DNA of 64,000 nt from Isoetes taiwanensis (Eukaryota > Streptophyta > Lycopodiopsida > Isoetales > Isoetaceae): assembly GCA_021234155.1 (NCBI GenBank), contig JAJEKV010000111.1, positions 1,928,968 to 1,992,967 of the forward strand, read 5' to 3'. The notes beneath the pieces are model-generated. The model was not told the DNA's origin. It did no database searches and saw only the letters and a program-made list of their open reading frames with translations. Both the position numbers and the translations under genes were made by a program. Shown here piece after piece: positions 1 through 64,000 of this stretch; the first letter of the stretch is position 1, and each line of letters starts with the position of its first letter.

Positions 1-540
1 GCCTTTCCCGGTACAGATCGCGAACAGAAAGGACATGATCCAGAGCCATGGAAAGGCCTGTTCATTAAGGAAAGAGGACGACAAGAGGTTGGTGACATGC
101 ATTGGTCAGGCTAGCGTATTCAGATTTCTATTCTCTTCAAGTTGCTCTTGTGACTTGGAACACCTCAGACCTTGCTCGCATCTTCGCTCCTAGAGGTGGT
201 CCGTGGTTTTAAGATGATGTAATATTTATGTCAGCCCGACCATCATGGTATCTTCAACCATTGTAAAATACAATGTAATGAAATTATTTATGAATAAAAA
301 TTCAGGGCAGATCAGCACTTTGTTTATAGAGAGATAGCATTTTCATTGATTTTAGTCGTGCTCCTCGCTAACCGAGAAAAATAGACCACGTAATTTTCCT
401 TAACATTTTTTTTCATACAGGAAAACAGGCATCTTCTAAAGCAATAATGCGGTTTTAAAAGTTTCCCTTGTCCTTTTTTGTGTAAAATAACAGGGTTAAA
501 AAAAAAAAAGTGGGAATGGAATGAGACCCACTTTAATTAA
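1..540. other. Non-coding stretch, possibly an older retroelement 3' end
   Basis: I see no open reading frame that resembles a protein. The AT-rich segment around 230-295 ('gatgtaatatttatgtcagc' followed by a run ending in 'gaataaaa') has the look of a plant LINE 3' untranslated end, with a polyadenylation-like AATAAA context. An A tract of about a dozen bases occurs near 500. No function can be assigned. Confidence 0.3.
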
Positions 541-1032
541 ATGCGACTTAAAAGGCACAGGCTCCATATGACGGATTCAGATGTTTGCCCTAGGTGTCTT
601 AGTCACAGGGAAGACGAGGAGCACCTCTTCTGGTCCTGTACCTGGTCAGAATGGGTTCTCGAGCTCGCCTCCACTCTGTTTGGATATGATCTTAATCACA
701 TTTCCACCAAGAAACGAAGAGCTATAGCTGCAATAAGGACAGGATCCCACCATCTCAGAATTGAGACAAGCTGCTGGGGTACGGATGGAGGGCAGGGAAT
801 CCCCTGGCATGAGAGATTATGCCAGTGCTGTCACATGCAGATAGTAGAAGATGAACACCATGCTCTACAGGAATGCCCAGCATATGCACACATCCGAGCA
901 GCTCATGCCGATCTCAGATGCTCTGAGATAGCAATTCACCAACTGCTGGCTTCACCAATGGTGGCACGTCTTGCATCCTACATTCTGCAAGTCTCCACCG
1001 CCAGGGAGTCCCTCACAGCACAGGGAATTTGA
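541..1032 (+). pseudogene. LINE ORF2 C-terminal zinc-knuckle relic
   Basis: This is a 163-codon open frame with no proper gene context. It shows two zinc-knuckle-like blocks: CPRC..HREDEEHLFWSC near residues 17-33, and CQCC...EDEHHALQECPAY near residues 94-115. The second block is preceded by the phrase RTGSHHLRIE. In plant non-LTR retrotransposons this arrangement lies C-terminal to the reverse transcriptase (zf-RVT region). No reverse transcriptase or endonuclease is visible upstream, so this is a 5'-truncated copy, which is the usual outcome of LINE insertion. It is unlikely to make a functional protein. Confidence 0.7.
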
Positions 1033-1149
1033 GCGCCCAGATAGGGCCTCTCAACGCCTACTACAAGGGTTATTCCTCCCACACGGGGGGTTTTTTCATC
1101 CCAGTGGTAGAGACACATTGTACAGGGTTTCTGTGGTTTTATTTTGTGT

Positions 1150-1800
1150 TTGGAAACTTTTCGCTATATTGTAAAACCGTCTCACAGGCCAGTTGGCCTC
1201 CGAGGACGTTAAAATATACTTCCTTCTTGCCAAATTATCCCAATGATTGGAGGTTGTATATTCTTATGTGGAGAATTTGGAAAGGCAGGAACAACTTCAT
1301 CTTTAACTGTGATATTACTCACCCGGAAGCTGTCATCAAGCAAATTGAATATGATATTAAATGGATTATTGCCGCTGCATAAAGCTTATTATGGTTCTCA
1401 CAATTCTCTTGTTGGTATTTCAGGAATTGTTTTTGTGCTGGTGCGTAAGCTCAAGTGGAAGAAGATTGATCTGGTTGTCAACCAACAATGGATCAAAGTA
1501 TTCGGACCTCCAGATTTGTATAGTCATGAGGAGCCATGTCTCTGCAATTGCTGCTGTGACTAGAATCCGGATGCAAGAAGAGGCATGCTCTACGAAGCTA
1601 GGGACAACAAAGGCCGCTTCAATATGGCAAGGGCAGAAACATGTCTGTGTGTATTCTGTACCCTCACAGTGGTTAGAGGCAGAGGCATCATCTTTCCTTT
1701 CTTATCTACTTACTAGGGTTATACTTCCCTGTAAAAAGTACTTTTTGTTAACTTATAACTTATAATTAATATACAAATACGCTTTCAATCAAAAAAAAGA
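1150..1800 (+). pseudogene. Second LINE 3' relic (RNase H linker and A-rich tail)
   Basis: A frame from about 1,190 to 1,382 reads WPPRTLKY...WRLYILMWRIWKGRNNFIFN, which matches the W-x-IWK-x-RN-x-x-(I/V)FN segment between the zinc knuckle and RNase H domain of plant LINEs. Further on, scattered pieces such as YEARDNKGRF (near 1,600) look like a broken RNase H domain, in several frames. The copy ends in AT-rich sequence and an A-rich tail at about 1,789-1,808. It is a different copy from the one just upstream, since the zinc knuckle ends in a stop before this part starts. It is degenerate and carries no complete domain. Confidence 0.6.
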
Positions 1801-1808
1801 AAAGAAGA

Positions 1809-4585
1809 GGTCTTTCCTAATCCTCTTCGTTCTAGCCCACCCATCCAAGGTCAATGCTATTTCTTTAAACCTTCTTAATACTTAATTAAAATGCTAGTTA
1901 CCTACGAAACATTAGCTAAAATAACAATTTTGCAAATAAACATAACACATAGGTATTTGGGTTTTCCAATTGAACTTGGAGATTTTTCAAAAAAAAATTT
2001 TTTTTACGAAAACAACCATTTGACAACGGGGGGCACATTACACTAATAATTACAATGTTTTTTAAGCATTATTACTTTCCTTTATGAATTTTCAAGATTA
2101 TTAGTATTATTTCCATCAATGATAGACAATATGGGTTATGTTCCACGACGTGTATTTTGAACTATTGGAGGACACTCGATAGTGAGAATACCATGGTCAT
2201 AATAAAACAAAACTCTCTATCTAATAAACACCAGAATGCACACAATGCGATAGTGTAGGTTCAAATCCCGTGTTCTTAAACTGACATGTATCTATTACTA
2301 CTAGGCACAATTATAATCTATAAGTAAGTCACATAGAAATATTTGCTTCACCACCACAAACATCGTTATCTACTAACTCACTTCTCCAAATGCAGAGCCA
2401 TTGGGAAAGAGAAATGTTCGCGGCGGCACAAATTTCTTGTACCATTATAGATAGTTCATCACAACTAAAAAATATTCATTATGTGTTTCTTTTAGGTGCC
2501 AAACACCATCTTCCAATACTCGACCCCACCCACAACACACCACTTGAACCATAATTAAAGTTACGTTATAATCAAGCAACTCATTCCACACGAAAGCGGT
2601 GAAATATTTGGAATTTGAAGACAAAAACAAGAAAACTTGTCAATTGAATTAGAAACTCAAGATGACTTTGAACTATCAACCTCATTTAGTGTGCCTACAA
2701 GTGCATAAAAAAGAATATTGTTAGGTAAAGGAAAGCACCTAGAAGCACGCTGCAATGATTCACATAAATACTTAATTAGAAGATTGAGGACATTCAAAAT
2801 CGTTTCAGTCTTGAGGCTTTAGTTTTTTTGATAGGGTACATAAGTATGTGATTGAGAAATGGTAGCAATGGTGTAAGTTGTTACGCCATGATATCAATGG
2901 CTAGGAAGGTTCATGAAGGCAGAGTTATTGGTGTAGAAAATGAAGGACAGAATGTATGATTCTTTTGGGTCGGGCTAGCAAGTAGAGGACAAATAAGCAC
3001 TACAAGGAGATAGGAAGGTGCTTAGAATCACATTCACATTCTAGTAGATGCTGCATCACATCCTAGTAGTTTCTTGTAGATATGCAACCTGATCGGGAGA
3101 TTAAATTTGGGTTGCATCACTCATGCACATTAAGTATTTTATATGCCCTCTTTTGTAACAACATTCCCTAACAGATCATGTGAACTGTTATGTTAAACTT
3201 TTAAGGAAGGAGTAATGGTAGAGCACATGCAATTATTGCCTATAAGGGACCGTCTAAGGACATGAGCCTCTTGGCCAGCCCCTTAAAGGCTGTGGTGGCC
3301 TTTGCTCGACCATCCCACATTATAATTGAGGATGGGGTGATTACTAAAGGGTACGTTCTCATGGAGCAGACCCAACTTCAACTGGTCTAGATCAGGTTCG
3401 ACGATCCTTATGAGTGGCCTGACTTGGATAGGGGTAGCAGACTGGCATTCCTAGAAATCACATTTGATTTCTGGAACGTCTCAAAGTTGCCTTTGAAGGC
3501 GTAGTTAGAGTCATTGCACGGGAACACTTTGGCTTCAACTTGAGCTTCAAAGTTTTGTCAGAACAGCCTCCAAGGGAACGCGCCCTAAGCCTCCTATTTT
3601 TTCAATCTCTAGTGAAAAAGAGCATCTTTTAACGTCAATGTGGGACTAGTGTATGAGACGCACAAACCATACCAATATTAAGCTTAGCATCACATAATAA
3701 CAAGGGCTTGGAATTAAAAAATATCCTTGTCAGCAAGTTATAATCCTGATCAGCATCCTAGTCAGCATTAGGACCAACGCTAAAATAGTTTACTACAAGT
3801 TTAAGCAAACTGGTCAAAACGTAATTAAGTTAGGAACTGGCTTGAGAGGTCGTCAGTAGCTGTAAGAACAGTGTGCCTAAAAAAGCAAGAGCCGGAGATA
3901 GACTTGTTTTAAGTTACCACGGCAACCCACCATCATCTCTTTTCTTTGCAGCACAGAATCAGAGGCCGCCAGAAGCAGATTTAAGCAAAAAAAGAAATGC
4001 TTTGATCTTCCCTGATTGTGTATTTGATTGCCTGATTTGGCTCAGATCCGGCGTTGATGAAATAATACTATTTCTTCCTTTTTCTTCTTCTCACAGACAA
4101 ATGGTTACAGTAGCAGCCGGCAGCCAAGCTCGGCTATGGTGGGTCAGGGGTGGACCCTGGGACTAAATCTCAAGGACCCAAGAGTAAGAACAAGGTTAAG
4201 AAGGCCGGAGGTCCAGGTTGAAGCTGACGCGGTGGTTGCGAAGGACCCGCCCTGCCTTGCTCAGCATTAGCTGGTCGGCAGCTGCATTAGCTGGAGCTTT
4301 TGGGCTTTCTTTGCTTTCTTTTTTTTTCTTCCCCTCGTGTCGGATTTGGCTCTGAGCCGTTTGTTGATAGCCTAATGCTGCATTGTGGAGATCTGGACAG
4401 GAATGAGGCATAGAACTAGCCCATTTGCTCATCTGCTCCAAACTCTGCCCAAATGCCTATATCCTGCCGTATATAGCTCGGTTTTTTCTGATTGCTGGTA
4501 GATCTCTGGGTACAATGCCGTGCATATGCTTGGCTAATTCAGCTCAATGTAGGCAGATTGCAGAGCATAGGGGATGAGGTAATGT
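1809..4585. other. Intergenic sequence without a recognisable gene
   Basis: No frame in this stretch resembles a known protein, and the open frames are short and compositionally ordinary. The final few hundred bases (about 4,080-4,585) sit directly upstream of the transporter start and could hold its promoter and 5' untranslated region. A splice-acceptor-like 'tctcacag' occurs near 4,090, so a leader intron is possible. I see no clear TATA box. Confidence 0.4.
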
Positions 4586-4639
4586 GTGAATCACTTTAGT
4601 TCGTTACAGACGCAGGATCTAAGCATACTGGGTGCAGAC

Positions 4640-7600
4640 ATGGAGCCAATGCCTCGTGGGCATAGTTTTAATCCGAAGGCTCTTAGCTCTTGGGCTAGAA
4701 GGACTGGTTTCAAGAGCCAGGAAAGCAATGCTACAAAGAAAAGCCAGGAAGTTTCTGTTGGAACACCTATAGAAGTCCCTTATCCTGAATTACGTGAAGG
4801 TCCTCTGCCTAAGCCTCCTGGTTATGTTGAGCCCAAGGTGAAGGATGTTGCAAATGGAAATGGCGTTCCTAATGCCAATAACAAGGCAAAGGTACCTCTG
4901 CCTCCATCTGCTACCTTAGACCCAGAAACAGGTCTTGATTCCAGGCCAAATAAGAACTCGGAACCAATCAGAATACTGCCTATGAGAATGCCCAGGAATA
5001 GTGAAGAGATAGACGTGTTGTCGCAATCACAAGATGCAGACGACGGACCGGCAAAGCAATCACATATGAAGTATGAGCTGAGAGAATGGCCTGGAATTGG
5101 TGAGTTATTTCTATTCGTTCAGAATTTGAAGATATCAAGCATAATTCAGTTGAGATCTAAAAAGTTACATGCAGAATTTTTAATTCTGATATGTTCCTGC
5201 ATGTTGCAGATTACCCAGCAACATTTGATGTTTTAGGGATGGGATAGCTTTTGTTTTACAGATAGCTTGTTGGAATAATTATGAGATACTAAATTTGTAG
5301 TGCTTTGCTTGTAGCATTGGGGCTGGCTCTCAGTTTTTTATTACAATTCAGTTTGCTTGGTTGTTAGTATCCGATTCGCCTAAATCCTTTTCTTGTATTT
5401 GCAGTACCTCTCATTCTCTATGGCCTGCAACATTACTTTTCTATTATTGGATCAATAATTCTGGTCCCATTGATTATTGTTCCTGCAATGGGAGGCAGTG
5501 GGGTAAGTTCTATTTTCTGCAACAACTTATCTTGGCACAATTTTGTGCTTTTAACAAACGATAATAATCTTGCCTCTGTATTCCAGAATGACGTTGCGAG
5601 GGTTGTATCAACAACATTTCTTGTTACAGGAATCACAACATTGTTACATTTATTCTTTGGGACACGGTTGCCATTAGTGCAAGGTGCTTCCTTTGTTTAT
5701 CTGGCTCCTGCATTGGTCATTATCAACTCTGCCGAGTTTGCAAATTTAAATGGCAATGTTGTAAGTACTTAAATCCACTTATTTTTGCCAGTTTGAGATT
5801 TCTGAGAAAAATGTTAAGCAATCTTGTATAATAGGATGTCCTATCTTGAAGGACGTCTGACATTGGGTCATGGCATTGTTTGCAGTAGCCATGCCATACA
5901 AATTTGTTAATCACTTAAAAAAAATGTGAACGTACTAATTTTCGTTTTGTGCTTGGCGGGCAGAAATTCAAACATAGCATGAGGGAGTTGCAGGGAGCAG
6001 TTATCATCTCTTCAATTTTCCAGATTATTGCTGGCTACAGTGGATTTATGTCTATTTTGCTAAGGTGGGCAAGTAAAATGGGATTGCTGATATCTTTACA
6101 TGTAGATGAGAAAAATCTAGCATTTGAAATTGCAACCATGTGACTTAGAAACTGATGCGTCTTTATTGTGTAGAGTAATACATCCCGTTGTTGTAGCGCC
6201 AACTGTTGCTGCAGTGGGATTGGCATTTTTCAGCTACGGTTTTCCAAAAGTAGGCTCTTGTGTGGAGATTGGCATTCCCCAAATTGTGCTGGTCATAATA
6301 TTTTCACTGGTAAAACTCATAACCAAGAAGCTACATTTCGGATTTAAGTATTATTTCTGATGATGACATGATATTTCTGCAGCATTTGCGAAAAATATCA
6401 ATTTTCGGGCATCGGATATTTCAAGTTTATGCTGTACGTGATCGCTTGGTTGGGTCATAGTTTATGCAAATATTTTTTATTGTTGCCATTGTGCTCTATA
6501 AATCTGAAATGAATAAAGTGTTTTCCATCAACTAGCTTTCCAGAGTGTCAATATCATAAACCATTTTTACAAATTTATGAGCATGTTAAGCTGGAGAATC
6601 TCACGTATTCTCACAATTTATACAGGTTTCACTGGGGCTTGCAATTACGTGGGCATATGCTTTTCTTCTAACTGAAGCTGGTGCTTATAATTATAAGGGA
6701 TGTAAAATGAGCATGGCCAATTCCAAAACACTGACGCAAGATTGTCGAAGACACATCTTTACAATGCTTAATTGTCGCACGGACGCCTCTCATGCACTGC
6801 GGGATTCAGCATGGATACGATTTCCATACCCTTTTCAATGGGGCATGCCTACATTCAGATGGCAGACAGGAGTCGTTATGATTGCAGCCTCTGTTATAGC
6901 ATCTGTAGATTCAGTAAGTTTGCTGTTTATGCTCAGTACATGTGTAGTCCTTGCTTTCTCCAATCTTTTGCCTTGGTTTTATCAAGCTTAGCAGTCTACG
7001 AAGGGCATCTAGATAGCTTCTTATTTGCTGAACAACATAACCTAAGGCCTGTAAACCCTAAGGCTGCTTTTGACTAAGAAGGAATAGAGCAGCATATCTT
7101 ATACTTGAAATAAAATCATTTCCAGCCACATTTCCACCATGCATCAAAATTTTGTATAAGTTGGTTAGGGTCGTTGGAGCCTGTTCATCATGTGTGATTC
7201 GATCTTATTTTATACATATAGTATGCGATCTAACGTAAAGGAAAACAAAGGTAAATTCCTTGAATTTGTGTACATGACCATATCCGAAGATAAGTTGGAA
7301 CAGATTAATATTAGCAAGGCTTCATCACATGTTGAAATGTCAAGTTATCAAACTTACAAGCAATTGATTCATGTTGAAGTTGAGTTGACTGTTTACTTCT
7401 GCGCCCTTGGCCTTTGGTTGGCAGGTTGGTTCATACCATGCAACTTCTCTTTTGGTAGCATCTGCGTCTCCGATAATCGGTGTTGTGAGCAGGGGCATTG
7501 GTCTAGAAGGGATCACTAGTGTTTTGGCTGGCATGTGGGGCACTGGCACAGGCATGACCACTCACTGAAAAATGTCCATACAATAGCTGTGACAAGGATG

Positions 7601-8022
7601 GGTAGTCGGCACCCTGTGGCACTTGGAGCTTGTGTGCTTATTGTATTGTCTCTAATAGGTCGGTGAATATGGATGTCCTTTCTACAGCATTATCCAAGTC
7701 TGCATTCAGACATTTTTCTAACTACTTTATTGATCTGTCCATAGGGAAAGTTGGAGGATTTATTGCGTCAATTCCGACAGTAATAGTTGCAGCTCTCCTA
7801 TGTGTTATGTGGGCAATGACAGCTGCTTGGGGCTTGTCTAATTTGCGTTATAGTGAAACAGGGAGCTCGCGAAATGTTCTCATTGTGGGACTCTCACTTT
7901 TCCTGTCCTTGTCAGTGCCTTCCTACTTCCAACAGTACGGGAATACCAATTTTCAAACATCCTATATGCTTGCACCTTATACTGTTGCTACACACGGGCC
8001 ATTTAAGACAAGCAGTGCAAAG
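4640..8022 (+). CDS. Nucleobase-ascorbate transporter, NAT11/NAT12 type; 3' end not seen
   Basis: This is a polytopic membrane carrier of the NAT/NCS2 family, whose members move purines, uracil or ascorbate with cations; the substrate here is unknown. Nine exons with GT-AG introns fit: 4640-5099, 5405-5502, 5587-5760, 5964-6064, 6174-6309, 6383-6433, 6626-6913, 7425-7658 and 7745-8022. They encode about 606 residues. The first ATG of the open frame was chosen as the start. Residues 1-150 are hydrophilic and proline-rich, as in plant NAT11/12. The membrane region opens with VPLILYGLQHYFS, which holds the Q-H pair of the first helix. Later come GSYHATSLLVAS, SRGIGLEGITSVLAGMWGTG, the signature segment (E-N-V-H-x4-T-R) and KVGGFIASIP. 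The reading frame slips near 7,560 and again in the A-run at 7,568-7,572, just before that signature. About 100 C-terminal residues are missing. Either the last exons lie beyond the repeats or they are lost. Confidence 0.92.
7554..7576 (+). other. Two frame slips beside the NAT signature
   Basis: Exon 8 reads cleanly to ...GMWGTGTGMT and then hits TGA at 7,566-7,568 in that frame. The expected family sequence LTENVH... resumes in other frames: LTE from 7,561, then NVHTIAVTR after one further offset in the A5 run. The net effect is a length of 234 bases, where 1 modulo 3 is needed to join the next exon. The flanking exons are otherwise uninterrupted, so this is either a recent lesion or a sequence error. 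Confidence 0.75.
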
Positions 8023-8384
8023 GTCAGTTATTTTTCATTGTGTTTCTCTGCTTGCATAGTTGGTTTCTGACCAATAAAAAATCCTAAATGTTTCCAAACA
8101 CAGAAAATGTTATGCAAAGTTAATTTCTTGCACAACTTACAAAGACATTTCCTTTTCAATAGTAAATTGTATGCTTTTTTCCAAAGGCAACTTCTTTAGT
8201 TTGGGAACAAAACGCTGCAAGATCAGTATCGAAATGCTGGATTTTTGACATATTACTACATTCCAAGCATCAATGCTGCTGGTACAAATGATATTCTAAA
8301 GGATCATGGATTTTAGAACTCGTCGGTGCTTACTAATCTAGGAGATTTGATTGCTTGTACTAATTACTTTTGTTTTGCAGCATT
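8023..8384. other. Intron or downstream sequence of the transporter gene
   Basis: A donor-like GTCAGT begins at 8,023 straight after exon 9. I searched this stretch by eye for the final NAT segment (two membrane helices and a basic tail) and found nothing resembling it in any plus-strand frame. Confidence 0.4.
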
Positions 8385-9230
8385 GAATATGTAGCAAATA
8401 ACAGAGGTTCCAGAGGTTTGATATAGATGTAAAAATAATACCCCAAACCATAAACCATATATAATTGAATGTATGGTTATAAAAAAAACATAGATTCAAG
8501 ATAAAAAATAATCAAGCATTAGCTCATCAAGCATTAAGTTAAAGTAGTCTTATTAGACATTAAATTATTTTGCAGAGGTTCGAGCCCCGATTTTATATTC
8601 GAAAGTCTTAGGCAAAATTATATAAAGGTTCGACATTCCTCAAACCTTAGGCAAAATCGTATTTCATATTTCAACGAGAGCTAACAGGCCCACGATATGA
8701 TCTCGGCCATAGGATCGACGTAATCCAATGATCGTGGTAGTCCGGTGGATGCACCTCTGGCATTATGTGTAGCAAAATAACAGAGGTTCCTGTGGGATTT
8801 GATATAGATTTGATATAGATGTAAAAATAATAATTCCTGAACCATAGACCATAGTGTCACCAAACAATTGAATGGGTTGTTATAAAAACATAGATTCAAG
8901 ATAAAAAGAAATAATCACATTAGCTCAATGGATACATTGGTTAAAGTAGTCTTATTAGGACATTGAGTTATTTGATATAGGTTTGAGCCCCCTGTGATTA
9001 TATTCTAAAAATCTTAGGCAAAGTCTTGAAAGGTCTGGATATTCCCTCAAAAACCTTAGGCTAAATCGTATTTTGCTATATTTCTGTAAATCATAGGTGC
9101 CTCCAATCATAAAACACTATAGGCTTAAACAAGAGGTGCTAATAGGGCCCCAACATACCATCCGGGTCGAGGATCGAATGAATCCAACGATCAATGTGGT
9201 AGTCCAGGATGCACCCTATTTAGAATATGT
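8385..9230 (+). repeat. Two tandem copies of a SINE-like repeat
   Basis: The units at about 8,385-8,765 and 8,766-9,230 share the same order of blocks. These are 'gaatatgtag' or 'tatgtgtag', then 'caaaataacagaggttcc', 'gatatagatgtaaaaataat', 'catagattcaagataaaaa', a tRNA-like pair of boxes, 'cttaggcaaa' (twice), and a closing 'gtggtagtcc..gatgcacc'. In the second unit an A-box-like 'tagctcaatggata' (about 8,921) is followed 60 bases later by a B-box-like 'ggtttgagcccc'. In the first unit the B-box is 'ggttcgagcccc' (about 8,577). A tRNA-derived SINE is the best reading, but about 150 bases precede the tRNA-like part, which is unusual. A third, more decayed copy lies at 30,388-30,755. Confidence 0.6.
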
Positions 9231-10463
9231 AGTGGACAAGTATTTTCCCATCAGAAAAACTTGAACTCTCGGTATCCTTTCCATGAATGGTATAACAGAA
9301 ATTGTTGAGCATCTTATAAGACATTGCATATCCCATTTCCAAGGACACAACCTCGATTTGCAAATGGGTTATGTTTTCAGCCCTGCTCATCTCGCCTCTC
9401 CTTAGTTGACCGTAACAAGTGCCATTATTTATTTTGTTTTCTTCATGAATGCTGGTCCACAACATTATAATTTGACCTTGTTGAAAGACCGGTCTTGCAT
9501 CTTTTAAGAGTGTTGAGGAAGGGCTAATGACTTGATAATCAAGAACTTGCAAAAAGATCTATCATGGGGAGATGTTAACATTAAAGGCATAAGGTTTTGG
9601 CCGATCCATATGATGATGGAAACTTAGTCTATTTTTAGCTCATGAAGGCTCCAATTGTTTTTGCATGTGCAAATTCCGTCTGAGTGGCTGCACATTGAGT
9701 ATAATATCTTTAGTAAACCATCATCTCGCAATTGTACCAAGATGTTCACCGGACAAGACGGATTTAACTAAATTGTGGCATCTCTGTTTAAAAATTTCTT
9801 GATTGACCCTATTGAATCACAAGTTACAAAAATTTGGTTCTTTCAAACTACAAACTAAAATGGATTTTATCCGCAATATAGGACGATTGATCCAGCTTAT
9901 ATCATTCACCATACTCCTAAATAGAGTTGAAAAAACCTTTCTATGCCTTCCATGATAAAGTAAAGTTACTCATGTATGTTTTTTTCAATCGCTGGGCTCG
10001 AAGATGGCCGCATGCCCAAATTAAAGTTACATGCCCTTATTGAAAAAAAAGTTACCCGCTTTGATCGAAATCGAAAACGGATGTTTTCAAACAACAAAGA
10101 TTGGTATGAAACGACGCAAACAGAAACCATGAAGACACTTTTGGCGCCACAGAGGGCAACCTCGCAAGTGTGGCATCTTGTTTTTTGTCTAACAATTGGA
10201 TTTTTTTTACCTAGATTCACATTCACACGGGTTACCCGCACCGAGAGCCGCCGATGATGGGTATATTTGTCGCGACATTTGATCTCGACCGGCATATAGC
10301 GATCCTCGCTTATGGGGTATGCCTGCATAAATTTTTTGTATACTATATATTAAGGTTTGTAAAATACTATAAGGTTTGAGGAATGTACTTAATGGGTGTT
10401 AATGGCTCAAACATATTTCTAACAAGAAATTACAGTCATGATTAAGGTCTTAAAGTTATATAT
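9231..10463. other. No recognisable gene
   Basis: Open frames exist on both strands (for example 9,220-9,552 on the minus strand), but none shows a domain, motif or splice context I recognise. The stretch lies between the SINE-like repeats and the monomer preceding the minus-strand LINE, so it is probably intergenic or old repeat sequence. Confidence 0.35.
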
Positions 10464-10600
10464 ATTTGTAACTCAAAACAATGAAAAGATTCACCATATT
10501 ATTGTGTAATATCTATGATAATATTGAGAAAGCAACCTGCTTTTACAATACCATCTCCACTCTATGGAAGATTTTAAGCACGCTTGAATATATGAAGCAC
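10464..10600. repeat. Monomer repeat, copy 1 (left of LINE)
   Basis: This copy starts 'tttgtaactcaaaacaatga' and continues through 'taatatctatgataatattg', 'agaaagcaacctgctt' and 'tacaatacc.tctcca'. The same series in the same orientation occurs at 15,248-15,365 and 15,499-15,640. Here it lies just beyond the poly(T) that marks the 3' end of the minus-strand LINE, so the LINE sits between copies of the repeat. Confidence 0.75.
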
Positions 10601-10641
10601 TATAAGATGCAAATGTAACGCTAAAAGAATTCTTCCTTGAC

Positions 10642-13600
10642 TTTTTTTTTTTTTTTTTGAAAGAGGAAGCTTTTAGTCATTAATTATGGAAAATAAATAA
10701 ACATAGAGTTGAGATCAAATATTTGATCATCATAATAAGAATTGAGATAAGAAGTAGCCTACTTAGATCATAGCATCAAAATTAGCATGCAATTTAGAAT
10801 TTGAGCTTTTATGCATGAGAGCATAAAATTCAAAAACTAAATGTTATAAAATATCTTCAAATTTGCTCTCCGTAATCATTGTCTCGCTTGTTGTATAAGA
10901 GAACTCTTGAAAAAACCTCCATATAAGGCCTCCAAGGTTCCATCAAAGGTGTAAAATTGAGAAGCAAAGCAACAGATACCAAAGAGCCGTAACCCGGTAA
11001 AGAACCCGAGAGTAAAAGGAGCCAAACATGGGTAAGACAGAGTATCAAATCATCATAAGCAGTCCAAGAAATGGAAGTGGTCTCTATGAGGATGCATCGG
11101 GATTTGCTTGTTTCAATTAACTAACTCAATCAACCTCGTCTGAAGTTACAAATGGACATGAGGTGAACTGCGGTGCCATAACAATCGGGCTCTCCCCTAT
11201 GATAATAGTAGCATTCCCCTATAAAATCAAACCCAGCCCGCCGCATGTTTTGCATCGTATTTTCCAAGAACCTATAGAGAATGACCGTAAGATATGTTTC
11301 CTGCGTAATCTATTATCTCATTCTAACTCTTTCGCTGAACTTGCTGAATACTTTGGATTAATCTTTCCCTTACCGATCCAAACAATCGATTGTAATCCCA
11401 AATTCGGTGAATGTATAACTTCCTTGGGTAAGGATATTTGTAAACTTCAAAGATCATCGAGGTCAAGATTGAGCTTGACTTTTACAATTCCTCGACAATC
11501 TAGCATGAACATATTCAGAATTAGACAATGTTTGATTACAAAATAGTTTAAAACCATAAGCTCCCCAGAAATTCCCAATAGATAAACTGCTAGCTTGTCA
11601 ATTTGTGAGTCACCATTTTATGCTTATAAGCAAAGAATACCAGTCCAACATCATAAATAACCCTAAATTTAATCCTAATGTCAAATGGTATGCCCCCCAT
11701 GCAAACATCTATTTCTATGTTTCCAAATATTCCATAAAGCTATAAAAAGAAATAGAGTTTTTAACTTATTATCGTAAATAAGAAAGTTACAATACTTTTG
11801 GTTCAAGACTTGGAAAACATGTTCAAACTAGATCCAAAAGAAGTTAGCTTTGGACATGAGAAGATATGGTCAATGTCTTCACATTATTGCGTAGAAGAGG
11901 GCAAGATGGACTTAAGACAGTAATTGTTTGTGACATTAGCATTAGCATACGAGAAGTGTCTACACAAAGTCTCCAAATTGGGAATACTCTTGTTTGCAAG
12001 CAAACGTGATAAAATAAGATATTTTAGGAGCACAAAGATGAATTCCATACATTCTTAAAGAGAGAGATCCCGTGATCAACCGAATATTCCAAAGAAAGGC
12101 AAGCTTTGAAATTTGATTGGCATTTGTCAAGAATTTATAGATAAGGCCAACTTTTATAAAGATATTTACCTTGTGGATTCCAATCAATAAGAGCCGAGGC
12201 GTATCCATGCAAACTATAAGAAGACACCTTATTTAAAATGTACTTAAAGAGGTCCTCACAAGAGAGGTACCATTGACTCCGCTTTGAATCCGGGTCCAGT
12301 AATCCATCCGCCATTAAACCAAACATGTCTCCCAAAGTTTTGATGCCAGAGATGTCCATTTCTTATATATTCTAGGATGATTGATTGCCAAGGGTACCAA
12401 ATTAGCTTTTTAGCCGCAGCAGATTCCGTAAAGATAGTCATTTCTTTGTGAGCCCCACTTAATGGCACTATGGCAATAGGCGTGATGCACATTATTCCAA
12501 GCAAAGAATAAGATTTCTCATTAGAGGAGACGAATTGGTCACCGGGCTTAAGCCTATTGAAAGTAGAAGATGGCGTAGCATGTTCAATTGTAGAATGACC
12601 TCTCATTGTGCTTTTTGTTCAGCCGTAAATAGATAAATTTAGCAAGGGAAGGCCCTCCAAACATATTTACCCGCTAGAGCATAACCCCGAGTTGAAGGTT
12701 TTTTGCAGCCTAGACCCCCATTTTACTCCTCGAGTGACATATTTCCAACTAACCATATGATTTTTGCCCCAAAATGAAGTTTTCGACATCTTTTCAATCC
12801 AGAGGTAAATGCATTTGGGAGCAAGCAAGGTATGAAAAAATAAATATGAGAACTTGGGCTACGGTAAGATGAAATGATTGTTCTCGGGCCTGAATTGAAA
12901 GACACCGCCATAGTTTTTAAGCTTCTTCGATTTTGAGACAATAGGAGACCAAAGATCTTAATTGAAATATCCAAGGCTAAAGGCATTCCTAACAAAGTGG
13001 ATGTCCTGATTTACTAGAATGCATTTAATGCCTAAGATATCGTGTGATCACTAGCACCAATAATTACACATTTGTCCATATTAAGGTAGATACCGATGTC
13101 GACTAAAACCTTTTAAGATCTTGATGAAGAATTCAATATTACTAACATCATTCCGAAGAAGTCAAGGAGTCATCCGTGATATCGGGCAAAGATAGTGAGC
13201 TGTGAATCTCCGGCATGTTTAAGCCTTCGGGACATACTACAATTTTGATGGTGCATGATAATTTTGGTAAGTCGCCACCCACAAAGTGATAAAACAAATA
13301 TGGAGCCAAAGGGCATCCTTATCTCACCCCTTTTGTAAAATTGAAGAATTTGCCAGAGAGCCATTAACTAGGATTGCATTGAGCACAAAATTAAGCCCCA
13401 TGATAAGATCAATAATTTTGAAGGAATTCTATTTTCTTGTGAGAGAGAATCAAGAAGTCCCACCTCACAAAGATCAAAAGCTTTGGAAAATCTAACTTGA
13501 GGAGAAATAGAATTTTGATTCGAGATTCTAGCCCAATGCAAGCCCTCCATAGCAAAAGAATATAATTATCCAATATGAACTCAAGTAGGAAAGGAAAGCG

Positions 13601-15220
13601 TATCGATGCATACCGATATTCTTTTGCAAAAACCCTTGATTCTATTTGCTAAAATCTTGGGCACGTATTTTGTAGGTTGAATTGGTCAAGGAAATTGGTC
13701 TCCACTCATTGAACATAGAAGGCTATCCACTTTTGGGATAAGAGAGATAAACCCCAGGAGATAACAGGGTGAAGATGATTATTGAGCCAAAACCATGCAA
13801 TTCATAGATGTAAGATCAAATTTAAATTCATCCCGAAATGAAGGAAAAATTCGAGGGGCAAAGCCATCAAGACTGGCTTTTACCCTTGGCAAGGCCGGTA
13901 AGAGTAAATTTTTTAATTTCATCTTCAGAGGGGAGAAGTTCCACATTGGGAGATAAAGGACCAATGATATTATCCGAAGGGAATTTAAAAGATCAATGAA
14001 ATCGTAAGCAAGAGCATCGTACCATGGATATCGTGAAGTTAGATGCAAAAATATTACAATATTTCGAGTAGAAGAAGTCAAAGAATGTCTTTGGATGAAT
14101 CAAGAATATTGCCCCATCATTGGTAATAGAAGGAGTGACTCTTTTGAGGAGTTTATTTTTAGCAACTCTAAAAAGAATTTGGAGTTGCTACTATAGGAAT
14201 AGAATTTTACTTTGACCCTCGATGGCGCAAAGACCTTTGGCCTCTAAATCTTCGATGTTTTTAATTGATTGCCCAGCAGCACTTTCTTGCAAGTGTAAAA
14301 CAGATTAAGAGGATCGATTGAAGATTTAGCCTCGACCGTCTGATTTGCATAAGATAATTTTTATTCTTTCTTCCTCCCAATCAGCCTCGACCATTCTTTA
14401 ATCCATGATTTGGAAGATTTAACTTTTAACATAAAAATCCTTCATAGATGAGCGAGCTCGATTTTAGGTAAATCGCAGATAATAGGATCTTAAATTCATT
14501 GCAAAAAATTTCTCATTGCCGAAAGCAAGGAACAATTGAATTTAAAAGGAATATTCCCTCGCTTAACCGAAGGAGATGCTTAGTTTCAAGAAATTGAGGT
14601 CGGTGATCCGAGACTGGAAGTTTTCATCACCGAAACAAAGCAATTATCCCAAAAATCATGGCTAGAATTATTTATATAAAATCTGCTTAGAGTACGTAAG
14701 ACTCGGAGTTGCCCTTTGTTTATTAGACCAAGTGTATTTTTGGTCGTGGAAGAGGGAATATGAGTAAATAGGAAAGCATCCAAAAGGCTCCCCAATTTAA
14801 TTTCTCAGCCACTGTCATATTAATATTTTTCCCCACCTTAAGGTCCTGGTGGATGCGGGTATTGTTAAAATCACCACCCCAATATCCATGAAATGTAATT
14901 ATGATCAAGAAGCCAAGTTTTGATATCAGTTTTCATAGTTTTTTCTTTCTTAGAGCTTGTGAAGCATATATATTTATGATGCCAAATTGGGAATCATTGT
15001 GGTTAAAGATCACAGCCTGCCAACTCTACAGGACTATTGTAGATCAATGTATGAGTAATATTTTTCCAAATAATGATTAGACCAATTAGAGGTCATGGTG
15101 GTGGTATCAATCCAAAGAGAAGAGAACCTGTGGCCAATCCAATTTGCTAAATTAGAACATTCGAAATTTGGGGAGTCTAAGCCCTTTGTATTGTGTAACG
15201 CCAACCCGCCTTTGTCTTTA
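10642..15220 (-). mobile_element. Decayed LINE (non-LTR retrotransposon), minus strand
   Basis: Read on the minus strand, the order is endonuclease, reverse transcriptase, C-terminal region, poly(A). The endonuclease phrase YWGGDFNNTR lies at about 14,862-14,895. The reverse transcriptase box GVR*GCPLAPYLF lies at about 13,289-13,333, with the usual Q replaced by a stop. The catalytic aspartate box near 13,170-13,200 is broken by a frame change (LTIFA followed by an out-of-frame DD). Downstream pieces read DISIKIFGLL, SSHIYFFIPCLLP and FGAKIIWLVG (about 12,995-12,723), then a C-terminal segment down to about 12,135. A run of 17 T at 10,642-10,658 on the plus strand is the poly(A) tail. It has many stops and frameshifts and is not active. 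Confidence 0.8.
12723..13364 (-). pseudogene. Reverse transcriptase fragment of the minus-strand LINE
   Basis: The two best preserved frames of the element are here. The upstream one contains the GCPLAPYLF box with an internal stop immediately before it. The downstream one (about 90 codons) contains the thumb-side phrase LGMPLALDISIKIFGLLLSQ and SGPRTIISSYRSPSSHIYF, which corresponds to the segment after the active site in plant L1-type reverse transcriptases. Between them is the damaged aspartate box. No continuous reading frame joins them. Confidence 0.7.
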
Positions 15221-15660
15221 AATAATGTATTGCATGCCTTCTTCATATTTGTAATTCAAAACAATGAAAGACTCACCATATCATTGTGCGTAATATCTAT
15301 GATAATATTGGAGAAAGAAACCTGCTTACAATACCTTCTCCACCTCTATAAACTTTTTAAAAGAATCACTGCTTGAATAAGATGCACAACAGACAGCAAA
15401 TAAAGAATGTTTCTTCGACTTGGGTTAACCCTTTCTTTGTATTCTCTAATGCTAACCGCCTTTGCCTTTAACAATGTATTGCAAGCGGCCCTTTCATATT
15501 TGTAACTCAAAACAATGGAAGACACATCGATCATTGTGCAGATATCTTTGATAATATTGAGAAAGCAATCATTTTTACAATACCTTCTCCATCTCTATGA
15601 ACTTTTAAGCAGATCACTACTTAAAATAAGATGCGAGTAGACAACAACATCAATTCTTCT
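15170..15660. repeat. Monomer repeats, copies 2 and 3 (251-bp period)
   Basis: Two adjacent units share 'gccaacccgcctttg' or 'gctaaccgcctttg', then 'aatgtattgca', 'ttcatatttgtaa.tcaaaa', 'taatatc.atgataatatt' and 'caataccttctcca'. The conserved anchor 'tttgtaa(t/c)tcaaaac' occurs at 15,248 and 15,499, giving a 251-bp period. They sit at the 5' side of the minus-strand LINE, where L1-type elements sometimes carry promoter monomers. A third copy on the other side of the LINE also allows the view that the LINE inserted into a pre-existing repeat. Confidence 0.75.
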
Positions 15661-17198
15661 TGACTCGTGGCATTACAAGTCCTGCATTTTCTCATTCCAA
15701 AGCATGTAATCCATTCTTGCCACATTAGAGCTTTCCGCAGATGGATGCAGAGATAAGGGCAATCAAAAAGTTTTAGCTATGAATCGACTGTTGCTAATCA
15801 ATGGGTCAAGTATTGAAACAAATGATACTTACTATTCTCTCGATTGCTAGAACTCAAAAGAAAAACCCTTTCAACATAGGCATATGTAAACCGATTCACC
15901 ACCTTAAGAGGTCTCAAGATGTTGCCCTTAGTAAAAATATACAAAAACATAAAAAAAAAAAAAAACCCATGTTATTGTAGTTATATATTTCATGCAAAGG
16001 TAATTCACAAATACATCACTTGAAGTCTCCTAGATATAGCTCAAATTTTCAAAACAAGATGTATATCAAAATATGATTATTCATTGCAATTGCTACAACA
16101 CAAGCGAAGTTTGGTAGATATATCTACGCATGTGAGGCAAGAAGTATGAAAACACTTTTGAAACACTTTTTTGACATTTCTTCCTCTGATACCTTTATCT
16201 TTATAGGTTCCATAACCATTTGTGTAATGGATGGCAATAATTTACCACGAGGAGGAAGAGAGAATATTTTCTTCCATTTGAAGCCAACTATCAATGCTAA
16301 GGTTTATTTGAGACATATATGTATTAATTACCCTATAGTGGATATGCAATATGCTCATCTCAAGCAGATTTTTATGAATTCTACAAAAAAAAGGATTACA
16401 AACAAGATAAAATTGGTTTATCTAATATGCTAACTTGTTTATAAAAACCGCCTGCACTCTTTGAGTTGTTTTTTGTTGATATTTGTACAGTATGCCCATC
16501 AAGAGGCTCGAACCATTAGATGTCAGCTTTTGGGGTTGATCTTTTAGCCATCTATCAACAAAAACAACCAAAGATATTGCCAAATTCATGCCAAGATATT
16601 GCCAAATTCAAGCTTTACTTAAACCACTTGAGTTTCATCACTTATTGGTATAAAAACAAACTTGTTCTCTACATTGACCTCGGTTGTAAACATTGACCTG
16701 GGTTGTAAGCATTGACTTGTTCTTCGCATTAACTTGGTTTGAGGGAAATGCATATTTGAGAGTGATAAGCGTAATTTTTGTGGTGTTAAAGCACGATAGG
16801 CAAAATTTCTTTGACCTTTATAGCATGGGCTTTTTGCCTTTCTCAAAAGATGTGGCGGTTTGTTTAGATCTTAAGAAGTTGTAGAGTGTATTTGTATGTT
16901 ATTGCTTTGTGACATTAAGGGTTCTACAAGGTTGAAAGTGAAAGTTACGCCTGGGAAACTTAGATCCATCCGCATTTGATAAGAAATGGATGGCATGTCA
17001 ATATACCCATGCGGGCCAAATGCCACTATTAGGCTTGCTCAAGAGACTACATTATGCTACGGTAATTTCAAATGATAACTTTTGTATGGCCTGGCCCATA
17101 TTATCTAGACATGCTCACAAGACTATTGCATATAGAAATATTGGATATGAACCATCATTCAATTAAATTGGATTATGTTTGTATTTCAAATGTAACTA
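15661..17198. other. Unrecognised, probably old transposon sequence
   Basis: An A-rich tract of about 20 bases is centred near 15,950. An open frame of 95 codons (16,146-16,433, plus strand) ends in KKRITNKIKLVYLIC and is followed by pieces slightly reminiscent of the C-terminus of copia-type polyproteins. The match is too weak to assign. Nothing else in the stretch is identifiable. Confidence 0.25.
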
Positions 17199-17211
17199 GA
17201 AGTTCATTAAG

Positions 17212-17475
17212 ATGCCCGACAGCAGAAATTTGGTTTTGCATCTTTGTTTTGGTGGAGACGACTTTTGGAAATATGGTGTCACCGCATTGAGTATACCGAA
17301 CTTGAAAAGTTGGGCATTCCGTATATTCCCTCCTCTCAAATGGGTGGGTGGTCAATGGCATGGCAAGATAAATCATCAAATAGATGTGTCCCGGTTCGAA
17401 AGTTACGACAATTTTGTAAAATTCCAGATTAATTTAGGTTTATTTATGGTGGATTTAAATCTACTGCTTTTGTAG
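17212..17475 (+). pseudogene. Unrecognised decayed coding segment
   Basis: Two overlapping plus-strand frames (17,212-17,475 and 17,244-17,432) look protein-like in composition. One reads FWWRRLLEIWCHRIEYTELEKLGIPYIP and then MGGWSMAWQDKSSNRCVP. Tryptophan-rich text of this kind is common in gag-like or mobile-domain genes of plant transposons. I do not recognise the family, and the frame breaks repeatedly on both sides. Confidence 0.3.
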
Positions 17476-17767
17476 ATTTAAAACTGAAAGGGTCATAGCA
17501 ATGGTGGGTCTCGCCGCCCCTCCTGGATGATCGTGAACCCTAATAAGCCTATTGTTTATAATTTCCCATTCCGTATCGCTAGTACAGCAGATATGCGTGA
17601 AGAGTTGAATACACTATGCAAAGTAATCGCAGATTCGCTTTGTAATGAATATCCCTCGCCGATTGATATCCGGGCAACATGAAGAGTTCTTGTGCACGAA
17701 TGATATGGTATGGAGTATCGATCTTCCGTGGTCGCTTGCCTAGTATTGTTTGTGTGCTAGGACACTA

Positions 17768-17852
17768 TGCATTTTCTTTGTGCATTTCAAGTGTTGGGGA
17801 GGAAATGTTGTGTACAAAGAAAATACACTTCGAAATGCACAAAGAAAATGCA
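17768..17852. repeat. Near-perfect inverted repeat (27-28 bp arms)
   Basis: The arms are 17,768-17,794 and 17,825-17,852. They are complementary over their whole length except for one extra base in the second arm. The loop is 30 bases. No other part of the neighbourhood is similarly palindromic. It could be a foldback repeat remnant or a small-RNA precursor-like hairpin. Confidence 0.85.
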
Positions 17853-18288
17853 CTCGGCGTGGGCCCATCCTTTTCAATGCACATTGATATGTATATTAGC
17901 CGGGCCCGCTTTTATGGATTTTTTCCCCTTCTATCCCCCTAGAGGATGACTGGTGATCCGTGACAAAGCCGATTGGTAAAGCAAGATATACAGGACGGGA
18001 GACCCGTGGTTCTTGTGTAATGCAACACATATTCCGCTTAAATGTTTAAGCCTTCAAATCTTTTGGGAGTGTGCTTCGTGAGGCGATACTATTGAAACAG
18101 ATATTTTGTTCATCGCAACTCCTTTTGTCATGACGGGGCTGCCATGAGTCCGTGGGCCGCAAAGATTCATCGAAGCTTCTCCGAAAATCTCCATTGAATT
18201 GCGATTGGCTTTTCTCCTATAGTATTCAAACCGCTTGAATATATGTTACCGCCTTTGCAGCTCTACTTGGAAAAGAGTAGCCTAGTCT

Positions 18289-18777
18289 ATAGTACCTTTA
18301 TTGTAGAGAAGAGGTTGAGGCGCTTATACAGTGTGAGAAGTGGTTGCTCTAGTAATGGAGGGAGCTCTTGTTGAATTGCCTATAGTACCTTGCTAGTGGG
18401 AAGACAGCTGGCAACCTTGCCTAGTACAGATCTACTCGCTTAAAATCTTATGGGTTGGGCTTCTTGGTAGTGGAGCGATTTCGGAAGAGCAAGTAAGCCC
18501 ATAGTAATCGCTAGTAGGAGAAGAAGGGCGTGATCTTCTTCGTGCTCTCATACAATCAAGAGTGACCTCCGCCATCTTATTCTTCTAGGATTCCTTCTGT
18601 GTTCTTCAAGATCTTGAGGAATAATGATTGCACTCTACAAGTGCTATTACCTTCCCATAGTACCTACAATAGTTGGGAAGAAGGCCACGCCCTCTAGTAC
18701 TGGAAGAACTAAAAGGCTGAGGAGCACATCATTTTGCAGGGATGAAGAAGAGGTTGAGAACCTTGACCATAGTACAT
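18289..18777 (+). repeat. Irregular series of 'CATAGTACCT'-type repeats
   Basis: The 10-mer or a one- to three-base variant occurs at 18,289, 18,381, 18,500, 18,656 and 18,768, spaced 92-156 bases apart. Each is followed within about 20 bases by a purine-rich stretch such as 'gggaagaagg' or 'agagaagagg'. The repeat body is poorly conserved. The series ends shortly before a 21-base poly(A), so it may be the 3' region of a retroposed element. Confidence 0.5.
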
Positions 18778-18943
18778 GGACGTGATCTTAGGGTGGCTTT
18801 TCGGGGCTTGATGGTCTGCATATTTTGTTACAATTCTTTCTATCCGTGACCAAGAGCATTGTATACTTCCTATCTGGCCTATTGTGGAGCCTCCAAGAAG
18901 GTCGGTACACCTTGTTTTTATATTAATCAAAAAAATTCAGACC

Positions 18944-18964
18944 AAAAAAAAAAAAAAAAAAAAA
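18944..18964 (+). repeat. Poly(A) tract of 21 bases
   Basis: An uninterrupted run of A follows 'ttcagacc'. It marks the likely 3' end of a plus-strand retroposed sequence covering at least part of 17-18.9 kb. I could not find an unambiguous target duplication around it. Confidence 0.55.
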
Positions 18965-19671
18965 TTGGGATTATGTCTTAATTTTGGGACAAATTTCATA
19001 TTGCATGTTTTAGTAGCATATTCAAATTCACACATTTCACCTCAAAATTATGAAAACGTAATATCATGTTATTTTACAAAATAGTCAATATTTCACAATA
19101 TAGCACCATATCATAAAAAACGTGATAAAAAATTTACATAGTTATTCAACTTTCTTTCAAGCACCCCCAATGATATCATAGCCTTCTTCCCGACATCCCG
19201 GTGGTATTGTAATTCTCGTGATTTCTAGCTGGAATAGTGTTTGGAGTCCATGAGTACAAAACACTTTCATAGTCTAGCCAAAGATCGATCATCACTGGAT
19301 TTCTCCTCCATCTCTTTGTCCAACAACTGAAAATTTCTTTATCCGACACGCTGGTCAACCGATGCACTAGACACCACCATTCCACCCAAGACATGGTTGA
19401 AGTTAATATTACCTTCTTTCTTTGCAAATATCGTAGATAGTGAACCCCAACCACACCGGATATGTATCTAAATCACGGGGGTTTTTACTACCACAAATTG
19501 GTGGCATTCCAAGTCAAGGAAGGTTCATAAGCATCCATGCCTAGAAACTTTGGCCTATTGTTCTTAGGACCAACATAGTGTTTGTCGGGAGGAGGAGCAT
19601 ATTGCTTGGCGTAATGCTACTTACAAAGATTATCAACATCCTCAAAGACCGCTAAGGTCTTCCACCTAGTT

Positions 19672-20880
19672 TTAGGGCAACCACCCTTCTTTCAATTCAT
19701 CCGAGGATATGTCTATCTCCCCAACAAAGTTAATCACCTTCTTCCAAAGAAGCCACCAAGGCACCTTGGTGTCATCCGGATTGGTTTGCCAATGCTTTAT
19801 ATAGTCCTCGATTCCTTCCTTAGTCAATCCCAATTGCTTCACTTCCTCAGTAGGTTTTAGAGCTTTTGGTTGACCTAGAGGTATCATAGGCTTGCCATTC
19901 TCATCTCTACGCCCATATTTCCCCCCTCCTCCCACTCCTCCTCCTCAAGGTCTCATCTTCCATTGGAAGATTGGAATCCCATCTCTCACCCAAAAAGTGA
20001 ACTGCAGAGGCCGAATGACCTTCAAGATCCAATGTATAACCATCCACAAAGCTCTTCCAATCGGCACTTCTTCTATGAGATAAGCTATAGGGTTTGGAGT
20101 AGTGCATTCATGCAAGATTTCCATTCGCCTAGGAAAGTTGGTGACTCTGTCACGCTTCAAGATACAACTATATTTTCCAAATAATGCATCCACATCCTCA
20201 TGGGTATGCCCGCATAAGAAACCCTAAATCCCACAGTCCCCTAAGTAGGATAGGAAAGAAAACATCCACCGTTTCTTATTTTGGCCAAAGACAATTATCA
20301 AGTTGCAAGAGAAACCTTTTGGGTAGATCTTCGTGTTTAGCACGTGAAGTTGAAGCTCCAACATGTTCATTAGACCCATGCTTCCTAAACCTTGCCTTTG
20401 CCAACTTTTCAATATTGTTAGGGTTTCCATCTAACAATGCTCTATGTAGTGCCCGCTAGTCAGAGGGTCCTCGAGGTGATCATTGTATCCATTTTCATAG
20501 TTTCTCAAACACCTCATGATACTCCCAATATGAAAATCTGGGTCCATCACTCCACAACTCCAAACTAAAATGGCCATAGTAGGTTTGAGTCTCCTCCCAA
20601 GATTGCCCCAGCCATTGAGATCTCAGAAGGGTATGATCTTCCACATGACTTTGGTATGTACTTGAATTGTGGAAGACAAGTCTTTGTCAGTCCATCTTGT
20701 CATGTATAATACATAAATAGTTATTGGGTTCCAATGCGTATAAAGTCCTCCACATCCAATAACATGATCTACATGATAGTTGGTCACCATATGGTCCTTC
20801 ATATGCTCCCTTATCCTAGCCCCTTGACTAGGTTGCACGCCTTATCAAGAGTCTTCTTCAACTTAGCACATAAATTGCAC
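19672..20880 (-). pseudogene. DUF7869-type transposase-like gene relic
   Basis: Reading the minus strand from high to low coordinates, the first piece is a cysteine-containing segment CNLCAKLKKTLDKACNL (about 20,816-20,879). Next is FLLQLDNCLWP (about 20,282-20,316). In another frame follows QNKKRWMFSFLSYLGDCG, and then GHTHEDVDALFGKYS (about 20,168-20,212). The last piece is a charged C-terminal part ending at 19,672. The order 'LQLDN...NK.R...FLS.L...GHTHED(I/V)D' is the hallmark I know from DUF7869 proteins, which are found in multicopy, transposon-like families of eukaryotes and are probably RNase H-fold. The motif letters are well kept but the frame changes several times, so no intact protein is possible as sequenced. 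This is strong motif evidence read by eye only. Confidence 0.6.
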
Positions 20881-22289
20881 TTTGCAAAGTTGTTTGAAGT
20901 TGCTATGGTGACATGATTGAAATGTTTCTTCCATAACCTACTAAAGCTAGGTTGGGATATTGAAGAATTCCCACCTCAAGTAGGGAATTCACTTCTTCCA
21001 AAATATACTCTTTTGAGTACAATGTGATGGCAACCTTTTTCTCAACAACCGCTTCTTCCCTTTTCATCCCTTCCGCTTTTGTGTGGCATAGACTCCTCGA
21101 TTGAAATCAATATATTTTTCAAATATCTCCCGGCACCAAGGTCCTAGTCTTAGTCTCAACAAACCATTATTTCCATGTAAAGCAATCATGTTCCCTCACT
21201 GCTTTTTTGCCAATTATGCCATGAAGAAGTTGGAATTGCATGGATATTCCCGCCATGCTTTTGCACATATCCATTTGCCTAGCAAAGGGTATCTTTTTTG
21301 TTTGGGTTTTTCATCCCCGGTGCATGCTCAAAGATTGTGTATATGTAGGTCCTCCTCTCATCAACAAAGGTACTTTTGAAAAGTGGCTCTTGCTTCCACC
21401 AATTGTTCTATTGTAAAGAATTGCATACAAGCACCCAACAACAACTGAGCCCCTAACCTTCACCATTGTCTCACGCTTGGTGTCACTAATCAACTTGGCT
21501 CTTTGCTAGGATAATGTCCGGCAACCCATACTTCTCCCTTTGCCTAGGTTTAGAGTTCCAACAGCCAATGGATCAATATCAAGACAATCATTGTCCCCAA
21601 CAACCCTCAGCTCGAAAAATATAATCCCTCCACAAATTGAACACTACTTATAGGCCATGCCATGATGCAAGGAACCTCCAATTGCTTGACACAACCAAAA
21701 CATTCCTTGTCACCCAAACCTTTTTACCTTTCCAGCTTGTCTTCCAACATCGAAATTGTAATACCAATATTGTCTTCCCTAGCCTTTCATCATTAACACC
21801 TTGACCAGATCCGCTAGCACAATGACTCCTTGGCCTACTATTTCCTTGTTGCACTTGTGCATGATTCTCACCTTCTTGTTCCTCCATTGCACCCTACTAT
21901 AGAGGACTAATTGTTTTTCTTCAACATTCTTGCTAGGAGTTGGTTTTTCTTTGATATTGCTCTTTTCAATATGTTGCACACCATCTTGAGTTGGAGAGGC
22001 ACCATTGACCTAGGCAAATTGCACTCTTTTTAGTCAATGAGTAGAAAAAAATTATTACACCATAAGATAAGAAAAGTACGTACATTTATGGAATTTGTAG
22101 AGGTAAATCAAAATTTTTTAAAAGCAAAAAATTCCTTGGAAATAGGTTTAATATAATAATAACAATGGGTGTAAACGAAATTATTTAAAACAAGAATTTT
22201 CGTGGCAACAACAAGGAAATGACATTTATATAAATATATCCAAATTTTAATTATCGAAAATTTGGATATATGATTACGAAAAGACATAT
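20881..22289. other. Probable upstream part of the DUF7869-like relic; no clear exons
   Basis: Minus-strand frames of 60-90 codons exist, for example around 21,650-21,980, but none can be joined or recognised. Tracts rich in 'cttcttcc', 'accttc' and similar suggest a purine-rich minus strand, as in the adjacent coding relic. Confidence 0.3.
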
Positions 22290-22450
22290 AACTGATAAGG
22301 TAGACGTGAGAATTTATTATCCATAATAATATACCCTAGATGATATAGTCAGGCGGGAATTTCGTGACGCCGCGGTTATTTGAGGCAATCAATTATTCAC
22401 GCTAATTTCTAATTAACCCTATATAAACCGTTCACGCTCAAGCCTCAAGC
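22290..22450 (+). promoter_or_regulatory. TATA-containing module, copy 1
   Basis: The block contains 'gagaatttattatccataa', 'gacgccgcgg', 'caatcaattattcacgctaa', a TATA-like 'cctatataaacc' (about 22,422-22,433) and 'ttcacgctca'. The same series recurs about 1.08 kb downstream, at 23,375-23,540. Duplication of a promoter-like segment is what paired LTRs or duplicated element ends would give. Confidence 0.5.
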
Positions 22451-22499
22451 CTGGCTATGAAGTGTTCAGCCCCTCAGCTGGGAAACCTTTCATGAAGAA

Positions 22500-22702
22500 C
22501 CCGAGGTCTTCTCAAAGAGACGCCGGGTTGAAGAAGCCCCCTCCCCATTGATTTTTTGTCCTACCTCCTCCTCGATTCCAATTCGTGAGGAGGAAGAGGA
22601 GGAGTTGGAGGAAGAGGAGGAGATGGATTCTCAAGAAATCATGATCGCTCGGGCTTCGGGTTGGCTTGACTTCAAACAGAGAATGAATTCTCTCGGGCAG
22701 TA
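22500..22702 (+). CDS. Short acidic frame, unknown
   Basis: Downstream of the TATA-like module, one frame reads EEAPSPLIFCPTSSSIPIR, then a run of about 14 acidic residues, then MDSQEIMIARASGWLDFKQ, and ends at a TAA near 22,702. The acidic run arises from a GAG/GAA microsatellite. I could not find a convincing start codon in the same frame, and further GAG/GAA repeats continue beyond the stop. It could be a fragment of a transposon gene or chance. Confidence 0.2.
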
Positions 22703-23374
22703 AGAAGAGGAGGAGGAAGAAGAGGAGGCGTAAGAAGAGGAGGAGGAAGAAGGTTTAGAATTCAACCAATTTGTACAATGGTTACGGTGGATGAAGCAGT
22801 TTGCATGGTCTGCCTCTTTCTTTTTCTAATGCACCTTTCTTGCTCTTTTCTTTTCTAACCTCTTTCTTCTTTCTTGCGCATGGATGGAAGAATAGTGATG
22901 TAGATCCCGGTGGCCCTTTTTTTGTTTTCTGACACGCCACGCATTTTTTCCTGGATATTTTGTAAAGCCTTCGGCATCTACTTACAAGCCATTCTTGGCA
23001 TCTGTACATATCAATTCGAATGAAATCAAATAGTTGTCTTCACGAACTTTTTCTTCAAACAGTTTTTCTGTACATAGAAATATTTTGAATGAAATCAAAC
23101 TGTTTTCTCCAAGCATTTTGTCTCCAAAGTGTTTTCTCTAAAATTTTGTCTCTCGCATTTGTCTCAACAAAGTCTCTCGAATACTATAAATCAACCACAT
23201 GAGAAATCTCCTCGATTCATCACAAAGAAGATAGGAAATTTTCCTATACGACCTAAAACAATTCCCCAACTCAACAAGTCATTTTTTAGCCTTGATAATT
23301 TTGCCTTTAAAATCATTTTAATTTAGCCTATATAAAATTTCAAATTTTTTTTTTCGAATGCAATAAATGGAATA

Positions 23375-23540
23375 AAATGCCGTGAGAATTTATTGCATAA
23401 AATGCAATATTCTCCATATATACCATATACATGTCATTTCTTGCGGGAAGACCGTACGCCAGGCGTGTTAATTCAAGCAATCAATTATTCACGCTAATTT
23501 ATTTGTAATTATGCCTATATAAATCCATTTCACGCTCTCA
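23375..23540 (+). promoter_or_regulatory. TATA-containing module, copy 2, with CACGCC-type palindrome
   Basis: This repeats the copy-1 series: 'gagaatttattgcataaaa', 'tacgccaggcgtg' (about 23,456-23,468), 'caatcaattattcacgctaa', 'cctatataaatcc' (about 23,513-23,525) and 'tttcacgctct'. The palindrome belongs to the same family as those found at 43.4-58.8 kb, and in copy 1 its place is taken by 'gacgccgcgg'. Confidence 0.55.
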
Positions 23541-23882
23541 AAGTTCCTACAATTTATTCCTTTCTTCATACGATTTGGTTTTGGCTATGCTCAAATGTTT
23601 TGCATCCGCCCTCCTAAAATCTTGATGAGCAGATTTCTTTTCGGCAATGTTAGATGTTTGGTTTCGGCAATTCCTAATTTACTAAAAGACTCCGCCTTTG
23701 TTCTCAGAGCATCCGTGAGTAGAGACACATCGGAGGCTCAGAATTAAAACCAAAAGCAGAGGACTAAGGTCTGCGAATCCAAAAGCCTCGGAATTAAACC
23801 AAAAGCAAAGCCCTCCGTTCTTCGAATCATTCTCGCCTCAGAAATCAAGGTTAGTTTTCATTTAGTTTTAAGCTGCATCTCA

Positions 23883-23975
23883 ATGGCAGGTTTAATCCAA
23901 GAAGACAAGCTTTTGCATTTGCTCGAGGCAGAGGAAGCAGATGATGTTTATGAAAACCAGAATAGTTTCTTATAA
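23883..23975 (+). CDS. Possible 30-codon peptide frame, unknown
   Basis: An ATG at 23,883 opens MAGLIQEDKLLHLLEAEEAD and ends at TAA, 23,973-23,975. A donor-like 'caaggttagt' occurs about 35 bases upstream, so this ATG might lie in an intron rather than an exon. It follows the second TATA module by about 360 bases. There is no family resemblance. Confidence 0.15.
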   Translation: MAGLIQEDKLLHLLEAEEADDVYENQNSFL

Positions 23976-24081
23976 ACTTCATCCGCTTTTTTGTTTCGAA
24001 AGTAAATTCTTAAGTTTCTCTTCCTGAATTAATCATGCTATTGCATGCAAGTTTCTATTATGAATATAAGTGTAGTAGAAA

Positions 24082-24125
24082 GCATTCCTAGGATGGGTCC
24101 TAAGATACAACTAATTGGCCGATAG
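24082..24125 (+). repeat. 44-bp direct repeat, copy 1
   Basis: This begins 'gcattcctaggatgggtcct' and is identical to 25,516-25,559. The second copy begins inside the last five bases of the 159-bp hairpin-ended module. The two copies bracket about 1.4 kb. Confidence 0.9.
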
Positions 24126-25361
24126 TGAAGTGGTATTCTCATTGAGCTCTGTTGAGTACAAATTGATTCCCTACTGAGGTAGAATTTTGAAAGAACTTGA
24201 AATTTAAATGCTCCGAAACTAGACAATCATCGAGAGCACGAAGAAACTAGGAAATACAAGATAAAAAAGATGTTTCATCCGCCGCTTTTATATAAGGAAG
24301 AGAAAACCGGTGATCGCTTCTCCCTGATGACACCCCACCCTTGCGCCGATCCCGCACCCTCGATCACCAAGAGACCTCAAAATCAACCCGCAATGGCAAA
24401 GATGAACCCGCAATGGCAAAGATGAAGGACCCGGCAAGGAGTTAGGGTGCCTTGCGCATTAATGTATCAAATATCTAATAAAGTCCGTAAGCTCCGTGGC
24501 TATGCCGAAAAGAAACAACAACACCAATCGAGAACCGGGTCCTGGAATGACCATCGCGAGAAAAATATCCGACAGTGCCGCCAGAGGCTACATCGCCACG
24601 CCACCGAGATAAAAAAATAGAGAATGCCTCGAGGCTACAATGCCACTGAGAAAAAAAAAATGAAACATAAGAACATACTTAACTTGCAAAGAACATCAAA
24701 AACGAAAACATGGAGGATGAACGCTCCAAAATATCAAGAATAATAAAAAAGCACTCTGAGGCTCCGGTGGCCACGCCGAGGAAGAAATAAACAAACAACC
24801 AATCGGAAACATCCGCGCAAACCAACGCGCAAAAATAATATCCGATTAGTGCTTACAAAGGCACACCGAGAAGAAAATAACAAGCTACAACGCCGAGGTG
24901 AGAAAAAGAAGCTATGCAAACAAAGCCGACGGGCCACAAAGGCTACAACATAGACGGAGCAACATGGTGAGTAAAATGAATAATAACATCACCCAGAGGC
25001 TACAGAGCCACATCGAAAAGGAGACTATGCACAAAAAAATGGGAGGCCACAGGGATATAACATAAGATGAATCGTAACCAAACACAGACACCCTGAAAAT
25101 CGCAGATACAACAAACAAGGCTAGGTATAAGAGAGCGAGAGAGGGGAGCGAGAAACTTGAGGAGGCCCAAGAGAAAGAAAAACGGGAGGATATCTGGGTT
25201 CCGCAAGGTGGAACAAGAAGTATAGAAAATAGACAGACATAAAGATGACTAACTGACTAAATAGGAAAAGGAACTACCTCAATAAAAGAATACGATAAAA
25301 TGGAAAATCGGACGTAGATATTCCAACAAGGTCAAACATGATAGAGGGAGAGGTGGGCGGG

Positions 25362-25520
25362 AAACTTGTGGAGCCAGAAACAAGAAGAATGAAAAAGAGC
25401 TCAAGAGAACGCTTAAGGACCGAAATGAAGAAGGAGGCGATATAAATAGGAGATGCAAGGCATGACGTCCCCATCCAAGGAATGTCGATTCTATTGCTAC
25501 CGCAATAGAATCGTGGCATT
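25362..25520 (+). repeat. 159-bp hairpin-ended module, copy 1
   Basis: This is about 95 percent identical, without indels, to 43,270-43,428. It contains a TATA-like 'gatataaatagg' about 80 bases from the end and closes with a perfect 11-bp stem: arms 25,487-25,497 and 25,502-25,512, loop TACC. After that comes 'gtggcatt', at which the two copies part. This suggests the terminal part of one mobile element present twice, or the two ends of a single larger element. Confidence 0.85.
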
Positions 25521-25559
25521 CCTAGGATGGGTCCTAAGATACAACTAATTGGCCGATAG
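25516..25559 (+). repeat. 44-bp direct repeat, copy 2
   Basis: Identical to 24,082-24,125. Its start overlaps the last five bases of the hairpin-ended module, so the breakpoint of that module and of this duplication coincide closely. Confidence 0.9.
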
Positions 25560-28500
25560 AAGAGGAATCTACCTCAAAGAAGAATGGAGCAAACTAAGAC
25601 GAGAAGAAAAAGGAAGGAAAAAGCGAAAAAGAAAAAGATGGGCAAAAAAGACGATGAAAAGAGATCAGGCAAAGGGGGCAAACAAAGAAACTGCGAAGCA
25701 AGGCTGATTGAGCAAAAGGGGATACTCAACACAAGGGCAAAGAATATAATATATGGACACCGACAAAGAAAGGAGAACTAAGGCAAATAAAGAGGAGACC
25801 TGGTAAAGATAGAATAAGACATACGATCTAGAGGTAGTAGCATGATACAATAGCGCAAATAAAGCAAAATTAAAAGCAAAGGTGGTAAATTCACACCAAC
25901 AAGGTGGACTAAGTGAACTAATAGAGTCAATGGGATAAAAGAAATAAGACAAAAAATGGAGAGAAAAAGGCAAATAAATGCAGGGGCATAAAGGGCACTA
26001 TGCAAAAGGTGTTAATGGGATCAAATGAGAGCAAATGAAAGGATCTAAAAATAACTAACAAGGGACTAAAGACAAACTACAAGAACTCAACAAGATATTG
26101 ACAAGAAAAACACCTAAAAACATAAAGCATATGACTTAATAATGGATAATGCTTCCATGTACATGGCTAATCAGACAAAGGAACTCAAGGCTTGGAAGGA
26201 GCATGCATATCAGAAAAGAACAAGGTACAGAGGAACGCTTGGAACTAAATAGAACAGCTAAAGCGATCAGGTAACTGGGAGAACAATAACTATGTTATAC
26301 GATAATCACGGCAGAGGGCACAACTAGGATATTCAGAATAAAGGGAATGATCCTCAGAGGAAAAGGAAACTGTAGAGACTGACAGTACCAAGAACAGAAT
26401 GGAACAAGTATACAAGGGTACTGAAGAGCTAAAGAGTAGAGAAATAAGCAGCAAACAAGATACACTCAAACACTGTAATATAAGACCAAAAACTGGAACA
26501 AATTAGATCAATCATAACAAATAGAACCAAAGGAACCAATCGAGGAGAATGCATAAAAAACCATAACATTAAAGAGACTAGCAAGTCAAGGCAACGAGAA
26601 GAGAGTAAAATGGAACAAAGAAAATGCAATGAAATGGAGTCCATCTACAAAAAAAGAACAGATTCGACTCGTGGTACTAAAAGATCGACGAAAACAGCAG
26701 GGCACATGGCAAAAAGCTTAAATAGAGCAAAAAGATGGAATGAAGAATACTATGGACAATGGAGTAAGATGGGACATATAAACAAAAATGCTAATGCGGT
26801 TCCAAACTAGATAGATGGAACTAGAAAAAGCAATAAAAAAGAATAAAAACCAACATGGCAAATGGAACAGAATAAAGCTAGAACAAAGAACCCGAAGAAG
26901 CAAAGGAAATAAAAGAGGCAAAGAAGCTAATAGAGAAACAAGATAACACAAAACTAAGTTTGCAACTAAGGCTAAACCAAAGAATAAGAAGCAAGATCAG
27001 CCATTACATCAAAGATAAGCAAGCCAAGAATATAAAAAGAACTAATGCGAAGCAGGAAGGGAGTTGATCAAGCAAAGAAAATAGGATAAGTCAAGAGGTT
27101 AATGGAACAAGTGAAAAAGAAATGATAAATAAAGAACTAGAGCAAGTAGATGCATGATGAAATGAACGAAGGCAATTCAAGAAGAGAAACGAATAAATGA
27201 AAATGAGAGGCAAATACGAAACGAGTAGGGGAAAAGCAAATAGAGCAACGAAATGAATAACCATGACAAAAAAGGATGGAACAAAGTAGCAAAACGAAAT
27301 GAAGGAACAACTAAAGCAAATTCGACGAATGAAACAAAATAGACAACTATTAATGCAAATATAGAAAAAAAATGATAACGAAAACGAAGGAACAAAGCAA
27401 ATTAAATGAATTTAGGAATGAATCAAGGAATCTAAAGCTCACGACACTAACACCGTAAGACTAAAGCCAGATCTTTGAACCAAAAGTGCATTTCAAACGA
27501 AACAAGAGTGCATATCAAGTATTCATAATGAAGGAAATAACGACTCGAAGAAGGTAAGCACATACATAGTCCACAAATCAACAAATCAACAAATCTTGAA
27601 AAATTGCCGAAGAATGATGAACAAAGGAACGATGCAAAAAGACAACATAGAAAACAACGTGCAAGAATGGAGTAAATGGATCACTACGTAAAAACATGAA
27701 AATTCGGACAAAATGACCAAAGAAAAAGAAGAAACCAGGTAAGAACAAACACTATCCAAAACTAGATTCCAATGCACCATACTTATACCAACATCGACTA
27801 TAATTAACCACGTGTATACACATGACAAAAGGCACGAGACACGATGATTCATAAAGGGGAGCGTGGCAAACTATTCCTCATCGACCATAGCATGAATGAA
27901 AAGGCCATAAGTTATGAGCAAAATGCAAAGGGACTAATATTTTTATCCGAGAAAAAAAGAAGCTAGGAAAAAGAAGGCAAGGTTGTCAATGTTTTAGAGG
28001 ATAAACGAAGCATAGAAGTTATGGATTAATGTAACAGATTAAAAAGAACAATACTTGAAGGGTCAACCTGGACCAATAGTGACACAAGAGTGCTCGCTTA
28101 TGAAATCAACAATCATAAGAAAGGGGCAAAGTGCGATGAATCCCAAGTTAGTTAGAGCTACAAATATTCAACAACTCCAATCTATATCAAGATAGCCCTA
28201 CCTAAAATCAAATTGAGCAAGATATAATGACATTTTTTTTAAAAATAGATGAAACGCATAGGAAGGCCAAACTAAAAATTTGTAAACAAAGTCAAATATC
28301 CAAAGTGTCAAACATCCAATGAAAGGTATCCATCATCATCCGCCTGGCATCTCTAGACCAAGAACTTCCAAATACAATCAAGACCATGCAAGACAAAATA
28401 ACTCAAATAACACACTTAAGGCATAAGCAGCTAAAATGAAACACATACTCTTAGCAAGCAAACATAGTTAGGAAGCATCAAACTAAACTTGGAGTATAAA

Positions 28501-29747
28501 ATAGGAACAAACTGCAAGAACTACCTAGAATACTCCAGGGCAAAAGTACAATTGGCCCAACAAGACTAGATCTAACAATGTGTTGCAACATGCTAAATTG
28601 AGTATCTGTAACTAATGGGCAAAGACCAACATAGTGCAAGTGAGCAAATGCCACAGCCAGGTCAAATGACTAAATTGAGCCATACGTTCCTAAGAATGAT
28701 GGAATTCAGGCCATAGACCAATTGACCAAAGATGCAAGTTGAAAGTTTTAGACAAACAAATGGACACATATTGGTATCCCCAATAGATAAGCCTAATATC
28801 TTATGGGACACTCTCATGGGATACTGCCTCCAATACTTAAGAATCTTAAAATTCATAGCATGCTCATAGATCATCAAGTACCAACCAACAAACAAGATCA
28901 GGACACAAAACAATCTCTTCAAACGAAATCTACAACTTTGTTAGATCTGTCCAATATGCCATGAGACCATGCAACGCAATCAAAGCTACAAGAAAATGTG
29001 TTGAAGTTAAGGAAAGGTAATCTTGGAGCTTTAACCAAATGTTAGCAAATGTGAGACAGTAGATGACGATATTCAGCATCCAACATGTTTATATAACCTT
29101 GGAAGATGCGAGGAACAGAGTAGGGACCCGAGGAACGGAGTAGGGGCCCGAAGCACTGATAATACTATATTTGACGAAGGAAAGACATGGCTGGCAAAGG
29201 GACAGGCCTAAACTGTCAATCCACTTCAGATTATGCTTGCCGCAAAATATGGAATGGGAAAGAAATATAGATGTTTCAAGCAACTCTTTATGCTTTTGGA
29301 AGAGAATGGAATAGGAAAAGAAACTTCCTATCAAGTTCACTCTTAGATGCACTAAGGTAGTATTATAAGTGAGAAAAAATTGTCTACTAGCTTCTTGAGC
29401 AATGAAGCTATCAAGGACCAACCTGCAAGAAATATCTACAGGTCAAAAGCACCAAAACATCTACAGGTGAAAGGGACCACCTAGCCGTGATCCGTTGTCC
29501 TAACAAAATGGATGCGCTCTTTGAAACCGCAAACAAAGTAAAGATCGCAAAACGGATAACCATGAGCGTATTTAAATAGATGGGCCGAGAAATTGAAAGG
29601 AAAAGATCGAGAATAAGGAAACTAGACTAGCAAGGAGGAGAAAAAAGATGGTGCAAGAACATAACCACTGTGATACCCTTCAAATCCAGCTTTGCATGCA
29701 ATTTAGCTTAAACAAGACTAACCTTACCTCGATCCAACCTTACCGGC
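25560..29747. other. Purine-rich plus strand without a recognisable gene
   Basis: For several kilobases the plus strand is dominated by A and G and is very poor in T. The effect is strongest at 25,560-27,900. As a result many minus-strand frames stay open and encode serine-, leucine- and phenylalanine-rich chains with no domain structure; I regard these as compositional artefacts. No reverse transcriptase, integrase or gag motif is visible on either strand. It may be the interior of an old non-coding retroelement. Confidence 0.5.
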
Positions 29748-29896
29748 AAAGATGGTGAGTGCACAAAAAAAAACACAAAGTCAAATATAGATCTCCCCGC
29801 AGTGATGGTGAGTGCATAAAAACCCAAAGTCAAGTATAGATCTCCCCCCGGGGAGTATGGTGAGTGCATAAAACACAAAGTCAAGTATAGATCTCC
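29748..29896 (+). repeat. Three tandem copies of a 50-60-bp repeat
   Basis: The unit is 'gatggtgagtgcataaaa' plus 'cacaaagtcaagtatagatc' and 'tccc'. It is seen three times in succession, with small length differences in the A- and C-runs between the blocks. There is no coding frame across the units. Confidence 0.8.
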
Positions 29897-30387
29897 GCTA
29901 CTTTCAGTGGAAATTTATAACGAGAGGCCTCCACCTTTATACATTCTCGAAAAGCACTCAACCACTAGCTTGTCCTTAGAACAAATTGACAAATGACGTA
30001 GTTCGACTTAAAAACTGAATAGAGAATTAAAGTGCACATATCTAGAAACTAGAAGATCTTAGTCAATTCCATGCACTCGCTAGAAAGCCATATCCACATG
30101 CGACAATCCTCAAAATCAAGGTGGCCTACAACCCAATCAAGGAGGGATTCGACACATCGGCTAAAAATATAGCAGTAATATAGAACCATTCAGATCGGGC
30201 CTTATGAGCCTTACAAAATATGAACATATATGAACATAAATGGTATAGCCACTATGGATCGCCTAACACAAAGAAATAAAGAGCCTTGTTTTGGCTTGTT
30301 GTAGAAGAAAAAGGATAAGATGAGAAAACCAGAAGAATGAGACCGCCTGCATCGTAGAGAGACATGCAAAAGTCAAGTGCTTGATGT

Positions 30388-30755
30388 AGAATATGTAGCA
30401 AAATAACGTTCTAGGGGATTTGATATAGATATAATTCTTGAAATCATAGACCATATCCCTAAAAACAATTCAATGGGTTATTATAAAAAACATAGATTTA
30501 AGATAAAAAATAGTCCCTCAATTAAAGCAGTCTTATTAGCATTGAGTTATTTTGGAGAGGTTCCCATTTCATATTCTAAAAGCTTGATTTAAACCGATAG
30601 AGGCCTCGATTACCATCAAAAAAAACTCAACATCTTAAAATCATAGGCCCCCTAATCATAATTGAGCATAATCAAAACAGAGGTCCGAGGCTCCAACATG
30701 AAGGGCCGCCTGATTGACAATCCGAATGCCAGGTGCACCTCGCTTAGAATATGTA
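30388..30755 (+). repeat. Third, decayed copy of the SINE-like repeat
   Basis: It has the blocks 'gaatatgtagcaaaataacg', 'gatttgatatagat', 'catagatttaagataaaaaa', 'aagcagtcttattagcattg' and 'aggtgcacc..cttagaatat'. These are in the same order as the tandem pair at 8,385-9,230. The tRNA-like boxes are eroded here. It ends about 210 bases before the LTR retrotransposon. Confidence 0.65.
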
Positions 30756-30963
30756 GAAGAGATGAAAACTAGAGACCGTGGAGACCCTAATTAAAGCAAA
30801 TGCAATGGAATGCCCATCACCTGATCAACCAAAAATTCAACATCTTGAACTTAAATTGAAGTATGCTACATCCGTAATGAAGGAGACAACTAATGCCACA
30901 TCGAAATGAAGGAAAGCAAACCGGATCTTCCCCGATACCTTGAACCACGAACCTGAATCGAGT

Positions 30964-30967
30964 TCAT
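30964..30967. repeat. Target-site duplication, left (TCAT)
   Basis: TCAT immediately precedes the 5' LTR, and TCAT immediately follows the 3' LTR at 42,623-42,626. Four bases can match by chance, but both copies fall exactly at LTR ends that were defined independently by the TG and CA termini. Confidence 0.55.
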
Positions 30968-32746
30968 TGTAACGCTCCAAAGACGCCGTACGCCCCGTGA
31001 CTATTGCATCACCATCGCCACGCTGTATTGTCGCCACCCCTCGACAACGCGGTACGCCAACGTGGGCTAGCCCCTAGGGGCAACTTGCTAAGAATGTGTA
31101 TTAGTATTAATGTGCACATTTTCCAATGTACACATTAATGTGGGCACATTATTTCATGTGGCCACTTGATGCCAAGTGGGCCATACCCATAGGTGTAATT
31201 AATGTGCACATTTTCCAATGTACACATTCATTAATGTGTACACATTTCCATGTGAGCACATTTGGGTGCACACATTTCCATCGCAAACATTTGGCCACCT
31301 AGCCCTTAAAGGCAGGTGGGTTCTTTTCCCACTATCCCACATGCCTAAAGGGATAATTGGAAACCCTAGCCACCCCTTGTCTATTTAAGTAGGAGAACCC
31401 TAACTTGCCCATTTCGCTTTCTAGGGTTTTAGAGCTCGCTTTGGCTGCCTCAAGAGCCAAAACCGCCTCCCCAGACTCTGGAGAGAACTGCATCATTAGT
31501 TTTCCTTGATTCGAGCATTTCAGCAGGATGGTCGAAGTTCAGTCGAGGAGGAACTCAAGGATCGGGTATTTAGGGCAATTTAGTAGTCTAAACCCCATTT
31601 CAGCCATCGAATCAAGAGGGTTTAGCCTCTTAAATTGCCCATAGCAGCCCCCTCTAGAACTCTAGATAGCAGATTCTAACCAAAGAACCTAACTCTATGA
31701 TATAGATTAGATCTTGTTCTTTAGTTCTTCCGTGATGTATATGGATGATGTATCTCCTCGTGAACTCCTTTGTATTGGGAAGGGGGTAGAGACCTAAAGC
31801 TTGGTAGTAGATGCTCCTAGATTAGCCTCTAGCACACTATAGATGCCCGCGTATTACAGCCCGCCTGTTGTGTTCTTAGGGTCAATCGGCTTGATAAGGG
31901 TGGCTGTGTCCATAGCTGTTGCTCTCTCTCGATGTAAAGTCTACCCCGAGAGCACCGCAGACTAAGCGCTTAATACCTGTGGACTGGGTGCACCCTGAGT
32001 ATGAGTTCGACACCGCTGGGGATAAGAAGTCGCGGCTCAGCTTAACGGCCACCGGGGTTTCAGCCGAGGTCCTGTGTGCAGCGGTTGTGCTGGCAGTACG
32101 TGGGTCTGGACCTGGTCGCGGTGGTAGTTCCCCGGGCGGGTTAAAGTCCAGCACTTTACGCTTGGTGTCCTCTAGTCTGCCTCGCTATGGCATTGATCAT
32201 CTCGTGGAGAGCAACCTCCCTACCTGCCCCATCGGGTCCTGGGGAGATGTAACCTGGCTATAGCCCCTTTGGCTATGATCCCGGCAGGCTACGGTCCAAC
32301 CCCTCGTTCTTCGACCCATCCGCAAAGTGTACGCAGGAGGGGCGGATGGAGTGGACAACCCTAAGCCATAGCACATGTGCAAAATCCATTGCCATGAATT
32401 CCGCCCCAATGAACTCGAGACCCAAGCCGCCAGTCATCCCTTTGAGTCCGAGCCTTGGGTAGGATTCCCTATGTGATGTGCTGATCTTTGTCTATGCAGA
32501 TATGTGGAGGGCCATCCTTCGTGATGGTCATATGATATTGATGTATGTGCTACCGACATGTATGTTTACGCCCGCAACTAGGGTAGGCCCCGAGGGAGAC
32601 GGGTGTAATGACCCTTCCACTCTTCCCACCGAACCCGCCACGGTTGCAAAGCGTCATGTGGAGGGCCCTGTATTAGCATGGAGCTGGTATGGGGATGAAC
32701 TTGCTTGTATACGGAGGGCACCGTAGATACGAGTAGGGAGACGCCA
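30968..32746 (+). repeat. 5' LTR
   Basis: This begins TGTAACGCTCC and ends GACGCCA, a worn form of the 3' copy's ACGTCACA. It includes a minisatellite-like section at about 31,085-31,290 built from 'taatgtgcacattttccaat' and 'gtacacattaatgtg' units. It also includes a possible promoter and leader region, with 'ctatttaagtag' near 31,380. Compared with the 3' LTR it differs mostly by one- to three-base gaps rather than substitutions. Confidence 0.88.
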
Positions 32747-32747
32747 T

Positions 32748-32761
32748 GCTGGTATCGAGCA
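32748..32761 (+). promoter_or_regulatory. Primer-binding site
   Basis: 'gctggtatcgagca' starts two bases inside the LTR end. The typical plant initiator-methionine tRNA site is TGGTATCAGAGC, and here two bases are missing in the middle (ATCGAGC for ATCAGAGC). Position and sequence together support the assignment. Confidence 0.7.
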
Positions 32762-35700
32762 ATGTTCTTGGAGACCAAGAGCAAAGCACCCACTATGCTC
32801 CCAGTAGTACTAACTTGATAGGATCCTCAAACCTCGAAGAATGGGAAAAATTTTTCTCATTTTTGTAGTATATGCTAAGCTAGTAATTAGCTTAAAGTGA
32901 ATTAGTAACAGCTAAAGTAAAAAATTAAAAATTAGTGAAGTGAAAAATTAGTGAGCCAAATGGATGGTCTCACACGTAAAGCGCCAGGGCCGATTTCTCG
33001 CATCTAGAAACTTGTCCAGCTAACGTGAGACATTGATCTGAAAATGCTTTAAAACTCAAAAAATTTAGAAAAGTAACTTAGTAATTCAATTTCAGCCTAG
33101 AATTAGCTAGATTAGCTTTCTAATCTATTTAAACCTCATTCTTAAAAGAATTCCCACAAGAGCGGAATTGAACCTCCCACCCACAGGGTGTGGTTGAACC
33201 CCCAAACCCCCGTACAAACCATCACCGAGGGCTGCATCATTTGTGTTTAAATTATAATCCTTAATTAGATTTAAGCTGTAATAATGTTAGATAATATTAA
33301 TGGCCAAGCCTTAGACTTAGAACCAAGACCCTTAAGCTAGATAGAGTCATCATCCGATAGACACCAAGCCTCCGATCGACATGACGCCAAGACCAAAATG
33401 CACTCACTCACTCCCCTCGACAAGGCGAAACAGCCAGAGGCCAAGGAGGTCAAGGAAACAAGAAGAGGAGAGGGCGTAACCAGAGCGGAGGCCAGGGGTC
33501 AAGAAGCAGCAGAGCGTAAGCTGGTCCAACATTTTGAAGACTCAACAAACCGCACAAGACACACCAAGGAGTAACTCTAATGAAGAAAGATATGCACTTA
33601 CCAATCATATCAAAGGAGAACCTTATTAATTTCGTCAAATGATAAAATTTGTTTAATACAACGTGTTTTAGAGTAAATTATAACTCAGATAAAAGTTACT
33701 TAATTAAGTTAAGTTATAGAATTCTAGCTTTTGTTTTAGTCAAATTGGAGTTTTTGAGCAAAATTGAGACGATGTCTCACACGCCGCCGCCAGACAGATT
33801 TCTAGATTTTAGGAATCTGGGCCGGGCGCAACGGTGAGACCATGCCCAAAAATGCCCAAAACAGCTCCAAATCGACTCAAGTAAGGGGTCAATTCTGCCT
33901 AACTCGATGAGTTTAGTGGAATTACAGCCTTAGATCACTTAAATTGAGTAAGCCTAGCCCAATTAGGACCCATGTCTCACACGCCGCCAGACCAGATTTC
34001 TACATTCTCAAAATCGGTCTCAAGCGCAACATGTGAGACCTCCAAATTTTGAACCTCCATAACTTGAGCTACAGAGTCCAAATCGCCTGAAATTTGTTAA
34101 TGCTAGGACCGTTAGACAGCCTAGAATCCATTTATGACCTCAAATTAGATAGAAATGTCAAACCCCATCTCAAAATGACCAAAATTGCTCAAACCCTTGA
34201 ATTGCTTTCCCAAACTGTAGTTTGTTTGTAGATAGAAGCATACCCCATTAGTAGCTCGCAAGTACGCTTTCGCCTCAAGCTGATGCCTTACTCCTAGGTA
34301 GAAGTGCTCAGGAACACCCCTTTATTATAGTCATCTAGACCTTAGCATAGCAACCCAAGTCCAATCAAGCAGGTACACCACCTCGCCGAGCCAAAGGCAT
34401 AAACCTTGACCTAATTCTCGTGGTCCTTCTAATAGAGTTTGACTTATATAGCCGCCACATTGACACTCCCTATTGCCGTGATACCTAGAAAGGAGCTAGA
34501 GCCTAGAGCTGCCCAAGTCATTCCATGTGTAGAGATTGGACCCCCAAAACCAACTTTGCTAGGACCTTAGAGTATACCTCAAACACCATGAGGGCTTTGC
34601 AAAACAACCCTCATGTCATGCCATACCACACGCCCTAATGTCCATAGACTTGTAAATTATAGATATGTCTCTAGTAATATTGTAGGAGAGCCCTTCAAGT
34701 AGACTCTTAGACTCTAGGATACACGAGCGTTGCTTTCGAAGGACGGGGCCAGAGCCACAGACGAGCTAAGGGCGCTTAACTTGAAGACATCAAGGTCCCA
34801 AACCAATGCACAAACAGATAAGGAGAGGAGACCTAAAAGGCGCACTCCAAGAGGGGAAGCACAACGACAAACACCTCAACCGACAAACGAGTAGAACAGA
34901 CACCACCGCCTATCATCAATCTTCATCAAATAGGGAAGAATATTGGTAACCAAAGGCACCAAGAATGTTCTAGATGTCAACCTCCCTACCACGCCCACGA
35001 GCTCACATCGTAAAGAGGATCTCAACGCCTTCACCAACTCGACGACATGAGTTTCAAAATGGAAGAACGCCAGACAACAAAAATACAGTACAGGAAGATG
35101 TTAGGCATCGATGCCGCTGCTAGCATCACGAGCTAGGGCCAGAGGGCATAATCTTCCGGCCGAGGAGACAACTCATGGCGGCACAGAGCCGTATAGAAAC
35201 CGGAGGGAAGATCACCACGACCTTGCAGCCCAAAGAGCTCAAGCGCAACGCCAACAAAAGGAGTAAATCCAAGCTAGGCAACCACAAAGCACCTAAGGTC
35301 GACTAAGATGAGCCTCCAGCCTCCTTTGCACCAGCAGGAGAACTTTCATCGGCTCCAAAAGGTAGGAGACCATGAGAGGGAGGAGACGATATCAAGGAAC
35401 ATTTCCGACCAAGGCCCATCAGACATTAGGGGCAAGATTAAGGAGGAGAATATTCCTTTAACAAGAATTCGACCCGTAAACACCTAGAACCAAAGGAAGG
35501 ACGACCCACTACGCCGCCCAAGGAGTGCGAGACTCGAATGGATAGGACCCAAAGGACAGAGGAGAACGACCTAGCCAGCAGGTACAAATCACGCAAAGGC
35601 GACCAGAAGGAGACATGGTAGGGGCAATGGAGATGACCACACTTCCAGGCACAGGAGAGCCACCTCGGAATAAAGCAAAGCCCAAGCAACAGGAGTCGCA

Positions 35701-38700
35701 CTCAGAAATTCAACCCGCGGGGAATGACAATGCCCGCCACCGACCACGATCTCGTGAGCTTCAAGACATTCAAGAATGCCCGACCGCAAATACCAGTGAC
35801 CCTACCCTACAAGCTCGATCAATGGCACCGCAATCAGCAATCTTGCAACAACACACCGCATGTAGGGACGTGAGCGGTTACCGCATTCCTCGCGACGAAC
35901 ATACACAACAAGGAGGAGCATTTTTTTCAAGGGATCACATCGACGAACACTCTTCGCAACTTGAGGTGATCAGCTCGGATCAGACATAAAGCTCAACAAT
36001 AGTAGCAAAGATCTCAAGGAATCCCGAGTCAACCGAACGAAGAAGATGCAAAGAAAAACCGGCATCAAACGCTGATCAAGGAGGGGAAACCCTAAAGGAG
36101 TATAAATAATTAGGTAGATCTTCGTAGTTGTTTTGCAAAAGTGGATGAATTAAAATCCCAATGTAAATGCGTATATGTCTATTGTATATCTAGGGTGTCC
36201 ACATATATAGTGGAGAAACATGATCAGGAAGCTCCTTCACTTCGACTACCAAAGGAGGAAGCAAGGAGGCACAACTATAGCCCAAGATCAAATTGGAAGA
36301 GCAACTACAAGGGAGAAACGACTAGAGGCCAAGCAAACCTTCAACTCCAAACACTTCGAAATGCCCCCCAAGCGTAAGACCTGCTCGCCACCCAATGTTA
36401 GAATAAGAGACAACACCGATCATGTCAAGATCATCAACGCTGCACCAGGACATCGCCGTGGCGCAACACTACCTCTTGTAGCAAAGGGCAAAGACTTGAT
36501 CTAACTTATGACATGAGTGGCCTCAACAATGGAAGGAGGAACGCCCGACATCAACGAGCCAACTAAGAAGGCAACATCTCGACGACCATAATTCCAACTT
36601 GTGGTAATATAGGGGATGTGCTATGACACGTGTATTAGATGGAGATGCACTTACTTAAAGGCACCGCGACGGTGAGATATGCCCCCAACAACTAGGTGAT
36701 GGCTTCGGCCAGTACTCCTACCAAGAATTAGAAGAGAAGAAGCCGACCATATCTCTGACATGTGGCACGCCAAACGCCCAAGGTAGAAGCATATCACGCC
36801 TTAACGACAAGGATAGCAATCAAGCACCTTCGCGAAAAGAGAGTTCAAGATAATAGCCAGGCTATTTAACGACAAGAGTATATCTAAGGCAGATACTTCT
36901 TCAACGCAAGGGTCAAGTCGCGCAGAGATAAGGATCCATCATCCCGGCAACGGAGCCATCGTGGAGGAGAGTCATGATGCCTTTACTTGCCAAAGAGACC
37001 GGCATGCATAGAAGGACAAAGGTCGTGAACCGAAAGATGGAGAAGTGCTAGCAACCGACTTCTTCCACGAAGCCCTGCAGGCAACAGGAGGATCAAAACC
37101 GACGAAAGCACAATCAAAGTCACCGAAGGTACCTCAAGACAACAAGACGGGTATAGTGGAACGTGACAACGCCCAAGCCATGTGATCGAGGGATCGAACA
37201 AGGAAGTTTGGAAGCTCGATGGAGAAGCAACTAGGGCGAGGGCGAAAGCCGACTGACTTGCACGCTGCCTTGCATGCAACTTGGTGAACCCAAGGATGAA
37301 CGATTCAAAGAACAACCGCAGAAGAGAACAACCCCAGAGGAGTATAGCCAAAGGAATCGCAAGACAGCCTCAAGAGACGCTTCAAATAGCTTCAAGTATC
37401 ATGAAGGGGGGGAAACAATTATTGCCCGAGAACAGATCAAGAAGCAGACCGGAAATGTCGAAGCATCAACAACAAGCACACCTTAGTTAGAATATGATGC
37501 AAAGCGGTTGTGCCATAGCCGACAAAACATCGGAGGGCCCAAGTATATCAACAAGTTACCCCGAGTACGAATCGACGTACAAATAGGATCGCCAACACCA
37601 TTGCACCGGAGGAACACCGATGACATTGCCAAGGAGTAGGTGTCCAACTCAAGGGAGGCACAAGGGAGACCTAATAGCTCTAGTAGTAATTGTAATTATG
37701 TAAGCTATATGTTGTGCATGTATAGTTCCCTTTGTTATTTCTTCCCTCCCATAGCGAACACATCAAAGGAAGAGATGTCATGCAAGTTGCAGGGGTGAAG
37801 CAATCAACATCGTCAACACTCTTCGGGCAACACGATAACGACAAGAGGACTCGACGTATGAGACATCGATGGAGTCGAAGAAACAATATCGGATACAGAG
37901 TCATCCTTTAGCTGCCAAGATAAAGAGTTCAAAATGAAAGATCTTTTTCAAGGACGCCACCTTCAGGCTTTTGAAAAGCGGCATGGAAGATTTCAAGTGA
38001 TCAACTACACCATCAAGCCACCAGCAATAAGAGGCTGCTAGCGAACAAAGTCAACCTATACTTCAAAGAGCATCCACTGTCAAGGAGACTGAAGTATCGA
38101 GCGACTCGGAAGAACGTTACCTTGCTCCTTCAAGCAGGCAACGAGCGGATGAGCTCCTAGCAAGCTCAAAGATCTAAGGCCATGGGGCCTAGTAGGTTAA
38201 ATGTATGGATGGTAACATCCATATTGGGATTAGAAGGCAATTCCGGATATTCTCGTTGAAAGGATTGCCCAATTGGGAAGGAGACGCATAGGAGTAACTA
38301 AAATTATACACGATTGTTAATGTATTATCCAACGATTGAAACCACTTGGTGAGATTGATCTCCTCGCCAAGAAGGAATCACTACTAGGATAATTGTTGAC
38401 CATGTATAAATCTAGTATCTCCAAAGAATAATCCAACCGAAAGAAAAGAAGTAATCTAACAAGTCCGCCAACTTGTTACGATGACATCAATTCATTGGTA
38501 GGAATATTCCAAGAGTTTAAATAACTAAGAAAGGGGAATCTCTAGAATAATAAAATAATAGTACATGCAAGGTACATCTAAAATAAGAATTATAGTAATC
38601 AAATAGTCTTTTGAGACAAAAGGAATTGTCGCCATGACAAAACCTTGTGGTTTAGAATCGCTCTAACTAAGTAGATAACCCATAATTATATTGAAATAAA

Positions 38701-40760
38701 TGATAACATAATATGTGCATCCATCTTAGATGGTTATATATGTTAGCTAAGGCTAGTAACTTAATGCGCCTAAGTAAGAAGCGATAACCTCTTTAAGGGG
38801 AGAGAATAGATATGACGCTGTGTGCAATGTCATTGAAGGTGCGGGGACCATTTTTCTTTTTTTGAAGAAAGTGGGAGGGCTCAATCTTATGATTGAACGT
38901 TTCTGCACCAAATTGACCGATCAGAATAGAGTTCACTCCCGCAATGGCCGGGCTTAATAGAGCGAAAGATAGATAGATAGATAGCTCAGAGGCCTTCAAC
39001 GTCGGAGACCGACGTAGTAGTGAACTACACCAACGGCGGAGCAAAACTATGGGAGCAATGAACGACCAAGTCACCTCCAAACTACTCGACGCCGGCTCAA
39101 TGAGCGGATGCGTTTTAGCCTTAGGTAAGGTATGCGCATGTATTATAAGCCTTAATGTGTCTTATTGATAAGTTAAATATAGACCCTAATAACTGCATAG
39201 AAATTGTTGTACGTATATGTATCATAGGGAAATAAGTTAAATAACAACGATAATGTGAAGTAGCATGTTAATTAATCCTTCGCAAGGATGCAATTCCTTC
39301 CAAGGATAGCTATAGGTCCTTATAAATATAAATAGAAAATAGAATTCGAATGTACTTAAGTGCATCTTAGAGATATACTTCCAAGGGTAATGCAGGACCC
39401 AAGGAAGAGAATAAGAAGCACATCTAATTCTTGTGTATGATAATTAAAACCCTGTCTATAATACAATAGGTCTAAATCAGGGTTATTGTTTAAATAATTG
39501 CGATCTAAAAGTCATTAAATATTGCAAAGCTTAAAGTAAATATAATTGTACTATCGGAAGTAATGTATCCGATACTATGATAATGTTAATTCATAAATAT
39601 TACCTTAGGGTAATTATGTTAATCACATGCATTAAAGGAGCCAGTAAAAAAATTGGCTCAGGCATGTCGATTTGTGTTTAGATTAGTTTCATGTGTAGTT
39701 AAGATTAATCTACGCATGCAACCTATGCTTGGTATGGATTGCATGCGTTGTTACCGATGATGAGACCACTACGGTGATCTCTAGGGCGTGGTGTAATGTC
39801 AATGTAGGCATGACCGCCAACCGGACGAGTGGAAGGTAGATTAGAAAGTCTACTGCCCCATCCCAGTAGACGACCCTCGAGAGAAAGGAGGTCATTAAGG
39901 AATGCATTGATAGGAAAGGCACCTTTAGCCCCATATATGCTTTGATAGGAGGAATCTATCCTTCACGCCCCCACGCGGAAGGATATCCTCCACGCCGGGC
40001 AACTAGAGGTGTAGGCATGAGCGGCATATAGGCATATAGGCGCCGCTCCACGGCCATAATGGAAGATCCACCCTCTTCCCACGGAGATTAGCCATGCATC
40101 CATGTAGATAGGTGGGTGGTCACCATATAACCAAAAATTTTATTAATAATTAATAATAGGTAGTGTCGACCGCAGCCAATAGAGCGCCCCCGAGGGCAAG
40201 GAGGTCGAACTATTTAAGGCTTGCAACACAAATTTTGTTATAATGTGTTGCAAGGGATGAAGAGTACCTTAGAAGTGTAAAATTTGTATGAAATTGATAA
40301 ACTTTGATAAACTTAAATGTTGTATTAAGTAAGGTTAATAATTACCTTGCGTGGATTAAGTTATGATGTGATAAGTTAATAGGATAACGAAAGAGTAATG
40401 TCTTAAACATTACCTTAGAGTAATTCTAATAATTAAGATAGTAAGTATGTAATTATAGATATTGTAAAATTAATGCAGGATTTTAAGGTGCGAAGACCTG
40501 CAACACAAATTTTGTTGGAATGTGTTGCAAGGAATGAAGAGTACCTTAAATAATAATTGTATATGAAAGTGTTAAATTGTCATAAACTAAATGTACTAAT
40601 AAGTACCTTATTTTAGTAGAAGTTACGAATTGACAACTTATTTGATAATGTAATGGCGTAATAATGATTTAAAAATATTATCTTAAGGTAATCGTAATAA
40701 ATGTGTAAGTATTATAGTAGTATATCGTATGCATCAGGTTGATTGCAGGTTAGGAAGATT
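32762..40760 (+). other. Interior of the LTR retrotransposon, no recognised genes
   Basis: The frames present (for example 35,615-35,989 and 36,220-36,504 on the plus strand) are short, hydrophilic and lack any retroelement motif. A small microsatellite of 'gata' units lies near 38,967. Sequence from 38.2 to 40.8 kb is AT-rich with many 'taagg', 'ttaccttagggtaat' and 'aatgtgttgc' recurrences. Confidence 0.55.
40221..40560 (+). repeat. Internal direct repeats carrying a small hairpin
   Basis: The phrase 'gcaacacaaattttgtt' followed by 'aatgtgttgcaag' and 'gaatgaagagtacctta' (or close variants) occurs at 40,223 and again at 40,500, 277 bases apart. Each copy holds an inverted pair (ttgcaacaca / tgtgttgcaa in copy 1, 40,221-40,230 and 40,244-40,253). 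Confidence 0.75.
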
Positions 40761-40815
40761 CCAAGGTGGGGAGAACCACGATGCTGCGGACAGCATCATT
40801 TCAAGGTGGGGAGAA
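40761..40815 (+). promoter_or_regulatory. Duplicated polypurine tract flanking a hairpin
   Basis: 'caaggtggggagaa' occurs at 40,762-40,775 and again at 40,802-40,815. The second copy directly abuts the 3' LTR start TGTGACG, as a plus-strand priming tract should. Between them lies a perfect 7-bp stem (40,780-40,786 with 40,791-40,797) with loop CGGA. Confidence 0.8.
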
Positions 40816-42622
40816 TGTGACGTTCCAGCACAGTATACGCTCCCAGGACGTATATTGTACTGCCACGTCACGCGTACACGCCACCCCGACTGACGTGTAC
40901 GCCAACGTGTAGCCAAGTGGGTAGCCCCTAGGGGGCAACTTGCTAAGAATGTGCATTAGTATTAATGTGCACATTTTCCAATGTACACATTAATGTGGGC
41001 ACACATTTCCATGTGGCCACTTGATGCCAAGTGGGCCATACCCATAGGTGCAATTAATTAATGCACATTTTCCAATGTACATTCATTAATGTGCACACAT
41101 TTCCATGTGAGCACATTTGGGTGCACACATTTCCACGTGGGGCACATTTGGCCACCTAGCCCTTAAAGGCAAGGGGCCTTTTCCCAATTATCCCACATGC
41201 CTAAAGGGGATAATTGGAAACCCTAGCCACCCCTTGTCTATTTAAGTAGGAGAACCCTAACTTGCCCATTTTCGTTTCTAGGGTTTTAGAGCTCCGTTTT
41301 GGCTGCCTCAAGAGCCAAAACCGCCTCCCAGAACTGTCCCTGAGAGAACTGCATCATTAGTTTTCCTTGATTCGAGCATTTCAGCAGGATGGTCGAAGTT
41401 CGTGTCGAGGAGGAACTCAAGGATCGGGGTATTTAGGCAATTTAGTAGTCTAAACCCCATTTCAGCCATCGAATCAGTAGGTTTAGCCTCTTAAATTGCC
41501 CATAGCAGCCCTCTAGAACTCTAGATAGCAGATTCTAACTAAAGAACCTAACTCTATGATATAGATTAGATCTTGTTCTTTAGTTCTTCCGTGATGTATA
41601 TGGATGATGTATCTCTGTGGAACTCCTTGTATTGGGAAGGGGGGTAGAGACCTAAAGCTTGGTAGTAGATGCTCCTAGATTAGCCTCTCTAGCACACTAT
41701 AGATGCGGCCTGCGTACAATAGCCCGCCTGTGTTGTGTTCTTAGGGGTCAGACCGGTTGATAAGGGTGGTCGTGTCCATAGCGGTTGCTCTCTCTCGGAT
41801 GTAAAGTCTACCCGAGAGCACTGCAGACTAAGCTTAATACTCGTGGATCAGCGTGCACCCCGAAAGTATGAGTTCGACACCGCTGGGGATAAGAAGCCGT
41901 GGCTGGCGGCGGGTGCCACCGGGTTTCAAAATGAGGTCCCCGTGGTGCGTGGTTGTGCCGGGCACGAGGGGTCGGACCTCGGTCGTGGTGGTAGTTCCCC
42001 CAAGTGGGTTAAAGTCGATAGTACCGACGCTTGGTGTCCTCTAGTCCGCCTGCTATGGCATTGATCATCCGGGTGGGAGAGCAACCTCCCTACCGCCTCA
42101 TCGGTCCGGGGGAGATGTAACCCGCTATAGCCCCTTTGGCTATGATCCCGCAAGCAGTTACGGCCCAACCCCGGTTCTTCGACCTATCCGCAAAGTGTAC
42201 GCAGGAGGGCGGATGGAGTGGACAACCCTAAGCCATGTTCATGTGCCGCCCAAATCCATTGCCATGAATTCGCCTCGCAATGAACTCGAGACCCAAGCCG
42301 CCACCATCCCTTTGAGTCTGAGCCTTGGGTAGGATTCCCTATGTGATGTGCTGATCTTTGTCTATGCAGATATGTGGAGGGCCATCCTTCGTGATGGTCA
42401 TATGATATTGATGTATGTGCTACTGACATGTATGTTTACGCTTCCGCAGCTAGGTAGGCCCTGAGGGAGACGGGGTGCAATGACCCTTCCACTCTTCCCA
42501 CTGGAACCCGTCACGGTTGCAGTGTCATGTGGAGGGCCCTGTATTAGCATGGAGCTGGTATGGGGGATGAACTCCTGTTTGTATACGGTGAGGGCACCGT
42601 ATACGAGTAGGGGACGTCACAT
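40816..42622 (+). repeat. 3' LTR
   Basis: Starts TGTGACGTTCC and ends ACGTCACA. It aligns over its whole length with 30,968-32,746, including the minisatellite section (about 40,940-41,150) and the block 'gatatagattagatcttgtt'. The first 100 bases are the most different between the two copies. Confidence 0.9.
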
Positions 42623-42626
42623 CATC
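42623..42626. repeat. Target-site duplication, right (TCAT)
   Basis: Matches 30,964-30,967 and follows directly after the CA end of the 3' LTR. Confidence 0.55.
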
Positions 42627-43269
42627 CAATCTCGACATCTTGTGCTGATACTTGATAAGCCACAAAACGATTCTCTGCATGCTGAAAACTCCTGGAGACA
42701 TTGAAGAAAACCATGAGTATGTGATAAGAACTTTCAAGTCGTAAACAAGTAACAAGCACGATGAACTGAAGAAAATGATGGTATCTTGCTTATGCAATCC
42801 ACGCATATCGCACTTCATCCAAAAGCCATCTAAAGATGGGACCTACAACCCGGGCTTAGAACGCTAGCAAAATCTGAACTATCATAGCTTCATCAGCTTG
42901 CAATAGGTCACAAAGGAGACTCGATCCCTGGAGGAATTTGATCCAGCCCGATCATGATGGCGTGTCAAAAGAAACCAAGGCCAGCCTGGAATCAAGAAAT
43001 TCAAGCTCGACTACATGATCTTAGGAGAAACGGCTGGCTTGCTTTCGACCGAGCTAGTTGAGAAGACGGACAAAATCCCTAAAAAAGGAATGATGCAATA
43101 ATATTCAACAAAAAACCAGTTGTATCTATGAAAACCCTATGGCAAGCTTGAACCAAAACGTGATCAAATGAAAACCAGAACATAGATGCGCTGATGGAGC
43201 ACGGCAGGAGCACGGCAGAATCGGTATAGTGAGAAAAAACACTCAAAGCACAATGAAGGGAAGAGAAGC
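42627..43269. other. No recognisable gene
   Basis: Purine-rich sequence resembling the composition of 25-29 kb, which fits with both being parts of the same disrupted element. No frame resembles a protein family. Confidence 0.4.
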
Positions 43270-43428
43270 AAACTTGTGGAGCCAGAAACAAGAAGAATGA
43301 AAAAGAGCTCAAGAGAACGCCGATGACTGGAAATGAAGAAGGAGGCGATATAAATAGGAGATGCAAGGCATGACGTCCCCATCCAAGGAATGTCGATTCT
43401 ATTGCTACCGCAATAGAATCGTGGCATT
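43270..43428 (+). repeat. 159-bp hairpin-ended module, copy 2
   Basis: Same length as 25,362-25,520 and nearly identical to it, with the stem at 43,395-43,405 and 43,410-43,420. It lies 17.9 kb from copy 1 in the same orientation, with the LTR retrotransposon between them. Confidence 0.85.
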
Positions 43429-43455
43429 AGAAAAATCTCAAAGATAATATTTGAA

Positions 43456-43813
43456 ACACGCTAAGCGTGTTCTATGCTAACCTTAGCCTTGAATATGAGT
43501 ACACGCTCGGCGTGCATTCAGCAGAGAGGGAGAAAAAAAAATTGTACAGATAGATAAGTAAATAGATAAAGGCCAGGCAATTATTTACACGCTTGCCTGG
43601 CCTTTATCTATTTACTTATCTATCTGTACAGGTTTTGTTTTCTCCCTCTCTGCTGAATGCATGCCGAGCGTGTATAGTTTTTCCTATATAGTAGTTTACA
43701 CGCTGAGCGTGCAAACAATTTTATCCCTAGTTTCAACTTTTAAGTTAAACACGCCGTGCGTGTCTCTTAGTTTCTAAGTTTATAAATAAATTAAATATAA
43801 CACGCCAGGCGTG
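43456..43813. repeat. Cluster of CACGCYNRGCGTG palindromes
   Basis: Palindromes or near-palindromes occur at 43,456-43,470 (ACACGCTAAGCGTGT), 43,501-43,515, 43,659-43,673, 43,698-43,712 (ACACGCTGAGCGTGC), 43,749-43,763 and 43,801-43,813 (CACGCCAGGCGTG). The base pair flanking the centre changes between T-A and C-G while the symmetry is largely kept. Surrounding sequence differs between copies, so this is not a simple tandem duplication. Confidence 0.9.
43501..43673. repeat. Long foldback: 80-bp inverted repeat
   Basis: Arm 1 is 43,501-43,580 and arm 2 is 43,593-43,673, with a 12-base loop. The inner 38 bases of each arm are a perfect match (including 'gatagataagtaaatagat'). The outer part has a slippage in an A-run and one or two changes. 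Each arm ends in a copy of the CACGC-type palindrome. Confidence 0.92.
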
Positions 43814-43846
43814 AATACTGATACTCCGCTCACTTCCTATTGATAG

Positions 43847-44511
43847 ATGTCAACTTACATTAATCACCCGGTTGGTGACGAAGATGCATTGGAATTACAT
43901 TTGGGGCAGCAATCACACGCCCGGCTCGGTTTAGGCTCAAAGCTTCAAATCGGTTGAACCGCGCAGAAACCGGGGCCCGGGTTGAGCACCGCCTTTGCAA
44001 CCCCCGCAGTACTTGGATCAAGTAATGATGATGGCGGCCAGAGCGCAGGCAATTATAAATCGGGCTCGAGGCCCTTGCAATCTCAAGGAGGCTGGCCCTT
44101 ATTCGATCACTTCGATCATGCAAAGACATGCATTGATCGAGAGTGAATCTCGCAAACCGGCGGCTTCGAGATTCAAAATGAGGAGCTGCGTTTCTTAGTG
44201 GCTAGCCTCTATGCCCTGATGCCCCAACACGAACCACTACCGCAGCGGCATATACGATGCAATGGCTCAACCAATGGAACCACTATCGCGTAAAGATAAT
44301 CGATGCATTGGAGATGGTTCAACCAATGGAGCAGGAGGAGGAGCAGGCGTGGGAGGTGGAGCTAGAGCCTGGGGTTTTTGCTGGGGTTTTACCTGATCTA
44401 TTCACTATGCCCTGGAATGGAAATGGGAGATCGATAGCCCAGCCTACTCAAGAGGGCGGGCTTGAAACAAAGAGGTCCGGGATTTTGTCCGTCTATCCAG
44501 ATTATCCGTGA
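43847..44511 (+). pseudogene. Degenerate coding sequence, unknown
   Basis: From an ATG at 43,847 one frame reads MSTYINHPVGDEDALELHLG and stops at about 43,960. Further pieces in shifted frames read LGSSNDDGGQSAGNYKSGSR and IQNEELRFLVASLYALMPQH, which have ordinary protein-like composition. The last open frame (44,257-44,511) ends in SVYPDYP. The family is not recognised. It begins about 35 bases after the last palindrome of the cluster. Confidence 0.3.
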
Positions 44512-45216
44512 TTATATACAATTGTAAACTTTTTCCAATGAATACAACAAATTTTGTCTACTTCTATATTTCTACAATGTAATACATGTTACATACCTTT
44601 TTTAAGCAGTTTCTTGGCCATGCAACAAATGTTCCAACACTTTCTCCAACCGTATCCCCACCGGGGTGTCTGCGAGGTAAAGCTTCATCCATAGCGCAAA
44701 GAAGAATCATCAGAGTTTCTGGACATACTTATCTCCGAGCGAATTCCATGACAAGCTTTAAATGATCGATGGAGTCGATCTTGCATAATCCTACTTTCCT
44801 TTTCTGATTTGTAGTTAACATGAAACATTCATCTTTGACACTGCAGACAATTGCTATTCAGACACCTACCAATCAGATTAATGTTCAAGCTATAGGAATG
44901 AGATGAGTACCAGAATTCTGTAACCATTCTTGAGAAGCTGATTCGAGTTCTCGAAATCACAGGCGCTATGGAAACTCAGGCGGTCGGGAAAAATTCGAGT
45001 TAGAAGAAAGCTTAGGTTAATTACATTTAGGCGGGATAAATGTAATCAATGCAAGAATACGGTAGATTGCTTTTTAAAAACTCAATGAAAGAAGTCGGCG
45101 GACGGGTTTTTTTTTTTTATTTGAAAGTGAATCTTCGTCATTATTATTTTTATATGTCAAGAATATTTCGAAACTGCATATTGTGTTTTCTTGAAATTCA
45201 AATTTCTCTTGTACAG
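44512..45216. other. No clear gene
   Basis: AT-rich sequence with several acceptor-like and donor-like sites. A T-run of about ten bases lies near 45,110. An upstream exon of the following gene could lie here, but I cannot define one. Confidence 0.35.
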
Positions 45217-45300
45217 GTAGAAAAAACTATTTCTTGCCAGCTATTTCTCGAGCAGCTCGAGCGCGTATCCGAGCGACCTTCCGACTCTGTTACTCCGGAG

Positions 45301-46971
45301 ATGTCTTCTAAAACGAATCGAGGTCGAGGCGGACGGGGCCGAGGAAGCGGTGGAAGAGGAATCTCAAAACCCGGCACTTCTCAAGTTTCAGAGGACGTTG
45401 ATCATACCCCTCCTATTCAAGGTATTTAACTTGCCACAGAATACACACTGTGTAGAGAGTATTATACTTGCATGAATTTGAGTTATTTCCTTGCCTTCAG
45501 TTATTATGCTATGCATGAATTTGAGTTATTATGCTTTGCATGAATTTTAAGTATTACCATCAGTTAATGCTCTGATTGTCCGTTTTGTAGAACATAATTT
45601 TGATCTGTTTTATAGAATATAACAATGTTAGACAGTTGGAGATAGCAATGTTCAATGAGGTTAAATAGTGTGAAATATGGATTCATAAAGGTATGTAGCT
45701 TAAAATGTGGATGCAAATTAATTTAGTTTCAAATTCACGCATAGCATGGTCATAATAGGAGATACCAACACGCCAAGCGTGAATTGTACTAATTTAGGTT
45801 TAAATGCACGCCAAGCGTGATCTCTTGTTCTGAAAAGTACTCTAAAAAATGTTCATCTTCTTTTGCAGTGCCCAAGAGGAAGAAAACCCCTAATAATTCG
45901 GGTTCTATTCCTGGCAAGAAACCTAAGGTAGACGACCCAGATGCAGTACCATATGATCTCAACTTAGATGATGAAGGGCCGATTCTTATAGCAACCATTG
46001 ACCCTGCCTGCCCTGAAGAGGAAATGGACGAGGGTGCCGAGTGGTACGTTGACCTTGCCAAGATAAATGGCAAGCTCGACTTAACTCTCTTCTCGAGGAA
46101 AAAGGAAGCAGACAAGATGACCAAACAAGGGATTCTAATCTCTTGTGAGGAAGAGGATGACACCAACTGCAAATTGCTCTTGGAGATTAAATATAAGCAA
46201 AAGAAAGATCTGCTCAGACTTACTCACTGTAGAGCTACTGCATACAAGGATACGTTCATGAGGACAGATGTGAACGGTGAGACATGTTTTAAGTATGGTT
46301 GGCCAACCAATGTAGCAGTTACGCCAATATCTATTTGCCAAGGGGTTACAGCTGTGCGTAGAGGCATGTTCACTAAACCGACACCAAGTCACTATTTGCA
46401 GCAAGCTAGGGAATTAGCTGACTTGAAAGCTTCTAGGAGGGTCCTAGATCTAGGGAAGGATGTTCAACCTGCAGTTGTCGAAGGCATGGAGGCTTCTGTT
46501 TTTGAGAATGAACAGGACAGGATGGCGCAACTAGAGGCCATGAACAAGCTGAATAAATACTCTGACCATTATCCATTGGGTCTTAAGGAAACTTTTGCGA
46601 TCCATGTGAAGTCCCTCATCCGTTCACCAAGCTCCATTTATGTTAGCAGAAGATATGATCCAGCACATGCCATGGAGATTGTTCAGAGCATGATTAGTAA
46701 TCCAGGTCAAATGCCTATGCCAGCGGATGTGTTACCTTGGGATATGATCTTGAACAAGCCTGCTGTGTGGACGAACTTCGAGGAGTTAATGTTAAATGAA
46801 AACATTAAATTCGTCATCATCGACAGGCAGTATTCTGTTGAGGCACAAAAGGCCCTCATCAGGCAGGCAGAACAAACAGGCCAAAGCGTGTTCTACAATC
46901 ACTATGCGTATAGGAGGTGTCGTCTCTTGGATGCCAATACTTCGGGTAAAAGCATGAAAGGGTGTCTATAA
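45301..46971 (+). CDS. Two-exon nuclear-type protein with possible ParB-like domain
   Basis: Exon 1 (45,301-45,421) encodes MSSKTNRGRGGRGRGSGGRG, an arginine-glycine-rich segment, and exon 2 (45,869-46,971) continues in frame as VPKRKKTPNN... with a basic, nuclear-signal-like patch. The total is about 407 residues. An acidic stretch follows near residues 60-90. The region around residues 295-375 contains IYVSRRYDPAHAMEIVQSMI and FVIIDRQYSVEAQKALI. This arrangement is reminiscent of ParB/sulfiredoxin-fold proteins, where a conserved 'GQH' follows a 'vId' strand; here it is DRQYS, so the key residues are not kept. The family call is weak. The intron holds two CACGCCAAGCGTG palindromes. The start is the first ATG of the exon; an upstream in-frame extension to about 45,217 is possible. 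The ending MKGCL looks abrupt, so the gene may be truncated or continue by splicing. Confidence 0.6.
45769..45819. repeat. Two intronic CACGCCAAGCGTG palindromes
   Basis: The copies are at 45,769-45,781 and 45,807-45,819 and are identical. They lie 50-100 bases before the acceptor of exon 2. A related half-site 'ttcacgcatagca' is at about 45,735. Confidence 0.9.
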
Positions 46972-47198
46972 ATGTAGCCCTTTTTGTACATATACATATG
47001 TACCGAATGCACATTTTTGGAATAACTGTCATCATGACCAGCTAGTAACTGCCATGATTAATGGCTATCCACTACTCTGAACCCGCAATTATCGGATTTT
47101 GAAATTCTTTCCCAAATTCTTTCTTGGTTTGCCTCTCGTTCACTATCCCGCCCCTGCCTTCTCTGCTTGGATTCCGATCACGAATTCTTCATCTAGCT

Positions 47199-48405
47199 AT
47201 GGCCCCAAAACGCCTCCAGATGAGTGCTTGCTCATCACCACATCCCAAGCAAGATGCCAGTGCTTTCGGCAGTGGAATTTTACCTCCAAGGAGTTTACGT
47301 TTGGGTTCTGAGGTGATCCAAGCCAAAGACCTCCGTGAGAAACATGCAGAGGCCCACATACCCAACCTAGAGATGGTTATGAACGAGGTATGGGGTGAAG
47401 CTCCAAAAAACAGACGAGGATTCAAGGAAGGGAGAATCCAGAACGCATGGAAAGATGATTTTTTTAAATATTATGAATTGGTTTATGGCAAGAAACAGGT
47501 TACAAACCATTATATTTCAACCTATTTTGCCAGAGCATTTGCTCTTCACTTGAAGGGACGGCTTGTTGATTGGATGGACGTGGCTAGGACCGCCAAAGAT
47601 CTTGCCAAAACCCTCAGTTCAGACGTTACAGAGGACCCTACAACAGGTAAATCCTCAACTATCAAACAGGACATCGTATTGCAGCAGAATATTAGAGCCC
47701 TGGGTTATTCTAGATCAGATGTTGACACAATAAAGCAGTTACTTAAGCATGGGTTGGAGGAGAAAACTAACCTATTGAATGAAGTAGAAGCACTGGAAGA
47801 AAAAAGGAGGGATGCATTGAAGGTCATCACCGGATTGAGGGTAGAAAGGATATTGCTATCCAAGATCCGCAGCAGACTGCCGAAAATAGATGAGACAAAA
47901 CAGAATTTGACAAATTGTCCCGTGATCCTACTGAAATGTTTGTTATGTTCGGAGTGTTGAAGTACAAGTTGGAAGACTTGGTTATGAGTAGACATGATAA
48001 AGAACAACACTCTTCTAAGCTAGAAATTGGTTTGCAGGAAGCAACTAAAGACATTGAAAGGCATGAAATCTCAATTGAACAAGCAAAGGAAAAACTTAAT
48101 TGCATTGAATTGGTTCAGGAAAGGCATTCACATTTTTGGATTTCATGGGGAGAGCAGGACCTATTGTTCTCGCACCGAGGCCCTACCCTGTAGGAGCTAC
48201 TTCTATAGAGCAGTTCATCACATTCAGTTCATGTACCTGTTGTGGCCAAGGCTTTGGCAAAACTGGTTTGTTGCTGCTAGCTCCATGCAGAGATGCTTAT
48301 TGCCTCTTCTGCTTGTGTTATCTGGTCCATGAAAGACAGAATTGCATAAAAGGTTGCATCTGGGATGAGGGCATTCGAATTCAGCTTGGTTTCCCTGCTG
48401 TGAAA
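47199..48405 (+). CDS. Coiled-coil protein with C-terminal cysteine cluster
   Basis: An ATG at 47,199 opens MAPKRLQMSACSSPHPKQDA. A globular part (about residues 45-150, with NAWKDDFFKYYELVYGKKQV) is followed by a heptad-like, charged region (HGLEEKTNLLNEVEALEEKR) that continues after a frame slip near 47,900 as LEIGLQEATKDIERHEISIE. After a second slip near 48,130, a cysteine cluster reads SCTCCGQGFGKTGLLLLAPC followed by RDAYCLFCLCYLVHERQNC. The cluster recalls zinc-binding RING-like modules (C-x2-C, then a C..H-type core) but lacks the regular spacing. A donor 'gtatgc' follows VKG near 48,406. The protein is probably nuclear or cytosolic; its function is unknown. The slips may be real or sequencing faults. 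Confidence 0.45.
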
Positions 48406-48539
48406 GGTATGCATTGCTCTCAACTAATTTAAACTTATATTTCTCTTCATTCATATTTGTTATTGTAATCTGCATAGTTCTACATGTATGGCTTTCAAAG
48501 GCATTGCTATTCCTTGTACATGTATAACTTTTTAGTGTA

Positions 48540-48930
48540 CATCCGTAAAGCGTAGGTACATAGGCATATATTTGCTTGTTTATTGATGCTTTTATTTTTG
48601 AGCTTGGACTGCAGTTGTATCAGTTGTACATGTCTCTAATGGAGTCTACATCTGCAAATAGATGTACATGCATTTATCTTTAGAGTGCATCTGTAGATGG
48701 ATTCATAAGTATGTGCATTTTTTACATATATGTGCTTTTTTTTGGGCATAGATCTACATTCCCTAACCGATACACGGGTACATCTGGGTACATCAGTGTA
48801 CATCTGGGTACATTGATGTACCTTTATGTACATTGAGGAACATGTACATGTACATTTGGCTATAGTTAAATGTAGTTACTTACATTTGGTACATTCTATG
48901 TACATGAAATGTACATGCTTGGCAGGATGT
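48540..48930. repeat. TGTACAT array, intronic
   Basis: There are at least ten TGTACAT, GGTACAT or ATGTACA units in about 390 bases, densest at 48,776-48,860 ('ggtacatctgggtacatcag' and similar). The unit is self-complementary at its core (TGTACA). It lies between the cysteine-cluster exon and the next coding piece, so it would be transcribed as intron if the gene model is right. Confidence 0.85.
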
Positions 48931-48989
48931 ACCATATATTTCTCATTAGTTCTTGCTTTTCATGTTCTTTTATGTCTATTGAAATTTAG

Positions 48990-51900
48990 ATCATTTGTTT
49001 GTTTGCGGATGATGAGGTCGTTCCTATCCCGTATGCGGCTTTAATGGCTGATGTTCTTGAGCCATCTGCATCGACTCTCTTTACTGATTTTACTCGAGCA
49101 TAATAAGCGCATCGAATCAGACCCTCTACCTTCCAGCTCCGCATCACCAATGACATTTTCGATTACGAATAATAGAACAATGCGCAATGATTGCACCGCT
49201 TTCGAACATGGCAAAGTGAAGTTGAGGAAATTGAGAGGATGGCACTTGAGAAAGCTAAAGCGGTGCGTGCGAGCCTTCAATGATCGGCTGCAATGTAAAA
49301 ATCTTTCATCACCAAGTGCTAAATTAGTAATTGGAGAAGCTAAGAAAGATTCAAACACGTCTCAAAGATCATCTGCGGTCCCGCCTTACCCTTTACGTAA
49401 GAAGCTACAAAGGACACAGATCCAGATTTTAACCCGGAGATACCGGGGAAGAGGAAGCCGAGTTGGTAGTTGAGTCCACTCCAAAGAGGAGGCAAAAGAA
49501 TGCTGGTGATGGCACTCCAAAAGGAAAAAAAGCGTGCAAAATCTCCAAAGAACAAAAAAATGTCCTCCGAAAAGAAAATCTCCGTGCAAAAAAGTGCCAC
49601 CACCACCTAGAAAGAGGTATGTCCAAGATGAACTAATTTTGTTAAACATCTCAGATTTATGGTAATTAACCACCTTTTTTTTGTACATAGGACACGATCA
49701 CAGTCGTGAAGGAAGCCGATCCCGATCCTTCCGAAGCCGAAACCTAAGAGGAAGAGGATCTACAAGCAAATATTGATGTGATAACAAATAAGGTGCAAAA
49801 AGCCCCTCGAAGATGTTTGAAACAGTGATGAATTTACAAGGTGAGTAATATACAATTGATTACAATAGATATATTCTTTTGCTAATCTTTTTGTTTCCTT
49901 TGTACAGCTTTAGTGAACCGACCGAAAAGGTTGGTTCCATTCACTCCTTATAGGGACCGGCCCTCCTAAGCCCGCACCCTCTATCTTTCAAAGTGATGTT
50001 GACGAAGTTCTCACTGGAAGTTTGGACTTGACCTCTAAGATGGTAGATGTCTATGGGAGGTAGGCTAGCATTTCAACATATTTATGTTATTTCATTCCCT
50101 AAGTCACTCATCTTATGTATTAATATGTAATCTGGATTTGTGTGCGTGTACCTTTGTAGCGCCTTCCATCCGATTGGAAACACAAGTTTTTACGGTTCGA
50201 CCGGGACACCTTCCGCAATTTTGTGAATTCCCTCAAGAACAGTGGGGCGGATGCACGTAACACTAACATAAAAAGGAAGGGTGGATGGCATTTTGATTGC
50301 AAGATGCCAATACATATTTGTTCCAATTCTCGCAAGGCCCAAATGTGGCATTGGCAATACTTGTGCTTGCTGGTCCAATGAAAAGCTCTTTTCCATCTAT
50401 AGCTAGCCCAAGTATACGAGATCCTCTCTCCTCAAAAAGGCTATGTACCCGATGCTAAAGTGGTCCGTAGTAAGTATGAGTTTCGTTTTGTTTTTATGAT
50501 TTGATTATTCTCAATTTGCAATTTCTTATGCTTGATTTATTCTCACATTGCAATTTTGCGTGTTTCATAAGCTTGTGATCAATAACATGATGCTCGGATC
50601 CAACAGCTTAAACCATGGTAGGAAGAACTTTGATGCTCCCCGTGTTCGTCCTAAAATGCCGTAAACTAGTACCAAAGAACCCTTGCATGTACATTGTGGC
50701 TTACATGCACAAATTCATAGATGCCGTGGTTGATGCAATGTAAAGCTCCATTTTTGTAAGTAGAACATGTTATTTTCCTATTAGTTATTTGTTGGTATAG
50801 TCCTCTAATACTTGTGCACCATGCAGATGACACCCAGTTGGTTCACTGATGCCTATGCCAAGTCACGGAGGGATCATCTAATGGAGGCATTAATTGTAGA
50901 AGGCGAGATGAATATACAAGCAGTTGTTCCTACACAGGGTAGATAGTCCCTTTGACTTGTTTGTAAATTACAGTTTTGTATGAGCCATGCTCCGAGCTTC
51001 TTTGTACTCAATAAGTAATGAAAAAATTAATTTATTTGTCTCACTTACACCTGTGCAAATAACAATCGTGTAATTATCAATGTGTTTTCTCAATTGTGTG
51101 TCTGAAATGTAATTATAAATTGTGAATCTCAAGTGTTTTCTTTTGACGACAGTGAATCATCTAATTCAGGAGAAAGCTCGTTATCTTTGACTTAAATTGC
51201 GTGTTGGGCAAGAGTGTGCACAAGAATGAAAATATTAACTCAAGATACCAACAGGATCCGAAAAGATGAGCTTCAATTTAATATAGGAAATGTGTTTTTT
51301 TTGCAGGCGGGTTAGCATCATCAAGTAGCATTTGTAAGAGAAGGGTTTGATGTTGCCATCCGGTCTTCACTCACTTCTAAAAATCTTCAACCAATTGTGG
51401 AACATATTTGTGATGCTTTTTCCATAAAGTGAAGTTTGTTTACAGCCGAGGAGCAGTGTTGGACTCTCGCCACACAAACACCCTACAACCTCAAAAAGGG
51501 GTTGTTTGTGAAACCATTAGTCGTGGTATGGAAAGAGTACCCAGAAAGTACTATGGACATACAGATTTGACGACGACGACGAAGATACAAATCCACTTTG
51601 AATCCTATAGGAAGCTACATATGTCCTTTCTCTTGACACCGATATTAGCTAGTGATGATTGCTTGTCATGGAGCTCATTCCATGGCTTAATGGATTCAAA
51701 ATGGCCGAAGATGGTATAGTTTATGTGAAAGAGCATCCAATGACTAATGCAGCAGATGGCATATCAGAGCAGGTGGAACAGATTTTGCCGGGCAAACTAT
51801 GGCAAAGAAACTTGGGTGCTCTCGCCCTAAATTTAGTCAATATACCGAGCAAAGGAATGGAGAAACTGCCATCATGTTATTGGCCTCTCGACTGGCCCAT

Positions 51901-52487
51901 TGTTGGTACAGACTTTGACTGATGTACAAATTCAAATGTTATGAATATATGTATCAAAGTTTTTGTTCATTGCACTTGAGTACTCTATTCTTACTGTCTT
52001 TCTTATTGGTACAATTATGAGTGTGTATACATAATTAAGTGATCTTCATTTGCTTTGTAGATGAATGGACTGAAACACAAAAGACTATTAAGAAACTAAG
52101 AGATAGAGTTCTGCTGCACCCAGAGGTAATACAAACCAACACAAGCTGCAAGTACATAGGGTTGGGGACCGATTATCGCCTCTATACTGCTGTTCCTGAA
52201 CTTTGGGAAAAGGTTGAGCAAATTGAAAATTATGAGGAACGAGCAACCATGAAAGGTATATTGGCAGCAAATCACTTGTTGCACAACCCTTGGGGAAGGC
52301 ACGTGTCTGGAAGATGCAAAGCTATGTAGGATGGAAAGGTTTGCCGCTGGCACGTGCTATAGAAACCGCATGGACTATTTGCTTTAGAGGATATCTCTTG
52401 ACCTCTCTACTGGCTGGAAGACATGATGCAATAGTCATAAGATATCAGGCTCCTACTGACATTTTGAAGCTTGGTCATGAATTATGA
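48990..52487 (+). CDS. Downstream exons of an unrecognised multi-exon gene
   Basis: Several protein-like pieces follow with splice-like borders. These are DDEVVPIPYAALMADVLEPS (49,007 on), a lysine/proline-rich piece ending in KKVPPPPRKR (to about 49,617), LVNRPKRLVPFTPYRDR with SDVDEVLTGSLDLTSKMVDV (about 49,905-50,060), and LPSDWKHKFLRFDRDTFRNF with GGWHFDCKMPIHI (50,160-50,380). Then come MTPSWFTDAYAKSRRDHLME (50,827 on), DGIVYVKEHPMTNAADGISE (51,713-51,922), and DEWTETQKTIKKLRDRVLLH with KARVWKMQSYVGWKGLPLAR, ending at 52,487. No known domain is apparent. It may be the 3' part of the gene that starts at 47,199, in the same strand and with similar style. Frame slips occur within several pieces, so the joined protein cannot be given with confidence. 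Confidence 0.4.
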
Positions 52488-52674
52488 GCCATGCTCATTT
52501 TTGGGTGTGTTATATTTATGTCCACAATATAAATATATCAACCATTTGTACATGAAAACCTGTCCATTTCTTATCTTTGCCATGACTGAAACCATTTTAG
52601 TGTTTATGCAATTCAACTTTCTTGTGTTCAATTCTAATCAACTTACACTTAACAAATTTTTATAAGATTTTTGA

Positions 52675-52740
52675 ATGTACAACGGATGTACATAAGATGT
52701 ACATCTGTTGTACATCTTATGTACATTGATGTACATAATG
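52675..52740. repeat. TGTACAT array between convergent genes
   Basis: 'gatgtacataagatgtacat' and 'gttgtacatcttatgtacat' form an imperfect inverted pair around 52,687-52,727. It lies between the end of the plus-strand gene (52,487) and the end of the minus-strand transposase-like gene (52,917). Confidence 0.85.
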
Positions 52741-52916
52741 CACTTCAAGTAGTCCAGTTCTTCAGGTTCTTATAACAAAGTATTACAATATTTCGAGAAA
52801 GTACTACGATCGACTTAGTCCATGTCATCTACAATTCTTTGGAAGTTGTGATAACAATGTCTCATGGACTTCATCCGGCAAGTGAAATGTCGCGGCTTGC
52901 CCCTTCAAATTGTGTT

Positions 52917-55912
52917 TTACTTTCTTGAATGGGATTCAACCCCAATCCACAGATTCTGCGGTACCAAAACATTCTTAGTAGGAAGCGGTTTATACTTATT
53001 GTGGCAGCCGATTAGTTCATAATATTGTCCTTCAATGACACTAGTGCCGCCAGAGTATTCATTTCCATAGTCATCAATTGAATCTTCTTCCAATGCATGC
53101 TTTTCCCTGGTGCACATGAGAACATAGTATGAAACACCTTCCACATTGTCTGGTGCTGCAAAAGACACAAATACATCTGAAACAGCTACAGTGTCATCTA
53201 AACCAGCCTCGTCCTCTGCATACAAAACTTCCACATCATTTTCAGCTTCAACACGAGAGGCAATATGATCTGTGGGCTCCAAACTTTTTAGAGACCATTC
53301 TCCACAATGTTTAATGTTCTCACAATTCAACCAATTGAAGTTAATGCAAGCATCACAAAAGCACGAGAGTGGTCTGCATAGCAACTTTGTTGGATCTGGC
53401 TGGGTTTATAGTTGACACGTAATGTATCTCTTTGAGTACCGTAAAGTCTTGCAATTGAATGCTTGCTGCTGTTCACATCTGCTTTTCCAACCTCCCAAAA
53501 CACCCTTTCACAATCCGATTCCTTGGCCCTTAAAAACGCAAAAGCCGTTTTCGCCACACATCGGCATGCCATTTTGTTTTCTCTCTGCCGCTCTCAAGCC
53601 ACAACTTTGCTATACCAGCCTTTCGCCATCATGTGTGCCTTTCCCATGGCGGATCCAAAGAAATTCCATATCACTCGAATTTTATTTTCAACATGGTATC
53701 TACAGATTCCATACCATGCACGTCTTGATTTGAATTGAGATGCACAACCATCCGACCACACATAATGAAGGTTTATGTGTCCACCTCCATTATTCTTAAG
53801 CCACCCCAAATGTAATTTAAAACCATGTTGCACAAAATGAGTGTCATGCTTCCCGTCATCCAAAACATAGAAATGCACTTTGTTTTTTAAGCTTACCTTC
53901 TATTTTCATCATTGAAATATGGACCAAAATACTAATTTGATCAGATTCCAATGCTCGGATTGCACTTCTGTCCCGGTTTCAATGTGTAGTTCTCTGCAAA
54001 GTCAACAAATGCACAACACACTATTATCCGGAGTTTCTCAACACATCTTTTAAACTGCTTGCTCTCTGCCGGTTTGTAAAGTTATGATCTCAGAAACTTA
54101 GCAAGCTGATTTTTCATGTTCTTTAACAAAAACAGATGCTTTGTCATTCGATCAACTAATCTAAGCCTTACGGATGTACCTTTTTGGATGGCTCATTGAC
54201 ATATGCATATACTTGCTACCACATTCTCAATTCCATCTTCCTCGTTTGGACAGATGTCTAATTTCTTCACTCCACATTCATCACATTAAGCCTTTGATGC
54301 ATTTTTTAGTTTATGCCATTCATCCGTCACATATTTCTCGCAAACTGTTGACCTCCACAAGATACTAACATTATCAAAAGTTTTCTTGTTTGCTTGACAT
54401 ACTCCATTGTTTTCTTTGGGATGCATGCATTACTACAGCCCCGCAAGTGCAATTAACATGTAGGGATCTCCTCATATCATTGAAGGCCTTTACTCGCATG
54501 CCGATCGCTTGCTCATGTTTGACACAACAACATGTGTTTCTCTCCTTCAATTTCCTTATGCAATCGGGTTTGGATACTTTCGACCGGCCGTAAGGCTTAA
54601 TTTTGGTATCGGGATTACGATATACAAACCGTTGATAAAGCTCGGTGCAATAACAAAAGCATTAAAGACCATGTTAGCAAAATGATGTCGGCAACCGGAT
54701 GCCAAAAGAGTATTGAACTATACTATTGTACAATTAATGTATGTTCTATGTACATAAAATGTCCATCCAACAGTTCCAATCGATCTGTTCTCGTACATCT
54801 AATGTACATCTAATGTCTGTGAAGACATCTAATGTACGATAACAGTTCCAATGAACATCCAATGTACATCCAATGTACATCCAATGTACATCTAATTAAT
54901 GTTCCAATATTAGTACATCACATTAATGTTACAATATTAGTACAACTAATGTACATATGTCCGATTTGTTTGGCTTCATTACCGAAAAGTACACTAAAAT
55001 GTAGAATGATGTAATTTTGATATTCAAGTACATGTAAATGCAAAATGGACATGTAACAAGATAATGGATGTACATCTAAAAAGTACCTAATAGCACATCA
55101 ACGCAAGATTTCGCTACTATGTAAACAATGTAAAATGCAATACATTTCATGAGAACCATGTGTATTCATTAACAGTCACTTTCGAAACGTAACTAGAATG
55201 TACGAATAAAAGTCATGAAAGAATTTTGGAAGAAAACATAAACTCCAAGACTGAATTGATTCAATTACAAGAGCAAACCCGTGAGATATCAAGGTATTGT
55301 ATTGCTTGTGTTCTCCTCTTCATGACATCTCTAACCTTTGGTGAAACTTTGGTATTGTCAAGCCAAAATTCACGAACCTCGACATTTGATTGAATCATCG
55401 ATTCTATTTGATCTTGGCATCCTTCCCGCCAAAGCCCATACATTTGCTCCACTTAATGACATTATCTTCCTTCTTGCTGCAGCTTTGGATAAATTTCTTG
55501 GTCAGTATCTTTAGCAATTTTGAAGAAACATTCTTGTTTATATCTCCTTTTTTCCAACAATCATTGATAACAAAGGAATGTTTTGCAGCCAATTTATCTT
55601 TGCTATTAGCGGACTTTTACTTCTTGAAGTCCATCTTTCAAGTTTCGATCATTGATTTCATAACAATAACTTCGGAAGGATTTCCAATTACGGTTCGAAA
55701 ACAGAAAAAAAGCCATCTTGCAACAAAACGCGATCACAAAAACTAATCTTTGATCTCGACGGCGCGTTTGCCGAAAGAATCGAGGATGCAATCCACCGAA
55801 CATCAACACGCTTCTTTATTTGTTTTGTGGCATAACACTGGCCAATGTCGGCATACTTGCGCTTAGAACCATCACTTCCATTGGAATTCTCACCCTCCAT
55901 GAACAGATTGAA
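52917..55912 (-). pseudogene. Transposase-like gene of the DF(A/S)ENY / WSDG family
   Basis: Reading down the minus strand, the N-terminal part at 55,912-55,606 contains SKRKYADIGQCYATKQIKKR. Then 55,452-55,261 contains NVEVREFWLDNTKVSPKVRD. After a gap filled by TGTACAT repeats comes CDECGVKKLDICPNEEDG (about 54,270), then VDFAENY (about 54,000) and HYVWSDGCASQFKSRRAWYG with NFFGSAMGKAH (53,740-53,630). The C-terminal domain is an uninterrupted 155 codons, with LSCFCDACINFNWLNCENIK and an acidic stretch (53,384-52,917). The ordered motifs match a repeated eukaryotic protein family I know from animal and early land-plant genomes, with an RNase H-like, transposase-style core (DFxENY, then WSDG, then HGKGxxDG). 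The last motif is eroded here. Frame changes break the catalytic part. It sits on the opposite strand, inside the block of plus-strand genes. Confidence 0.55.
54720..55080. repeat. TGTACAT array inside the transposase-like gene
   Basis: There are about a dozen ATGTACAT or close variants, including four in a row as 'catccaatgtacatccaatg' (54,850-54,895) and several 'tagtacatcacattaatgtt' units. It separates the N-terminal and central coding pieces of the minus-strand gene, so it probably lies in an intron. Confidence 0.85.
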
Positions 55913-56229
55913 ATTGATTTGTATTTCTTGTAGATTCAATTGGCATGTGTTTGCTTCTGGAATTCCTTCGGTGTTCGTCCTGTGAAAGGGGGGAATTTCG
56001 GAAAGGGAGGGACGGATCCATTCAATTTGGTTCGGTGGTTCGGTGGTTAACCAAGAATTTCGGGGGGAATGTCAGGGATGATCTTGCAATCATTGCATAT
56101 CTGACACAAAACGACAAACCATAGTATCTTGATGTACATCTAAAATGTACCCCAAAAAAGCACAAATTCGTCCTTCAATTCAGTACGATGTACGTACACC
56201 CTTTCATGCTTTTACCCCTTCACCTGCAG
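55913..56229. other. Spacer between divergent coding blocks
   Basis: No protein-like frame. Two more 'gatgtac' units occur at about 56,130-56,195. The end supplies a clean acceptor 'cacctgcag' for the next plus-strand exon. Confidence 0.4.
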
Positions 56230-58647
56230 ATTTGGCTGAGATTAGTGCAACTTTGAATGAAATGGGGAAGAAATTTCTATACAAAAGGTAATTGACTGCA
56301 TTAGGATGTTAGCACTTTAATATTCACGCCAGACGTTCATTCAAATGAAACCAATTCACGCCAGGCGTGATTTCAAATGAAACCAAATCACGCCAGGCGT
56401 GCTTTCAAATCAAACCAATTCCGCCGGTGAAAATGTTAAAAAGCTGCGCTGGCGTGAATTGTTTGATTTGAAAGCACGCTGGCGTGATTTGGTTTCATTT
56501 GAAATCACGCTGGCGTGAATTCAACCGATTCAGCACGCTGGCGTGAATTGCATTGGTATTTAATTCATTTCCGCGCCCGGTGCTTTGAGGATTGATCTTT
56601 TCTATTGAAATCGCGCCCGGCGTGTTTCTTGTCTCGATCTTGATTCAATGCACGTACTTTTGGCGTCCATACATGGAGCAAGCTAGCATACGCCCGTCAA
56701 CAGTGGGTGGAATATGGCTGCCTATTACCCACCAGACAGGGCGGGTCAAAGTCTGAGGCTTTCAAGCTGCTGGAGCGGACTCTTTCACAGACAATTATAT
56801 AGGAGAAGAAGAAAACTGCAAGAAAATCAAAGAAAAAAGGTGGTGATGACATTGCAGATCCTTCTGAAAGCTCATCTAGCAAGTCAGGCCCAACAGACTC
56901 GCATAAGATTGTGTTTGGTAAGGAGGCAGTATGGCAAAAGTGGAATGAATTCTGGGACGCTTATGCACAAGGGAAGCTGCCGGATACTATGGGTAGGGTG
57001 CCTCCTGTTGATGTAAGCATCTTTGACTTGAATGTGACAGAGATGAGAAAGACTCAGGGGCTAGACGACGCTGAGACCATTTGGGTTTTAGAAGGAAGTC
57101 TTATACAAGAAGAGTGCTTTCACTAAGGATAGGATGTCCTTCATTGAGTGCTGCAGCCATGTGAAGGATGTACGTACAATGAAGTCAGCTGTAGGAGCTG
57201 AGTTACAAAGGCTATCGGGGGATGTGGCATTATCTGAAATTGGATTGCTGGACAAATACAAGGTCAGTAATGATGACATCAAGAAGTTTGTATTCTGGTC
57301 AAAGGACTTCCTAAAGAATTGGAAGGCTAAAAATACAAAACATAAGGAGACTCTACCCCCTAAGGTACTGGCCGAGTTGAGAAGAAAAGTGGCCCTTGTG
57401 AAGAAGATTACTGGAGAAGAAGACACTGTCCAGTATTCAGTCTCCATTGGGTACAAAGGTCTCTTGCCAGAATCAACTTCTTGCCTTAAAAATATATCAC
57501 TCTTTGTGTTGGACAACAGGGGTGGGAGAGGAGATATGGGCATGAACCAGAAGGACTACAGCAGCTTCTTTACCAGCTGTATAGGATTGACAACTGAGAG
57601 GTCCTTCACTATTGTCATCGTTTGTTCTTCAGATGAGTCGCATCTGCATGCACTATCCGCTGCTCATGATCTGGAGTGCCTCAAAGTTATTAGGGAGGGA
57701 TGCCTAATATATGATGTTAAGGATAATGAGTACAAAAATGAAGCGAAGATGGCACATGTGATCTTTATTATGATAGCCATCTTTGTCGGACGAGGAATAT
57801 GATATTGCTAAGGCCAAGGGTGACAATAGCGTTGCATGGGAATGTTTTCTTCTAGATGATCCGACTTAAGAACTATATTCTATCATACGGATCGGATTAG
57901 TCGAAGCAGGGATGAGTCGAAGAGGATGAGGATCGGGACCCCCTCCTAAGTGGGGAAATCAAGTACGAGCTACAAACTAAGGAGAAGGGCCCCTTAAATA
58001 AAAATGGATTTCCCCCGTCTATGGCTGCTTACCTCGTCGAGGCATTTGCTTCAATTGATACAACCTGCTTGGAGCTTCATATTGGAGGTTATATTGCCCG
58101 AGAGGCTCTTATGGGTGTTATAAGATGTCACTGCTTTGTGAGTGATGAGCAGGCCAAAGACTTTCTTGAACCATTCCTCATGCATGTGCTTGCCAAATCT
58201 CCTAAAGGCCCTTATGGCAACCTGAAATCATCAGCAATCAAAAGTCTCGTAGACTTGTCCAATTCGAAAGTGGGCGATGGTTCTGGTGAGGGAACTAGTA
58301 ATACGCAGCCTGATAAGGAAAGCAATGAACAAATAGCTGCTAAACTGGCTGCTCAAAGTAATGTGATCGCGGCGTATCCTTGCCTCCCTTCAGGGTGATG
58401 CAAGCAACAATAGAGTAGATTCACAGGTTAACAATGAATTAATTGACAAGGCAACCAAAACTGAAGGCAACCAAGGCGGCTCTAGTGATTCACAGGTTTG
58501 CCAAATCAATAGTAAAATAATGTCAGTTGTGAAGGACGCAGCGGAACTAATAGAAAATAACAATTCTAACAGTCAGAAGAGCACGAAGATTAAGGGTGGC
58601 GAAGGGGAGAATGACGCCGACGACGGCAGCGAAACTGAAGATGATAG
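56230..58647 (+). CDS. Multi-exon protein, weakly DNA-methyltransferase-like
   Basis: A short exon (56,230-56,287) reads LAEISATLNEMGKKFLYKR, with clean acceptor and donor. A long block from about 56,702 follows. It contains GGSKSEAFKLLERTLSQ, KIVFGKEAVWQKWNEFWDAY, DMxKTQGL-like text (TEMRKTQGLDDAETIWVLEG), and LSEIGLLDKYKVSNDDIKKF. From 58,021 it contains FASIDTTCLELHIGGYIARE with CFVSDEQAKDFLEPFL, and finally an acidic, serine-rich tail that reads open to a donor at 58,647. The segment 'LELHIGGYIAREALM....CFVSDEQAKDFLEPF' resembles the end of N4/N6 DNA methylases (an FxGxGTT-like loop followed by E.D...). The catalytic D/N-PP-Y is not visible, so this is speculative. Stops or slips are at about 56,795, 57,120, 57,790 and 58,390. 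Confidence 0.35.
56325..56624. repeat. Palindrome cluster with 70-bp inverted repeat in an intron
   Basis: Forward copies CACGCCAGGCGTG lie at 56,357-56,369 and 56,389-56,401, with a variant at 56,325. Reverse-type copies, each one base short (CACGCTGGCGTG), lie at 56,475-56,486, 56,506-56,517 and 56,534-56,545. Variants are at about 56,446 and 56,612. Arms 56,351-56,420 and 56,457-56,522 are reverse complements, joined by 'tttcaaatgaaaccaaat' spacers. The whole lies in the intron between 56,287 and about 56,702. Confidence 0.92.
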
Positions 58648-58858
58648 GTATGGCCTTGCCCACGAAATTGCGCCACGCGTGATTTAATTTGTATTACCTT
58701 TGAATTAAATCGCGCCAGGCGTGCTTTGATTATTTTTCGTTGTCAAACTAAATCACGCCGAGAGCGATTTGGTTAAGACTAACTCAAATCACGCTTGGCG
58801 CGTTTGTATTGTTTGTGTTATCATATCTTGCTGACCAGATACATGTTTGATGTTTCAG
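58648..58858. repeat. Four palindrome variants in an intron
   Basis: The copies are GCGCCACGCGTGA at 58,670-58,682, CGCGCCAGGCGTG at 58,711-58,723, CACGCCGAGAGCG at 58,754-58,766 and CACGCTTGGCGCG at 58,790-58,802. They are spaced about 40 bases apart and each is joined to 'aaat' or 'attt' flanks. The intron donor 'gtatgg' and acceptor 'tgtttcag' are both good. Confidence 0.88.
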
Positions 58859-59481
58859 CTTGCATTGCGTTTCTAAGAAGGTTGTGGTGTTCGACCTAAA
58901 CGGAGTCCTTTGCAAGACTTTTCCGAAAAATAAAGTGGCTAGAGATCAGTTTCATCAGACACCAGTAGAATCAAACACCAAGTGGATCTATCCGCGGCCG
59001 CACTTGAAGGAGATGCTAGATGAGGCATTCAGGTTATTTCGAGTTGGTATTTGGTCATCCATGGAACTAAGGAACATCAAGGATACTTTGGAGGCACTGG
59101 GGGGAATGCGTAGACATTGGTTGACCTTTTGGGATCAGAACAAATGTGTGAAGTTCACTAATCCCAAGGACTATCTTCATCAAACACTTGAGTAACATGA
59201 TGGACGAACTTGGTATCGAGAATAAGGATGATATAATCATAGTGGATGATGATGCTCTCAAATGCTTCTACAATCAAACGTAGGCCCTGAATCCACCATC
59301 TTACAATCCAAAAAACTTTGCGACTGATGATTTTCTGGTGAAGCTTGTGTCTATTATGCATAATTTGGCTATGGGGATGACGGTAGATGAAGTGTTAGAT
59401 TCATACCCAGAACTGGATAGAACGGCTGACATGGAACCACACCTTGTTAAATACGTGGAAAAACATGGATTGATCCCTTAA
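58859..59481 (+). CDS. FCP1/NIF-type HAD phosphatase-like exon
   Basis: The exon continues in phase from 58,647 (D-D-S-LHCVSKK...). It carries VVVFDLNGVLCKTF, the first HAD motif, with D-L-N in place of the usual D-x-D seen in active phosphatases; plant NIF-like proteins with DLNG are known. Motif II-like IWSSMELRNIKDTLEAL and the third motif KDDIIIVDDDALKCFYN follow, then NPPSYNPKNFATDDFLVKLV and an end at 59,481 (EKHGLIP). One frame slip at about 59,190 and one in-frame TAG at about 59,281 interrupt it. If active it would dephosphorylate phosphoserine proteins in the nucleus, but the D-to-N change argues against catalysis. It appears to be the last exon of the same gene as the methyltransferase-like block, making an odd fusion, unless the junction is a mis-reading. 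Confidence 0.65.
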
Positions 59482-60220
59482 TGTTTTATTGGAATATATG
59501 ATATTTTTGTATGATATTTGTGCCATGTATCGATAATTTTGAGTCTGGAATTGCCTCGCAAATAATGCAATCTGTTATTATCAAACCTAATATTATCATC
59601 TATCGAGCAAGCAATTTTGGTCTCATCTATGTTAGCAACTTGCTCTTCATTTTTGCATATTTCAATTCGCATATGAAACGTCACACGTGAATCGCAAGCT
59701 TATGTTATTTTTGAAGTCCAAAAAAAAAGATTAAGAAAAACAAAAACCCCCTAGAAGACAACAGCAGGTTGGCGTGATTTTGGAGTTGACATAATCCCAA
59801 TTTAATTGGATGATGGTTTATGCCCTTATCAATAATAGAACCATGCAACTCCTATCCTATTAATAAGCAGGCCAAGCTGGCACACACATCAAGAAGGCTG
59901 ACAAAGGTAACCACATCTGCTTCAGACATTTTCTCAGCTGCATTTCATCAAAAAGGTTAAGAGCTTCCCTTCCATGTTCATTCGAGACATATCCTATAAA
60001 TCACATGAGCATGCGGGTATTTGTGGTTCCCAATACCAATAAGGCTAGAACATGCACAAGACATAAATACATGTATTATGTTTGCTGTTATTCCTTCTAT
60101 TTGCATTTCTTTCGATAGTTGACGGGCAAATTTTTCAAAGCACCATCAATGACAAAATTTTCATTACCATCATCAATATAAATAGATATTAAAATGGAAT
60201 TCCATGGTATAACATCTCTC
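59482..60220. other. Intergenic
   Basis: No protein-like frame. A last half-palindrome 'gttggcgtgatttt' is at about 59,768. Beyond it the repeat motifs stop, so this may be close to the right limit of the palindrome-bearing block. Confidence 0.4.
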
Positions 60221-60650
60221 TTAGGCATGTTTTGAAAAGCTGACCATGAGTCTTTCAAGCAATGCCAAATCTAGTGGTTCACACAGGACAATGTGGCTAT
60301 GGATTTTGCTACCAGCTGCTAGAGCAATAGAAGTAGCACAGGCATTAAGAAGGATGATCATAGTTATATTGCTTGGACTAAAACCTTCTAACTGCATGTC
60401 GTAAAAAAGATGGAAAATACTGTTAGTATCCCCTACCTGTGCATATCCAGCAGGTCCATCATTCCATGACAACAAATCATGCTTATGCATTGTATAAAAA
60501 ATCAGATTTGCATCCTTCATGCTTCTACATTTGCTGTACATGTTAATGAGTGCATTTTCCATAATAATATCCTTACAAAATTGACTTGAGATAATGGTGG
60601 AATGCACTATCTTATCCAGAGCACCGTGTAGATAGATGAACCATCAATGT
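60221..60650 (-). pseudogene. Pentatricopeptide-repeat (PPR) protein fragment
   Basis: The minus-strand frame reads HSTIISSQ...NALINMYSKCRSMKDANLIF, then MHKHDLLSWNDGPAGYAQVG, then LFYDMQLEGFSPSNITMIIL. This is the pattern of PLS-class PPR repeats (NALI.MY.KCG....A..VF....RD..SWN.....YAQ.G....A..LF..M...G..P...T...LL.AC). Such proteins act in chloroplast or mitochondrial RNA editing and processing. Only about three repeats are present, no targeting peptide or terminal E/DYW domain is seen, and the frame ends at a stop just after LMVSFSKHA. It is a fragment or pseudogene. Confidence 0.65.
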
Positions 60651-61309
60651 CCACAAACACGTGAAAAAAATATATATATAGGCCTGGGACATGCTGCATT
60701 GAATAAGTAAAAACCTTGGCTATTTGTTGTAGTTGATCACTTGTAGATCCTAGAATAGTCTAAGATAGGATAGACAGACAAGCATGAAAATTGCCATATA
60801 TTAACTTCACAACAGGCCTGTTGACAAACAAGTATTCTAGGTGCAAAGCAATTATGACAAATCATGCCAAGGATTACTATATTAAGATGAATATTAGCCA
60901 ATACTTACACTTTTTGCCATGCATTGGACATGAGTACAAAGATTACTCAAGATTAATGCCATCCGCCTGTATTTGTTTAGATGCCTAGCAGCAAGGATAC
61001 TAGTGTATGTCCATGTTTACCAATAAGCGATAATGATATATTCGCAATATGCAAAGGTTGTCATACCTGGTCGAACAATAACTAGTTTGCCATACATCTA
61101 TAACAACGGCATTGTTTGCACCGCCAATTAGGACCATGAAATAAGTTGTTCGAATTATATCATCCAAACAAATATCAAACACACAATCCTACAGGTCCTC
61201 CTTGTCTGACAATAGTCTCGTCCCATTGGAAATAAAAGTTCCAATCAACATCATAATCCTTGCTATAAATAAGAATGCAGGTAGATACAAAGTAGTGTTG
61301 TGCATGCAA

Positions 61310-61600
61310 CGTCAGGAATGGACCCAAAATGTGCTTATACACAAACCCCAGCGTCCAGGCATGGCTTCACCAGATTTAAGTGCCAAAAGGAAGCTAAACA
61401 GAAGATGAGCAAGGCCAGAAAGGTTGTGTTTTAATGATAGACTCAAAGCAAAATTGTTTGGTGGCATTTGGCATCATACCTTAAACTGCATCTGCTGGAA
61501 GAGCTGCATGGCATTTCCTGCTAATCCAATTTGCACATATGGTACAAACATGGCAGTCCAAGTAATGAATGAGATAGACCGCAAGGATGACATCAACTGC
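61310..61600 (-). pseudogene. Second PPR fragment, upstream on the minus strand
   Basis: The minus strand reads MSSLRSISFITWTAMFVPYV, QIGLAGNAMQLFQQMQF and, after a slip, MPPNNFALSLSLKHNLSGLAHLL. The order 'TWTAM...YVQIG..GNAM.LF.QMQ....PNNFAL...L....GLA' is again PPR. With the next fragment it probably represents one gene running leftward, with about 650 bases of unreadable sequence in between. Confidence 0.55.
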
Positions 61601-61619
61601 AGCATTCTTTTCTCATAGA

Positions 61620-63800
61620 AAGAAAGATGTTATAAAGGGTTCATATGGCCACATATTGAACATGTATATGTGGTCTCTTAAAACTTGCTTAACACACTGG
61701 TCTGCAAGTTCCATGCTACCACATGATGCTAAATCAGTGGTATTCGATCTTCAATAATGTTTAGAATATTGTATAACCATGAGAATCTACGTAATGAATA
61801 AACATATCTGCAAACTACAGAGGAAATGGACTAAAAACTATGGGTACTGCATGTTCTTAGTTTGGGGGACTGCCACTCATGCCAGCCAACATATTATTTA
61901 TTAAATAATGTGCTGATAAATATAGTTTAATTTGCAGCAGAGAATACACTTCTAATCGGTGCACTGCTACAACACAATGTATACAGTATAAGCAAAAACG
62001 TAGAATATTAGCGACAGAAGAGCTTCACACACACAACTAAAAACCAAATGCTGGCCAAAGATCTAAGTACACAATGTGCACAAAATCAAATATATTTTAT
62101 TAATACACGAGGCGTTACAATAAAATAAGAACCAAACAAGGCCGATTCCAAAACTAAGCAAAGCAAATAAACTTTTAAAACTTGAAACCTATGCACTTCA
62201 TGGTCAATTGTTACGTTTACAGCTTAATGTGAAGTTAGCCAAGTTTAATTGAACATGCTAAAGATCATGCTACTTAGAAATCTTAGTAAAATAACACTGG
62301 AGGAGAAAAGTAGTTTGTGCTCATTTCGTAAAACAAAATCAACACTTTTTTCCTATGATGAAGTTGTTGATGGCATAAGATATTAACTTAAAGCTCAGGT
62401 CTTCATTCCAAAAAGTAGAATCTAGCATTACCATTTAAACTTCTTCTCATATTTTACTTGTACACCTTGTGACAATAGAGCACCTTATGGACTTTGTACT
62501 TCAATTGTACTAGTGGCTTTTCGTCCCCTTGGCTTGTCAAGATTTAATGCCATCATCTGCAAAGTAAATCTATATGAATCTTTTTCTTCAGCTCAGGCAC
62601 AACGGGCAGCGGAAGAAACGTAAAACGTCCAATGCAGGCCGAGAAAATGATGAATCGCAATTGGACAGATGCCATGAAATGGATTTTTAAAATTTATGGT
62701 CATAGAAACTATAAAGCTTGATACTTCGTAGTTCTTCAAACTTGAGTTACATCTGCAAACAATGATAGGATAAAAGCAAGAGGAGTTATGGATGAATTGG
62801 AGCATTAAAAATTGTCAAGATGGGAAAGAACATGTAGCAGAAGGAAAAGAAATAAAAGCAGATGAAATTTGTCAAACTAGATTGAATTGCTAGAACCATC
62901 AATTTGGAGTAACAAATTAGCCGCAACATGCAAAAAAGGTAATCGATGAAGTACCATGCATTTTGAAACTGAGTAGCTATTGTAGGACTGTATCCACCAT
63001 GTAAAAGTTTTTGACCGAAACATAAGGGCATTCAATAATCTCTAGCATTCGCTAATCTAAGAAGCATGAACTAATCACATGAAAGCTTCAATCTTGTCTT
63101 GGGTTTATAACAGTGCCATCTGGAATTCCTTTAGAATGAACATCTTCCAGAATTGATACTGGCATAGCCGGGCAAGGAAGCCATTGTACGAGCAGGTTGA
63201 TCTAGAAGAGCATACCGTATTGTGAAGCAATGACTATAACCTTCTTTGATAAACTAATTTCAGGGCCTTTACCAATACAAAAAGACGACAATTTCTAAGG
63301 TCATATCATATGATCTGCTCACGGCTCGTTTCCATTCTTTCTGTGCAACATTAGTGGAATGCAAAAATTTATCTTGAGTGAGGTTGCAAGAAGACAAGAA
63401 TAGAGTATACGACAATACCTGGACACGTAAGATCTAAGGTATTGCTTGTATTAAAAATCTCAAAAACTGAGTATGATCATTGGACATGTTACAATGAAAT
63501 TCTCTGCCAAGTACTCTGTAGCAATAAATATTTCAGATGCCTATTTTTGACAGAGAAATATGAGCACTACAAAGTTAAGAAATTACATGCAAGGATCATT
63601 TATATCACATGTGTTTTGTGGAATCATCTTTCCTTCAAAGCATTTCAATGCATTCTAGGTCTTCCCAGAAAGATATTTGATTTTCCTAATGGTCAGATGA
63701 CAAGATGCATTTGCTCTATATACATTGAGTTTCATTTGCTTCTGAAATTGACCTAACAGAGGTACAGAAACTCATAAGAACTGTGGCGTATTGGTATTGG
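61620..63800. other. No gene I can name; two possible small minus-strand exons
   Basis: On the minus strand, 'tag' then INLLVQWLPCPAMPVSILED with VHSKGIPDGTVINPRQD (63,195-63,090) and, after 'ttttgcag', MMALNLDKPRGRKATSTIEV (62,558-62,495) look like short exons. I recognise neither and cannot link them. A small 'ggtatt' microsatellite is at 63,787-63,810. Confidence 0.2.
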
Positions 63801-64000
63801 TATTGGTATTTCTCACAACTAGGACATAATCGGCCATTGTGTTATGCTCTACAATTGAAATATAATTTTTCCAAAAGGTTTCTTACCAATATTTGATTTT
63901 GAATTTGGATCTTTGATAAGACTACCCAAATAAAAATAATGAGAATGAGAATGATTTTTTATCGTCCACTGAGGAAGATTATACTATATCTACAGTCTCT
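63801..64000. other. Window end, AT-rich, nothing identified
   Basis: No coding, repeat or structural feature recognised. Confidence 0.4.

Follow-up and report, generated by a model that had tools for sequence, protein, structure and literature searches.

The 13-bp palindromes dispersed through the 64-kb window (the whole stretch of DNA that was analysed) are probably binding sites for a dimeric protein encoded by the transposon that carries them, spread over the non-coding DNA of this element. The palindromes belong to one transposon family, avoid its coding sequences, keep an exact spacing between their arms, recur in diverged copies, form arrays of variable length and change both arms symmetrically between two subfamilies.

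The window has 19 matches to CACGCYNRGCGTG with at most two mismatches (8 exact, 6 with one and 5 with two), while shuffled versions of it gave a mean of 2.05 and never more than 6. The exact CACGCYNRGCGTG occurs 4640 times genome-wide versus 33 for the reversed control, and the alternative arm CTCGC only 66 times versus 42 in its control. Chance or base composition as the source of the palindromes is ruled out by the shuffles, the reversed control and the CTCGC-arm control. The motif is real and above random frequency, and 17 of the 19 matches lie in the stretch given by the initial annotation, the others being at 21472 and 23455.

The distance between the arms is strict. Spacing N3 is found 5106 times genome-wide (CACGCNNNGCGTG) versus 98 in the control, spacing N4 712 times versus 319, an about twofold enrichment, and 123 of 126 arm pairs from 11 family loci are at N3. 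The centre reads Y-N-R in 4640 of the 5106 N3 sites (91%), and this is the strong centre rule. The claim that the two positions beside the centre change together holds only weakly: inner pairs C.G (2137) and T.A (806) account for 2943 of 4640 sites (63%) versus 54% if the positions were independent, a slight excess, and in the window the symmetry at these positions holds for only 5 of the 8 exact copies. Strict covariation is not supported.

The carrier of the palindromes is a DNA transposon of ~12.2 kb that extends from 18962 to 59818 and is interrupted by two nested insertions. The native element (12,246 bp) holds all 19 matches, and there are none in the nested inserts (28,611 bp) or outside (23,143 bp). 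Of 20 motif-bearing loci sampled, 16 belong to the family or its relatives and 4 are not assignable. Its parts are the following.

18962..24086, no strand: left part of the host element, with the left inverted-repeat remnant and DUF7869 transposase homology, 85-92% identical in DNA to five copies
18965-18977: left inverted-repeat remnant, TTGGGATTATGTC, its outer portion lost beside a poly-A run
24087..43423: nested insertion 1, 19.3 kb, target duplication GCATT, no motif match
43424..46943, plus strand: middle part of the host element, with the palindrome cluster, MPSY-type ORF, exon A, intron 1 and start of the ParB/DndB-like exon
43457..43813: upstream cluster of six palindromes, at 43457, 43502, 43660, 43699, 43750 and 43801
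43847, plus strand: ATG of the MPSY-type ORF, in the middle part
45301, plus strand: ATG of exon A, in the middle part
45422..45868, plus strand: intron 1, GT..AG ends, palindromes at 45769 and 45807, plus a decayed copy at 45736
46944..56217: nested insertion 2, 9.3 kb, 22-bp inverted ends GGGTAAAAGCATGAAAGGGTGT, target duplication CTTC, no motif match
56218..59818, plus strand: right part of the host element, with the ParB/DndB-like exon end, intron 2, 'mid' region, intron 3, NIF exon and right repeat
56288..56665, plus strand: intron 2, palindromes at 56325, 56357 and 56389 (32-bp period) and 56612, shortened forms at 56473-56550
58648..58858, plus strand: intron 3, GT..AG ends, palindrome variants at 58669, 58711, 58754 and 58790
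58859..59481, plus strand: NIF (NLI-interacting-factor-like) phosphatase exon, frame broken in the window, motif reading DLNGV
59788..59818, minus strand: right terminal inverted repeat

The element, whose ends are AACCATC, is bounded by a 31-bp terminal inverted repeat, which has 1446 + 1467 matches in the genome with at most one mismatch and none in the control. The five copies in which both ends were read all have 4-bp target duplications, identified by eye as GTTA, ATAA, AGTT, CAAA and ATGA. Among the five copies matched to the left part, three read out to 18962; five copies are continuous from 24086 to 43424 and lack nested insertion 1. A left end of the element at 43.4 kb was considered and rejected, as this is where a nested insertion finishes. 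Nested insertion 2 interrupts the ParB/DndB-like exon. The transposase-like gene that was described as flanked by palindromes on both sides, between the clusters, is presumably inside this motif-free nested element (46944-56217); the transposase region of the host element is on its left arm.

The initial annotation had also considered a mobile-element terminal or subterminal repeat. A mobile element is indeed the carrier, but its real ends are the different 31-bp repeat, and subterminal repeats were rejected as the main reading since the ends lie elsewhere. It is quite unlikely that the palindromes serve as transposase-binding sites for transposition, comparable to the repeats found subterminally in CACTA or Ac elements. 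The element does encode its transposase, and sites close to its ends occur (CGCGCGTGGCGCG is found 326-345 bp inside a T-variant end in five cases, by comparison of positions, and a half-site at 59763 near the right end), but most of those read are in the middle of the 12.2 kb, upstream of an accessory gene or in its introns, and the motif differs between two subfamilies whose ends and transposase are close.

Across the family, sites are found upstream and in the three introns, in arrays that vary between copies, and none of 81 CACGC exact-arm sites in nine family loci overlaps a coding match. Two of the five two-mismatch matches, at 21472 (transposase region) and 43916 (MPSY frame), fall within or close to coding sequence and may have arisen by chance. 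In intron 3 some variants have one CGCGC arm, and the site at 58669 has three mismatches. The intronic placement given earlier is confirmed for introns 1 and 3 by their GT..AG ends and for intron 2 by its GT, its acceptor AG being lost in the window and seen in another copy (L059); the 'methyltransferase-like' coding block found no support in the scans made. The same 13-mers persist in introns 1-3 of copies in which the ParB-like exon has only 64-75% identity with the window's.

In the upstream cluster the majority centres across copies are, in site order, TAA, TCG, CGA, TGA, CGG and CAG. The sites at 43502 and 43660 are not independent because together they form the arms of a single 175-nt foldback (43500-43674). 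It is very improbable that the palindromes act as RNA hairpins in transcripts, whether to control splicing or to produce small RNAs. In silico, hairpins do form: window pieces of introns 2 and 3 fold better than shuffled sequences (z -6.5, -6.8 and -5.2), with a smaller difference for intron 1 and a piece from the upstream region (z -2.9 and -2.1), and the foldback at 43495-43680 reaches a very high stability (-142.6 kcal/mol, z -25.8). Adjacent palindromes, however, are bound to pair, nothing in RNA pairing demands the near-universal exact N3, and sites are found outside introns, upstream of the gene, so that the hairpin option of the initial annotation leaves the fixed spacing and these sites unexplained.

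The arrays could also be a neutral by-product that slippage produced in an ancestral element and that then multiplied with it. Slippage is seen in 32-bp and ~42-bp tandem units, and common descent presumably accounts for most of the 4640 sites. This explanation is nevertheless quite improbable: upstream sites with different flanks have identical arms and spacing, sites survive in diverged introns, and divergence outside CpG is lower inside the motif. In 27 copies of the upstream cluster, non-CpG C/G cells are off the majority base in 2.7% of 745 cases inside palindromes versus 7.3% of 2655 outside; CpG cells decay nearly equally (5.8% of 799 inside versus 7.1% of only 98 outside).

The sister subfamily has nearly the same ends and gene order and bears CGCGC-N3-GCGCG at corresponding places, a motif found 3371 times genome-wide versus 202 in the control. 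In four of its copies all 42 arm pairs are at N3 and the CACGC arm is absent; none of 42 sites of this T-type overlaps a coding match (four loci). The idea of a T-type subfamily devoid of the motif was discarded once these CGCGC-arm palindromes were found. The two subfamilies share close ends and transposase while their accessory genes have diverged. It is this arm change between subfamilies, and not inner covariation, that carries the argument for symmetry. Together with the N3 spacing and non-coding placement, it makes a dimeric DNA-binding factor site the best-supported of the three options first proposed, judging from sequence.

Such a factor could belong to the host, the element having acquired the palindromic site of a plant transcription factor to drive its own genes. 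The clusters upstream of a plus-strand gene and in introns are enhancer-like, in keeping with this, but the two subfamilies reside in one host and have different arms (CACGC and CGCGC) in corresponding places. A host factor is unlikely to discriminate subfamilies in this way, and the explanation is accordingly unlikely.

The preferred candidate, a protein of the transposon itself, would act as a symmetric dimer on the half-site CRCGCY, with 5-bp arms 3 bp apart. One strand of the element codes a DUF7869 transposase, and the opposite strand a gene made up of RGG / DndB-ParB-like / unknown / NIF phosphatase parts. DUF7869 is the sole domain above cut-off in four transposase ORFs scanned with Pfam; in copy C930 the transposase is on the minus strand (E=6.5e-39), while the window's transposase region has no reading frame of 110 amino acids or more. 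The likeliest candidate binder is the RGG / DndB-ParB-like / NIF fusion, which has its exons around the arrays; the binder would thereby be of element origin. Its NIF domain (PF03031) is detected in the window (E=2.9e-8) and in the C930 copy (8.2e-14); otherwise the Pfam scans of the accessory pieces gave nothing above cut-off and recognised no DNA-binding domain. Four accessory pieces had no match in NCBIfam, a PDB profile search gave no convincing match (nothing below E 0.35), and the predicted structure of the ParB/DndB-like exon (45871-46941) has a pLDDT of 32, too low to be used. Bacterial ParB/parS and DndB systems have in common with this element a palindromic site and a DGQHS-type segment, here in the accessory protein. 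The DndB match (PF14072), in contrast, is under cut-off in two copies (13 bits versus 29, E about 0.05) with none listed for the window copy, and the profile scans made gave no ParB match.

VANC is a well-described case of transposon escape from silencing through the element's own motif and protein, and the defining feature of VANDAL elements is a Mutator-like (mudrA) transposase. The palindromes of the Isoetes element would work like the sites of Arabidopsis VANC or maize TnpA, in an unrelated transposon, and binding might keep the element's promoter and introns open to transcription or free of silencing, the effect that VANC has in Arabidopsis. In the account of PMC5735166, Arabidopsis VANDAL21/VANC21 has a motif, YAGTATTAY, enriched in one element family and located in non-coding regions (introns, upstream) as dynamic tandem repeats, while the motifs of another family are different and a separate VANC protein goes with them. 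The present element likewise has a family-specific short motif in non-coding tandem arrays, but, compared with that account, differs in its palindromic motif, 4-bp target duplications, DUF7869 transposase (mudrA being absent above cut-off from the four ORFs scanned) and NIF-domain accessory protein. CACTA elements (Spm/En, soybean Tgmt*) encode TnpA, a DNA-binding protein that recognises a repeated short motif, and within one genome both the motif and the transposase can differ between two subfamilies (PMC2613891). A repeated, subfamily-specific motif is common to both systems, the binding protein being putative here; unlike CACTA as described there, with subterminal repeats, CACTA ends and 3-bp duplications, this element has AACCATC ends, 4-bp duplications (five copies) and internal sites, upstream and intronic with few nearer the ends. 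Sola transposons are described with 4-bp target duplications, variable inverted ends, occurrence in a moss and some sizes >15 kb (PMC10741241); the duplication and the terminal repeats agree, but the accessory fusion gene and dispersed palindromes set this element apart from Sola as described, and no Sola profile was among the transposase profile matches. Neither this element or motif nor any mention of DUF7869 was found in the literature searched, most subscription journals being outside its scope.

It is conceivable, and offered tentatively, that this lycophyte DUF7869 transposon lineage, neither Mutator nor CACTA, independently evolved a VANC-like system. The fusion protein would recognise the palindrome specific to its subfamily in the promoter and introns, where it might act on RNA polymerase or chromatin, and protein and palindrome would co-diverge so that each subfamily activates only itself. 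If so, a lycophyte has a VANC-like case unrelated to VANC, with palindromic sites in their thousands, and motif-protein co-divergence becomes testable as a general route for the spread of plant transposons. The subfamilies differ by one symmetric base per arm, and such short and exact half-sites make in vitro binding tests simple.

Among the first 50 sites listed for each, 23 CACGC and 0 CGCGC sites lie inside a C-variant end, an association that rests on only four contigs, and 31 CGCGC sites lie inside a T-variant end. Arm type is not simply tied to end type or transposase relatedness, because CACGC sites also occur in L061, a more distant relative, and in L026, a relative at C34, where they are next to a T-variant end. 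In eight C-type loci 16 of 97 sites have mixed arms, close to the expectation for independent arms; such sites number 866 + 930 genome-wide, and one is found in a T-type copy (C38).

The palindrome CACGCYNRGCGTG, composed of two 5-bp arms placed 3 bp apart, has 19 matches with at most two mismatches in the window versus a mean of 2.05 in shuffled sequence, showing that the clustering described in the initial annotation is genuine. The genome-wide count that the annotation had proposed yielded 4640 exact copies of CACGCYNRGCGTG versus 33 of the reversed control in the one genome examined, that from which the window comes (1.658 Gb, 1110 contigs). The CACGC arm pair with any 3-bp centre, CACGCNNNGCGTG, is found 5106 times versus 98 for its control, and the control arm CTCGC is barely enriched genome-wide (66 versus 42). 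All 19 window matches are within the native sequence of one DNA transposon (12,246 bp), while the nested DNA (28,611 bp) and the sequence outside the element (23,143 bp) contain none.

Comparison of copies reveals that window segments 43424-46943 and 56218-59818 extend leftward to 18962-24086 in other copies, giving a native element of about 12.2 kb. The stretches between its parts are nested insertions, each flanked by a target duplication.

Nested insertions of the window copy
24087-43423: nested insertion 1, 19.3 kb, 5-bp duplication GCATT
46944-56217: nested insertion 2, 9.3 kb, within the ParB/DndB-like exon, perfect 22-bp inverted ends GGGTAAAAGCATGAAAGGGTGT, duplication CTTC

The two ends of nested insertion 1 are not inverted copies of one another and its longest stop-to-stop frame has 147 amino acids; a marked A over T skew is seen within it at 24-30 kb. 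The minus-strand ORF 53594-53899 of nested insertion 2 has no Pfam match. A 252-bp element sharing the GGGTAAAAGCATGAAAGGGTGT ends is present at 2671-2922 of locus L061. Both ends of the host element are seen in another copy, C930, which features a 31-bp inverted repeat AACCATCATYCAATTAAATTGGGATTATGTC and a 4-bp duplication GTTA, its left end being of the T variant and its right end of the C variant. Four further copies with both ends have target duplications ATAA, AGTT, CAAA and ATGA. Genome-wide, AACCATCATYCAATTAAATTGGGATTATGTC has 1446 and 1467 matches on the two strands with at most one mismatch (control 0), and at least six end pairs lie 12.1-12.8 kb apart among the matches listed up to contig C90.

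The left arm of C930 codes on its minus strand for a DUF7869 transposase (E 6.5e-39), while no frame of 110 amino acids remains in the left arm of the window copy. The plus strand carries, in order, a small MPSY-type ORF, an RGG-rich exon, a ParB/DndB-like exon, a region termed mid, exon D and a NIF phosphatase domain. One fusion protein is the likely product of these exons, because the reading frame carries on across both junctions checked, that from the ParB/DndB-like exon into mid (L059) and that from exon D into NIF (C930). In the window copy the fusion gene is no longer intact: a nested insertion interrupts it, one splice acceptor is lost and frameshifts are present. DndB is a weak match, scoring below the cut-off in L055 and L057 (E about 0.05), and is not among the matches listed for the window copy. 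The active site of the NIF phosphatase family is DLD; the window domain (58859-59481) reads DLNGV at this place, so its catalysis may be altered or lost. Open frames at 5368-8070, judged by eye from the translation to resemble a nucleobase-ascorbate transporter, are a probable host gene adjoining the element.

Six palindromes precede the start codon of the MPSY ORF, and in an alignment of 27 copies their majority centres all differ (TAA, TCG, CGA, TGA, CGG and CAG). The window introns hold two palindromes in intron 1, an array of 32-bp period in intron 2 and four variants in intron 3. In nine loci, eight of the window subfamily (C-type, CACGC arms) and L061, all 81 exact-arm sites lie outside coding matches, which cover 32,239 of 72,402 bp. 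Two of the five two-mismatch matches, at 21472 in the transposase region and 43916 in the MPSY frame, may be due to chance. The arms are spaced by N3 in 123 of 126 pairs (spacings 0-15 counted, 11 loci) and the flanks tend to AAW/WTT. In loci L055-L058 the ParB-like exon has 64-75% identity to that of the window and the 13-mers are retained in introns 1-3; intron 2 has 2 to 9 exact sites per locus (L055, L057, L058, L059, C930). The introns are diverged but still related, since the spacers by themselves align better than shuffled sequence in every one of the six pairs tried, although C930 and L055 do so weakly. The upstream region also contains a long, near-perfect foldback (43500-43674, -142.6 kcal/mol) with palindromes at both outer ends; its inverted match is found again in other copies listed and it is a possible source of small RNA.

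In the upstream cluster of the 27 copies, 2.7% of 745 non-CpG C/G cells deviate from the majority inside palindromes versus 7.3% of 2655 outside. The values are 2.5% of 1274 versus 4.1% of 9179 for all non-CpG cells, and 5.8% of 799 versus 7.1% of only 98 for CpG cells. Because the copies are mutually related and were drawn from a list ranked by similarity, this lower divergence is supportive of constraint rather than a test of it.

Elements whose two ends are both of the T variant (T-type) have the gene order of the window element, a transposase at about 78% DNA identity and strongly diverged accessory genes, mostly of 25-55% amino-acid identity. CACGCNNNGCGTG is absent from the three T-type copies initially read; T-type upstream regions and introns contain CGCGC-N3-GCGCG, found 3371 times genome-wide versus 202 for the control. 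In four copies on large contigs N3 separates the arms in all 42 pairs: 36 are CGCGC/CGCGC, six CGCGC/TGCGC and none CACGC. None of the 42 overlaps coding matches, which are incomplete (10,274 of 36,000 bp, diverged C-type protein queries). One mixed site is present in the T-type copy C38.

For each arm kind, the 50 sites listed first were scored for position within 13 kb inside an end. For CACGC, 23 sites on four contigs are inside a C-variant end (one also inside a T end), eight inside a T end only and 19 inside no listed end, while the CGCGC sites gave 31 for T ends, none for C ends and 19 for no listed end. The mixed ends of C930 can account for five of the eight (C35). The other three belong to L026 (C34:159200-160600), a diverged relative where a T-variant end lies next to them, by the NIF gene; in this exception arm type does not follow the end variant. 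Mixed CACGC/CGCGC sites number 866 and 930 genome-wide versus 21 and 22 for controls, and represent 16 of 97 sites in the eight C-type loci and two of four in the distant relative L061, which has CACGC/CACGC sites too. Given such mixed sites and cases like L026, arm type goes with the family, but intermediates and exceptions mean that it does not switch cleanly. Unplaced contigs appear rich in errors around CG: L061 and L063-L070 show irregular GCGG/CGCC-like insertions relative to other copies, perhaps uncorrected nanopore errors near CG, and motif counts on these contigs may be too low.

The fixed spacing, the non-coding placement and the symmetric change of arms between subfamilies point to recognition of the palindromes by a symmetric protein dimer. 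The putative binder is likelier to be encoded by the element than to be a host factor, since the two subfamilies differ in their arms although they share a nucleus. Confidence in this reading is slightly reduced by the L026 exception and by the end association coming from four contigs. The VANC/VANDAL system is the closest working analogy (PMC5735166, PMC10398659), and CACTA TnpA offers an analogue for subfamily-specific motifs (PMC2613891). The element differs from both in its ends, target duplications and transposase, so it is neither by descent. Its 4-bp target duplications fit Sola (PMC10741241). No mention of DUF7869 was found in the literature searched, and the term counts and passages from two Isoetes genome papers name no such element.

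The contribution of the family to the genomic sites was assessed in 20 loci (34 sites) from the first rows of the genome-wide listing, a non-random sample from unplaced contigs, where ten loci are homologous to the window element. Another six are placed as more distant relatives on weaker evidence, which is protein matches for L019 and L026, the end sequence for L023, inclusion in L061 for L015 and resemblance to L015 for L016 and L022. Four loci are not assigned to the family. L017, L021 and L025 have another repeat in common, with one CACGCTARGCGTG each and no similarity to the element found, and L020 falls in the repeat family that includes nested insertion 1.
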